The translations under genes were made by a program, and so were the position numbers. From Paraescarpia echinospica (taxonomy: Eukaryota; Annelida; Polychaeta; Sabellida; Siboglinidae), in the NCBI GenBank assembly GCA_020002185.1, contig CM034539.1, positions 31,835,541-31,899,540 on the forward strand: 64,000 nt of DNA, written 5' to 3'. The notes below the pieces were generated by a model. The model had not been told where the DNA came from, did not search any database, and worked only from the letters and a program-made list of their open reading frames with translations. Below are positions 1-64,000 of this stretch, in pieces (positions within the stretch are counted from its first letter, which is position 1; each line of letters starts with the position of its first letter).

Positions 1-184
1 TAGTACTCCGGTGCCACATCACTTCAGCATGACACATCTCTACGTGTGTCGACATCACCAGTGTAGTTCCAGCGCCGTTGAATTTGGCGAGCACCCGCAT
101 TACGACTCGATCGCGTCACTGCCGTCACCAGTTCAGTGCGCCTGCCGCGTCACCAGTGCAGCACTGCAAAGTGTCACTACATAT

Positions 185-373
185 TGTGTGTGTGCGTGCG
201 TGCGTGCGTGCGTGCGTGTTTCTGAGTCTGAGGGTGAGTGTGTGAATGTTTGAGTGTGTGTGTATGTGTGTGTGTGTGTATGTGTTTGTGAGTGTGTGTG
301 TTTGTGTGTGTGTGTGTGTGTGTGCATGGGTGTGTGTGTGTGTGTGTCAGTGTGTGTGCTTGTGTGTGTCACA

Positions 374-419
<46 letters not shown>

Positions 420-489
420 GTACGCGTGCATGCTTGTGTGTGTGTGCATGAGTGTGTGCATGAGTGTGTGTGTGCTTGTGTGTGTCACA

Positions 490-555
<66 letters not shown>

Positions 556-640
556 CTGTGTGTGTATCTGTGTGTGTATGCGTGCATTCATGTGTGTGTG
601 TGTGCGTGTGAGTATGTGTGAGGCTGTGTGTATGTACAAT
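185..640. repeat. (TG)n-rich compound microsatellite
   Basis: The tract is almost uninterrupted TG/TGCG dinucleotides with a few interspersed cytosines and adenines. Open frames on both strands here are only Cys-Val or His-Thr dipeptide runs and are not genes. Confidence 0.95.
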
Positions 641-900
641 TGTTTAAATAGTTAAAAAACCTTTCATGTGAAGATTCCAAATTGGAAAATAATATTAATT
701 GATATTGCGATTTAACTAAATGAATTAAATGACTTAATTCTATGCTTGATGATTTTGCCAAAACTACAAACAAGAAGTTATACAAATGAGCTGGCATGTC
801 ATATGTAGGTTTGCTTTTTACTCATCAAAAATGTGAAATGAGACAAACAAAACATTTAATTGAGAAGACACCTTTAATGATTGTTATCTTCTGTTTGCAG

Positions 901-1117
901 CGAATCAATCCCGCACTCCCTTCTCTCAACAGAGGGCACAGTTGTTGTGTTCACCATGTGGCAGCACAAGACACTACTTCCGCACGACTTCATCGGGGAA
1001 GTTGTTCTCTCACTAGGTGACGCCACCGAGATTGGCCGTCTACAGACCATTGATGACACGTGTGGGTTCATGATGTCACTGAAGAGACCATCAGAGCCAA
1101 GAGATGGACCATTCTAT
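901..1117 (+). CDS. UNC13/BAIAP3-like protein, penultimate exon (C2 domain)
   Basis: This internal exon lies between a pyrimidine-rich acceptor ending in cag at 900 and a donor GTAGGT at 1118. It begins two bases into a codon and ends in phase 0. It encodes the second half of a C2 beta-sandwich: ESIPHSLLSTEGTVVVFTMW, then HDFIGEVVLSLGD, where the conserved DF(I/L)GE turn is visible, then GFMMSLKRP. This resembles the C-terminal C2 domain of the Munc13-4/BAIAP3 branch, which works in calcium-dependent vesicle exocytosis. That assignment rests on remembered family patterns. The upstream exons lie outside the window. The reading frame is intact, so this is probably the 3' end of a live gene. Confidence 0.6.
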
Positions 1118-2193
1118 GTAGGTCCTTTATTTAGTAGTTGGACATCTAAAATATGTGAAATGCTGGATATAAAGTTGCACAAGAGCCTAAAATAGCCGTC
1201 TAGATCATGTCCCAAAAATGTTGTGATTTGTGCATACCTTATTTGAATGTCCAGTTTTTTTTCTTGACAAATAATCCAAAACTAATAAGATACATCCATT
1301 TGTGAATGCACAGATTAAAAAAGAAGAGACAGTACGTGTCAAAATTACCTCGCTTCTCAAACCATCACTTTATTGTCAAGTTTGCTACAATTTATTTTAA
1401 TAAATCAAAAACTACTGAAGAAATTTTAACAAGTGAGGCATCATTTTAAAGCTGATGGTCACAAAGAAGTCACAAAGCTACAAAACACCATTTCACAATT
1501 TTGTGTCCCACTCTGCTGTTGCATGTCACTAACGACATTTTTTTTAGAGAGCTACTGTTGTAATTTTTCATTGATTTGTTGGTCTGACCTAAATCCGTAT
1601 TACAAAGTTTCATTTAGATTAGACAGCTCCATTGCAGTTGTTATGTAACTACGACCATTCAGGGTTATTTTATAATAGAAGAATTATGGTAAAGTCATCT
1701 TATCTTAACTACAGTGTATTTTAAACTCCAAACTGAAGTAGTTTAGCCTAACATGAAAAAGATTTGTATATGTTCAGATCTGTTGTATGTGAATAGTAAA
1801 AATCGTACACATCCTTTTATTGTCTCTCTTCTCTTGTTTCCCTGTATGTCCGGGGTGAGGCTGGCCTCGATACTGATCCTCAATTTCTGTTTTCTTTCCC
1901 TCACTGATCTAGGGTTGCCGTCTCCACCAACCAACTCCCCTCCCTTCTATCTTTTGCTCTCATTCTTCACTCCTTTCCTAATCCCTCCAAGTCTCTCTGA
2001 TGAATATCACGGGTATTAGCTGTTGTTTGGAGAGTCATTTTGGATCGCTCAAATTTTTAACCACATATTGTCAGGATGTGGGGTGGTGGATTGAACCAAT
2101 ACAAAACACTACATTTTGTCTTTACTTGCTACCTTATGAAAGCACCGTTATTGTCTGGTTTTGTCTGCTAAAATTGTTGATATTTTTCGACAG

Positions 2194-2352
2194 GTCTTGA
2201 GAGAAAGGTGTCAGCACGACAAAGTGGCAAATGCTCTTGTGAAGTATCGGCGATCAATGATGGGCGGGGGAAGAACTTTGTGTGCTCCGATGCACTTCAT
2301 TCTCTCCAGCGTGTGTGGGAACATCAAGAATGTAAAACATGTATTTAGCTGA
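2194..2352 (+). CDS. UNC13/BAIAP3-like protein, terminal exon
   Basis: The acceptor is tttttcgacag ending at 2193. The exon starts in phase 0, which matches the phase-0 donor at 1117 across a 1076-base intron. It encodes 52 residues starting VLRERCQHDKVANALVKYRR and stops with TGA. A short amphipathic tail of this kind (leucine/arginine helix, D-K-x-A, then V-K-x-R-R) follows the last C2 domain in Munc13-4/BAIAP3 proteins as I know them. The last 25 or so residues are not conserved in my memory of the family. Candidate poly(A) signals (AATAAA) lie at about 2552 and 2586. Confidence 0.6.
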   Translation, partial: VLRERCQHDKVANALVKYRRSMMGGGRTLCAPMHFILSSVCGNIKNVKHVFS

Positions 2353-3388
2353 TGAGTCGACAATAGTCAACACCTCAACCATGTACCACCAGACTGTGAT
2401 AGCTGCAACCAGAGATTGTAAAGAAATATTATATATTTTGATGTGTATTTATTGGAAGTGTGCAAAACATGCTTTCGTGTATACAGAAAGCCTCGGGTAT
2501 AACAAATTTGCATATAACAGATTTCACTTATAATGAATTTCGCTTATACCGAATAAATTAATTGCTCAACATTTTTTTAATGTACAATAAATCTCAGATA
2601 TAATGAATTTCAGGTATAACAAATAAATTGTCTGGTCCCAAGTGATTTGTCATATTCGAGGTTTACTGTATTTGTATAATTTGTTGAAGACTGTTAGTCA
2701 TTGTGATGAAGATATATGAATATATATGATAATTAGATACAGTGTTCATTTTAATCACTCGGATTATTGTAAGTATATTTTTAATGTATATTTAAATTTT
2801 AATTATGTGGTATTTTGTTAAGTTTAATGTACAAATATTTAAATGCAGAAATAGCACTTATTTAATCAAATCATGTACGAATATTTTATTTTTATCGACC
2901 ACAGGCATTACAGCCATGAAGTGAAAATTATGTTGGTGCGCTATTTTATGTACCCGGTAAATGTGTCTCTCATGTACTGTTATTTACGTTTTATAATTAT
3001 GACAGGGTAAGCAATAAAAGTGATATAATTCTCTTTGCCTCTTCCATCACATCACTGATAGTATCTACTAATTAACTTAGGGTAGGTAGGGTATTTTCTT
3101 ACAAACATCTTTTTAGAGGTTCAGTTCAATGCCATACCAATACAGTCAAGTACACCACGATCTTTCACAGCATTCTGTTTGGAATATTGTCATGATCATT
3201 GTATTCCAATATATATCACATTATCCACGAATATGAGTACGCCTACATTACTAGAGCGTAATTAGTCTGTTATTAGACTATCCCTTGTCTGTGTGAACTC
3301 CAGCTGTCTTGAGAGCAATAAACGATGGTGCCACAGTGCCTTATGAATTCTATAATTATATACATCTAGTTCACACCCACCTGTGGGG
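2353..3388. other. 3' flank without a gene; pogo/Tc1-like terminal-repeat remnant
   Basis: No gene is visible. Positions 2480-2692 hold repeated short phrases of the type 'ataacgaattt' and end in cgaggtttactgta. That resembles the inverted termini of pogo/Tigger-type DNA transposons. No transposase is present. The rest is AT-rich unique-looking sequence. Confidence 0.35.
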
Positions 3389-3560
3389 GCAACAAACAGT
3401 GGTGCCCTCTGGGGAGTGTCTCACCATACAATTTGTTCACTGAAAAAAGTAAATAACGCTAAATAACTACATTTGTTTTTTTCCCTCAAATATATCTCCA
3501 CTTGGTTGATCAAGAGTTCAATGGTCCAGGGAACGGAATGAACGTAGAGAGAGGCGAGTA
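3389..3560 (+). repeat. dispersed repeat fragment, paralogous to 18087-18245
   Basis: Several blocks match intron 9 of gene A, for example ggtgccctctggggagtg against ggtgctctctggagagtg. A shared 'ataactac' segment and 'caatggt..caggga' follow. The copy here ends directly against the 40-bp minisatellite. Confidence 0.6.
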
Positions 3561-5803
3561 AACCTTGGCACCTGGGAGGAGGTACATTTACAATGTACAA
3601 AACCTTGGCACGTGGGAGGAGGTACACTTACAATGTACAAAACATTGGCTGGTGGGAGGAAGTACACTTACAATGTACAAAACCTTGGCACGTGGGAAGA
3701 GGTACACTTACAATGTACAAGACCTTGGCACGTGGGAGGAAGTACACTTAAAATGTACAAAACCTTGGTACGTGGGAGGAAGTACACTTACAATGTATAA
3801 AACCTTGGCACGTGGGAAGAGGTACACTTACAATGTACAAAACCTTGGCACGCGGGAGGAGGTACACTTACAATGTACAAAACCTTGGCACCTGGGAGGA
3901 GGTACACTTACAATGTACAAAACATTGGCACGTGGGAGGAGGTACACTTACAATGTACAAAACCTTGGTATGTGGGAGGATATACACTTACAATGTACAA
4001 AACCTTGGCACGTGGGAGGAGGTACACTTATAATGTACAAAACCTTGGCACATGGAAGGAGGTACACTTATAATGTACAAAACCTTGGCACGTGGGAGGA
4101 GGTACATTTACAATGTACAAAACCTTGGCATGTGGGAGGATGTACACTTACAATGTACAACACTTTGGCACGTGGGAGGAGGTACACTTATAATGTACAA
4201 AACCTTGGCACGTGGAAGGAGGTACACTTATAATGTACAAAACCTTGGCACCTGGGAGGAGGTACACTTACAATGTACAAAACCTTGGCACGTGGGAGGA
4301 GGTACACTTACAATGTACAAAAACTTGGCACGTGGGAGGAAGTACACTTACAATGGACAAAACTTTGGCAAGTGGGTGAAGGTACACTTACAATGTACAT
4401 AACCTTGGCACATGGGAGGAGGTACACTTACAATGTACAAAACCTTGGCACGTGGGAAGAGGTACACTTACAATGTACAAAACCTTGGCACGTGGGAGGA
4501 AGTACACTTACAATGTACAAAACCTTGGCACGTGGGAGAAGGTAAACTTACAATGTACAAAACCTTGGCAAGTGGGAGGAGGTACACTTACAATGTACAA
4601 AACCTTGGCACGTGGGAGGAAGTACACTTACAACGTACAAAACCTTGGCACTTGGGAAGAGGTACACTTACAATATACAAAACCTTGGCACCTGGGAGGA
4701 GGTACACTTACAATGTACAAAACCGTGGCACCTGGGAGGAGGTACACTTACAATGTACAAAACATTGGCACGTGGGAGGAGGTACACTTACAATGTACAA
4801 AACCGTGGCACCTGGGAGGAGGTACACTTACAATGTACAAAACATTGGCACGTGGGAGGAGGTACACTTACAATGTACAAAACCTTGGTATGTGGGAGGA
4901 TATACACTTAGAATGTACAAAACCTTGGCACGTGGGAGGAGGTACACTTATAATGTACAAAACCTTGGCACATGGAAGGAGGTACACTTATAATGTACAA
5001 AACCTTGGCCCGTGGGAGGAGGTACATTTACAATGTACAAAACCTTGGCATGTGGGAGGATGTACACTTACAATGTACAAAACTTTGGCACGTGGGAGGA
5101 GGTACACTTATAATGTACAAAACCTTGGCACGTGGAAGGAGGTACACTTATAATGTACAAAACCTTGGCACCTGGGAGGAGGTACACTTACAATGTACAA
5201 AACCTTGGCACGTGGGAGGAGGTACACTTACAATGTACAAAAACTTGGCACGTGGGAGGAAGTACACTTACAATGGACAAAACCTTGGCAAGTGGGTGAA
5301 GGTACACTTACAATGTACATAACCTTGGCACATGGGAGGAGGTACACTTGCAATGTACAAAACCTTGGCACGTGGGAAGAGGTACACTTACAATGTACAA
5401 AACCTTGGCACGTGGGAGGAAGTACACTTACAATGTACAAAACCTTGGCACGTTGGAGGAGGTACACTTATACAATGTACAAAACCTTGGCAAGTGGGAG
5501 GAGGTACACTTACAATGTACAAAACCTTGGCACGTGGGAGGAAGTACACTTACAACGTACAAAACCTTGGCACTTGGGAAGAGGTACACTTACAATATAC
5601 AAAACCTTGGCACCTGGGAGGAAGTACACTTACAATGTACAAAACCTTGGCACCTGGGAGGAGGTACACTTACAATGTACAAAACCTTGGCATGTGGGAG
5701 GAAGTACATTTACAACGTACAAAACCTTGGCACGTGGGAGGAGGTGCACTTACAATGTACACAACCTTGGGACGTGGGAGGAGGTACACTTACAATGTGT
5801 AAA
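3561..5803 (+). repeat. 40-bp minisatellite, about 56 units
   Basis: The unit is AACCTTGGCACGTGGGAGGA followed by GGTACACTTACAATGTACAA. Most units carry the palindromes CACGTG (E-box) and TGTACA-like ends. Variants mark units (cctggg, agtggg, tatgtgg). A block starting at about 3880 recurs 920 bp (23 units) later with the same variant order, so the array has a higher-order repeat. A 2-bp insertion at about 5471 shifts the register. Because 40 is not a multiple of 3 and the unit lacks stops, long open frames exist in all three frames. They are by-products. Confidence 0.97.
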
Positions 5804-7680
5804 GTTAGCATATTAATATAACAATTATTAAATTATTATAATTTATATGGCACAGCATGTGGGTGCGATTGACGCACTACTCTTTTACAGGTACAGGCCG
5901 GAAATAAAATCGAGAGGTCAACTTGTTGATTTTGACATTTTAACTTCAACTAAGAAATGATTATGTATACTATGTTTTGTTAATGCATTTGACTGAGAAC
6001 TGTCTGTAATTATGCAAACTTGCTTTTGAAATAGAGAACTTGCATGCACACATGTGAATGGTAGAGATTTTAGAGCATTAATTCTTAGAACTGTTTTTCC
6101 TTAAGATAATATGATGTAACTTTGCACGCATACATGTACGCTGGCACAGTAGCATTGATGTCGTGGGAAAACACTTGTTCTCCCCTTTCATAGTCTACAC
6201 TAATAACTAGAAATTGAGTGTGTGTGTGTGTGTGTGTGTGTGCGTGCGTGCGTGCGTGTGTGCGTGCGTGCGTGCGTGCATGGTATATCACAGGCGGATC
6301 CAGGGGGCTGGGGAGCACGTGCGCTAGACCTTTGGAATTTCGCCGCGCTATGACTGCGCTAGAATGACGTGCCCCGTAGACCAATTTGAATGTGTCCCCG
6401 TTACCATCCTCGTAGACGTTCTGAAATATTAAGAACGTCGTCGCGAACATTTTCCAATAGCACGATGGCGAAATGGCTACAGCGGATCGGTAGGAGCTCC
6501 GGAAAGAAATTATATTACATTTTCAACAGCATTTTTTTGGAGCCCTAGACTACCCTCTCTAGTTCCGCCCCTGTGTACGTGTATGTATGTTTCGTTGACT
6601 TGAGATAACCGTTGTCGTATTCTCTACATGTCCCATCCACGTCACCCATACACGCCACTCCCCTCCCGTTCGGTAAAGTCAACATTCGGCTGTCAGACAC
6701 AGATACATTTGTGGGCCATAGGCACACCGACACTTTCGTTGGCCCTAGGTAGACCCAGGGGCAGATCCAAACATGGTAGTCTAGAGTAGGCCCAAAACAA
6801 AACCTCAATTGCACCGCCATTGATATTTTTCAAAAACCTCCACTGGCGCCGGAACGAACTTACTTTAGGGTGGACTGAATTTCAGCATGACTTTGGTGTC
6901 GGATCATGACATCGGAAGACGGGGGCGGGGGGGGGGGGGGGTGTTGAATATTGTTCTCCTTTACAGTAAGTTAGTAAGTAAGTAAATTAGTAGCACTTTA
7001 ATAATGCATGTTAAACATGCAAACACATTGGGCCTACATTTCAACTATTTCCAGCTTGCAAAACTAATTGGGCCAATGAAGTATAAACGAAACTTATGCA
7101 GTAGCCATCATTTGCGAGATCAAGTACATTCAATCCACAAATTGTTACTTTCGTGGGCTACTGGCCTTCGTAGGCACTAGGCCCGTACCTATTGTGCATA
7201 TTGGATAATCAGCCACTGGTCAGACGGAGCGGCGAAGTATCTTGCAGCAGTCGGAAATTCGCCACGATCGACTATGTCGGGTTGGTCAACTGAACAACAC
7301 ACACCACCCTTCCGTACATTTACGCCAATAGATAGGCGCCAAAATCCATAGAGGGGGGCACTTGCCTCACAAGACTTTTGGAATTTTTCCGCGCTATGCC
7401 TGCGCTAGAGTGGCGTGCCCCCTATAGACCTTTGTAATGTGCCCCCGTTTCGTACCTCGTAGATTTGTAATAATAATAATACAGGTGCGCTTTTGCTGTA
7501 CCACGGATCAAAACAGCTGTCGACACGGTCACCGTAGGACTGTCCACACGAGGAACAACTAAGCTATCACAGTCTTCTACATCGGCACATGGTTGAGGTG
7601 TCACGATGTCCCTAAATTTACGCTGTGGAACTTTTCATTTAGTTTCTACTTCTGTTTAGTTCGTTCTGAGGAAATTTTGC
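5804..7680. other. intergenic, repeat-rich, no gene seen
   Basis: It contains a (TG)n tract at 6217-6280, a poly-G run at 6921-6941 and two fragments of one dispersed repeat: 6290-6440 (starting caggcggatccagggggc) and 7345-7460. Both fragments share 'cgcgctatg.ctgcgctaga'. A third relative lies at about 47975-48110. I see no supported coding exon. Confidence 0.7.
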
Positions 7681-7686
7681 TCGAGT

Positions 7687-7885
7687 ATGTATCCACGGTT
7701 TTTCCGGACACGTAATACACTTGAAACAAATTTACGATGTGATGTTGGCACATGCAAAACTACCATTAATCAACTTCTTTATTCACACGGGAAACAACAC
7801 GGCGACTTCGGGTTTGATTATTCGAGTATATTTCCAGGGTTTCTCCGGACACGTAGTGCACTTGAAACACATTTACGATATATAT
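7687..7885 (+). repeat. direct repeat pair
   Basis: Blocks at about 7690-7740 and 7830-7880 share tttccggacacgtaatacac / tctccggacacgtagtgcac and then 'ttgaaaca.atttacgat'. They are about 140 bp apart and of unknown nature. Confidence 0.6.
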
Positions 7886-8182
7886 ATAATTTGCACACCA
7901 CACCTTTGTGTTAAAGATGTTCTCAAATGAGACCCAAAAACAGTCGTAATTTCTACTGATACATAGACTGCTACTGCCGTGGACAGACCAAACTCATCGG
8001 CGGGTCATACTTCACATTGGCCAATACTGCTCCCGACTACTGACATTGACACATACAAACATCAGACACAAAATAAAACTACCGCGCACACTGCGTTACA
8101 AGGGCGAGTAGATGACATTGTCTGTCGAGTCAGACGTCGACCTCAGAGAGGTAGAGAGAAGGGGAGGAAGGGTGGTAGGGAA

Positions 8183-8660
<478 letters not shown>

Positions 8661-10639
8661 GTGCGTGTGTGCGTGCGTGTGTGACTAAGACCGATTCATA
8701 TGGACGTGATTTCTGTTTACGTTAGAACAAGTAATTTCTTTGAATTCCCAGGCAAGTCTTGAAAATAGGCTACTCGAGTGTCAATGCGACCTGGGTCAAA
8801 ATATATGTAAATCACTGCCATTGTTACCCCAGCGGATGACACAGACAACATACCCATGTACATACAGACGGATTGCTTTGATATCGCCGCGGTGTAACTC
8901 AAACACGCTATAAATATGATGTATTCATCTACGAAATCACAGCTAAACACTTGTCGTCATTAAGATTTATTAGATAGATAATTTACAAATTGCGTGCTAC
9001 AAAGTTGTATAAATTATGCATTAGACAAATTTGCCAGATGTTTACTTTTAATGTTTGGTATCCTGTGTCAATTGTTACGTACATGTTTCATGTAACTATG
9101 TCGTCTTTGTAAATACAGTGCACTCCACTGTTTTCATATAACTCGAACTCGTTTAAGTCGATTTTCGCATAAGTCGACTCTTTTTCCTTTCCCCGGCTGT
9201 CTTTGTATCTCTTATAGTATAAGATAATCCGCACAAGTCGACTTCTCTTAACACGCTCATGTTTCTTTTATTCGGTTAACTTGAATTTTGTAACTTTCTT
9301 CTACAAAACAATGAAGTTTCGTGCGCCGGATATAAAACGCTATTACCATATTGGTAGAGATTATTGTTAAGGATTTAGTTATTTTTACACATCGACCTTT
9401 CTCTAATTCTCTCACTGCTACACAATGTGTGCGTATTTTTGCTTGTGCATCGGAAAAGCGCTGACTTCGCGCAAAGTTAACCAATGTCAACGTACAAAAC
9501 AAAATGCTTAGATCCTGATAAGTGGAACTTCTGACAGGTAGAAGTATTTCCATATGTCCCTGCACGTTCGATTTATTCGGAGATTCTCCCGAGGAAAGTT
9601 AAAGAAGATTATTGTACAAAGTACCGTCATTATTGGAAGGTGTAATTGTTTTCATTCGTATTATGTAGCCAAGTTGCCCTTAGAAATGTATCATTGTTAT
9701 TTCTGAAGTCATGCTTTAAGTAACTTATTGCATGGATTATAAGCATCATGTAGCTGTTTTTTGTTATAGAAAATGTAACCGTATTATAATGATGGCCTCG
9801 TTTCAGGCACTTGCATAAAAGAGAATATTATCTGAAAAGAAATAAACGTAGGCAATCCCCTACTAAAAGTACTAGCATTGACACATTTTTGTATGTAATA
9901 TATGTTCGTGTTTGCGCTTGTAGGTCACGTTGACCTTAGCTGCTGCCAAACACCCTGGCTGTCATCGTAGATCACTGCGTGTCCCAATAAATGTGAGGAT
10001 TCACAATAGCAAAGTGTGTTGACGTGTATATTTGTTCGACCACATAGGTAATCCGTCAGTGGCGCTCTATTCAAAGTGTGGACAATCCCCGATGTTACAC
10101 GTACCCCATCTTTTATTCTTTCTCTCCCGTGGCGCCTATATTCTCTCCGGGTGGCTATTTACTCGGGAAATGCCTCGTCTGCCTCCTTGATGTATCGGCA
10201 TCAAACACACCCGTATTTAATGATTGTTTTATTTACCATTTATACCACGTAGTCTATAGACACACCTAGACGATTCGTTGGCTCGCTGCTAGGTATAAAT
10301 TACTAATGATAGATAGTATTATGACAAGTCTGGGTTGGAAAGTTTTCGGTAAATCCCAAATAGCGTCTTCGTTTTATTTTGCATATGTAAATGCGATGCT
10401 TGGATACCAGATAAATACGATGATTCGTACATGGATCTTTATACCAGACACTACCTAGATCGGCCGTGGCGACAGAGACCACACTGTGAGTACCTTGACG
10501 TCTTCGTCAGTTTGCTAAGTAACTTTTTGCGAACGTAATAACTTACTAAATCAGCAGGTGTATTGTATAAAACATCTATTTATGCATATTTATCATTGAT
10601 TTTATATATAAAAAATCTGTCTGCTTCGTTAGCAAGAAT
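8661..10639. other. intergenic stretch, old transposon remnants
   Basis: At 9114-9260 the sequence tacagtgcactccactgttt is followed by repeated 'ataactcgaa / aagtcga' phrases. That is typical of the termini of pogo/Tigger-like elements. Segment 10420-10560 is the start of the block duplicated at 46527-46660. No convincing gene was found. Confidence 0.4.
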
Positions 10640-10975
10640 CCTCCTCCTTGTGGAGCGCAGTTGTGCAGTGACTATAGCTTCGGACTCTCGACCGAGAGAA
10701 CCCGGGTTCGATTCCTGTGCTGCGGTGTCGAACCTTGTGCAAATTTGTTCACTCTACGCAACTCCAGTTCATTGATCTGTACGAATGAGTACCTGGCAGT
10801 GGTGGATATATTTGTGTTCGAATAGTCCTCGCGCACTGATTGCAGCGTGGCTGGATGCTTCCCTGAGAAATCGAGATGGTGTTCGATTGATTGTCTGCCA
10901 GGGAATAAAGTGTAAAGCGCTTTGAGCAGTCCTGAGCTCTGGATACTGCGCTATATTTAAGAACTTATGCTAGAG
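10640..10975 (+). mobile_element. tRNA-derived SINE
   Basis: The 5' head is tRNA-like with a Pol III B box (GGTTCGATTCC at about 10705) and an A-box-like 'gtgcagtgact'. A body containing 'tgaatgag/tacctggcagtgg' follows. The tail reads 'gtaaagcgctttgagc...ctctggatactgcgctatat'. This head-body-tail order matches the metazoan tRNA SINEs with the conserved 'agcgctttgag...gcgctat' 3' end as I recall them. A second copy lies at 46735-47080. Confidence 0.8.
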
Positions 10976-11379
10976 CTTGAAGCTGGAGCTTTAACTATTA
11001 GAAAAACATTCGCAGAATCAGTTCACTCAGCTGTACGAATGAGTCCCTGGCTATAGACAGGTGTAGTCTTGATTGTGGGAGCCACGCCGATCTCACCTTG
11101 TTCAAAGAGCAATTCAACGAACTGTTTTGGTATTTTAATGTTCTGTATACAATTAGAACGTTTCGTAGGCGCAAATTGCGAATACAGTTTAGGGTTACAT
11201 TTAGTTTCTGTTCGGGCGAAATTTCAGAATTGGCGTTCAACGCGTTTTGTCATGAAACCTTTCAAATGATGTGTAGTGTGCATGCGTGTGTTCGTGCGTG
11301 CGTGCGTGAACCATCGTATCGTATTTAATTGTCAAAGTAATTTATTACTTCCAGTTATCAACGACGCTGAGGTAGAAGT

Positions 11380-11457
11380 ATGAAATCTCGCGACGCTCTG
11401 ATCGCTGTCGCCATTTTGGTGCTGATAGGAACGGCAGCTTCGGTGGATCCATGTAAG
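11380..11457 (+). CDS. gene A exon 1: signal peptide
   Basis: The exon encodes MKSRDALIAVAILVLIGTAA and then SVDPCK. The N-terminus is basic, followed by a 13-residue hydrophobic core and a small-residue cleavage site (GTAA-S). The donor is AAG|GTGCGT and the phase is 0. The copy at 47431 is nearly identical and ends in T rather than K. Confidence 0.85.
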
Positions 11458-14400
11458 GTGCGTCACAGACTTTAATTAACTAATTTATTTTGTGCTAGCA
11501 ACAGACAGGTGTTTAATAGATTTCTGTTGTTGTTGGACAATGAATCGTGGTTGATGTGTAGAATAGAAGTATAATTATTTTAACTTGCGGACGCGGTTAT
11601 GCCTACGGATATAATATGAACATAGAAAGCGGTTCTCAGATAAACAGTTATTGATGGCACAATTAAGAGCATTGTCAATTTGCCCATCCATTACTTAATC
11701 TCTGATATTGATAGAAACGGCAGCTTCGGTGGATCCATGCACGGTGCGTCAGAGACTTTAATTAACAATATTTTACAACATATTTATTTTGTGATAGCAA
11801 CACACAGGTGTTTAATAGATTTTTGTTATTACTGCATAAAGCATCGTTTATGTGTAAAAAAGAAGTATAATTATTTTAACTTGCTGAGTGACCGTGTTTT
11901 GCACGCGTGAAAAGGCAGCCAATAATCCATTGTGTACAATGATGCGGTTATTCCTACGGATATAATATGAACATAGAAAGCGGTTCTCAAATAAATAGTT
12001 ATTGTTGGCATAATTAAGAGCTTTGTCAATTTGCCCATCCATTACTTAATCTCCACCACTTTAATCCGGCCCACCCCAATAATCAAGGGCATTTTTAAAA
12101 ATCTGAACCTTTCCCCTGATTCCTGCGACACACCGGCTTAGTTTTGCATTAAAACGCCCTTGGCCACGATTAAACTCGCGACAAAGCCAATATGTCAGCA
12201 CTGCAACATAGACAACGTAGACATAACGCAACCAACGACTCAAGTACATTTACAAAATAAATAATAAACAGAATAGGTCCCTAATTTATAATTGTAGGTG
12301 TGGGCTTAATAAATGTTAGATATGTATTACAATATGGTATATAGGTGCGCTTAGCCATGCATAAGCCTAAGCTAAGCATGTGGAGTCCAATAAAGAAATG
12401 TGTATTGCACCGTTATTGCGCCTCGCTGCAACGCTGTAGATTAACAACGAGCAAGTCGTAGGTCTTCTTAAAAGTCGTCAAGCATGCACAGGGGCCTACA
12501 TGTAATTTACAACTCAACTTTTTTTATTGGCATGTGTTCCTAAAAGTTGTAGCTATAACTCTGTATAGTTGCATTTGAATTGCCATAACTATTTATGTAC
12601 GAAATAATACGGGGTTTGTACTTACGCGAAATATCCATGTTTGGCGTTCATACGCGAAGTTGAACTGCAGATCCCGCATAAACCTCTGATTGGAACGCAA
12701 ATGCTGTGACGTAGAACAAAATTAACTTTGCGTATGTTTTTGGCGTCAGGTTTGTGCTTATTGCGTTAATTAATCTCACTCCGGCGCCAATGTAGGTCTT
12801 TAGCAAAACCTCAAGAGAGGTGCAACTGTAGGTTTTGCACCCCCCTAGACTAACATCTCTGGATCCATCCGTTTATGTTGAGCCTAGATAGTCATTAAAC
12901 ATGTACCCTGAATTGATTGCACTAGAACAAGCAATTTAAACAAGCAATTTTTTTCGATGAAACAAATTCGAAGTATTTTCCAATTATCTATCAAGTAAAA
13001 CATGTCAACTTGTTAATAATGATCGTCTTCGTCATTGCAGAAAAAGAGATGTCCAAGAGGCAAGATATGCGTATCCGTCGTGTCGCCTTGCAAAAATCAC
13101 CCTTGCGCTCGGGTCGCCAAATGTCTACCAGCAAGTAAGTGGTTGTCACTGGGCGATAATGGGTCAGACCAATTATGTCAAATTATCATCATAAATCTTC
13201 TGTGCGCGTATGCGAGTGTGTGTATGCACATGTGTGCATTTGCATCAGGTGTGTATACACACTCGCGCACAACACGCGCACACGCACACACGAATATATG
13301 TATATACTCGCTATATACGCACGTACATACAAGTGTATATATATATACACATTATATATATATGTATATACATACATGCGCACGCACACGCACGCACGCA
13401 CACGCACCCCGAAACACACAGCAAACACATGTATTCCATCACGTGTTATTTTTTGTTATCACTCAGACACGCCCAGCCTGTGTCCAAGAGTGTTCTGTGC
13501 TCTGCAGTGCCAGAAAGGTTATTTGAGGAGGTATGACCACAACGGATGCATGACGTGCACCTGCTACAAGCCTTGCGAGGTAAGGTGATTTTTCGCGTAT
13601 TGCATCGTCGCCATGATGGTGCTAGGTTTAATTTAAATACACTCTAACCATGTCTTCATTTAGAACAGTTGACAATGTCACCCGTAGTCGCCCGCAGAAG
13701 CCGTCCTTGTTTGGTCTGGAGTATTTGTTAATTACAAGTTGAGCCGTGATGTTCGGAGGTAATCGTAACATGTGTCCGAAAAGTCGCCACCGAGCTTTCC
13801 GGACCAACCGGGTGATCGGCTCGCAGTAACATTGGCGATACAAGGTCTCGATCTGGTGTCATCTTCTGGGGTAGTGAAAGCCAACGATCTGAGGCAAGTG
13901 TTGGCGATGGTACGAACCCGTAAGACCAAATGTACCCATGTTGTACGTCAATACAGGCACAACGAATGATGCATGCGCGTCAATCTAAACTGATTCCGCC
14001 TAAACCAGACTGTCCACATCATACGAAACATTGCATTTGCGAGCTGTTTACGGCGTGCAACATCCTCTGTATATTATTTGCGGAATTTATTTACGATGGA
14101 AAAATACCCACGGTGGAAGAGATATCCGGGGTGAAGGATATACCCACGGTAGACAAATTGACACACCTCGTTAAAGGGACAAGGTTTCTGTTTCTTTCTA
14201 CCCGGAATTAGCGGGCATAGTAATTTGTAACAGGAAGTCTGCTGAGTAGAACCTGGTGAAATTGAACAGGAGCGGGCATAGCAGTTAATTAATCCAGACT
14301 CGGCCGTATTGCCAATAAAGCTTGTTTTAAAACTAGATTTTTGTTTACTATTTGAACCTGTTCTCGTGGTCATACCTTCAAACTGCGACCGTTGTTACTG

Positions 14401-16592
14401 GCTTACTAAACATAACTTGGCAGGCAGTATACCTTCAACATGTTTAGTATAATCTTAAGAACATTATATTAATTAGTAAATGAAAAACTAGGAACATACT
14501 GCATCCGTTTAATGTTCCAGTTCCACGTATTATACAATCACGTATTGACGTAAATGATCATATGGCAATACGCGTGCGCGGTGTGTGCGTGTGTGTGTGA
14601 GTCAGTCTGTGTGTGTTTGCGTGCGTGCATGCGTGTGGTGTGTGTGTATAATACATTTAAAATCATTCGTGACTAAACGTGATTATGTGTGTTTTTCTTT
14701 TGTTGCGAAGGGGGTTAGCGTGTCACCGCAGAAGGAATGTCTGGCAAAGTACAGTCTCTATGGGAGTCGCGTAGTCTATAAGAGTAAGTAAAGATGACTC
14801 ATTTGGAATTTGAATAATGTGATTGACTCCTGGATATTTGAGAAAATGTTACTTATGTAGAATTTAGAGAGTTTGAGTATGTTGGCACTTACTATCTGTC
14901 TCGTGATACTTATTGTTACTTATTATCTTTCTTGTTTGTTTCCCGTAATCGCTACTATCTATATGTAGGTTGCATAATTATATATATATGGCTATATATA
15001 TATATATGCAGGTTACACACACACAGCTGTATATATAATTTATAAGTAATACATTACATATCATTATATATATATACATTGTAAGTAATATATTTGATAT
15101 TGTGCATTTCAGATAAGAGGAAGTGCTACGCCAACGGTGACCCCCACTATTACACGTTTGATGGCGCGGTGATTCACTATATGGGCACCGGTCCATTCAC
15201 CATGTCCCAACGGTCGGTGATGTGCCCCAACTTACAAGATTTTCAAGTGATAGGGTACCACCAAAATATGGCCAACCCAGCTGTCTCTTATCTTATGTGG
15301 ATCGAGCTCCGCGTCATATATTCACCGACTGTGCAAACGTGGGTGAAAATAGGGTCAGCTCTTCAAATCTGGGTGAGTATTTGGTTACTCATTGACTTCA
15401 TCAGAAAATTATATTGATCATTCCACAGATTTTTTTGGCGCATGGACTTCTGTAGAATATGTTGTACTAAAGCATTCAATAGAAAGTATTCTATAGATTT
15501 AAATAACATCCTAATATTTGTGGATATATTTCTAAGAAATATTTTGTAGTATAAAATTAACATAATCTTTATTGCTTGGTAAGAACAATTATTTTTACAA
15601 CAAATTGTTTGCATTAATCCGCTCAAAACACTAAAAAACACACATTTCTAATTGCAACTATTACATAATAATTATCGCTACCAGTCTGGTATTGACAGCA
15701 AAGCGAGCTTACACGTTTTCGATTTTATAATTGTTACGTAAGGTTTGCGCAGAGACACCCATCCCGACGTAACGGTTAGTCACGCACACCCGAAGGCCAC
15801 ACCTGTAAGCGTGGAGTACTACACGGATAATCCCCTCAGCATTAATAGGAGCAACATTGCATAACCAGAAAAATGTGGTGCATGTCTAGTATGCCATTAC
15901 GAAGACATTCACGACCAAATGTTTTATTTCACTGATACAGGTGACCTTGAACCTGGGGACCCCGGTCCTGTTCAATGTTGGTGACCCCATGCCACCAGGA
16001 ATCTCCACCATCAACACAGTCACGGGGGTAGTGGAGAGTAACTTTGGCGTCGTTGTTCAATTTGACGGCGTACACGAAGGAACTATATGGATCCCGCTAT
16101 TATACAATAATTGTGTTGACGGTAAGAAGTGTGAAGGATATATATTCATAAACATCATTGTAAATTATTCGGTATGTACATATGTAGTATGGTATTCACA
16201 TGTTGTAGTACTATCTTCGTTATTATTATTCGAACAGCGTTATATCATTTCATTGCCGATGACATGTGACAGGGAATTTAGCTTACGGGTTCGATAGAAT
16301 AAATGGTTTACAACATTAAGTCCAGAATAATTAATTGCCATGCTATACCGGGTATTATTTATTCAGATAATTACATATATGATACTAATTAAATGAAGGA
16401 TAAACACATAATTAATTATTATTTCCCAGGTTTGTGTGGAAACGCTGATGCTATTGCGACGAACGACATGGTCAACCACTTTAAAGTTGATTGTGGTTCT
16501 CTGCCAGAGAACAAAAAGTACTGGTGTGTCGGCAATAGCTGGCGTGTTGGCGGGCCAACTGATCACGAGCAGTGAGTGTGCTTCTTAAAATG

Positions 16593-16626
<34 letters not shown>

Positions 16627-19430
16627 ATGTGTGCCTGCGTTCGTGCGCGTGTGAGTAAGTGTGTGTGTGTGTGTGCGTATGTGTGCATGCGTTCGTGCGC
16701 GCGTGAGTAAGTGTGCGTGTGTGAATGTGCGCGGGTTGCAGCGTGCGTGCGTATCTGTGTGTATGTATGTATGCATGCATTTATGCACGTATGCACGTAT
16801 GCATACATGCATGTATGCATACGTGCATGTATGCATGTATGTATGTAACGAAAACCTTTGGTTCAAATCGGTCATGCAACAACACAACAAATGGAATATG
16901 CCAATGCCACGTTTTATCCAACAAAGCTACGGCGACTCTACTTCGCTCTGTCAGCCACGCACTCCTCACTTTCTACTGTCAACGCCGAGCTCCAACTTTT
17001 CACTGCCGGCCTGCCGCTGTCTCCCAGTCACTGTAGGCAACGTCCTGTCTATTCTCAGCCACCACATGTGGCTTGTTGCATTGACCTATAAACTATACTC
17101 CATCCGCTAGGTCCACCTGCTGCTCCCCAGTTAAAACTAGGCCGTCCAAACGCTGTTTCGCACTGTGATGTACCATGTTTTAGAACGGTGGATAAGGTGA
17201 AGCTAACTTGCACCGCAAGGAATAAGAGGAAATTCAACGGTCTCAAGTACTGCGGAGCCCTTATCAACAAGAGAGGCCCATTTCGCAAGTGTCTTAGGAA
17301 GAAGGTAAGTACATTGTTGGGTACCGGATTCATCGCTGAAATAAAACAGAAAAAACGTGAATATATTATAGTTTAAGTCGAAATTCCTTGGATCCTTGAA
17401 ATATTATACACATTGAACACTGGATGTATTCAACGGGAAACCTTCAATTTAAATTATAAAAAAGAATGCACGTAACTGGATTAAGACCTATCTGGTGACC
17501 TATATATCTTGTTCTGTCCCGCAGTTTAAAATCGGACAGAATTCCTACAGCAGCTGCATGTTTGACACTTGTGCAAACCAGGTAAGTTATATCGATTTAC
17601 GAAGTGTGCGTGTATACTGTGTATGCGTGCGTGGCTATGCGCGCGCATTTGCGTGCGCGTCTGTGGTTGTGTGCGCGCATGCTATCTATCGCAATCTTTT
17701 TCCATTCTCTCCACTACTGTCGGCCGTTCATCATTGCTCTTTTGTTGGTTTCCCTTCTACACATACCTTGTGCATTTGTGGACAATCTCTCCTCTCTCGT
17801 TCTCAAGTCCAGTAGTGGGTGCGGAAAGGTTCCAAAGGTATTCTAATGTATTTCCGAATAGCGGTTACCAATTTAATTATTAGTTTATTTATAGAAACAT
17901 TAGACGTATGCCTACACAGATGGCCTTAAATGTAACAAGATGCTATTTATCTTAAATGACAACCTTGGACGCTACAACGTATACCCCCAAACCACTGCAC
18001 AGTCTATACGCTAGGTATTTATCATAGCCATGAACGTATTATCGTTGTACGAACATACGAACTAGGGCCTATTCATGAATATATAGTGGTGCTCTCTGGA
18101 GAGTGGTTCACCATTCAATTCACCCACTGTGTCCATGTGTACGCAGCAAACACACATGTGAATAACTCGAAATAACTACTTTAAAAAATCATCGTCAAGT
18201 GGTAGACCACGGGACAATGGTTCAGGAACCTAGGTACCCGGGAGGAGATTCTCTCAGACTGCCCCACAGCGTTAGCGTACATTAGTTTGTTGATTCTGAT
18301 ACTAATACCTTTATTTACTTTGCTTTACCAGAGGGACACCCAGCTGGCGAAGAAACTTGCTTGCGAGAGCGTGGAGGCTTTCGCTAGAGACTGTGGGAAA
18401 CTCGTCCAAAGGAACTGGAGGACAAAAACGGGATGTCGTAAGTTCAAACACGTACATTCGCATGTGCCGCATGCGACGTGTCACCATCGTTTATTATCAT
18501 CATCATCATCATCGTACAGCCGTAATGTCCCGTGGTTGGGCGAAGACCTCAGCATGTCGTTTCCAAATATGCCTGTCTTGCGCTATCCTCTGCCAGATGG
18601 TGCCCTTCCAGTACTCCAGGTTGTGATACGCGGTGTCCGTCGGTTAACTCGTAGTCTGCTGACTGCCCAGGTCCACTTCTGTCGTCTAATTTGTTCTATC
18701 ACGTCTATGACCTATGTCTTCTCCCTTACCCAGATGGTTGTTTTTCTCTCCCGAAATTTGATGTTTAACATCCTTCTTTCCATCTTTGTTTATGTGTTTA
18801 TAGTTTGTGATTATAAAGACCGAATGCGTAACAGAAATGGACAAAAGTGGTTGAAATGTATTTTCGCCCAACTTTTAAGTCGGTTTGCCCATTATTGTTA
18901 TGTACTGATGTCAGTTCATTGTCACGTGCACTTCGGCATGGTTCAAAAATATTGCGAACATGGTTTCGGGCTGTTTAAAACGCACGCTGGTGGTGAGAAC
19001 AGCGTGCACATTGTAGTATAATAACTCCATTATATTACTAAATGTATATAAAAAGGAACAACTAAGGTACGTTTAATAAAATAATAAATCACTCCTCATG
19101 CGCCTGCGCATACACACGCGCGCGTACGCACACACACACACATGTACGCACGCCTGCACGCACACACAACATTTATTTTCTACACTCACCTCGCACACGT
19201 CTCTGTCGTCTGCAAGGTGTTGTGTCGTGTTTGCAGTGTGTCCTGGTGATCTCGTGTGGACGACGTGTGGACGGCAGTGCACTCGCACTTGCCGTAAGCC
19301 AGTCATCAACTGCAGCTTCAAATGTGTCGCGAGGTGCCAATGTCCTCGATCCAGACCCTTCCAGGAAGGCAAAAGCTGCCTTGACATGGACACGTGCAAG
19401 AGGTTGAAATTCTGGCCGCAACCGGTCTAA
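11380..19430 (+). CDS. gene A: secreted antistasin-like / VWD / C8 / TIL protein, 472 aa, 11 exons
   Basis: Exons are 11380-11457, 13041-13134, 13467-13579, 14711-14783, 15113-15372, 15941-16121, 16430-16571, 17184-17304, 17525-17581, 18332-18437 and 19237-19430. They sum to 1419 bases with every splice phase matching and a single terminal TAA. Domain order by residue: signal peptide 1-21; Cys-rich antistasin-like module 25-95; VWD 120-313; C8 about 314-408; TIL-like Cys-rich tail 409-472. In known families VWD-C8-TIL is a structural and multimerising unit of mucin, zonadhesin and SCO-spondin proteins. TIL and antistasin modules often inhibit serine proteases. Here one VWD-C8-TIL unit stands alone behind an antistasin-like head, so a small secreted matrix or mucus protein, or a protease inhibitor, is my inference. 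Introns hold LINE relics and microsatellites. The exon-8 acceptor choice is discussed with the C8 entry. Confidence 0.82.
11440..12050 (+). repeat. tandem duplication covering the 3' half of exon 1 plus intron 1
   Basis: Segments 11432-11705 and 11717-12055 share 'cggcagcttcggtggatcca', the donor GTGCGTCA, 'ggtgtttaatagat', 'ggatataatatgaacatag' and 'caatttgcccatccattac'. The second copy retains the last codons of exon 1 and its donor but no start codon or acceptor, so it is a decoy donor inside intron 1. Confidence 0.8.
12056..13040. other. remainder of intron 1 of gene A
   Basis: No gene is visible. The first 150 bases are paralogous to about 47835-47960. The acceptor is cgtcattgcag, ending at 13040. 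Confidence 0.6.
13041..13579 (+). CDS. gene A exons 2-3: antistasin-like cysteine module
   Basis: Exon 2 (13041-13134, ends phase 1, donor GTAAGT) encodes KKRCPRGKICVSVVSPCKNH and then PCARVAKCLPA. Exon 3 (13467-13579, donor GTAAGG) encodes a block with Cys spacing C-x4-C-x3-C-x10-C-x2-C-x-C, starting CPRVFCALQCQKGYLRRYDH and ending GCMTCTCYKPCE. The 'C..C..GY..D..GC..C.C' pattern is the antistasin-family signature seen in small serine-protease inhibitors. Exon 2 may be a separate Cys-knot-like module. Confidence 0.7.
13655..13860 (-). mobile_element. non-LTR retrotransposon ORF2 3' relic in intron 3
   Basis: The minus strand reads ITRLVRKARWRLFGHMLRLP. This is the 'R+xRxxGHxxRxP' motif that sits after the reverse transcriptase domain in many LINE ORF2 proteins. 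The copy is short and degenerate. Confidence 0.6.
14711..14783 (+). CDS. gene A exon 4: linker
   Basis: The acceptor is gttgcgaag at 14710 and the donor GTAAGT at 14784. It starts in phase 0 and ends in phase 1. It encodes GVSVSPQKECLAKYSLYGSR and then VVYK, a short linker with one cysteine between the antistasin-like and VWD modules. The acceptor is preceded by a good pyrimidine tract (tttttcttttgttgcgaag). Confidence 0.65.
15113..16571 (+). CDS. gene A exons 5-7: von Willebrand factor type D domain
   Basis: Exon 5 (15113-15372) opens the domain with CYANGDPHYYTFDGAVIHYM, the hallmark C-x-x-xGDPHYxTFDG motif with its calcium-binding aspartate. Exon 6 (15941-16121) carries FGVVVQFDGVHEGTIWIPLL and NNCVDG. 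Exon 7 (16430-16571) carries GLCGNADAIATNDM and then YWCVGNSWRVGG, which match the 'GLCGN.ngd..nD' and 'f.nSW.v' end motifs of VWD. Phases are 0, 1 and 2 at the three donors. Length (about 190 residues) is normal for the family. Confidence 0.88.
16596..16850. repeat. (TG)n / (TGCA,TGTA)n microsatellite in intron 7
   Basis: TG repeats pass into ATGCATGTATG-type tetranucleotides. The corresponding tract at 60945-61110 is much shorter (about 80 bases of contraction), which is the main length difference between the two copies. Confidence 0.9.
17184..18437 (+). CDS. gene A exons 8-10: C8 domain
   Basis: Exon 8 (17184-17304) joins exon 7 in phase 2 through the acceptor gtaccatgttttag. The more obvious acceptor at 17110 gives an in-frame stop, so I chose 17183/17184. 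It encodes LKYCGALINKRGPFRKC. Exon 9 (17525-17581) encodes FKIGQNSYSSCMFDTCANQ. Exon 10 (18332-18437) encodes ACESVEAFARDCGKLVQRNW and RTKTGC. Together these give the C8 pattern: C-G-x-L...GPF..C, then sC.fD.C, then aCe....fa..C, then W+..tgC. Confidence 0.85.
18087..18245 (+). repeat. dispersed repeat in intron 9, paralogous to 3389-3560
   Basis: It shares several blocks with the sequence that abuts the 40-bp minisatellite. It ends with aacctaggtacccgggagga, which is close to the first half of that minisatellite's unit (aaccttggcacctgggagga). Confidence 0.6.
18500..18800 (-). mobile_element. non-LTR retrotransposon ORF2 C-terminal relic in intron 10
   Basis: The minus strand reads VIDVIEQIRRQKWTWAVSRL and further downstream shows 'RTPRITTWS' and 'LRSSPNHGTLRLYDDDDD'. 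These resemble the C-terminus of endonuclease-reverse transcriptase LINE proteins with a (GAT)n tail. Internal stops are present. The same relic is at 62772-63070. Confidence 0.7.
19237..19430 (+). CDS. gene A exon 11: TIL-like cysteine-rich tail and stop
   Basis: The acceptor is cgtgtttgcag at 19236. The exon encodes CPGDLVWTTCGRQCTRTCRK and then C-rich 'NCSFKCVARCQCPRSRPFQE', with ten or more cysteines, and stops with TAA. The spacing (C..G..w..C...C..tC......C...C...C.Cp.g..) is that of TIL (trypsin-inhibitor-like) domains, which follow VWD-C8 in mucin-type proteins. Confidence 0.85.
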
Positions 19431-19536
19431 TGAGTCGGTATCGTCGAAACTCTTGAAGAAGATCGACGACGCCCGTCATTTTCCTAGAATGCCTGTCTTT
19501 TCCGTGGTCTGACAAACCATCATTAGACATGCGCTT

Positions 19537-19542
19537 AATAAA
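19537..19542 (+). promoter_or_regulatory. poly(A) signal of gene A
   Basis: AATAAA lies 107 bases after the stop codon, the first such hexamer in the 3' flank. Confidence 0.6.
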
Positions 19543-20083
19543 GATGTACTTATTGTTTCATAAACGACTGTAATTGCAGCCTATACCATGAACAGTAACC
19601 GCTTACTATTGTTATCCAAGCTAACATGAATGCCACTGACTCAATGTACGCCTGTACCGAGAACTTCATTGTGTAACGATAATAAAATATAACCAATGAA
19701 TTGACACTCCGTTGTATTTATATGGTGGAAAGTAGCGATGTGTAGCGGTACGCCTAAACTTGCTTTTCCTATTAGTAGGCTCAGACGTTAGTAAAATTTC
19801 AAAAACGAGGAGGTTACAAGAGCCAAGGCTAGGCGCCCATTAATTGTTCAGCTAAACAGTAATTGCACTAAAGGTAACGCAGGAAAACACTATTTAAACA
19901 TCCATTATGGGGCTTTGGTTCAAACCCCCTTTCGTACCACAAATGTTTCCTCTGAAGGGACTTTGATTAACCATTAAAAAGTGTCAGACAAAGACACGAT
20001 AGTTGTTTTCGTGTTAATAAGTTTAATAAAATACTGTGCGTTGAACCTACGTAGACAACAGGCTTATGAATGAATGAAAATTT

Positions 20084-20329
20084 AAAGCTAGGATTCCATA
20101 TGTGCGGAACCGCGTAGGAAACGAGAGTGGTATGGGGAATACCTCTGTAGTGACGTCACTACTGGGAATTTCCTATCCGATTCCTGTGCAGATACAGTTC
20201 GAATCGCTGCATGGAGCGATTCAATTCGCTACAGTCGCATTAAAAAACTCCAATGTATTTCCACTGTGCAATGAATTCGTTGTTTGCCGCATACGCATGC
20301 CGTATACGTACATATGGAATCCTAGCTTT
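20084..20329. mobile_element. MITE with 20-bp perfect terminal inverted repeats
   Basis: It starts AAAGCTAGGATTCCATATGT and ends with its exact reverse complement. It is 246 bp long with no coding capacity. The interior contains the palindrome AGTGACGTCACT. The flanks (TTAA-like left, TTAT right) allow a short TA-rich target duplication, but I cannot fix its length. Its inverted copy is at about 58703-58948. Confidence 0.75.
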
Positions 20330-20381
20330 ATTCAAAATATATATTTTAGAAAAACGTCCATATTCGATGACAATCACCAAG

Positions 20382-20464
20382 TCTCACTCACTCACTCACT
20401 CACTCACTCACTCACTCACTCACTCACTCACTCACTCACTCACTCACTCACTCACTCACTCACG

Positions 20465-20510
<46 letters not shown>

Positions 20511-20545
20511 CACACTCACTTACGCACTCATTCACTCATCCAGTC
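20382..20545. repeat. (CACT)n then (CAAT)n microsatellite
   Basis: About 80 bp of CACT passes directly into about 50 bp of CAAT. The inverted copy (58540-58650) has almost lost the CAAT part. Confidence 0.95.
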
Positions 20546-20619
20546 ACCTACTCAATGTTCCATCCCTGTTATTATAATAGGCTAGTTTTGTTTTTAGGCC
20601 TCTATATTTATAAGTGATA

Positions 20620-20814
20620 CTATACTAAGCACGAAGTTAGGACTGTGTCCGGACCACATTTGCACTGCTCGGGCGAATTGCCGAGCAACTTGTCGCTTAG
20701 TGTCGACTTTGGCACTGAGAACATTTCCGCCGTTCTCCGCACCCCCATGCCCTGGGTAGGACAGTCATCCAGGGTGGCCGCCATTTGCTCCTTTGCATAG
20801 TTGTATTTTGACAT
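20620..20814 (-). pseudogene. pogo/pipsqueak-type helix-turn-helix fragment
   Basis: The fragment encodes MSKYNYAKEQMAATLDDCPT, then MGVRRTAEMFSVPKSTLSDK and GPDTVLT. This matches the psq/CENP-B-like N-terminal HTH of pogo-class transposases and jerky-like genes (Y-x-x-E-x-M, 'AAelfgVPkSTL.d', 'GP.tvLt'). No DDE domain follows, so it is an isolated N-terminal exon. The inverted copy at 58245-58439 differs at a few residues. Confidence 0.65.
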
Positions 20815-21464
20815 GATATGTTGACATAATGCAAGCTTAGAATACTTCGTAGTTTATGTATTAATCGGGAGAATATCACAACCAGCTTATTTTTTATTTT
20901 AAACTACAGCCCTAAAATACTTACGGGACATAAGCACCTTGAACGGAGCTGCACGAAAACTGGATGGTAATCGGACAACCCCATCCGTCGCGTCCGGTTT
21001 CTGGTTACGTTATTTCAAAAAGCCCCACAAACGACACACCACTTGCGTCACTTATTACGCTTTACGTTGCGTGAACACGTAGTGCAAAACGTGCACCTCA
21101 AAACTGCATCCAGTGTGTTCTCTATGTATTCATAATGTCATTCTATAATTACATGGTAACGTTAATCAAACACTAATAAGAACTATTGCAGCCGGACACT
21201 TGCACCCCTACTTACCGATTTCAAACTGTACAGCGCGATTTGACAAGTGCGTCCAGTGTCCTCCACGTGGCGTCACCCAGGCAACAATATTATCTACCAG
21301 GTGGCGTAACCAACACGTAGAATTAAAGAAGAAATACGTACGGTTGTTGTGTTGTGCGCTCGCGTTGTGTATACCTAAAAACTTGTTTTATTTGTTATTC
21401 GTCGTTAAATTAGTTTAGTTATATTATTTGTTGTAAGTTACGGATTTAGTGTAGTTAGATCATT

Positions 21465-21890
21465 ATGTCGTTCGGATACTTGGAAGGTTTGAGTTATTCC
21501 GACCGAGCGCGTTACATGTCAAAACTGACAGCGCTGTCTGCGGGAACCTGTCCGTACAATATTCCCGCAGGTTCGTGGGTAGACGATCCCACGAAATGGC
21601 CAGAGATCGAATGGCCTGATGTATCGTACTACCTAATCGAGACACCAGGCGTATTCACGAGAGAGTCTGTGAGAAATCGACGGAGTCTCGAGGCTCACAA
21701 CCAGTTTGAGTCTGGTTGGGTGAAAACCGTGCTTTACTACAAGCCAACTGACACTGACAGCCCTCAATGCATTCTCAAGGCAGACGTCACTCCATCGCAG
21801 AGGGTTAACGACACACCGCACCATCCCTGGATAGGTTTACACGAGAAGGACAGGGTTGTGACAGCAGCACACTGTGATTGTATGGCTGGG
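21465..21890 (+). pseudogene. SWIM-protein exon 1 of a deleted THAP/YqaJ-type transposon
   Basis: The ATG at 21465 starts MSFGYLEGLSYSDRARYMSK. The frame runs to AAHCDCMAG, the first half of a SWIM zinc finger (C-x-C), and stops at the donor GG|GTAAGT. It is homologous to 49388-49715 (shared 'sLEAhNQ.eSGW'). The second half of the finger is in the next exon. The YqaJ nuclease and PHD parts found in the long relative at 49.4-51.3 kb are missing because of the internal deletion. Confidence 0.7.
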
Positions 21891-22318
21891 TAAGTATGCA
21901 CACTGAATCTTTAAAAAAAAAAAATTATGCTGACAATGAGAAATGTGTTGCAATAAAGCCAAAATATTGGGAAACATGACCCATCAACATGGTGGAGAGA
22001 TGCTATAAGTATGGTTAAGCTTGCTTTTAGCCCATGCACGTCCAGTTATAATCATATTTTACTATAGCAGGTTTTATTGTACGTATCATTATATTTATTT
22101 ATGTATGTGAACCTGATGAACTGTCAGTATTCCGAGTTATTCTTGGCAGTGTTTATTACGGCCTACGTGCATGCGTTGGTGTTTGGATTATTTCAATTAT
22201 TGCTCTACTGTGATCAATATAAAAAGTGTTTTTATATCACAGAAGACCAATAATTTATTTTAGTAATCAAAATGAAATTGTTTACATGCATTTATTTATT
22301 ACGTTGTTCTGTTTCAGA

Positions 22319-22480
22319 CCCGGTGAATCATGTTCACATGTAGCAGCACTGCTGTTCAAGGTGGAAGCGGCAGTAAGTCTCGGGTACACCAGACGTGCAT
22401 GTACTGAGTTGCCATGCTACTGGAACAACGACTTCGTGAAGAAGGTGAAACCAGCTCCAGTGCACGTCGTGTGGTTGGTG
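22319..22480 (+). pseudogene. SWIM-protein exon 2, truncated at the deletion junction
   Basis: The acceptor is ttctgtttcag. It encodes PGESCSHVAALLFKVEAAVS, completing the C-x-H half of the SWIM finger, then CTELPCYWNN. At about 22470-22480 it runs into sequence that, on the other strand, is the middle of the DDE transposase. The two convergent genes have therefore been fused tail to tail by a deletion. Confidence 0.65.
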
Positions 22481-23475
22481 ATACTTAGAAGAAATAAAGT
22501 CTGATGCACGCACCATTATAACATCTGAAGCTCGGCCACCCCAGGCAGTAGACAGATAAATGACAGCACCTAGTGGGCTACATACAATGAATACTTTAAT
22601 AGTACTGTGTTTCTTATAGTTAGAATACACATGTGCCCGTGATTTTAAATTTTTCGGGCGATCAATAAAAATTTCGAAACACTCCATAATACCAGTTAAT
22701 CTGGGGAAATGTAATTTAAAGATTGCAGGTAGAGTCTGCTTTAGTGTCTCCCTGTCTGGCCATCTTACCATGAAACCAATTTTGGCATATAGTACGTCAA
22801 TTGTTTTCCAGAAGCACCTAGATATGGTAGTGACATCCACACCAGCTTGATGGGAAATTAGTTCAAATGGAAGATTTAGACGTAGCTTTACCAGAGTAAG
22901 AAACTATTGCTCTGTTGGAGGAATGGCACATTTTGCAGAAGTATTAACAATCGTAGAAAGAAAGACAGAGAGGTTTAGGAACACTTCCCAGGACAATCCT
23001 GTGTAAAATTTACAACGTGCATCATTGTCCTTAATCACACCAGAATTCAACTGCGAAGCTAATAAAATGTCACGTTCCGCAATAATGTCACCCTTTTCAC
23101 GACGCAAATTGTCAATTTCGTCGTTAACATCTTGCGTTCACTTCTCTCAACTGGTTTACGCAAACCAGATGCAGGTGTTGATGCCAACAGTGGTATATCT
23201 GGGACTGGTGATGATGGAACAGCAGAGGGATGAACAGGTGATGAGAGAGTCGTCTCGGCATAGATTGTGTCATCTAGCTCCTGGATTCCTGAAATCTCAA
23301 ACTTGACATCTCCTGACATATCATCCTGTTCTTCTCTAAACAACTTTGCTCGCTTCGTTGCGCTGTTGAAACGTTCCAACCGTTTCTTTCCCTTTTCAAA
23401 GGAGCAGCTCTGCATATAGGCAAACTGACTGGGCACGTAGTCAGGATGTGTTGGCTGTGACCTTGGTTTACCTAA
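22470..23475 (-). pseudogene. THAP-DDE transposase, truncated (coiled-coil plus first DDE aspartate)
   Basis: Read on the minus strand from 23475 there is an acceptor (ttttag-like), then MPSQFAYMQSCSFEKGKKRL and a Ser/Pro linker. A heptad-rich coiled coil and an N-terminal transposase region (HQAGVDVTTISRCFWKTIDV) follow. Next is LTGIMECFEIFIDRPKNLKS, which carries the first catalytic aspartate, and GGRASDVIMVRASDF. The second Asp and the Glu are deleted. A TAG stop (EQ*FLTL) and frame changes are shared with the inverted copy at 55601-56600, so the lesions are older than the duplication. Confidence 0.7.
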
Positions 23476-23546
23476 AACAAATGTAAATTGCTTAACCAGT
23501 TGTCCTCCAGTCTTAGTACTTCACAATACAGGTGTACATGGTAGAT

Positions 23547-23813
23547 GCCCCTGCTAAAAATGTACTACAGTTTATTATGGTAAACCATGATACATCCATA
23601 GTAAATCACAGTAAATATGTTATTCAATGTAGTAAGCCATGGTAAAATAGGATATTCACCATAGTAAAATAAAGTATTCACTATAGTAAACCTTATTATA
23701 TACTGTAGTAAAACATGGTAAAACATTCCGCAAAACACTGTAGTTGATAGTATTTACTATAGTAAACTATAGTAAATTTACTCTAATAAACCATAGTAAT
23801 TTTTAGCAGGGGC
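23547..23813. mobile_element. MITE, TIR GCCCCTGCTAAAAAT
   Basis: It begins GCCCCTGCTAAAAAT and ends ATTTTTAGCAGGGGC. The 267-bp interior is composed of 'agtaaa/ctatag/tggtaaacc' phrases that can fold on themselves. It lies in the intron upstream of the transposase body. An inverted copy is at 55262-55527. Confidence 0.75.
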
Positions 23814-24180
23814 TAGAGTAGAGGGGTGGGTGACACTGATGGTTTAGCAGGGGCTAGAGTAGAGGGGTGGGTAACACTGATGGTTTAGCAGGGGCTAGAG
23901 TAGAGGGGTGGGTGACACTGATGGTTTAGCAGGGGCTACAGTAGAGGGGTGGGTGACACTGATGGTTTAGCAGGGGCTACAGTAGAGGGGTGGGTGACAC
24001 TGATGGTTTAGCAGGGGCTACAGTAGAGGGGTGGGTGACACTGATGGTTTAGCAGGGGCTACAGTAGAGGGGTGGGTGACACTGATGGTTTAGCAGGGGC
24101 TACAGTAGAGGGGTGGGTGACACTGATGGTTTAGCAGGGGCTAGAGTAGAGGGGTGGGTGACACTGATGGTTTAGCAGGG
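23804..24180 (+). repeat. 41-bp minisatellite, about 9 units, runs into the gap
   Basis: The unit is AGCAGGGGCTAGAGTAGAGG followed by GGTGGGTGACACTGATGGTTT, with gctagag/gctacag variants. The first bases of each unit equal the 3' terminus of the adjoining MITE. The inverted copy (55062-55270) has about 5 units and is fully sequenced there. Confidence 0.95.
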
Positions 24181-25180
24181 NNNNNNNNNNNNNNNNNNNN
24201 NNNNNNNNNNNNNNNNNNNNNNNNNNNNNNNNNNNNNNNNNNNNNNNNNNNNNNNNNNNNNNNNNNNNNNNNNNNNNNNNNNNNNNNNNNNNNNNNNNNN
24301 NNNNNNNNNNNNNNNNNNNNNNNNNNNNNNNNNNNNNNNNNNNNNNNNNNNNNNNNNNNNNNNNNNNNNNNNNNNNNNNNNNNNNNNNNNNNNNNNNNNN
24401 NNNNNNNNNNNNNNNNNNNNNNNNNNNNNNNNNNNNNNNNNNNNNNNNNNNNNNNNNNNNNNNNNNNNNNNNNNNNNNNNNNNNNNNNNNNNNNNNNNNN
24501 NNNNNNNNNNNNNNNNNNNNNNNNNNNNNNNNNNNNNNNNNNNNNNNNNNNNNNNNNNNNNNNNNNNNNNNNNNNNNNNNNNNNNNNNNNNNNNNNNNNN
24601 NNNNNNNNNNNNNNNNNNNNNNNNNNNNNNNNNNNNNNNNNNNNNNNNNNNNNNNNNNNNNNNNNNNNNNNNNNNNNNNNNNNNNNNNNNNNNNNNNNNN
24701 NNNNNNNNNNNNNNNNNNNNNNNNNNNNNNNNNNNNNNNNNNNNNNNNNNNNNNNNNNNNNNNNNNNNNNNNNNNNNNNNNNNNNNNNNNNNNNNNNNNN
24801 NNNNNNNNNNNNNNNNNNNNNNNNNNNNNNNNNNNNNNNNNNNNNNNNNNNNNNNNNNNNNNNNNNNNNNNNNNNNNNNNNNNNNNNNNNNNNNNNNNNN
24901 NNNNNNNNNNNNNNNNNNNNNNNNNNNNNNNNNNNNNNNNNNNNNNNNNNNNNNNNNNNNNNNNNNNNNNNNNNNNNNNNNNNNNNNNNNNNNNNNNNNN
25001 NNNNNNNNNNNNNNNNNNNNNNNNNNNNNNNNNNNNNNNNNNNNNNNNNNNNNNNNNNNNNNNNNNNNNNNNNNNNNNNNNNNNNNNNNNNNNNNNNNNN
25101 NNNNNNNNNNNNNNNNNNNNNNNNNNNNNNNNNNNNNNNNNNNNNNNNNNNNNNNNNNNNNNNNNNNNNNNNNNNNNNNN
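24181..25180. other. assembly gap, exactly 1000 N
   Basis: A round-number gap, so the length is nominal. It interrupts the 41-bp minisatellite on the left and begins unrelated palindrome sequence on the right. Confidence 1.
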
Positions 25181-25344
25181 TAGTGGACTTTGACCCCTGG
25201 ATGACAGCATAGCTGGCTAACGGTAAACAACGTTCTGGTGGAAGGATTAAAACGAAACCAATGCGTTGTGCGTTTAAATACGTTCTAGTCGTGGGATTAC
25301 AATGAAAATCAAATGCATAAATACGCTAATGTTCAGTAGGGTGT

Positions 25345-26650
25345 TTATGCATTGGACACAGACGCGTGAAAACGTGAGTAGTGACTGAAATATTTATTGC
25401 GGAGCAGTATGATAGGCGAGCATTCGGCCAGCATTCGCCCGCGGTCAACGGGTCGCCCTATTGTCCATAGCCCGTTGGGCTGCTTGACGAGGAATACTCT
25501 GGCCAGATCGGCGATGTCGTCTTCATCGTCGTCAGAGTCGTAGTGGTGGTGATGGCTGTCAGTGCCTGTCGGCGTGATGACGTGCGTAGGAGGCAACGTG
25601 AGGGTGAAAGGAGCGACCGTGCATGTCGGATTGGTCGTCCGTGATAATGTGCCGGTTGTAGGCAGTTGGATCGGTCTATGAACTAAAACCACAATACATT
25701 TTAAACAAAGGATGAGAACCATGCATTGTTTAAATGATAAAATGAGAACCACAATGGTAAAATAAAATGATGCATTACAATGGTTGTGAAATAAAATGAG
25801 ACACAATGATAAAAAATAAAATGAGACATTGTTTAAATGATGAAATAAAATGAGAACCACAATGATAAAATAAAATGATGCATTACAATGGTTGTGAAAT
25901 AAAATGAGACACAATGATAAAATAAAATGAGACATTGTTTAAATGATGAAATAAAATGAGACATGGTATTTAAACGGTAAAATGCATGCATGCATGCATG
26001 CATGCATGCATGCATGCGTACTTAACTGTAGTAAAAATAAAATGAGAGATATGCACGTACACATGCATACACTTACAATTGTTTAAATGGTAAAATAAAA
26101 TGCATGCATGCAGGCGTAGTTACAACAACTGTTTAAACTGTAAAATAAGATGCATTACAATAGTTGTGAAATAAAATGAGACATTGTTTAAACGGTAAAA
26201 TAAAATGATGCATTGTTTAAATGATGAAATAAAATGAGACATAAACGGTAAAATGCATGCATGCATGCGTACTTAACTGTAGTAAAAATGAAATGAGAGA
26301 TGCACGTACACATGCACGCACGCGCGTACTTACAATTGTTTAAATGGTAAAATAAGATGCATGCATGCAGGCGTAGTTACAACAACTGTTTAAACGGTAA
26401 AATAAAATACATGCAGGCATGCGTACTATTTAAACAGTAAAATACATGCATGCATGCATGCGTACTATTTAAACGGTAAAATACATGCATGTTGTGTACT
26501 TACAACAACTGTAGTAAAATGAGAGACATGTACGCGTACTTACAACTGTTTAAATGATAAAATGCATGCATGCATGCATGACGCGTAGTTACAATAACTG
26601 TTTAAATGTGTTGGATCTTACCGTGGCGTTGACTTATGTGGTGTGGTCAT
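25345..26650 (-). CDS. outer foldback gene, left arm: 119-aa acidic protein, unknown family
   Basis: Exon 1 is 26622-26650 (MTTPHKSTP plus two bases, donor GTAAGA). Exon 2 is 25345-25675 (acceptor agttcatag). The joined length is 360 bases with no internal stop, and the right-arm copy has the same structure. Visible features: a Thr/Pro-rich N-terminus with P-T-C-T-V-A-P, a His4 run, an acidic stretch DSDDDEDDIADLARVFL, then KQPNGLWTIGRP and a basic C-terminus. There is no signal peptide or membrane segment. I do not recognise the family. The inner gene encodes a related protein. The intron is filled with low-complexity repeats. Confidence 0.6.
25690..26600. repeat. intron of outer gene: degenerate 'gtttaaa..taaaatgaga / tgcatgcatg' repeats
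   Basis: Short phrases (aaataaaatgag, tgtttaaa.ggtaaaat, (tgca)n) are shuffled many times with no fixed period. The right-arm counterpart is 33225-34015, with several unit gains and losses. Confidence 0.85.
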
Positions 26651-26689
26651 GTTTGATGAAAAGTTCGGAGCGATGTATAGACGTTGATT

Positions 26690-27220
26690 GCGCGTGACTG
26701 TAAAAGTGTGTATGAAATGTGCGCGCCGTCAAACAGCAGTGGCGGCGGCGCATGACACTACGGCTTATCTTGATTGGAATGTGAACGGAGAACAAAGGAT
26801 TTTTATAAACGATAAACGAAACGTTAAAATCATGAAATTAAACGTTGTATACGATCCCTGGAGGGTCAGGAAACACGAGATGCAGTGATATTAGAGAAAT
26901 TTGCTGTAAAAGTCACATTTGACAATGGATGTACTGACGTGAACGCTAACTTTTTTTTTTAAAACAAATTCCTCGGTAGACTAGGCGGAATGCGTTGTGA
27001 CATCTGTTGCGCGTGACTTATCGCGATTGGAATGTGAACGGAGAACAAAGGATTTTTACAAACGATAAACGAGACGTTAAAAGCATGAAACTAAACGTTG
27101 TATAGGTTCAGTGTGGAGTCAGGAAACTGGAGATGCATCGATATTAGAGAAATGTGATGTAAAGAGAGATTTAACGGTGAATGTACTGACGTGACCGGAA
27201 ACTTTTTTCGAAAACAAAAT
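26690..27220. repeat. direct repeat (about 210 bp x2) between the divergent gene starts, left arm
   Basis: Blocks at about 26760-26960 and 27010-27215 share 'gattggaatgtgaacggag', 'aacaaaggatttttA.aaac', 'gttaaa..catgaaa.taaac', 'gatattagagaaat' and 'aatgtactgacgtga'. The two copies precede the two divergent genes, so they look like a duplicated promoter or 5' flank. The right-arm counterpart is 32640-33165. Confidence 0.75.
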
Positions 27221-27672
27221 GCCTGGGATAAATTAAGTATGCACGCTGATAATTGAATAAGATAATGGTATTAGTGTGAAGTACGCATGCGCGTTATTTG
27301 GAAAAGTATCAAACGGTTGAGAAAATGCTATATTGTATGACGCTGAAGTTCTAACGTGTATTCTTTCTACAGCAGGCCCTGTCAGCAGCAGCAGCAGCAG
27401 CAAAGCCGGTATGCTCGGTCGCTCCCATATCACGGAGTGACCCCCCTCGACCAATCACTCCACCACCACCACCACCACCACCTATCAGCCACGACGCCGA
27501 TGTCTTCGATGACGACATCAGCCTCGTGTCTCCGTTCTTAAGAAGAGGAAGCAATGGATCGTGGTACACGCCTATCCCACCGACCAAACTATTACACTAC
27601 CCTGACAGACATCCACACAAGCTAGTGGTGTTAGTTGACTACACTACCCTGATAGACATCATCACAAGCTAG
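27219..27672 (+). pseudogene. inner foldback gene, left arm (paralogue of the outer gene; nonsense in exon 1)
   Basis: Exon 2 (27373-27672, acceptor ttctttctacag) is open for 99 residues: Q-A-L-S, an Ala run from (CAG)n, KPVCSVAPISRSDPPRPITP, a poly-Pro run, SHDADVFDDDISLVSPFLRR, NGSWYTPIPPTKLL. It aligns with the outer protein at KPxCxVAP, PPxxxITP, D-DDDI and FLxxxxNGxW. The likely exon 1 (27219-27236, M-P-G-I-N) has TAA just before the donor GTATGC, while the right arm has GAA there. If exon 1 is right, this copy is dead. Confidence 0.5.
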
Positions 27673-28375
27673 TGGTGGTAAGTTGCCTACACTACTTTGA
27701 CAGACATCCTCACAAGCTAGTGGTGGTAGTTGACTACACTACCCTGACAGACATCATCACAAGCTAGTGGTGGTAAGTTGACTACACTACCCGGACAGAC
27801 ATCCTCACAAGCTAGTGGTGGTAGTTGACTACACTACCCTGACAGACATCCTCACAAGCTAGTGGTGGTAAGTTGACTACACTACCCTGACATACATCCT
27901 CGCAAGCTAGTGGTGGTAGTTGACTACACTATCCTGGCAGACATCCTCACAAGCTAGTGGTGGTAGTTGACTACACTACCCTGGCAGACATCCCCACAAG
28001 CTAGTGGTGGTAGTTGACTACACTACCCTGGCAGACATACTCACAAGCTAGTGGTGGTAGTTGACTACACTACCCTGGCAGACATACTCATAAGCTAGTG
28101 GTGGTAGTTGACTACACTACCCTGACAGACATCCTCACAAGTTAGTGATGGTAGTAGACTACACTTCCCTGACAGACATCCTCACAAGCTAGTGGTGGTA
28201 GTTGACTACACTACCCTGACAGACATTCTCACAAGCTAGTGATGGTAGTTGACTACACTACTCTGGCAGGCATCCTCACAAGCTAGTGATGGTAGTTGAT
28301 TACACTACCCTGACAGACATCCTCACAAGCTAGTGATGGTAGTTGTCTACACTACCCTGACAGACATCACTCACT
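27590..28375 (+). repeat. 47-bp minisatellite, left arm, about 16 units
   Basis: The unit is ctagtggtggtagttgacta cactaccctgacagacatcc tcacaag. The first unit overlaps the last codons and stop of the inner gene, so the array is an amplification of that gene's 3' end. Confidence 0.95.
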
Positions 28376-30248
28376 CCACTGTCTACTACCTACTGACCAC
28401 TGTCTACTCACTCCACTGCCTACTACCTACTGCCCACTGTCCACTCACTCCACTGTTTACTACCTACTGCCCACTGTCTACTCACTCCACTGTCTACTAC
28501 CTACTGCCCACTGTCCACTCACTCCACTGTCTACTACCTACTGCCCACTGTCTACTCACTCCACTGTCTACTACCTACTGTCTACTCACTCCACTGTCTA
28601 CTACCTATTGCCCACTGTCCACTCACTCCACTGTCTACGACCTACTACCCGCTGTCTACTCACTCCACTGTCTACTACCTACTGTCCACTCACTCCACTG
28701 TCTACTACCTACTGCCACTCCACTTTCTACTGCCTACTGCCCACTGTCTACTCACTCTACTGTCTACTACCAACTGCCCACTGTCCACTCACTCCACTGT
28801 CTACTCACTCCACTGCCTACTGCCCACTGTCTACTCACTCCACTGTCTACTACCTACTACCCACTGTCCACTGCCTACTGCCCACTGTCTACTAACTCTA
28901 CTGTCCACTGTCCACTCACTCCACTGTCTACTGCCCACTGTCTACTCACACCACTGTCTACTACCTAATGTCTGTTCACTCCACTGTCTACTACCTACTG
29001 CCCACTGTCCATTCACTCCACTGTCTACTGTCCGCTCACTCCACTGTCTACTGCCCACTGTCTACTCACTCCACTGTCTACTACTTACTGCCCACTGTCT
29101 ACTACCTACTGCCCACTGTCTACTCACTCCACTGTCTACTACCTACTGCCCACTGTCCACTCACTCCACTACTGCCCACTGTCTACTCACTCCACTGTCT
29201 ACTGCCTACTGCCCACTGTCTACTCACTCTACTGTCTACTACCTACTGCCCACTGTCAACTCACTCCACTGTCTACTACCTACTGCCCACTCACTCCACT
29301 GCCTACTACCTACTGCCCGCTGTCTACTCATTCCACTGTCTACTACCTACTGCCCACTGCCTACTCACTCCACTACTGCCCACTGTCTACTCACTCCACT
29401 GTCTACTGCCTACTGCCCACTGTCTACTCACTCTACTGTCTACTACCTACTGCCCACTGTCCACTCACTCCACTGTCTACTACCTACTACCCACTGTCTA
29501 CTCACTCCACTGTCTACTGCCTACTGCCCACTGTCTACTCACTCTACTGTCTACTTCCCACTGTCCACTGTCTACTCACTCTACTGTCTACTGCCCACTG
29601 TCTACTCACTCTACTGTCTAATACCTACTACCCACTGTCTACTCACTCCACTGCCTACTACCTACTGCCCACTGTCTACTCACTCCACTTTCTACTGCCT
29701 ACTGCCCACTGTCTACTCACTCTACTCTCTACTACCAACTGCCCACTGTCCACTCACTCCACTGTCTACTCACTCCACTGCCTACTACCAACTGCCCACT
29801 GTCTACTCACTCCACTGTCTACTACCTACTGCCCGCTGTCTACTGCCTAATGCCCACTGTCTACTAACTCTACTGCCCACTGTCCACTCACTCCACTGTC
29901 TACTGCCCACTGTCTACTCACTCCACTGTCTACTACCTACTGTCTGTTCACTCCACTGTCTACTACCTACTGCCCACTGTCCACTCACTCCACTGTCTAC
30001 TGTCTACTCACTCCACTGTCTACTGTCTACTCACTCTACTGTCTACTACCTACTGTCCGCTCACTCCACTGTCTACTACCTACTGCCCACTGTCTACTCA
30101 TTCCACTGTCTACTGTCTACTGTCTATTCACTCCACTGTCTATTACCTACTGCCCACTGTCTACTCACTCCACTGTCTACTACCTACTGCCCACTGTCTA
30201 CTCACTCCACTGTCTACTACCTACTGCCCTCTGTCTACTCACTCTACT
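28371..30248 (+). repeat. about 37-bp minisatellite ('cactgtctactacctactgc'), left arm
   Basis: Mosaics of 'ccactgtctactacctactg' and 'cccactgtctactcact' with many partial units. Another block lies at 30640-30785. Open frames through it are repeat artefacts. The right arm keeps only about 340 bp of the same array. Confidence 0.95.
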
Positions 30249-31090
30249 GTGTTGGGACTCTAACAGTGTCCAGTCACCCCCATACACATATAACATATAG
30301 ACAGAAGGTTGAGACTCTGACAGGGTCCAGTCACCCCCATACACATATAACATAGAGACGGAAGGTTGGGACTCTGACAGGGTTCAATCACCCCCATACA
30401 CATATAACATATAGACAGAAGGTTGGGTGTCCTGTCACCCCCATACACATATAACATACAGACGGAAGGTTGGGACTCTGACAGTGTCCAGTTACCCCCA
30501 TACACATATAACATGTAGACGGAAGGTTGGCACTCTGACAGTGTCCACTCACCCCCATACACATATAACGTATAGACGGAAGGTTGGGTGTAGGGTTAGA
30601 TAGATAGAAAAAGTTGGTGTTAACCTCGCGAAATTCACTCCACTGTCTACTGTCTACTACCTACTGTCTACTCACTCCACTGTCTACTGCCTACTGTCTA
30701 CTCACTCCACTGTCTACTACCTACTGCCCACTGTCTACTCACTCCACTGTCTACTACCTACTGCCCTCTGTCTACTCACTCTACTGTGTTGGGACTCTGA
30801 CAGTGTCCAGTCACCCCCATACACATATAACATATAGACAGAAGGTTGGGACTCTGACAGGGTCCAGTCACCCCCATACACATATAACATAGAGACGGAA
30901 GGTTGGGACTCTGACAGGATTCAATCACCCCCATACACATATAACATATAGACAGAAGGTTGGGTGTCCTGTCACCCCCATACACATATAACATACAGAC
31001 GGAAGGTTGGGACTCTGACAGTGTCCAGTTACCCCCATACACATATAACATGTAGACGGAAGGTTGGCACTCTGACAGTGTCCACTCACC
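30249..31090 (+). repeat. 57-bp minisatellite, two blocks in direct duplication
   Basis: The unit is gttgggactctgacagtgtc cagtcacccccatacacata taacatatagacagaag. Block 30249-30595 recurs at 30787-31090 with the same order of variants (offset about 537 bp), including a shortened 'gttgggtgtcctgtca' unit. It is absent from the right arm. Confidence 0.9.
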
Positions 31091-31225
31091 CGCGGCGTTG
31101 AGCTACTTCTACGCAAAACGTCGCGTGCTCGACGACGGCGTCACTACGGCGCCGATACTCGTATAAACAACCTACCTAACATAAGGACTATCCCTACCTA
31201 CCTACCTACCTACCTAAGGGGTCAC
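31091..31225. other. GC-rich single-copy segment at the palindrome centre, left side only
   Basis: The sequence 'cgcggcgttgagctacttct...cgtcgcgtgctcgacgacgg' followed by (CCTA)n has no partner in the right arm. It may be a remnant of the pre-inversion junction. Confidence 0.5.
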
Positions 31226-31371
31226 TTTTTTGTCTCTCTTTTTTTGTGTGTAAAATAAAAAAGGTTCAGGAGCCCCCACGACGGGGCCCCAAAACGCCCT
31301 ACGGGCGTTTTGGGGGTGGGGGCTCCTGAACCTTTTTTATTTTACAAAAAAAAAAAGAGAGACAAAAAAGA
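31226..31371. repeat. central hairpin of the palindrome
   Basis: Inner stem CCCCAAAACGCCC (31287-31299), loop TAC, stem GGGCGTTTTGGGG (31303-31315). Outer stem ggttcaggagcccccac (31263-31279) pairs with 31316-31332. Pairing then continues through 'tgtaaaataaaaaa' and 'ttttttgtctctcttttttt' to about 31370. A short bulge (gacggg) sits on the left. The inner hairpin plus T-tract also resembles an intrinsic-terminator shape, but in a eukaryote this carries little weight. Confidence 0.9.
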
Positions 31372-31373
31372 CA

Positions 31374-32265
31374 GCGGGTAGTAGGTCGTAGACAGTGGAG
31401 TGAGTGGACAGTGGGCAGTAAGTAGTAGACAGTGGAGTGAGTAGACAGTAGGTAGTAGACAGTGGAGTGAGTAGACAGTGGGCAGTAGGTAGTAGACAGT
31501 GGAGTGAGTAGACAGTAGGTAGTAGACAGTGGAGTGAGTAGACAGTGGGCAGTAGGTAGTAGACAGTGGAGTGAGTGGACAGTGGGCAGTAGGTAGTAGA
31601 CAGTGGAGTGAGTAGACAGTGGGCAGTAGGTAGTAGACAGTGGAGTGAGTGGACAGTGGGCAGTAGGTAGTAGGCAGTGGAGTGAGTAGACAGTGGCCAG
31701 TAGGTAGTAGACAGTGGAGTGAGTGATGTCTGTCAGGGTAGTGTAGACAACTACCATCACTAGCTTGTGAGGATGTCTGTCAGGGTAGTGTAGTCAACTA
31801 CCATCACTAGCTTGTGAGGATGTCTGCCAGAGTAGTGTAGTCAACTACCATCACTAGCTTGTGAGAATGTCTGTCAGGGTAGTGTAGTCAACTACCACCA
31901 CTAGCTTGTGAGGATGTCTGTCAGGGTAGTGTAGTCTACTACCATCACTAGCTTATGAGTATGTCTGCCAGGGTAGTGTAGTCAACTACCACCACTAGCT
32001 TGTGAGGATGTCTGCCAGGGTAGTGTAGTCAACTACCACCACTAGCTTGTGAGGATGTCTGCCAGGGTAGTGTAGTCAACTACCACCACTAGCTTGTGGG
32101 GATGTCTGCCAGGGTAGTGTAGTCAACTACCACCACTAGCTTGTGAGGATGTCTGCCAGGATAGTATAGTCAACTACCATCACTAACTTGTGAGAATGTC
32201 TGTCAGGGTAGTGTAGTCAACTAACACCACTAGCTTGTGTGGATGTCTGTCAGGGTAGTGTAATA
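31374..32265 (-). repeat. right-arm counterparts of the 37-bp and 47-bp minisatellites
   Basis: Positions 31374-31725 are the reverse complement of the 'cactgtctactacc' array. Positions 31726-32265 are the reverse complement of the 47-bp array (about 11 units). Confidence 0.95.
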
Positions 32266-32622
32266 GTTTGGTCGGTGGGATAGGCGTGTACCACGATCCA
32301 TTGCTTCCTCTTCTTAAGAACGGAGACGCGAGGCTGATGTCGTCATCGAAGACATCGGCGTCGTGGTGGTGGTGGTGGAGTGATTGGGCGAGGGGGGTCA
32401 CTCCGTGATATGGGAGCGACCGAGCATACCGGCTTTGCTGCTGCTGCTGCTGCTGCTGACAGGGCCTGCTGTAGAAAGAATACACGTTAGAACTTCAGCG
32501 TCATACAATATAGCATTTTCTCAACCGTTTGATACTTTTCCAAATAACGCGCATGCGTACTTCACACTAATACCATTATCTTATTCAATTATTAGCGTGC
32601 ATACTTCATTTATCCCAGGCAT
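32183..32622 (-). pseudogene. inner foldback gene, right arm (frameshifted)
   Basis: Exon 1 (32605-32622) reads M-P-G-I-N-E with donor GTATGC and is intact here. Exon 2 starts at 32468 after ttctttctacag. The CAG/CCA tract has a different length from the left arm, so the KPVCSVAP frame and the DADVFDDD frame are no longer the same. In each arm the inner gene thus has a different single lesion. Confidence 0.5.
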
Positions 32623-33190
32623 TTTGTTTTCGAAAAAAAGTTTCCGGTCACGTCAGTACATTCACCGTTAAATCTCTCTTTACATCACATTTCTCTAATA
32701 TCGATGCATCTCCAGTTTCCTGACTCCACACTGAACCTATACAACGTTTAGTTTCATGCTTTTAACGTCTCGTTTATCGTTTGTAAAAATACTTTGTTCT
32801 CCGTTCACATTCCAATCGCGATAAGTCACGCGCAACAGATGTCACAACGCATTCCGCCTAGTCTACCGAGGAATTTGTTTTTAAAAAAAAGTTAGCGTTC
32901 ACGTCAGTACATCCATTGTCAAATGTGACTTTTACAGCAAATTTATCTAATATCACTGCATCTCGTGTTTCCTGACCCTCCAGGGATCGTATACAACGTT
33001 TAATTTCATGATTTTAACGTTTCGTTTATCGTTTATAAAAATCCTTTGTTCTCCGTTCACATTCCAATCAAGATAAGCCGTAGTGTCATGCGCCGCCGCC
33101 ACCGCTGTTTGACGGCGCGCACATTTCATACACACTTTTACAGTCACGCGCAATCAACGTCTATACATCGCTCCGAACTTTTTATCAAAC

Positions 33191-34362
33191 ATGACCACAC
33201 CACATAAGTCAACGCCACGGTAAGATCCAACACATTTAAACAGTTGTTGTAACTACGCGTCATGCATGCATGCATGCATTTTATCATTTAAACAATTGTA
33301 AGTACGCGTACATGTCTCTCATTTTACTACAGTTGTTGTAAGTACACAACATGCATGTATTTTACCGTTTAAATAGTACGCATGCATGCATGCATGTATT
33401 TTACTGTTTAAATAGTACGCATGCCTGCATGTATTTTATTTTACCGTTTAAACAGTTGTTGTAACTACGCCTGCATGCATGCATCTTATTTTACCATTTA
33501 AACAATTGTAAGTACGCGCGTGCGTGCATGTGTACGTGCATCTCTCATTTTATTTTTACTACAGTTAAGTACGCATGCATGCATGCATTTTACCGTTTGT
33601 CTCATTTTATTTCATCATTTAAACAATGCATCATTTTATTTTACCGTTTAAACAATGTCTCATTTTATTTCACAACTATTGTAATGCATCATATTTTACA
33701 GTTTAAACAGTTGTTGTAACTACGCCTGCATGCATGCATTTTATTTTACCATTTAAACAATTGTAAGTGTATGCATGTGTACGTGCATATCTCTCATTTT
33801 ATTTTTACTACAGTTAAGTACGCATGCATGCATTTTACCGTTTAAATACCATGTCTCATTTTATTTCATCATTTAAACAATGTCTCATTTTATTTTATCA
33901 TTGTGTCTCATTTTATTTCACAACCATTGTAATGCATCATTTTATTTTACCATTGTGGTTCTCATTTTATCATTTAAACAATGCATGGTTCTCATCCTTT
34001 GTTTAAAATGTATTGTGGTTTTAGTTCATAGACCGATCCAACTGCCTACAACCGGCACATTATCACGGACGACCAAGCCGACATGCACGGTCGCTCCTTT
34101 CACCCTCACGTTGCCTCCTACGCACGTCATCACGCCGACAGGCACTGACAGCCATCACCACCACTACGACTCTGACGACGATGAAGACGACATCGCCGAT
34201 CTGGCCAGAGTATTCCTCGTCAAGCAGCCCAACGGGCTATGGACAATAGGGCGACCCGTTGGCCGCGGGCGAATGCTGGCCGAATGCTCGCCTATCATAC
34301 TGCTCCGCAATAAATATTTCAGTCACTACTCACGTTTTCACGCGTCTGTTTCCAATGCATAA
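33191..34362 (+). CDS. outer foldback gene, right arm: 119-aa acidic protein, unknown family
   Basis: Exon 1 is 33191-33219 (ATG, donor GTAAGA) and exon 2 is 34032-34362 (acceptor agttcatag). The total is 360 bases, the same as in the left arm. The protein differs from the left copy by very few residues (for example TTKPTC against TTNPTC). A His4 run precedes the acidic DSDDDEDDIADL block, then NGLWTIGRPVGRGRMLAECS. Conservation of frame, both splice sites and length in two arms suggests it is a real gene rather than a chance frame. Its function is unknown. Confidence 0.6.
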
Positions 34363-34509
34363 ACACCCTACTGAACATTAGTGTATTTATGCATTTGATT
34401 TTTATTGTAATCCCACAACTAGAACGTATTTAAACGCATAACGCATTGGTTTCGTTTTAATCCTTCCACCAGAACGTTGTTTACCGTTAGCCAGCTATGC
34501 TCTCATCTC

Positions 34510-34667
34510 AAATCTTTCGATCCCTAGGCGAACGCTCTCCTAAGAGCAGTGGTTTTACCCCGGTTATACCGCCGCTAGGGGGAATCTAAAAAGGGTCGAC
34601 GAACGGATTCGGACCCGGAATCTTTCGATCCCTAGTCGCATACTCTCCCAGGAGAGCTAATCCGTCG
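34510..34667 (-). tRNA. tRNA-Pro(AGG)-like pseudogene (34597-34667) plus a partial tandem copy (about 34515-34560)
   Basis: On the minus strand, a 7-bp acceptor stem CGACGGA/TTCGTCG closes (one G-U). The D-arm TTAGCTCTCCTGGGAGAGT, with an A-box-like sequence, follows. The anticodon loop CTAGGGA has T33 and anticodon AGG. The T-loop is TCCGAAT. The 3' T-stem is two bases short and one anticodon-stem pair is broken, so it is degenerate. A second partial copy sharing 'ctagggatcgaaagatt' lies just to the left on the plus map. Confidence 0.45.
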
Positions 34668-34675
34668 TCGACGTT

Positions 34676-35170
34676 TATACAATGGTTTTATCGTGGTTGG
34701 CTATATATTGGCGCAATAAACGCACTCTATGTACGACGTTGATCGCTAGGGGGCGAACTACAATCCTCTCTACACTCACCGCTAGGTGTATGGTTTATAC
34801 AATGGTTTTAGCGTGGTTAGCGCAATATTATTGCTTATGTCAGCACACTCTAGGTACGACGTTGATCGCTAGAACTAAAATACTCTCTGCACTCACCGCT
34901 AGGTGGCAACTCTAGTGTAGGGGTAATCAATCATCCAATTAGTATCAAATTTTATACTTACATAAAGTACGAAACTAAACTTATATACTTTATTACGAAA
35001 CTAAACTTATATACTTTAGCATGGTTATAAAGTACGAAACTAAACTTATATACTTTATTATTAAACGCATTATTGCTTACGTCAGCGCGCTCTAGGTACG
35101 GCGTTGATCGCTAGGACTAAAATACTCTCTGAACTCACCGCTAGGTGGCATCTCTCTAGTGTACTGTCAA
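34676..35170 (+). repeat. three degenerate direct repeats of about 110 bp
   Basis: Units near 34676, 34796 and 35053 share 'acgacgttgatcgctag', 'actctct.cactcaccgcta' and 'ggtggca.ctctagtgta'. They are separated by 'aaactaaacttatatacttt' phrases. This lies between the foldback element and the Polinton genes and may be decayed Polinton terminal sequence. Confidence 0.6.
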
Positions 35171-35385
35171 TCATCCAATTAGTATCAAATTACATCGCTC
35201 ATCAATCACGTTTTTTATAAGTAGGTTTCCCAAACTCATTAGTGTCAAACACAAAGCCTTTGATCTTTTTTTATACATAGGATTTGTCTCGCATTATTGC
35301 TGACTCAGCTATGTGCTCGAATCGTTTAGTGGTCATTAAATTCTTTTTTATAAGTAGGCTTTTGAGATCGTACAGGTCTTACTAT

Positions 35386-36060
35386 CTACTGACGTCCCAT
35401 GTCGTCTCTTATATCGATCTCGATGGTCGTAAATTCTTTGTGCAAGACAGGAACGTATTGTACATTGTCAACACTTGTTGACACCACGTCTCCGTGTTTT
35501 CCTTCTATGGGTACAACCCTCAACAGAGGGACGACGGTATCCCCGACCACACGTGGTTCCACAACGTCGGTATAGACGTACAGTGAGTAAAATCCCTGCG
35601 TCATATCTACACCGGAATCGGCTTTTTTAACGTAATAATAATCTGGTCCTTCTTCTTCGGGTGTGGTGTAAACCTCCTGGCTTAAACCTAGCAAACGCTG
35701 AAGTTTCAACGAGTACACTGAGAATGAGATGTTTTCTACCATGTGTATAGTCACTTGTTGTATGATGTCACTGTAGCTCAGTTCTATTTGCTTTTCTTTT
35801 ATCGGTAACTTTATGATTCTGTTGATTGCACGAGTGAGCGCTTGGAGACTACCGTAGTGGCCTGCCTCGATATTCACCACATAAGGCGTACCATCAACAT
35901 TCACGGCAAAATAAGTGTCCTCTTCTCTCACAATACCAACTGTGCGGGTATTGAATCTCCACCAGTCCGTACTCCCACTGACCGACTAAACTGATGCGTT
36001 GCGGCAAAGCCGTGACATAGTGTTGTCGGGATTTAACTCCATAGACGCGTTGCTGGCAAT
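35386..36060 (-). pseudogene. Polinton penton / minor capsid protein, frameshifted
   Basis: The main frame (35386-35931) contains YSLYVYTDVVEPRVVGDTVV, then PLLRVVPIEGKHGD and EFTTIEIDIRDDMGR. This is the C-terminal single-jelly-roll signature of Polinton penton (PX-type) proteins. The N-terminal 'WEYGLVEIQYPHSW' motif sits just upstream (about 35940-35985) in another frame, and a further frame change lies above that. The protein stops early after DDMGRQ. It would form vertices of the predicted virus-like capsid. Confidence 0.75.
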
Positions 36061-36072
36061 GTCAGGTAAAAA

Positions 36073-36345
36073 TCAGACGACATGTTCACCGCGTTTCATA
36101 GACGGATTAGGTAACAGGTATCCCAGGCAACTGCTCAACAAAGCCGTCCACAGATTAGAGTTTCCGTCTACTTTAGTCAGGTTGTAGATACTGACCAATA
36201 TAACGGTGTACAGTATGACGATTTGGCAGAAGAAGACGATTTCCGATTTCGGGCACGTATTTCTAAACAACACCCAACGTCTGCTGTTACTTCCGGTATC
36301 TTCGAGCTCTGGGTTTTCGAATCGAACGTCCGTCTTATCTTCCAT
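36073..36345 (-). CDS. Polinton small single-pass membrane protein, 90 aa
   Basis: It begins MEDKTDVRFENPELEDTGSN. A hydrophobic segment IVFFCQIVILYTVILVSIY sits at residues 36-54, followed by NLWTALLSSCLGYLLPNPS. Small proteins with this 'CPKSEIVFF...NLWTALLSS..GYLLP' pattern lie next to integrase in many Polintons as I recall. It is the only Polinton gene here with an uninterrupted frame. Its role is unknown. Confidence 0.65.
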   Translation of the reverse strand: MEDKTDVRFENPELEDTGSNSRRWVLFRNTCPKSEIVFFCQIVILYTVILVSIYNLTKVDGNSNLWTALLSSCLGYLLPNPSMKRGEHVV

Positions 36346-36374
36346 GACACGAATGACGGCTCGACTGGTGTGTA

Positions 36375-37440
36375 CTAACTTTTATACGCGACGAGTGACG
36401 CTTTATCCAACCAGCTGTTAAACGAGTTGGAATACCCTACCCACTTGACCAGGACCTGTGTCTTTTTTCCTCGCTTGCGCTGCTGCAACATTTTCTCGAT
36501 ACGATAGAGTTTATCCTTGGCCACAACCACTTTCTGTAGTTCTTGTTCGTAAAATGTTATCTCTATCGGCGAATCTTCATCACCGATCAAACGATAAACA
36601 GGCGGATCAGAACGATGAACTGTTTTGACGGTAAATATCTCGTCACTCCAGTTGGGTAAGTAACCTTTTTTGAAATGTCTCTTGACTTTGCTGATACGCA
36701 CGTGATCGCCCACTTTTAAAACCGGTTTGACTTTTCCGTGCCCTTCATTTCCGTACAACCTTTGCCAAACCTCTTCTTGATTGATCACGTTCACTTCAGA
36801 CGGCGCCATTCCAATACTTCTATGGTAACTGTCGTTGTACGAATCGACTAGGTGGTGTAATACGTCCAGGTACTTTAACGTCTGGTTTTTCGTGAAATAT
36901 TTCCACTTATGTGTCTTCAGAGTACGATTGAAACGTTCCACAATACACGCCTTGGTCTCTTCGTTGTGTGTCGTAAAATGGTGGATACCTTTCTCTTTCA
37001 GAAACTCTTGCAGTTGCCTATTCAGAAACTCTTTTCCTTTATCCGTTTGCAATGACAGTGGGCCATCATTGTCCTTTAACAACCGACGAAACGCCGTCGT
37101 GAGTGACGGCCCCGATTTGTTCTTCAAAGGAACAGACCACGCGTTCTTGGAGAACACGTCTATCACGGTCAAAATGAAAGTGTGACCGTCGTTGTACCTT
37201 TTCAATTGTGACAGGTCTACCAGATCGGCCTGCCATTGTTGATTTATACCACCCACAACGACACGTCTACGCCTGAAACGATATGTCACTGGTTTGTGTA
37301 GTGTGTGTCTTGTTCCGACAACCACCGTTTCACCTCTTTCGACGACGCGCGTGAAGCACGTGAAGAACGATGCAGGGCATCAACGCCTCCGTAACTTTCG
37401 TTAGTTTCGTGTCGTAGTAAATACTTTTCAATGCATTGTG
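36375..37440 (-). pseudogene. Polinton retroviral-type integrase with chromodomain
   Basis: The main frame (36375-37325, 316 aa) has the RNase H-fold catalytic triad D34 (WQADLVDL), D95 (LQTDKGKEF) and E130 (ACIVERFNRTLK), so D-34-E spacing. A C-terminal chromodomain starts at about residue 272 (YRIEKMLQQRKRGKKTQVLV, KWVGY, NSWL). The N-terminal segment (SYGGVDALHR, EVKRWLSEQD) is at 37327-37440 but is split off by at least two frameshifts. It would catalyse insertion, and the chromodomain targets chromatin. The triad is intact but the gene is broken. Confidence 0.85.
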
Positions 37441-37509
37441 TGAACGCTTCGTCTTCTTACCTACTCGAGACATGCCGTAATAATGATGGTGTCGTGTCGT
37501 GCAAGACTA

Positions 37510-38136
37510 TTAATACGGTTCCCAACGCAAGTGTTGCAATGGTGTGGCCGAATGAGCTGCGCGCCATGACGACACCGGACGTCTTCGATGCTGATGACGA
37601 GCCCTGTCAAACGGACTGCTTTTTTCCTTTGATATATCGTCGTCCTCTGACGCTGTCTGCATGTAAGTCCAACGATCGGGATTACCCACTAAATCCATTG
37701 GCGTGTTGACATCCTTGAGACTACGAGCGAAGGTTTCCCATCCCACTGGTTGAAGCGACTTCCGTTTTCTTAACACGCCATTCACAACGTCCACGATATT
37801 ACTTCCGGGAATCGTTACATTTATGTACATCATCTCGCCGCGATCGTTCCACCTTACGGCACCTTTCATTTTATTGATGAGTCGTCGTACTTTCTGTTTC
37901 ATAGCTTTCGGCACGCTGTCGACGATTTCATTTTCGATGTTCTCCTTTTCGACGATTTCATTTTCGGTAGATGGTTGAAGTTTGTTTTCGACTTTGCTGT
38001 GAAATTTATCGATGGCTACACGCAGCGGTTCCTGCATACGCTTGTCGGAAAGATCGTTGTATCGACTCAATACCTGGTTATACCACACGACCTTTTCCCT
38101 CTCGTCCATATCGCTTTGTTCTAATATGTAACGCAT
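37510..38136 (-). pseudogene. Polinton conserved protein upstream of integrase
   Basis: A 208-codon frame has an N-terminal Tyr/Gln-rich helix region (EKVVWYNQVLSRYNDLSDKR), a duplicated 'ENEIVEKENIENEIV' stretch, then VPKAMKQKVRRLINKM. WNDRGEMMYINVTIPGSNIV, LRKRKSLQPVGWETFARSL and LVGNPDRW follow. This 'vPk....K...L...K....w...Ge.......iPgsni.dlv...lr.rk...P.Gw..Fa..L' pattern is a recurrent Polinton protein of unknown function. The last 40 residues look frameshifted. Confidence 0.6.
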
Positions 38137-38259
38137 TTCGTCATCGAGTCGTTACAAAAACACTCCCTATAGGATTGGTCGAAGGAGGTTGCAGTTGAAC
38201 GTTATCCAAAATAGTGGATCGACCAACGCCATCTTCTATGTGTGCTCCATAGTCGTGTA

Positions 38260-38600
38260 GTTACGACTGCAACAACGTCGTCACCAACTGGGCTAGAAGG
38301 GACACAGCCAAGGGAGCTAGTAGGGCCGCAAGGAAACCACCTTTCTGTAGAATACGTTTCTTCATATGAAGACCGGTTTTCCTGATGACCAAGGTTCTGA
38401 GGTCCTTCTTGTACCGACGCAGATTAGTCTTGTGACCTTACTTTAGTGATACGTTCCCTTTTAGTATGTTCTGTGCACACTCGCACAGACTGTGTACCAG
38501 ATCAGGTTTTCCCTTGTCGATGATGGCTCTGGCTAAAGCAGGATCCGCTTTAGCGAGGAGACATAGGCACTGACAGACAGTATTCTACACTCTGTGTTTA
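38260..38600 (-). pseudogene. Polinton pX-like basic protein with hydrophobic C-terminus, frameshifted
   Basis: Two adjacent minus-strand frames read CQCLCLLAKADPALARAIID, then VHSLCECAQNILKGNVSL, and then HKTNLRRYKKDLRTLVIRKT, LQKGGFLAALLAPLAVSLLA, stop. In intact Polintons these form one small protein: helical N-half, 'lkGnvpLs', Lys/Arg-rich linker, 'GGFL.aLLaPl' tail. A one-base shift at about 38437 separates the halves. Confidence 0.65.
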
Positions 38601-39073
38601 TTTATTTTATGACACGACTTCTGCAGCGATTGAAGTATACTATATACTTCGTATATATTTAATCAGTGGTCACTTAAAAAGAAAAAGAACACCACCGTGA
38701 TGATGCAACAATGACGTGTGTGTGTCGATACACGTTTTAACAATTGACAAGATAAGAGTCGATAAACCCAATAGTTCATCACGGGTATATTAATATCGGA
38801 TATTACACGGCTATCTCTCGAGTGTACCGAACAGTAAATGTGAAATGTACACTCTTTAATAATTGACAAGTAGGAGTCAGTGGTCGATAAACATCATACC
38901 TGATTACGGTTACACCAAGACTGAATGTTACACCAAGACTAAACGTTACACCAATACCAAATGATACACGGGGAGGGTAGCTCACGAGAAGATTTACTGG
39001 TGTGTCTATTATACCAGACACAGAGAGGTAGAGATTCCATCGGCTTGTTCCGGTCGTTTGGAATAAAAATATG
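38601..39073. other. Polinton intergenic spacer
   Basis: No gene is seen. Short direct repeats of 'gaatgttacaccaagact / aaacgttacacca' lie at 38925-38965, and 'aattgacaag.tagagtc.gtcgataaac' occurs twice (38742, 38861). Confidence 0.6.
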
Positions 39074-42000
39074 TTAATGCAGAACGTTCTTGAATATAAG
39101 TAAAACTGAAGCATTCTTTACCCGAAACCCTCGATTTTTCCCAACACCACTCTCTTTGGTTTCAGTACTTTCAAAAATGTGTCTGTCAATTTCGTTGTGT
39201 CTCTTATTTAGACCTTCCGTGCTGAATTTATCCGTATCACCAAAACAATATGTTTTGCTGCAAGCCGATAAAACCTCTACCTTCGAATTCGACCTTGAAT
39301 AACGCGCACGCGCAATACAACACGATTCCGAAGGGACCCATTCTTTCCCTTCCATCCGACAAGTCACATAATCGGACGCGTGCGCGTCAAAACAAACAGC
39401 AGGAAACCACCGGGACAAGTTTGTAAAGTATTTTTGTCGTTTATCAGTGGTATCACAATCGTCTAAACAAGAAAAAGCTAGACTTAAATATGCGGAATCC
39501 GTTTCCATCTCGCAATATTGGAAGAGAGGGCGTTCTACGTAATAATCTATGAAATCGTAATAAAATTCCAACATTCTCAACTTTGCATACTGGTAAACCA
39601 TAAACCCAATTAGAAGAGGGATATCGTATTTAATGCATTTCTTGTTCATTGTTAATTGGTACACGGATTCCGTAATTGGGTATAGCTGGCGAAAACGATG
39701 ACTGTTAATTCCTTGGTTTGCAGTTTTACTATTACAAAAGATAATATTTCCGTGGAGATCCTTATAAGTGATACATTTTCCATAGCCACTATTCCCAAGA
39801 AGTTTAATCGTATCACCAATAATGGCATTGTCCGTGTGCACGTCACCTTCGCGGCGTGCATTCGAGACGGCATTGGCGAAATGCTTGAAACACGGACTGG
39901 GTTCGTATTCTAAAACTTGATAAACGTGAGATACGACCAGTCCGTGTTTCAAATACCATTTAAAAAAAGGTGTACCTAAAAGAATTTGTTTACCAAAATA
40001 GGAAGCCACCAGTGAACGCCGAGGAGTAGATAATATATTGTGCTCTTCAGCGTAAGCTCGCATATAGGGACCGATGTCGTCACGGGTAATGTCAATGTTT
40101 TTGAAAATGGGTTGCATTTCACCAAAATAATCTTTAAGTTGATCTGGAACAAAAACGTCGCACTCTACCATGCCAAATAGGCGACCTTCAACTATATTTT
40201 ATATTATTTATTTATCTTGGGTCATTTCCCACTTCAGGTTACGGTGAGGAAATTTTGAATTTTTTTGAATTTCTTACTTCGGAATTTTTTTGAATTTCTT
40301 TCCATTTACATTCCCACATTTCGACGACCTCGGCATATTTACCCAAATACGTAGTATTCTTTTTAGTTTCTGATAGGAGATCGGCCATAGACTTTCCGTT
40401 GATAGAGTTGGTGTGCTCCACATTACAAGGAGAACCGTGAAAATAGCAACCGTGAAATTGATAAATGGTGCGAGTCTGGGCACACCACCCGTCAACGGGA
40501 AGTTTACGATCTCCAATGCGTTTCTCTTCTCCATTAAATTGATGCCTTATCGTTGTATTCGTCTAGTGAACTACCCACTCTAGCCATTCAAGAGCCATTT
40601 TTCCGTAAACACGTGATGTTTTAGGTCTAAAATTATTTTCTCGGCTACGACGCGTATAACATCCGGTGGGCATATCTTGTGAAAGAGCCCAAAGGTATAA
40701 TGCATTCGCGTCGTAACCGACAATGGAACGACAGGGGCGAGCTGAGTCGCCCCTTTCCGATTCACGAAGCCGTGTAACGTCGACTTCGTGATGGCGGTGA
40801 TATATTATAGACGGGCCCCCTACTATGGCTTTTTTTAACATAGCGTGTAAATCCGAATCTTTTTGATTAAACAGACTGAAATAAATATCACGTGGTAATG
40901 AGTCAAACATAAATTTCATGGTTAGACCGGGAACGCTAATACCATCTTTAAACATATCAATGTGGCGCAATTTGTAAAAAGATAACTGTTTTTTATAGCT
41001 TCAAGGAAAGGTACGACATCTCTATTGTTGTACCAAATAAGAAAATCACGAAAAGTTTTCATATCGTGATCGCGCCAAATTTGTTCGCAGTACGCGTAAT
41101 TTTGGTCAGAAATATCTTCGTTTTTCAAATCGCTGTGAAAATCTTCCTTTGGAGGAATGGATTCACAGTCGAGTTTACTTAACGAAGTCACCCACTCGTA
41201 GGGAACGTATTCTTTAGTTTGTACACATCCGTAAGCTTTCAGAAATTTATCGTAACTAAAACCGGGGGCAAAATAATTTATGATGTCCAAAAATTTCCAA
41301 AGTCGCTGTTTTTAAACACATCAAATTAGTATGACGCATTACCACGAACATGGAGTTTTTAGTTTTTTTTCTTTGTTGTGTCGTCCGTATGGTCACCTAC
41401 GTCGGTTGTCAGGAAGTGTCCCGTGATATATTTTTTCATGACGTTAAAATCGTATTTTCCGTAATTAAAGCCAATGACGGGTAGTTCTTCAAGAAATCCG
41501 TGAAGCATACCAATTAATTTTTAAATTTGTTCTTCTGGGATAATAGGTAAAGGTGACCCGTCATCTAAAATTTCGTCTAAGTCAGGTTCGAGCATTCTAG
41601 CCTCTGGTGATTGAATATCTTTTAGTTGTTGGTTTAGTTCATCAAAAACAAACTGATAACGTGTTTTCAGAATTTCGGAAGCGGTGTCGCTAATTTTGTA
41701 AAGATAAACTAGAAAACGGTCGACTAGTTGGCTCGGCTCACCCTCGCTAATAAAACAGCGTGGTTCCTTGTACCCGGGAACATTGGATGACACACTAACG
41801 CTAAGTATTTCGTGTCGAGCCAGCCACTCGGCCTTTGGAGTATTTACCGGTAAGTTGGTAGTGTCAAAATAAGATTCGAAATCAAAGGTGGCCCGAAACG
41901 GATAATACCGGTAATTTTCTTCGACGTCAATACCAAATTCATCAAGTTTCTGAAAAACGGTTTCCTGAACATGAAATATACCACCAGGGAAAATTATCTT

Positions 42001-43205
42001 CACCTCGACTTCGCAACCTTGTTGGTGTCTTTTTAAGTACTTTAAGGTATGCCAAAGTTTGTCACATTTGAAAGACCGTGCGTATGTTTTAATATCGTGA
42101 ATGTAAGAAAAATGAGTTTCGAAAAGATTCAAATTTAAAGTATCGGGGAATTTACAAGTTGAACATCTCAGTAAATGACACTCTACCATGTTCTCGTCGT
42201 CGTCGTGATGATCGAGTAATTCATAAACAAATATATTGACATGATAAAGCTTTTCAATGTCATAAAGATCCCTTAACTTAAAGCCAGGGAAATGCTTCAT
42301 AGACGGGGCATCGTTTATAGCCTCTTGATACATGTTGTATAATGCGGCAACATGAGGCTCAAAATTAGATATATATCAGCTCCCCGACTTAGTCCGAGAG
42401 CACGGAAGAAACAACGATTATATTTATAAGGAGGACGGCCGTGTCGTGACAAGTCACAGGACAACGAATTTAAACCTTTATTTGCGAGAATATACTCGGG
42501 AAGGACTACATTGCCAGTACCTATAGGGTGATCAGGTATGATGTTTATAAAGAAAGTAACGTTGGTCACCAAACGACATATCCACTGAGAATCGAGCCTT
42601 TGCATAATAGCCCAACTTAAAATATCATTTTCTTCAAAGGAATTTAAAAACGATTGAAACTCATCTGCATTGGTAATTACAGGGGGCCTGTCCAGAAACC
42701 TACCCGAAACATTTTTAGAAGAATGAAAATAACGATGTTCTTTTGTTTTCTGGTTATATAAAATAAACCCGAAGCTTAAATTAATTTTGAAGGCGGTAGT
42801 CTGTTCATCAAAAATGTTCCACAATGTTGGATGTAACGAGGTTATGTCAGTATCTGTTAATCGAATGTTGTAGGTTTTCTGGACGGGCCCCCTACGATAA
42901 TGTGTGCGAATGGCCAACCACTGACACCTATAAAAATTAAACAAATTATCAGGTACAAAATCTACAACCGGAGGTGGCGCAAGTGAATCTTGTTCCAATG
43001 GAGAGGCTGCAGGTGACGACGGACAGGGCGGGGGTGAGTGACAGGGTGACGGCCTTTTTGCTGCTGGTGACGATGTTGGTGAAGATGTCGGTGACAATCT
43101 GGTCGGCGATGACGTCACACCCGATGACGGTGACCGGCGGCGTTTTCGTGGCCCAGAGGTTGTTGGGACACCGTCAGCAGCATCGATGCGCTCCTTTTCT
43201 TGGCG
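39074..43205 (-). pseudogene. Polinton protein-primed family B DNA polymerase, main exon, multiply broken
   Basis: In order on the minus strand: a Ser/Pro-rich linker and N-terminal domain (43205-42315; NIRLTDTDITSLHPTLWNIF); exonuclease motif ExoI ATFDFESYF (about 41880); an ExoII region (PVIGFNYGKYDFNVMKKYI, about 41450); polymerase motif A IVGYDANALYLWALSQDMP (about 40730); a TPR2-like insertion (YHxHGCxFHG-type, about 40450); motif B GNSGYGK (about 39770); motif C YCEMETDSAYLSLAF (about 39500). Frame changes or stops occur near 42325, 41521, 41300, 40950, 40560 and 40200. The C-terminus ends early at 39074. The order and all motifs fit Maverick PolB. Confidence 0.88.
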
Positions 43206-43402
43206 CTTAAATAAATACAAGTTGACTTTTAATCATGGTATACAAAAAATAAAGAGACGGAATTTGTAGCAACACCTGAAAATAAAGACAAGTTGACTTT
43301 TAATAATGGAATACAAAACATAAAGAGTTGACATTTGTAGCAGCGTCTGAAAACATTTAAACAACAACATGATAGATTTACCATTATCTCTTTAATATTC
43401 AC

Positions 43403-43657
43403 CTGCCGTCGCTGCTGTTTGTGTTGCTTTCTTTGGCACCATCCCTGCTTTACATAACGGTGCCAATCCCTTCTCCTGGTGAATGTGCTGCCACACATAC
43501 AACAGGCGAAGTGTGGCAGCACATCCACTCGGTTGGTAGGTGAGGGAGGCAGAGTCGTCGTGACCTGTGGTATCCCGGTGGCTGCCGTGGCCGGGGCTGT
43601 CCCAGTAGCTGTTGGGGCCGATTGCCTCTTTGGAGGCATGGGGCCCTTGATGAATTT
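43403..43657 (-). CDS. PolB upstream exon 3: second C2HC zinc finger
   Basis: The acceptor is attgttgtag (43658) and the donor GTGAAT (43402). It is 255 bases, phase 0 to 0. It encodes KFIKGPMPPKRQ, an Ala/Thr/Pro linker and FACCMCGSTFTRRRDWHRYV followed by KQGWC. Joining it in phase 0 to the main exon at 43205 (acceptor atttatttaag) gives a continuous frame. Confidence 0.65.
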
Positions 43658-44556
43658 CTACAACAATAATTAAATATTACAGACTCTATGTTATGGGAAA
43701 AATGTAACCAAAAGAACGGTGACCAAAACCCGATAGGAAGACGACAAGTACGATATGAATATGGAGGCAATATGTCGACAAGAAGTATGTGGGAGCCATC
43801 ATTTTAGCTAGTAAACACACAGATGTCAAGTCGGCTAGTTTAAGATGTGCGTCTAACAAAATAGTCAACCAGTCTTTATGCATTGTAGTCAAATTAATGA
43901 CATAAACATTTACTTTTTTAATATTTGTTCATAGCGTGTAATATACAGGTTATACTTTATAAGTTATTGCGTGTGAAGTTTAGAAGATACAGAGATATGA
44001 TCATAATCAAGCATAATATTTATTTGTATCCGTTTTAAGTTTCCGATCCCAGGTTATGATTTTTAGTATTATTCTTGGATCCGACGTTTTTTTAGAAGAA
44101 GCACGAATTTAAACACTATAGTACGAAAAAAGATCAAAAACAATCTAATGTCAGTTTTAACAATAAACAACGAGTTTGTAGACTTGACCACTGATATAGT
44201 AAAGTAGAAAAAAGAGTATTAGCTACGTTGGAATTAGGGTTGTTGCAAACTGACGACCAAATACTACGTCTTATTATAACACCACATTTTAGTTATGCCA
44301 ACATAGAAAAATACCCGGATGTTGAATGACGCTACTGAAACGGTGAAACTTGTAGAATAAAATAATACAAGATACACACTCACGGATACTGGCTTGATAG
44401 GAAGTACATGGGATTCGCCTTTTTAGTAGGAATGTGTGGGAAACCATCGTTTTGACTGGAAGTACATAAGGAGCCGCGCCTTTTTGGTAGAAAGAAGGTA
44501 GGAGCCGCCGTTTTAGGCGAAAGTGTATAGTAACACAACATAAAGTTTAACTCACC
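43658..44556. other. intron between PolB upstream exons 2 and 3
   Basis: About 900 bases, AT-rich, with no gene. A locally repeated phrase 'agtatgtgggagcc / aagtacataaggagccg / gaaggtaggagccgccgttt' lies at 43770-44515. Confidence 0.55.
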
Positions 44557-44711
44557 ACCAACGCATCCAACTGGACCTCCTCGGCCGTCCTTTTGCGACC
44601 CCGACAACTGCCGCGGGCGATGTGGCGCTTCCAACTGTTGCGCCGTGTGAACAACGTCTTACAATCCGGGCAGGTGAAGGCAGCAAGGGAGGGAGGAGGT
44701 CCCGTAGGGAT
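44557..44711 (-). CDS. PolB upstream exon 2: first C2HC zinc finger
   Basis: It reads IPTGPPPSLAAFTCPDCKTL, then FTRRNSWKRHIARGSC and KRTAEEVQLDALV up to a GTGAGT donor. The finger CPDCKTLFTRRNSWKRH is a close relative of the one in exon 3. The acceptor (gtctgtgag) is weak, so the left boundary is less certain. Confidence 0.6.
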
Positions 44712-44839
44712 CTCACAGACGACGTTTTAAATGTACGAAGGATTGTTATTAGACGTTTTCATAAGTGTCTTAATGCTAGATAATTATACACACGAAAAAA
44801 TTGTGAAATATAATAATAATAATATTAATAAACACTTAC

Positions 44840-45016
44840 CACCCGAGATGGTGGTTGCGCTGGTGCCGGGGTTGGTTCCGACGAGACCGTCGTTGGTAGT
44901 GGAGGGAAGGTCTCCCCGTAGGTTATGGGAGTCAATCCTGCAACGGTATGAATGATGGCCTGCGGCCCTCTGATTGCTTCGGAATAGGTAAACCCGACAC
45001 GAGTGAAGTTAGCCAT
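44840..45016 (-). CDS. PolB upstream exon 1 with start codon
   Basis: It reads MANFTRVGFTYSEAIRGPQA and then a Thr/Pro-rich linker to SRV at the donor GTAAGT (44839). It is 177 bases, phase 0. All three upstream exons and the main exon are phase 0, supporting one spliced transcript with two zinc fingers ahead of PolB. Confidence 0.55.
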
Positions 45017-45773
45017 ACTGTCATCGTGATACGAATGACAAGCAGATCGTCTCCACGGCCTTATATAGGCACACGTTGAACATTAAGGTCACGTGGGCGT
45101 GCCGAAACGCTCGCGTTCGCACGAAAACAAACAAGTTCAGACACGTCTCCCCGTACGAGTTTTTTTTATAGTCACGAACGATGGCATTGCGCAATCACAG
45201 TGCGGTTCCCGCGCGCAACAAACAAACAAGTCCAGACACGTCTCCAGTAGCGTCGCTTGATCCACGTCGAACCAAAAAAACAAACGTACCAAAGAAACTT
45301 CCAGAATAAAATTTAGCGGGGAATTTCCCACTCACTATAAAACTAGCCTAGCTATACCTTTGACCTAAGAGCCAACCAGTCTCGTGTTTGACAGGTTCAA
45401 ATGATGTCCGGTATATTTTTCACAAACAAACCTATCTATTAACATGGGGAAAATTCCCTATCTTTTAACATGGGGTAAAATGGCCTTTCCTTTAACCCGG
45501 GAGTGCCCTGGTGCAAATCCTTATTTTTTAACATGGGGTAAAAATGGCCTATCCTTTAACCCGGGAGTGCCCCGATGCAAATCCCTATCTTTTAACATGG
45601 GGTAAAAATGGCCTATCCTTTAACCCTGGAGTGCCCTGGTGCAAATCCCTATCTTTTAACACGGGGTAAAAATGGCCTATCCTTTAACCCGGGAGTGCCC
45701 TGGTGCAAAATCCCTATCTTTTAACATGGGATTTGCACCAGGGCAATCCAGTTGCCTGTGCTAAGAGACCGCA
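45017..45773. repeat. Polinton upstream flank and 64-bp tandem repeat (45440-45745)
   Basis: The unit reads 'atcttttaacatggggtaaa aatggcctatcctttaaccc gggagtgccctggtgcaaat ccct', about 5 copies, the last ending in an inverted fragment (atttgcaccagggca). No long inverted repeat partner was found at the left end of the Polinton. Confidence 0.8.
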
Positions 45774-46525
45774 CTAACTACTAACGCGGAGCCGTTCTAA
45801 ATCATGCTTAGCTCTCAACGAGTACGACGTTTCCCGCCTAACAAATAGACGTCGAATGATTGATGGTAAACAGCAGTAGTAAGCTTTGTACATAAATAAT
45901 AACGTTTTCAGATATATAATGTCTAGACATTTTAAGACACGTAATTGTTTTAAAAAAAGTGCATTCGTGTGATCCAAACGCTTGGCACCATACATAATGC
46001 GGATACCTCTTTTTTGTAGTAACACAATACCATTAATATTTGTCGGGTATGTATTACTCCATATTTCTACACAGTATGTTAAATAAGGCAAAAACAGTGA
46101 ACAATAAAGAATATACATACTATTTCTGTTAAGCAGATGACTACGTCTATACGTTATAGCTGTACTTTTGGAAAGCTTTGATTTTACGTATTTAATGTGA
46201 ACATTCCAATTAAGTAAGTCATCAACGTACACCCCCAAAAAATGTACTACTCGTACTCTTTCCATGTTAACATTCCTTATACTTATAACAATATCCCTAT
46301 TAAGCATACGATTTCCAAATAACATATAATTGGTTTTATAAATGTTTATTGTTAATCTGTTTACTGCAAACTAAGTAGACATTTTATCCCGTACGGTACA
46401 CATTGTATCACTCAGTCTTTTCATATCGCTGTCTGCACAAAAAAATTTTCGTATCACCTGCAAAGAGGATATATTTTATCGGCAAACCACGTGATATAAT
46501 GCGTACAGCAGACTTACATTTATTA
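45774..46525 (-). pseudogene. non-LTR retrotransposon reverse transcriptase C-terminal fragment
   Basis: The frame 45774-46325 reads VHFLGVYVDDLLNWNVHIKY, LFLPYLTYCVEIWSNTYPTN, LLQKRGIRIMYGAKRLDHTN. This is the FLGv..d..L.W..Hi (RT domain 7) and thumb region of Jockey/CR1-like LINEs. Upstream (46330-46500), in other frames, KYILFAGDTKIFL shows the catalytic YxDD box as FAGD, and there is a TAG. It is 5'-truncated and dead. Confidence 0.8.
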
Positions 46526-46734
46526 ACGATGATTCGTACATTGATCTTTATACCAGACACTACCTGCCGTGGCGAGAGAGACTACATTGTAAGTACCTTG
46601 ACATCTTCGTCAGTTTATTAAATAACTTTGTGCGAACGTAATAACTTACTAATTCAGCAGTTGTATTGTGTAAAATGTCGTATGTTTGTCTATTAATAAT
46701 GTTGTTATATAAAAGCGATCTGTCTGTTTAGCCA

Positions 46735-47080
46735 GAATCCTCCTCCTTGTAGAGCGCGGTTGTGCAGTGGCTAGAGCTTCGGACTCTCGACCGAGATAAC
46801 CCGGCTTCGATTCCTGTGCTGCGGTGTCGGACCTTGGGCAAATTCGTTCACTCTACGATACTCCAGTTCACTCAGCTGTATGTATGAGTACCTGCCTGCA
46901 GACAGTGGTGGATAATTTGTTCGAATAGCCTTCGCGCATTAATTGCAGCGTGGCTCGATGCTTCCCATAGAAGTCGAGATGGTGTTCGATTGAACAGTTC
47001 TGCCAGGGAGTAACGTGTAAAGCGCTTTGAGCTGCCTTGAGCTCTGGATACTACGCTATGTTTAAGCACTTACCATTTTC
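46735..47080 (+). mobile_element. tRNA-derived SINE, second copy
   Basis: Same head (B-box-like ggcttcgattcc at about 46805), body and 'gtaaagcgctttgagctgcc' tail as 10640-10975. It sits at the orthologous place in the gene A duplication, so it was inserted before that duplication. Confidence 0.8.
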
Positions 47081-47974
47081 AGATAGAGCTTTAACTATTA
47101 CAAAGAGAAATTCGCTGAATCAGTTCACTCAGCTGTATGAATGAGTACCTGGCTACAGACCGTTGTAGTCTTGATTGTGGGAGCCACGCCGATCTCACCT
47201 TGTTCAAACTCAAATCAATTGCCAATACGGTGTAGGGTTACATTTCGTTTCTGTTCGGGCGAAATTTCAGAATTGGCGTTCAACGCGTTTTCCCATGAAA
47301 CCTTTCAAATGATGCATAGTGTACATGCGTGTGTTCGTGCGTGCGTGCGTGCGTGCGTGAACCATCGTATCGTATTTAATTGTCAAAGTAATTTATTACT
47401 TCCAGTTATCAACGACGCTGTGGTAGAAGTATGAAATCTCGCGACGCTCTGATCGCTGTCGCCATTTTGGTGCTGATAGGAACGGCAGCTTCGGTGGATC
47501 CATGCACGGTGCGTCAGATATTTTAATTAACTAATATTTTGCAACATATTTATTTTGTGATAGCAACACACATATGTTTAATAGAGTGTTGTTATTGCTG
47601 CAATGCATCGTGGTATATGTGTAAAAAAAGAAGTATAATTATTGTTACTTGCTGAGTGACTGTGTTTTGCTTGGGTGGAAATACAGACAATAATCCATTG
47701 TACATAACGACGCGGTTATGCCTACGGATATAATATGAACATAGAAAGCGGTTCTCAGATCTATTTTATGTCAAACAGTTACTGTTGGCACAATTAAGAG
47801 CACTGCCAATTTATCCATCCACCACCTAACCTCCACCACTTTAATCCGGCCCACCCCAGTAATCAAAGAGCATTAACAAAATCTCAACTTTTCCCTGATT
47901 CCTGCGACACCGGCTTAGTTTTACAATAAAACGTCCTTGGCCACGATTAAGCTTGCGACAACACCAAATATGAT

Positions 47975-48115
47975 ATATTTTCACAGGCGGATCCAGTGGG
48001 GCTGGGGAGCACGTGGCCTCTTAGGAATTTGGCGGGCCCGCATACCTTTTATATTGGGCCAACTAGATCTTGCCCCCCCCCCCCCGGAGACCCTTGGAAA
48101 TGTTCCACCGTTCAG
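47975..48115 (+). repeat. dispersed repeat fragment (caggcggatccagtggggct)
   Basis: Related to 6290-6440 and 7345-7460. It includes a C11-12 run. Confidence 0.5.
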
Positions 48116-48438
48116 GTAACAAGAAGCTGATGTTATGCCAACGCGGCGGCGAAAATTGTCAATAGAATCCATTCGTTTATGTTGCGCCTAAATGTACATT
48201 AAACATGGGACCCTGAATTAATTGCACTAGAACAAACAGTTTAAACAATCAATGTGTTCTGAGGAAACAAATTCGAAGTATTTTCCAATTACCTATTACC
48301 TAAAGGTGTCAACTTGTTAATAATGGCCGTCTTCGTCACTGCACAAAAAGAGATGTCCAAGAGGCAAGATATGCATATCCGTTGTATCGCCTTGCAAAAA
48401 TATCTCTTGCGCTCGGGTCGCCAAATGTGTAGCAGCAA

Positions 48439-49387
48439 GTAAGTGGGTGTCTGTCACGGAGTAGCGAGGTCTCAGTACACTAGATGGCTCAGGTCTAGTA
48501 GAGTTCTTAAATGATAAGGTCAACGCACATGGAACGGAGCGTGTGCAAGCAACAAAGAACGAGGAAAATTTAATAAACTTTACGAATCCCTGAACCTATC
48601 TAACTAAGAAAGAAAAGTCAATGCATCTCTCAGTTATCCCATTTTCATTCCTTCCTAAAGTGGATTATTCCACTACACGACCAAACACTAGGCGCCAAGT
48701 GGTATCTAAGAAGAAACCACATTAGATATCTACATGCAACTTAACTATATATATGTTTCATGGGTAACAGTACCCAGCTCCAAGACTTTGAATCTTTGAA
48801 TAACTAAAAACGAATACCATTCATAAAACAGCAAACAATATTAACGTTCAATGAGAACATAGACATTTACGCCAGGCTAGTCCCACGCGAACCTATGCGA
48901 ATGTTCGTTGAAGTCCTCACGCCGAGCGCCGTGAACAAACAGAACAGTGCTTCTCGGCCGCACGAATGATGACGCCGGAGAGTAAACGTTTGCCGCCGGC
49001 CGCTGCGAATTCTCGAGTAGCGTCCGTGCTACGTTAAAGTTGTCTCGCTCGGTCGCAAACGATTGAGATATCGGTCGAATGCGTTCGCCCGAATGATGAC
49101 GCCGGGCAGTAGACGCTTGCCGCCGGCCGCAGCGAATTCATGAGTCGCTTGCGGTCACGCCGTCGGACGAGGCCAGCGCTGTTTGTGGTTGGTGGACACT
49201 CCCCTTATCACACTCGAGCTGGGGTGAGCGCGTCGCTACTATAGAGGGTGTCTAATGACGTCAGCACTATGCGTGCACACAGCCCCCAGCGGCCATATTG
49301 AAGTACAAGTGACCCGTTCGCAACCGCCCGCATTGTGTGTGTTCACTGAGCCGCTAAATTGTTTTCTTTGTCGTTGCACCGCGCAGT
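48439..49387. other. 5' flank of the THAP/YqaJ-type transposon
   Basis: No gene. Two direct repeats of about 58 bp at 48963 and 49091 share 'cgaatgatgacgccgg' and 'ttgccgccggccgc.gcgaat'. Sequence near 49255 (tgacgtca) has a CRE-like palindrome in the presumed promoter. I could not define a terminal inverted repeat. Confidence 0.5.
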
Positions 49388-51293
49388 ATGGCTTCAAAGA
49401 CAGTTAAAGTTCCGTATGTTGACACATTATAAGTGTTGACAAAGCAGAGGTATTTAGATAAGTTACGAATCTTTGATAGCGTTCATCCGTATTCTTTGCC
49501 GAATTCGGCATGGTCTAAGAAGGAAGCATGCTTCCCAGCTGTATCATACCCGGACATAGTGAACTACTTGATTTTTAACAAATCTTTCTACACCATGGAA
49601 GACATGAAGGCGTGGAAGAGCCTAGAGGCTTACAACCAGCTGAAGTCAGGATGGATAAGCGATGTGGCGGTTTTTGTATTTAAAAAAATGGCTACCACAT
49701 TGTACGAGCGAAAGTAAGCTTTGATTTCAGTAAATTTAGACATTTAGTTTTGATAAGTAGGTAGTCCCCCTATTAATAATATTACAATAGCCAATAGGCT
49801 TAGCTTAATGAGAATGACTGTAAAATTAATTGCAATAAAATATGTGCATGCAATTATACCTATGCCCTGTCTGTACCGCCCATTGTGACTGCATGGCTGG
49901 GTTGGGTGAGGCCTGCACTCACATCGCCACACTTCTCTTTGCGGTGGATACTACCGTGAAGATCCGTGACAGCAAGACCGTGACGCAAGAGCCAGCTTAT
50001 TGGCTGCTGCCAGCAACTCACCGAGAGGTTCGTTACAGAGAGGTTGGAGAAATCGATTTCACGTCAGCCTTGAAAAAAAAAAAGCAACTGGACGAAGCCA
50101 TTGCCAGTGGGTCGCCGGTCTCATCTCGGGTTCGTCAACCAAAGAACATTGCCGCACCAAGTCATGCTGAGCTTGACAGCTTTTTCCATGGGCTTAGCCT
50201 GGGTGACACAAAGCCTGTTGTGTTGTCCCTTCTGCCCCCGTACAGTGATGGGTTTGTTCCCAAACAGGCCCAGGTAAATTTTCCAGCAGTGCTTTCGGAC
50301 ATGTTCCAGGATGAGCTGTACAAACAGCCGTTCCATGTCGTCCTGGAGAATTGTTCGTCTGTCACGTTGGCTGTCACACTTCAACAGGCGGAGGCAGTGG
50401 AGTTGGCGACAAGGGCTCAGGCCAACTCACGACTGTGGCCAAAGTTCAGGGCTGGCAGGGTGACTGCTTCGACGTTTCACAAAGTGTGCCACACCGACCC
50501 CTCTCAATCATCACCAAATACGATCAAGGACATCTGCTACCCGGATCGACACCTGACCACACCAGCCATACGATGGGGCGCCAAGCATGAGAACGTTGCG
50601 AAGGCTGCTTATCGCAAGACGATGACCGGGCATGCTAACTTCTCCATGCGGGACTCTGGATTAGTCATCCACAACCGATATCCAGAGATTGGGGCTTCTC
50701 CCGATGGAATCGTCCGATGTGACTGCTGTGGGGAAGGCAGTCTCGGAGTGAAGTGCCCCTACCTCGTGCGTGACGAGGTCCTGAGTGAGGTAAAGGAAGG
50801 CGCCACATGTTTGGAAAAGAATGCAGATGGCACCCTACACTTGCAAAAAGGACATGCCTACTACTACCAGGTACAGTGTCAGCTGTTTGTGTGTGGGCAC
50901 AGCTATGGAGACTTTGTTGTGTGGACACAGAAGTCCTATTACTGCGAGCGCATCTACAAGGATGACATTCTCTGGGAAGAGATGGTACCAAAAGCCCGAC
51001 ACTTCTTTCGAGTAGGTGTGCTACCCGAACTGCTGGGAAAATGCCACACACGTCCACCCCTGGTTGGTTGTGCTGTGAACTCGGACACTGTGAACACTGG
51101 TGAGGCTGCACAAGCAGTGTGGTGTTACTGCCGAAAGGTGGACTGTGGCGAGATGGTGGCCTGTGACAGTGACAGCTGTCAGTATGAATGGTTTCACTAC
51201 ATGTGTGTGGGTGTGCTGTCGGAACCAAAGGGAAAGTGGTTTTGCCCTGAATGCAGAAAGAACAAACGCAAACAGAGAATGGAGAAACGCTGA
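49388..51293 (+). pseudogene. transposon-encoded SWIM / YqaJ-nuclease / PHD protein, near-intact
   Basis: The start ATG at 49388 is followed after 14 codons by an in-frame TAA, then open sequence to 49717 (donor GTAAGC at about 49711). The large exon (49842-51293, 483 codons) has a SWIM finger (CTAHCDCMAGLGEACTHIAT), a YqaJ/lambda-exonuclease-like domain at residues 195-350 (FRAGRVTASTFHKV; IRWGAKHENVAKAAY; GASPDGI; VKCPY; YYQVQCQLFV) and a complete C4HC3 PHD finger at 428-472 (WCYCRKVDCGEMVACDSDSC to WFCPEC). The usual E-x-K is G302-V-K, so a catalytic Glu is lost. With the nonsense codon this copy is probably inactive. No clear acceptor is visible just before 49842. Confidence 0.8.
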
Positions 51294-51344
51294 ATCATGT
51301 ATGCCCAAGAAGAAAGGAAAAAACACAAAAAAATAGCATGTCTG

Positions 51345-51416
51345 ACATGTCTGCAGTTTTTCATTTCACATAAAAATCCTAGCTGCACTGATGAGTCCTG
51401 GAGGGACGAAACATGT
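51345..51416 (+). ncRNA. hammerhead ribozyme, type III topology, plus strand
   Basis: Stem III is ACATGT (51345-51350) with CATGT plus A15.1 (51411-51416). Cleavage nucleotide C17 is 51351 (T-C, site between 51351 and 51352). Stem I is TGCAG/CTGCA (51352-51356 with 51383-51387), extended by TTTTT/AAAAA. Core CTGATGA is 51388-51394. Stem II is GTCC/GGAC with loop TGGAG. Core GAAA is 51408-51411. All invariant core nucleotides are present. It starts 52 bases after the stop of the YqaJ gene, in sense with it. Confidence 0.85.
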
Positions 51417-51759
51417 TACTAACAGACAGGTGCAATTACAATATATATATTCATATCAATCACAGTGACACCAATTACAGCATACCACTTTCATCGCAAA
51501 AATAATTATTCCTTTTGGTGTCTATATTGATATAATCAGGTTCAACCTAAAATCCAGATATATAAAATATCAACCAAAAATAATGTAAGTGTATTTATTT
51601 TTAGAGCATGTTTATTTACACATGTAATTTCAAACATTTATTGTTTTCCATTCAAAAGTTAATTATAATAAAATTTGTAAATGTTATTCTTACCAGAAGC
51701 TTTAGTCTTTACACAAAATTATAGCTACCTGGTGCTACACAGCAACTAATATTACACAT

Positions 51760-51831
51760 ACATGTTTCGTCCCCCCAGGACTCATCAGTGCAGCTAGGGT
51801 TTTCACGTGAAATGAAAAACCGCAGACATGT
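51760..51831 (-). ncRNA. hammerhead ribozyme, type III topology, minus strand
   Basis: Same fold as the plus-strand copy. Stem III is ACATGT/ACATGT, C17 is at 51825, stem I is TGCGG/CTGCA (one G-U pair) extended by GGTTTT/AAAACC, the core is CTGATGA (51788-51782), stem II is GTCC/GGAC with loop TGGGG, and GAAA is 51768-51765. Differences from the other copy keep base pairing or fall in loops. It starts 79 bases after the transposase stop codon, in sense with that gene. Confidence 0.85.
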
Positions 51832-51909
51832 CAGACATGCTATTTTTTTTTCTTAGATATCATTCCACACATACTACTGCGTGCCATCTCCTACCATTGT
51901 GTAATCTCA

Positions 51910-53815
51910 CTAGTCAAATGGAACGATGGGCCCATTCAAGTTTGTAAGTGCACAGCAGACTGTGGCTATTTTGTCAATCGTGGTGATTCCTTTTCAATCA
52001 TTGACGAAGAGAAAGTCAATTGGCACTGTTTCTCCCAGAAAGGTGTACTTCTGACGAAGCAGGCCAATAACACGCTCAACATGGATTCGCAGATGAGCGA
52101 GTTTTCGTGATCGTTCAAGCTCGACTGCTGGCATCTGGCTCTTCCCCTTTGTAAAGGCAGGCATTTTGATGGTTGCCATCATCAGTCCCACACTGTCATT
52201 CACATCAAACCCTCTGTCGGCCATCACAACGTCACCTTGGAGGAGGTGGTCGAGGAAACCACAGTGTTCGGTGAGGTACTTGTCACTGACTTGGCCAGCC
52301 CAAGCTCTCGACAAGAAGGAAATGGTCCCTTGTGGCGTAATTCCTATGAGGAACTTCACCGTATTGTGATGCTTGTAGGAAGACCAAGTCAGTGACCTTG
52401 CTTCCAGGTTTGATGGTGTTTCGATATACACCTCGAAACAGTCAATGATTACCACAACTTTTGACTCGAGATAACGCCAGAACTCCATCGGCATTGTCTT
52501 TCTCAACTCATCTCGTCCTGGCCATATAATTAGTGGCTGCATCATGACTTACAGAACATCGAGTGTCGACTGTCTGACGTTGAACAGAAAACCCAACAGT
52601 TCATTCGACACACTCAGGCGGAGCTTCATCAATGTCATCAATAACTGCTGAAACTTGGTCAGGGATGATCTGTGTGTTTCGTGTAGACGCGGTGACACAA
52701 GTTGTACAGCTGCATGAGGATGTAGTGAGTTGGAAGGCCGGAAAGAAAATTCACTTTGTTGTCATTGCCGGCTAAGCTGCACTCAGTCAACTTTGTAGAT
52801 GCCAACTCCAGCTTTAAGCTGCTGTTCTCTAGCGTCAGCCTCCTCATCTCTTCCTCTATTCCACGCACCACATCCCCACTCATATCAGTCTGACACTCTT
52901 GTGTCATCGTCTGCTGCTGGTGGTACTACATCATGTGCCCGGTCTTCCACTAAGGAGGTCTGCACGGACAGTAGTGTGTTGTCCATGTCTAGGCGAGCTC
53001 TGTTAGCAGCATGATCAACTTTGCGCTCGTATCGTGACAAACTGGTTGCTCCATGTGACGGCTTGAGCATGTCGTGGCCAAGGTTTATGGTGGGTGCCCA
53101 GTCACAGTTTGTTTTGTCATACAAACTGGCAGGCTTGCCTACAAAACAATATATAAAAAACATTAAAACATGCACTGAGAATATTTAATAAATATGTAAT
53201 GTGATTTGAAATTGTTTTACTGTCTTATGGCTTAAAACCCACTGTAGCATTGATACACAATAACAATTGTAACTAATACATCCATAATACTGTCAGCAGG
53301 TATTTTACTGTATAAAATGTTAGTGTTACTCAGTCAATGTTATATTTTTTATTATATTGTATTAATAAAGAAGTGTATAATTCTATGTTTATAAATTTGC
53401 TAGTCAATCAATTACATAGGCTATGGTTGCTATGGAATTTATGGCACAACACAGCCATACACAGCATAGCCATAGGTGATAGGCAAAGCCATGGGATCAG
53501 ACACAGTCACAGGCTGTTAGTTACGTAAACCTGACTTAATTTTATGTATGTAACATTTAATAATTTATACGGCCTTAACATTAATCTTACTTACCAGTCA
53601 CAAAGTGCAACGAGCATACACGAGTGTATGGGTAGTTGGACGGCTTAATGTCTGACCGGCCTATGCTGGAATGCCAGACACGCTGTCGTTCCTTCGAAAG
53701 TTGTCGAGTTTGTTCCCCCCTGCGTATGGCGAATTGTGGACAGTCTGAAGTACGACAAATGACTGTCTCTGTCAGCTCGTTTGCCGCAAGCAAATACTCC
53801 ACAAAAGTTTACCAT
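51910..53815 (-). pseudogene. THAP-DDE transposase, long copy, broken
   Basis: THAP exon about 53595-53815: MVNFCGVFACGKRADRDSHL, later YTRVCSLHFVTG (C2CH zinc pattern), with a frameshift between, donor GTAAGT. Second exon from about 53139 (acceptor ttttgtag): linker, coiled coil (RGIEEEMRRLTLENSSLKLE), then a DDE_Tnp_4-like catalytic domain 52545-51910. D1 is in [16 protein letters not shown]2 in [12 protein letters not shown], and E in [15 protein letters not shown]. The C-terminus IDKIATVCCALTNLN follows a single in-frame TGA at 51994. Other breaks lie at about 52560-52660 and 52885. The full triad is visible. Confidence 0.8.
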
Positions 53816-54528
53816 CCTTCGCGAATAACGGTGTAACGATGAAAAGAAAAGATTTACTGCATCAGTGAACATTCGCAATGTGGGTGCGCGCGGGGCGGTC
53901 TGTACTCCAGCGCTTGTACTCCAAGATGGCAGACCGCAAAAATGGTGACGTCACACGCACAGCCTCTATCGCTCATGCATGCAAATATTCGCCGTGGCAG
54001 TCGTTCTAGGACATCGGGGCCGACCGGAAAGTTTTCTTTATTATGCCGCTGTCGTGGCGGCATGGTTTCTTCGAAGCACGAACAGTCTCTCTAGACGCTG
54101 ATTATCGTACACACACATTTTGGGGAACGTAACCCACGTTAACAATTCCCACCACGCTTCGCAACTTAATTTGCCATTTCCTTGGCAGTAGGGTAACCTG
54201 TGTCGTTCAACCCTGGATCTGTCCCAGTCCTTCGCCAGCGACCAGATGGCGAAATGCTTATGACAGACGTTTATATATGTGGACCTATTTACACATCATA
54301 TGATCGGTTTCCATCATTTCTATTAGCTACTAGGGTAAATGTGCCTAATGTCAGACACTACCATCTATCGGACACTTTATCTTAAAATGTTTGGAATTCT
54401 CGACTTGCCATTCTCCCAGTGTGCAATGTGCGCGCATGCGCAAGCACCGTAGCAACAAGAGCTCGGTGAATGCTAGGTGAATGAGTCCATTGACAGTATA
54501 CACGGAGTAGAGATCGGAGCATACTGTC
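53816..54528. other. spacer between the long and the deleted transposon copies
   Basis: No gene. It should hold the right end of the long transposon and the 5' end of the deleted one. 'gtcagacactaccatctatc' and 'ggacacttt' near 54350 are candidate terminal motifs, but I find no clear inverted partner. Confidence 0.4.
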
Positions 54529-54721
54529 ATGCTTAAACATTGCGTTGCTTTCGGTTGCACTAACCACAATTTGAAGCAAGGAAAGAAAATATCACACCAC
54601 GTATTTCCAAGAGATGTGGAGCGCAGGAAACGGTCGTTACAGGCCGTGAAACGGGAACATATTGATGGCAGCAAGTCACCTTCGAAACATGCCGTGTTGT
54701 GCGGGGAGCATTTCATTACTG
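54529..54721 (+). pseudogene. THAP exon of the deleted transposon (right copy)
   Basis: It reads MLKHCVAFGCTNHNLKQGKK, then HHVFPRDVERRKRSLQAVKR and AVLCGEHFITG, ending in phase 1 at a GTTAGT donor. The C2CH residues (C5, C10, C-x2-H) are all present and the exon is open. Its left-arm counterpart falls in the first assembly gap. Confidence 0.75.
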
Positions 54722-55061
54722 GTTAGTATCATTTTGTATAATTACGTATGTATTGGGAAACTTGTCATATAAATATGATTAAGTGTATTTGTATACGACT
54801 GATCTTCAAAATGTTGAGGTTGGTTGACTAGAAGAAGTGTAACGAGAATTATACCAGGGGAAGTAAAATATCACTGGCCTGTCTATCTATAATTACTAAC
54901 ATGTGTCCCCCCTCTGTGTTGTTCACCTAATCACTCTCCTACATCCATTATATATGCATATTTAACCAAATGACCAGGCTTATCTACCCGACACATTGAT
55001 ACAGAGATAATTGAAGGAATCTTGTTGATTTGAGGCCTGGTGGCTAGCATGTTATATCACC

Positions 55062-55527
55062 TAAACCATCAGTGTCACCCACCCCTCTACTCTAGCCCCT
55101 GCTAAACCACCAGTGTCACCCACCCCTCTACTCTAGCCCCTGCTAAACCATCAGTGTCACCCACCCCTCTACTCTAGCCCCTGCTAAACCATCAGTGTCA
55201 CCCACCCCTCTACTCTAGCCCCTGCTAAACCATCAGTATCACCCTCCCCTCTACTCTAGCCCCTGCTAAAAATTACTATGGTTTATTAGAGTAAATTTAC
55301 TATAGTTTACTATAGTAAATACTATCAACTACAGTGTTTTGTGGAATGTTTTACAATGTTTTACTACAGTATATACTAAGGTTTACTATAGTGAATACTT
55401 TATTTTACTATGGTGAATATCCTATTTTACCATGGCTTACTACATTGAATAACATATTTACTGTGATTTACTATGGATGTATCATGGTTTACCATAATAA
55501 ACTGTAGTACATTTTAGCAGGGGCATC
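55062..55527. repeat. 41-bp minisatellite (about 5 units) and MITE, inverted copies
   Basis: 55062-55270 is the reverse complement of the array at 23804-24180. 55262-55527 is the reverse complement of the MITE at 23547-23813. Both lie in the intron after the THAP exon. Confidence 0.9.
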
Positions 55528-55600
55528 TACCATGTACACCTGTAATGTGAAGTACTAAGACTGGAGGACAACTGGTTAAGCAATTGACAATTGTTTTAGG

Positions 55601-56600
55601 TAAACCAAGGTCACAGCCAACACATCCTGACTACGTGCCCAGTCAGTTTGCCTATATGCAGAGCTGCTCCCTTGAAAAGGGAAAGAAACGGTTGGAACGT
55701 TTCAACAGCGCAACGAAGCAAGCAAAGTTGTTTAGAGAAGAACAGGATGATATGTCAGGAGATGTCAAGTTTGAGATTTCAGGAATCCTGGAGCTAGATG
55801 TCACAATCTATGCCGAGACGACTGTCTCATCACCTGTTCATCCCTCTGCTGTTACATCATCACCAGTCCCAGATATACCACTGTTGGCATCAACACCTGC
55901 ATCTGGTTTGCGTAAACCAGTTGAGAGAAGTGAACGCAAGATGTTATACGACGAAATTGACAATTTGCGTCGTGAAAAGGATGACATTATTGCGGAACGT
56001 GACATTTTATTAGCTTCGCAGTTGAATTCTGGTGTGATTAAGGACAATGATGCACGTTGTAAATTTTACACAGGATTGTCCTGGGAAGTGTTCCTAAACC
56101 TCTCTGTCTTTCTTTCTACGATTGTTAATACTTCTGCAAAATGTGCCATTCCTCCAACAGAGCAATAGTTTCTTACTCTGGTAAAGCTACGTCTAAATCT
56201 TCCATTTGAACTAATTTCCCATCAAGCTGGTGTGGATGTCACTACCATATCTAGGTGCTTCTGGAAAACAATTGACGTACTATATGCCAAAATTGGTTTC
56301 ATGGTAAGATGGCCAGCAGACTCTACCTGCAATCTTTAAATTACATTTCCCCAGATTAACTGGTATTATGGAGTGTTTCGAAATTGTTATTGATCGCCCG
56401 AAAAATTTAAAAGCACGGGCACATGTGTATTCTAACTATAAGAAACACAGTACTGTTAAAGTATTCATTGTATGTGGCCCACTAGGTGCTGTCATTTATC
56501 TGTCTACTGCCTGGGGTGGCCGAGCTTCAGATGTTGAAATGGTGCGTGCATCAGACTTTATTTCTTCTAAGTATCACCAACCACACGACGTGCACTGGAG
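55601..56600 (+). pseudogene. transposase body of the deleted transposon (right copy)
   Basis: The acceptor is ttgttttag. It reads GKPRSQPTHPDYVPSQFAYM, linker, coiled coil (DEIDNLRREKDDIIAERDIL) and stop TAG at 56166-56168. Beyond the stop it continues to CFEIVIDRPKNLKARAHVYS (first catalytic Asp) and the same deletion junction as the left copy at about 56575-56590. A 17-base or similar loss at about 56312 (R-W-P then T-L-P) adds a frame change not present on the left. Confidence 0.75.
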
Positions 56601-57591
56601 CTGGTTTCACCTTCTTCACGAAGTCGTTGTTCCAGTAGCATGGCAACTCAGTACATGCACGTCTGGTGTACCCGAGACTTACTGCCGCTTCCACCTTGAA
56701 CAGCAGTGCTGCTACATGTGAACATGATTCACCGGGTCTGAAACAGAACAACGTAATAAATAAATGCATGTAAACAATTTCATTTTGATTACTAAAATAA
56801 ATTATTGGTCTTCTGTGATATAAAAACACTTTTTATATTGATCACAGTAGAGCAATAATTGAAATAATCCAAACACCAACGCATGCACGCAGGCCGTAAT
56901 AAACACTGCCAAGAATAACTCGGAATACTGACAGTTCATCAGGTTCACATACATAAATAAATATAATGATACGTACAATAAAACCTGCTATAGTAAAATA
57001 TGATTATAACTGGACGTGCATGGGCTAAAAGCAAGCTTAACCATACTTATAGCATCTCTCCACCATGTTGATGGGTCATGTTTCCCAATATTTTGGCTTT
57101 ATTGCAACACATTTCTCATTGTCAGCATAATTTTTTTTTTTTTAAACATTCAGTGTGCATACTTACCCAGCCATACAATCACAGTGTGCTGCTGTCACAA
57201 CCCTGTCCTTCTCGTGTAAACCTATCCAGGGATGGTGCGGTGTGTCGTTAACCCTCTGCGATGGAGTGACGTCTGCCTTGAGAATGCATTGAGGGCTGTC
57301 AGTGTCAGTTGGCTTGTAGTAAAGCACGGTTTTCACCCAACCAGACTCAAACTGGTTGTGAGCCTCGAGACTCCGTCGATTTCTCACAGACTCTCTCGTG
57401 AATACGCCTGGTGTCTCGATTAGGTAGTACGATACATCAGGCCATTCGATCTCTGGCCATTTCGTGGGATCGTCTACCCACGAACCTGCGGGAATATTGT
57501 ACGGACAGGTTCCCGCAGACAGCGCTGTCAGTTTTGACATGTAACGCGCTCGGTCGGAATAACTCAAACCTTCCAAGTATCCGAACGACAT
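56570..57591 (-). pseudogene. SWIM-protein exons of the deleted transposon (right copy)
   Basis: Exon 1 is 57591-57166 (MSFGYLEGLSYSDRARYMSK to CDCMAG). Exon 2 is 56736 to about 56570 (PGESCSHVAALLF...). Both are almost identical to the left copy. Confidence 0.7.
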
Positions 57592-58244
57592 AATGATCTA
57601 ACTACACTAAATCCGTAACTTACAACAAATAATATAACTAAACTAATTTAACGACGAATAATAAATAAAACAAGTTTTTAGGTATACACAACGCGAGCGC
57701 ACAACACAACATCCGTACGTATTTCTTCTTTAATTCTACGTGTTGGTTACGCCACCTGGTAGATAATATTATTGTTGCCTGGGTGACGCCACGTGGAGGA
57801 CACTGGACGCACTTGTCAAATCGCGCTGTACAGTTTGAAATCGGTAAGTAGGGGTGCAAGTGTCCGGCTGCAATAGTTCTTATTAGTGTTTGATTAACGT
57901 TACCATGTAATTATAGAATGACATTATGAATACATAGAGAACACACTGGATGCAGTTTTGAGGTGCACGTTTTGCACTGCGTGTTCACGCAACGTAAAGC
58001 GTAATAAGTGACGCAAGTGGTGTGTCGTTTGTGGGGCTTTTTGAAATAACGTAACCAGAAACCGGACGCGACGGATGGGGTTGTCCGATTACCATCCAGT
58101 TTTCGTGCAGCTCCGTTCAAGGTGCTTATGTCCCGTAAGTATTTTAGGGCTGTAGTTTAAAATAAAAAATAAGCTGGTTGTGATATTCTCCCGATTAATA
58201 CATAAACTACGAAGTATTCTAAGCTTGCATTATGTCAACATATC

Positions 58245-58439
58245 ATGTCAAAATACAACTATGCAAAGGAGCAAATGGCGGCCACCCTGGATGCCTGTCC
58301 TACCCAGGGCATGGGGGTGCGGAGAACGGCGGAACTGTTCTCAGTGCCAAAGTCGACACTAAGCGACAAGTTGCTCGGCAAGTCGCCCGAGCAGTGCAAA
58401 TGTGGTCCGGACACAGTCCTAACTTCGTGCTTAGTATAG
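58245..58439 (+). pseudogene. psq-type HTH fragment (right copy)
   Basis: It reads MSKYNYAKEQMAATLDACPT and so on. It differs from 20620-20814 by about three residues (A/D, L/M, K/N). Confidence 0.65.
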
Positions 58440-59467
58440 TATCACTTATAAATATAGAGGCCTAAAAACAAAACTAGCCTATTATAATAACAGGGATGGA
58501 ACATTGAGTAGGTGACTGGATGAGTGCGTAAGTGAGTGTGTGATTGATTGATTGAGTGAGTGAGTGAGTGAGTGAGTGAGTGAGTGAGTGAGTGAGTGAG
58601 TGAGTGAGTGAGTGAGTGAGTGAGTGAGTGAGTGAGAGTGAATGAGTGAGACTTGGTGATTGTCATCGAATATGGACGTTTTTCTAAAATATATATTTTG
58701 AATAAAGCTAGGATTCCATATGTACGTATACGGTATGCGTATGCGGCAAACAACGAATTCATTGCACAGTGGAAATACATAGGAGTTTTTTAATGCGACT
58801 GTAGCGAATTGAATCGCTCCATGCAGCGATTCGAACTGTATCTGCACAGGAATCGGATAGGAAATTCCCAGTAGTGACGTCACTACAGAGGTATTCCCCA
58901 TACCACTCTCGTTTCCTACGCGGTTCCGCACATATGGAATCCTAGCTTTAAATTTTCATTCATTCATAAGCCTGTTGTCTACGTAGGTTCAACGCACAGT
59001 ATTTTATTAAACTTATTAACACGAAAACAACTATCGTGTCTTTGTCTGACACTTTTTAATGGTTAATCAAAGTCCCTTCAGAGGAAACATTTGTGGTACG
59101 AAAGGGGGTTTGAACCAAAGCCCCATAATGGATGTTTAAATAGTGTTTTCCTGCGTTACCTTTAGTGCAATTACTGTTTAGCTGAACAATTAATGGGCGC
59201 CTAGCCTTGGCTCTTGTAACCTCCTCGTTTTTGAAATTTTACTAACGTCTGAGCCTACTAATAGGAAAAGCAAGTTTAGGCGTACCGCTACACATCGCTA
59301 CTTTCCACCATATAAATACAACGGAGTGTCAATTCATTGGTTATATTTTATTATCGTTGCACAATGAAGTTCTCGGTACAGGCGTACATTGAGTCAGTGG
59401 CATTCATGTTAGCTTGGATAACAATAGTAAGCGGTTACTGTTCATGGTATAGGCTGCAATTACAGTC

Positions 59468-60467
59468 NNNNNNNNNNNNNNNNNNNNNNNNNNNNNNNNN
59501 NNNNNNNNNNNNNNNNNNNNNNNNNNNNNNNNNNNNNNNNNNNNNNNNNNNNNNNNNNNNNNNNNNNNNNNNNNNNNNNNNNNNNNNNNNNNNNNNNNNN
59601 NNNNNNNNNNNNNNNNNNNNNNNNNNNNNNNNNNNNNNNNNNNNNNNNNNNNNNNNNNNNNNNNNNNNNNNNNNNNNNNNNNNNNNNNNNNNNNNNNNNN
59701 NNNNNNNNNNNNNNNNNNNNNNNNNNNNNNNNNNNNNNNNNNNNNNNNNNNNNNNNNNNNNNNNNNNNNNNNNNNNNNNNNNNNNNNNNNNNNNNNNNNN
59801 NNNNNNNNNNNNNNNNNNNNNNNNNNNNNNNNNNNNNNNNNNNNNNNNNNNNNNNNNNNNNNNNNNNNNNNNNNNNNNNNNNNNNNNNNNNNNNNNNNNN
59901 NNNNNNNNNNNNNNNNNNNNNNNNNNNNNNNNNNNNNNNNNNNNNNNNNNNNNNNNNNNNNNNNNNNNNNNNNNNNNNNNNNNNNNNNNNNNNNNNNNNN
60001 NNNNNNNNNNNNNNNNNNNNNNNNNNNNNNNNNNNNNNNNNNNNNNNNNNNNNNNNNNNNNNNNNNNNNNNNNNNNNNNNNNNNNNNNNNNNNNNNNNNN
60101 NNNNNNNNNNNNNNNNNNNNNNNNNNNNNNNNNNNNNNNNNNNNNNNNNNNNNNNNNNNNNNNNNNNNNNNNNNNNNNNNNNNNNNNNNNNNNNNNNNNN
60201 NNNNNNNNNNNNNNNNNNNNNNNNNNNNNNNNNNNNNNNNNNNNNNNNNNNNNNNNNNNNNNNNNNNNNNNNNNNNNNNNNNNNNNNNNNNNNNNNNNNN
60301 NNNNNNNNNNNNNNNNNNNNNNNNNNNNNNNNNNNNNNNNNNNNNNNNNNNNNNNNNNNNNNNNNNNNNNNNNNNNNNNNNNNNNNNNNNNNNNNNNNNN
60401 NNNNNNNNNNNNNNNNNNNNNNNNNNNNNNNNNNNNNNNNNNNNNNNNNNNNNNNNNNNNNNNNNNN
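59468..60467. other. assembly gap, exactly 1000 N
   Basis: The left edge is inverted sequence equivalent to 19566. The right edge is direct sequence equivalent to 16120. Two incompatible copies meet at the gap. Confidence 1.
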
Positions 60468-60777
60468 CGGTAAGAAGTGTGAAGGATATATATTCATAAA
60501 CATCATTGTAAATTATTCGGTATGTACATATGTAGTATGGTATTCACATGTTGTAGTACTATCTTCGTTATTATTATTCGAACAGCGTTATATCATTTCA
60601 TTGCCGATGACATGTGACAGGGAATTTAGCTTACGGGTTCGATAGAATAAATGGTTTACAACATTAAGTCCAGAATAATTAATTGCCATGCTATACCGGG
60701 TATTATTTATTCAGATAATTACATATATGATACTAATTAAATGAAGGATAAACACATAATTAATTATTATTTCCCAG

Positions 60778-63701
60778 GTTTGTGTGGAAACGCTGATGCT
60801 ATTGCGACGAACGACATGGTCAACCACTTTAAAGTTGATTGTGGTTCTCTGCCAGAGAACAAAAAGTACTGGTGTGTCGGCAATAGCTGGCGTGTTGGCG
60901 GGCCAACTGATCACGAGCAGTGAGTGTGCTTCTTAAAATGTAGTGTGTGTGTGTGTGTGTGCGTATGTGTGCATGCGTTCGTGCGCGCGTGAGTAAGTGT
61001 GCGTGTGTGAATGTGCGCGGGTTGCAGCGTGCGTGCGTATCTGTGTGTATGTATGTATGCATGCATTTATGCACGTATGCATACATGCATGTATGCATGT
61101 ATGTATGTAACGAAAACCTTTGGTTCAAATCGGTCATGCAACAACACAACAAATGGAATATGCCAATGCCACGTTTTATCCAACAAATACATCCTGGCTA
61201 CGGTGACTCTACTTCGCTCTGTCAGCCACGCACTCCTCACTGCCTACTGTCAACGCCGAGCTCCAACTTTTCACTGCCGGCCTGTCGCTGTCTCCCAGTC
61301 ACTGTAGGCAGCGCCCAGTCTATTCTTAGCCACCACACCTGGCTTGTTGCATTGACCTATAAACTATACTCCATCCGCTAGGTCCACCTACTCCCCAGTT
61401 AAAACTAGGCCGTCCAAACGCTGTTTCGCACTGTGATGTACCATGTTTTAGAACGGTGGATAAGGTGAAGCTAACTTGCACCGCAAGGAATAAGAGGAAA
61501 TTCAACGGTCTCAAGTACTGCGGAGCCCTTATCAACAAGAGAGGCCCATTTCGCAAGTGTCTTAGGAAGAAGGTAAGTACATTGTTGGGTACCGGATTCA
61601 TCGCTGAAATAAAACAGAAAAAACGTGAATATATTATAGTTTAAGTCGAAATTCCTTGGATCCTTGAAATATTATACACATTGAACACTGGATGTATTCA
61701 ACGGGAAACCTTCAATTTAAATTATAAAAAAGAATGCACGTAACTGGATTAAGACCTATCTGGTAACCTATATATCTTGTTCTGTCCCGCAGTTTAAAAT
61801 CGGACAGAATTCCTACAGCAGCTGCATGTTTGACACTTGTGCAAACCAGGTAAGTTATATCGATTTACGAAGTGTGCGTGTATACTGTGTATGCGTGCGT
61901 GGCTATGCGCGCGCATTTGCGTGCGCGTCTGTGGTTGTGTGCGCGCATGCTATCTATCGCAATCTTTTTCCATTCTCTCCACTACTGTCGGCCGTTCATC
62001 ATTGCTCTTTTGTTGGTTTCCCTTCTACACATACCTTGTGCATTTGTGGACAATCTCTCCTCTCTCGTTCTCAAGTCCAGTAGTGGGTGCGGAAAGGTTC
62101 CAAAGGTATTCTAATGTATTTCCGAATAGCGGTTACCAATTTAATTATTAGTTTATTTATTGAAACATTAGACGTATGCCTACACAGATGGCCTTAAATG
62201 TAACAAGATGCTATTTATCTTAAATGACAACCTTGGACGCTACAACGTATACCCCCAAACCACTGCACAGTCTATACGCTAGGTATTTATCATAGCCATG
62301 AACGTATTATCGTTGTACGAACATACGAACTAGGGCCTATTCATGAATATATAGTGGTGCTCTCTGGAGAGTGGTTCACCATTCAATTCACCCACTGTGT
62401 CCATGTGTACGCAGCAAACACACATGTGAATAACTCGAAATAACTACTTTAAAAAATCATCGCCAAGTGGTAGACCACGGGACAATGGTTCAGGAACCTA
62501 GGTACCCGGGAGGAGATTCTCTCAGACTACCCCACAGCGTTAGCGTACATTAGTTTGTTGATTCTGATACTAATACCTTTATTTACTTTGCTTTACCAGA
62601 GGGACACCCAGCTGGCGAAGAAACTTGCTTGCGAGAGCGTGGAGGCTTTCGCTAGAGACTGTGGGAAACTCGTCCAAAGGAACTGGAGGACAAAAACGGG
62701 ATGTCGTAAGTTCAAACACGTACATTCGCATGTGCCGCATGCGACGTGTCACCATCGTTTATTATCATCATCATCATCATCATCGTACAGCCGTAGTGTC
62801 CCGTGGTTGGGCGAAGACCTCAGCATGTCGTTTCCAAATCTGCCTGTCTTGCGCTATCCTCTGCCAGATGGTGCCCTTCCAGTACTCCAGGTTGTGATAC
62901 GCGGTGTCCGTCGGTTAACTCGTAGTCTGCTGACTGCCCAGGTCCACTTCTGTCGTCTAATTTGTTCTATCACGTCTATGACCTATGTCTTCTCCCTTAC
63001 CCAGATGGTTGTTTTTCTCTCCCGAAATTTGATGTTTAACATCCTTCTTTCCATCTTTGTTTATGTGTTTATAGTTTGTGATTATAAAGACCGAATGCGT
63101 AACAGAAATGGACAAAAGTGGTTGAAATGTATTTTCGCCCAACTTTTAAGTCGGTTTGCCCATTATTGTTATGTACTGATGTCAGTTCATTGTCACGTGC
63201 ACTTCGGCATGGTTCAAAAATATTGCGAACATGGTTTCGGGCTGTTTAAAACGCACGCTGGTGGTGAGAACAGCGTGCACATTGTAGTATAATAACTCCA
63301 TTATATTACTAAATGTATATAAAAAGGAACAACTAAGGTACGTTTAATAAAATAATAAATCACTCCTCATGCGCCTGCGCATACACACGCGCGCGTACGC
63401 ACACACACACACATGTACGCACGCCTGCACGCACACACAACATTTATTTTCTACACTCACCTCGCACACGTCTCTGTCGTCTACAAGGTGTTGTGTCGTG
63501 TTTGTAGTGTGTCCTGGTGATCTCGTGTGGATGACGTGTGGACGGCAGTGCACTCGCACTTGCCGTAAGCCAGTCATCAACTGCAGCTTCAAATGTGTCG
63601 CGAGGTGCCAATGTCCTCGATCCAGACCCTTCCAGGAAGGCAAAAGCTGCCTTGACATGGACACGTGCAAGAGGTTGAAATTCTGGCCGCAACCGGTCTA
63701 A
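60778..63701 (+). CDS. gene A': second copy of gene A, exons 7-11 (partial)
   Basis: Exons are 60778-60919, 61452-61572, 61793-61849, 62600-62705 and 63508-63701. Their lengths are identical to gene A exons 7-11 and all splice sites and phases are kept. It encodes the end of VWD, C8 and the TIL-like tail. Coding differences are minimal (for example VWMTCG for VWTTCG) and the exon 11 acceptor is tag instead of cag. Exons 1-6 would lie in or before the gap and cannot be seen. AATAAA recurs at about 63808. Confidence 0.85.
62772..63070 (-). mobile_element. LINE ORF2 3' relic, copy of 18500-18800
   Basis: Same relic in intron 10 of gene A', with one extra (ATC) unit. Confidence 0.7.
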
Positions 63702-64000
63702 TGAGTCGGTATCGTCGAAACTCTTGAAGAAGATCGACGACGCCCGTCATTATCCTAGAATGCCTGTCTTTTCCGTGGTCTGACAAACCATCATTAGACA
63801 TGCGCTTAATAAAGATGTACTTATTGTTTCATAAACGACTGTAATTGCAGCCTATACCATGAACAGTAACCGCTTACTATTGTTATCCAAGCTAACATGA
63901 ATGCCACTGACTCAATGTACGCCTGTACCGAGAACTTCATTGTGCAACGATAATAAAATATAACCAATGAATTGACACTCCGTTGTATTTATATGGTGGA

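Follow-up and report, generated by a model that had tools for sequence, protein, structure and literature searches.

Hammerhead ribozymes of animals have been described, as far as the accessible portions of the literature go, in circular RNAs, tandem repeats and retroelements, and also in a small number of host genes. The mobile elements that carry them, i.e., retrozymes, Penelope-like elements and Terminons, are retroelements in which the ribozymes occupy terminal or tandem repeats and belong, in animals, to type I (PMC7229834, PMC6431247). Type III hammerheads come mostly from plants, circular RNAs and prokaryotes, and the described animal ones are of an extended type (PMC7936874, PMC7761336). 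For example, both polarities of the HDV-like RNAs of toad and termite carry hammerheads of type III in which helix I is long and the loops make contacts (PMC7936874, PMC7761336), and cleavage during transcription was reported for these ribozymes (PMC7936874). In mammals, an atypical type III hammerhead lies in the Clec2 3' UTR, where a role in the polyadenylation site was suggested (PMC6155905).

Among DNA transposons, the closest described system is the ISL2EU group of PHIS transposons, whose members have two ORFs, for a YqaJ exonuclease and a DDE/THAP transposase, a mean length of ~4840 bp when autonomous, and ends marked by an AT target-site duplication in the context A|AT|T with GG as first bases (PMC4482050). 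The word "ribozyme" does not occur in the main text of that paper, and within the accessible portions of the open-access literature we found hammerheads reported neither from an ISL2EU element nor from the genes of any other cut-and-paste transposon. Here, we describe an element with the ISL2EU coding layout that has a pair of hammerheads between its two genes, and we weigh how this pair may have arisen and what it may do.

Two convergent genes of an ISL2EU-type transposon

The window, by which we mean the whole stretch of 64,000 bases that was analysed, looks eukaryotic and has a G+C content of 41%, calculated with its two 1000-base runs of N (2000 N) counted in the total. A two-gene transposon occupies about 49.2-54.0 kb, with its genes convergent (Table 1). 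The forward gene (gene 1) has Pfam matches to YqaJ (PF09588, E 1.9e-20) and PF01771 (E 4.2e-14), ends with TGA at 51291-51293, and has a PHD-like finger that scores under the cutoff (PF23011, E 3e-4, 21.3 bits, cutoff 27). An upstream exon, in which the Pfam scan gave no match, is possible at 49433-49717. The reverse gene (gene 2) matches DDE_Tnp_4 (PF13359, E 1.4e-44 over 52545-51994) and ends with TAG at 51912-51910, while its THAP-like part was matched below the cutoff in one of two scanned pieces (PF05485, E 2.8e-4, 22.0 bits versus 23.9), the other piece giving nothing. The first-pass annotation had called the element a THAP/YqaJ DNA transposon with one gene in each direction. Its YqaJ assignment holds, in combination with DDE_Tnp_4, and by sequence the YqaJ plus DDE_Tnp_4 coding layout is confirmed as that of an ISL2EU-type transposon, whereas THAP is marginal. 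One correction applies: gene 1 is an open frame, but this copy of gene 2 is broken, with parts in different frames and two in-frame stops inside the DDE region.

Table 1. Coordinates of the transposon, its genes and the elements between them (window positions)
Feature	Position	Strand	Basis
ISL2EU-type transposon, candidate limits (4725 bp)	49243..53967	none	degenerate terminal inverted repeats, AT on both sides
Gene 1, main exon: YqaJ exonuclease, PHD-like finger near C-terminus	49842..51293	+	Pfam, open frame of 483 aa
Gene 2: DDE_Tnp_4 transposase and THAP-like part	51910..53900, 5' limit approximate	-	Pfam, frame inspection
Inverted repeat, left arm: A-tract, repeated CATGTCTG, ribozyme	51327..51416	+	blastn
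Predicted 6-bp hairpin at 3' end of + 5' product, GCATGTCTGACATGTC	51336..51351	+	folding
Type III hammerhead, + copy	51344..51417	+	RF00008 43.7 bits, descriptor; cleavage expected after C51351
AT-rich spacer between arms	51417..51759	none	
Type III hammerhead, - copy	51759..51832	-	RF00008 39.3 bits, descriptor; cleavage expected after C51825
Same 16 bases as GCATGTCTGACATGTC; hairpin probable in uncut RNA	51825..51840	-	sequence, folding
Inverted repeat, right arm	51760..51849	-	blastn

The limits of the transposon are candidates. At the left, AGAGGGTGTC begins at 49243 and its counterpart ends at 53967, with AT adjoining each (49241-49242 and 53968-53969), possibly by chance; a terminal-inverted-repeat-like alignment joins 49299-49381 with 53829-53909, and another, looser and gapped, lies further out. 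The A|AT|T context and GG start known for ISL2EU are absent at 49243 and 53967, and the candidate length compares with the ISL2EU mean given above. Just outside the candidate left end, two 68-base direct repeats that are 84% alike occupy 48959-49026 and 49086-49153.

Two type III hammerheads of common descent

Between the two stop codons lie two sequences that each contain the hammerhead core (CUGANGA and GAAA), an NUH cleavage site and three stems with stem III open. In the + copy, stem III pairs 51345-51350 with 51411-51416 (6 bp, or at least 8 counting G-U and one further pair), C17 is 51351, stem I starts with 5 bp (UGCAG/CUGCA) and continues into a long distal part, CUGAUGA occupies 51388-51394, and a 4-bp stem II (GUCC/GGAC) with loop UGGAG is joined by GAAA. 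The - copy has the same architecture (C17 at 51825, CUGAUGA from 51788, loop UGGGG), except that a stem I pair is G-U in place of A-U. A hammerhead descriptor matched these two places in the window and nothing in 1680 dinucleotide shuffles, and a wider descriptor that also allowed type I returned the same two matches only. Rfam RF00008 recovered both in an 801-base scan (E 3.9e-8 for the + copy, E 6.8e-7 for the - copy), though neither reaches the gathering score of 48.5, which is why a whole-window gathering scan lists nothing. Given the RF00008 matches and the descriptor result, the identity of the two elements as type III hammerheads is secure, and self-cleavage is predicted. These results bear out the two complete hammerheads, with the core and stem lengths, that had been read from the letters of the window in the first pass, and the cleavage sites then proposed (51351/51352 on +, 51825/51824 on -) coincide with the C17 positions.

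Each hammerhead is in sense with the nearer gene, the + copy with the YqaJ gene and the - copy with the transposase gene. Stem III begins 52 (+) and 79 (-) nt after the last base of the stop codon, again as first annotated, and the expected cleavage sites follow the stops by 58 nt (+) and 85 nt (-).

The hammerheads lie in an inverted repeat, the arms of which are 94.4% identical across 90 bp by blastn (95 nt and 93% by repeat finding) and read, 5' to 3', A-tract, UAGCAUGUCUGACAUGUC and the remaining ribozyme; the similarity ends at the ribozyme 3' end, i.e., the final ACAUGU of stem III. By this similarity the two hammerheads are homologous, of common descent, and therefore do not count as two independent occurrences. 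Motifs, positions, orientation and shared descent are established here. The 80-base cores are of equal length, without indels, and five transitions distinguish them, of which one changes the stem I pair mentioned above, three fall in distal stem I and one in loop II, leaving the core bases and all 15 counted stem pairs intact in both. The earlier statement that the differences preserve pairing is therefore true, but it carries little weight, as five random transitions preserved core and stems in 14.8-16.0% of trials.

Two of these changes, A to G in loop II and U to C in distal stem I, may together amount to a U-A to C-G exchange in a 3-bp contact between loop II and stem I (UCC/GGA in one copy versus CCC/GGG in the other), and a scripted list of longer pairings gives a 5-bp loop II/stem I register in the - copy only. 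One study considered a pseudoknot joining stems I and II likely for ~40% of the hammerheads that it examined (PMC3088659). Covariation is not established here because there are only two sequences, and we set aside compensatory change as proof of function, there being one two-sided change and the random control just given.

Compared with known hammerheads, the pair agrees with RF00008 in core, three stems, topology and cleavage site, and departs from it in the sub-gathering scores and in the 24 bases that the alignment places at the stem I end, where the model has 1. With the extended type III hammerheads of toad and termite HDV-like RNAs and insect genomes, as far as the accessible text describes them, it shares an animal source, a 5-bp first part of stem I, an internal loop, an extra hairpin and a possible Watson-Crick contact with loop II; in that type, however, a 6-bp stem II goes with a contact that uses the 5' side (GCCR with YGGC; PMC7936874), whereas the present pair combines a 4-bp stem II with a candidate contact on the 3' side. 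The discontinuous Clec2 hammerhead is likewise type III, with a long helix I, and located in a 3' UTR, but it belongs to a host gene and its helix I spans 150-1500 nt (PMC6155905); here, each convergent transposon gene has one hammerhead, in which stem I extends by 26 nt past its initial 5 bp. Like the retroelements cited at the outset (PMC7229834, PMC6431247), this is a mobile element carrying hammerheads, yet a DDE transposon with a single inverted type III pair. A retrozyme or Penelope-like element was set aside as an identification, as the wider descriptor found no second same-strand hammerhead in the window and hence no direct hammerhead repeat.

Predicted folding and a possible role at the gene ends

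In 77-nt segments, the minimum-energy structure is the hammerhead. The fold energies are no better than those of shuffles (z 0.09, -0.01, -0.72, -0.06), so the case rests on the motif. In 88-nt segments, stem III has a probability of only 0.04-0.09, with the upstream repeat CAUGUCUG competing; the decoy pairing reaches 0.76-0.89 (+) and 0.35-0.40 (-), and the alternative structure is a 6-bp 5' hairpin. When the RNA runs from the stop to 60 nt beyond the ribozyme, the hammerhead is the minimum-energy fold of the + copy (stem III 0.81-0.96), while stem III is at 0.0 in the - copy and is 0 on that strand in all three longer contexts. RNA that includes the whole spacer and reaches the second arm has stem III at 0.0 in both copies, and with both arms present the predicted structures, at -201 (+) and -240 (-) kcal/mol, no longer contain the hammerhead. 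The + hairpin at the cleavage site is predicted to compete with stem III in uncut RNA; in the tested - 5' product, the minimum-energy fold lacks the terminal hairpin. Since the longer contexts lose stem III, cutting, if any, would have to come early, during transcription.

The first-pass annotation had named 3' ends defined without poly(A) and prevention of antisense read-through as possible roles. Along these lines, we tentatively read the pair as a 3'-region feature, of common descent, of both convergent genes, which would set or limit their 3' ends and sever read-through. In this model, the RNA of each gene would cut itself while being transcribed, at the predicted sites past its stop, while the polymerase has yet to traverse the spacer and reach the second arm. 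A 2',3'-cyclic phosphate a little past the encoded A-tract would terminate the 5' product, and a short hairpin would cap its 3' end, at least for the + gene. The most likely consequence would be that the ribozymes set or limit the 3' end of each gene; in addition, they would sever read-through RNA that, left uncut, would run antisense to the opposite gene or form a long duplex. Here, we infer cleavage in the cell, the order of events and any benefit to the element. The retention of every core base and counted stem pair in both copies, the placement of both hammerheads shortly after stop codons and the precedent of the Clec2 3' UTR speak for such a role, and the arm similarity ends at the ribozyme end as if the cassette had been kept or copied as a unit. 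Their sense orientation weighs little, because any inward-pointing repeat between convergent genes gives it automatically. Against the role stand the loss of stem III in several of the longer contexts, the broken transposase gene, and polyadenylation-like hexamers downstream of both ribozymes, with AATAAA in the spacer at 51667 on + and starting at 51642, 51616 and 51599 on -. We set the hexamers aside as evidence, since by estimate such hexamers are not rare in AT-rich DNA.

A fuller version of this functional reading, which we consider unlikely, would give the transposon lineage its own cassette of encoded A-tract, short hairpin and type III hammerhead that ends both convergent genes. The cut would create a 3' end independent of poly(A) and sever read-through before it could pair with the message of the opposite gene, and the element would thereby be shielded from silencing triggered by double-stranded RNA. 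If the pair is the transposon's own, the known uses of natural ribozymes would come to include the 3' ends of genes in a DNA transposon, and the locus would offer a simple system for comparing a self-cut 3' end with polyadenylation and for the prevention of double-stranded RNA from convergent transcripts.

The same folds also fit relics, i.e., hammerheads that were acquired once, duplicated and are now drifting, uncut in the cell as the upstream repeat out-competes stem III. The equilibrium folds in longer contexts, the broken transposase gene and the random-transition control, which gave no statistical sign of constraint, are all consistent with decay. Yet neither copy has lost a core base or a counted stem pair, and hammerheads can cut during transcription, ahead of equilibrium, as in the toad and termite ribozymes, so we regard decay as improbable.

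Relatives of the transposon and the origin of the inverted repeat

A protein search with YqaJ among 7476 candidates gave 433 proteins at E <= 0.001, including one (P0001) that is 96% identical to the gene 1 product, and the named relatives among the best 120 of the 433 are mostly from molluscs and other marine invertebrates, which suggests a host of this kind, with a single bacterial label that is probably contamination. An alignment of 26 of these best 120 of 433, picked for spread, found no relative among 160 candidate stretches of viral_contigs and one (L001) among 143 of genome_contigs, while hammerhead patterns matched nothing in either collection. L001 (positions 1-3616) is filed under a Candidatus Poribacteria MAG and is probably sponge host DNA in a bacterial bin. 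It encodes a YqaJ relative (tblastn E 2e-58, 37% identity in the best segment) and, on the opposite strand, a frame that was recognised by eye as transposase-like and is convergent with it, with 157 bp between the two stops. Neither strand of L001 contains the CTGANGA core, its intergenic part has no inverted repeat of at least 20 nt above 75%, and Rfam gave no match at E <= 1. A distant relative with the same layout and no hammerhead counts against the functional reading given above.

The same relative bears on whether the pair belongs to the transposon at all. With a probability equal to that of the functional reading, the inverted repeat and its spacer may be a nested foldback or MITE-like element, with hammerheads in its terminal repeats, that was inserted between the genes, an alternative already given in the first-pass annotation; the unit, bounded by the G that precedes CATGTC in one arm and by the partner of this G in the second, would measure ~505 bp, and the ribozymes would then not be those of ISL2EU. 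Without this unit, the stops would be separated by ~110 bp, similar to the spacing in L001 (157 bp), the one relative compared as DNA, which at 37% identity is distant and lacks the pair. Inverted arms flanking an unrelated spacer with no ORF of at least 80 aa speak for such an element, and an inward-pointing pair in it would share the direction of each gene even if no selection had acted. Both outer ends of GCATGTC adjoin TA, which is the dinucleotide duplicated by mariner-type elements at their target. However, the complementarity of the arms runs on through this TA into A7/T9, and a clean TA duplication would therefore require that the target itself had been an A-tract/T-tract palindrome, and no other direct repeat or target-site duplication was recognised by eye at the ends of the inverted repeat. 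Moreover, no second copy of the arms was found in the window, where the spacer has no further copy either (E <= 1) apart from matches of 13-24 bases, and the inner end of the repeat coincides with the ribozyme end. If the pair came with a nested foldback, terminal inverted repeats that bear hammerheads would define a new type among non-autonomous elements.

Viroid-like and delta-like circular RNAs likewise have a type III hammerhead on either strand, and a DNA copy of such an RNA could have been captured here with one hammerhead per polarity. We consider this very unlikely. The spacer is not markedly rod-like (fold z-score -1.68, with 6 of 100 shuffles as good), and a rod-like circular RNA origin was set aside on that result; the spacer also lacks the ORF mentioned above, and two exact ribozyme patterns had no match in viral_contigs, although the latter is weak evidence.

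The window holds fragments of another ISL2EU-type element, in near-identical inverted copies at 19566-24011 and 55061-59467 whose pieces are 96-100% alike, with a DDE fragment at 56368-56721 (+) that covers profile positions 1-76 of 158 and overlapping YqaJ-like frames on the - strand. Both copies look internally deleted and are therefore uninformative on the original gene junction. Rfam finds no hammerhead in 19000-24180, where it gives two other weak matches, and neither the descriptor nor the Rfam gathering scan finds one in 55061-59467. One N run follows directly after 59467 and another 170 bases after 24011, and the copies represent either a real inverted duplication or an assembly effect.

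Other repeats were recorded in the window. A second large inverted duplication lies within 25200-34507, with pieces of 25200-28716 and 31377-34507 that are 95-99% alike and, inside it, tandem repeats with steps of mostly 30-37 bases. A long tandem array with a 40-base period spans approximately 3440-5900, in which 56 copies of a 300-base reference were registered. Finally, a 183-aa frame at 45774-46325 (-) resembles by eye what we take to be the C-terminal part of a non-LTR reverse transcriptase ORF.
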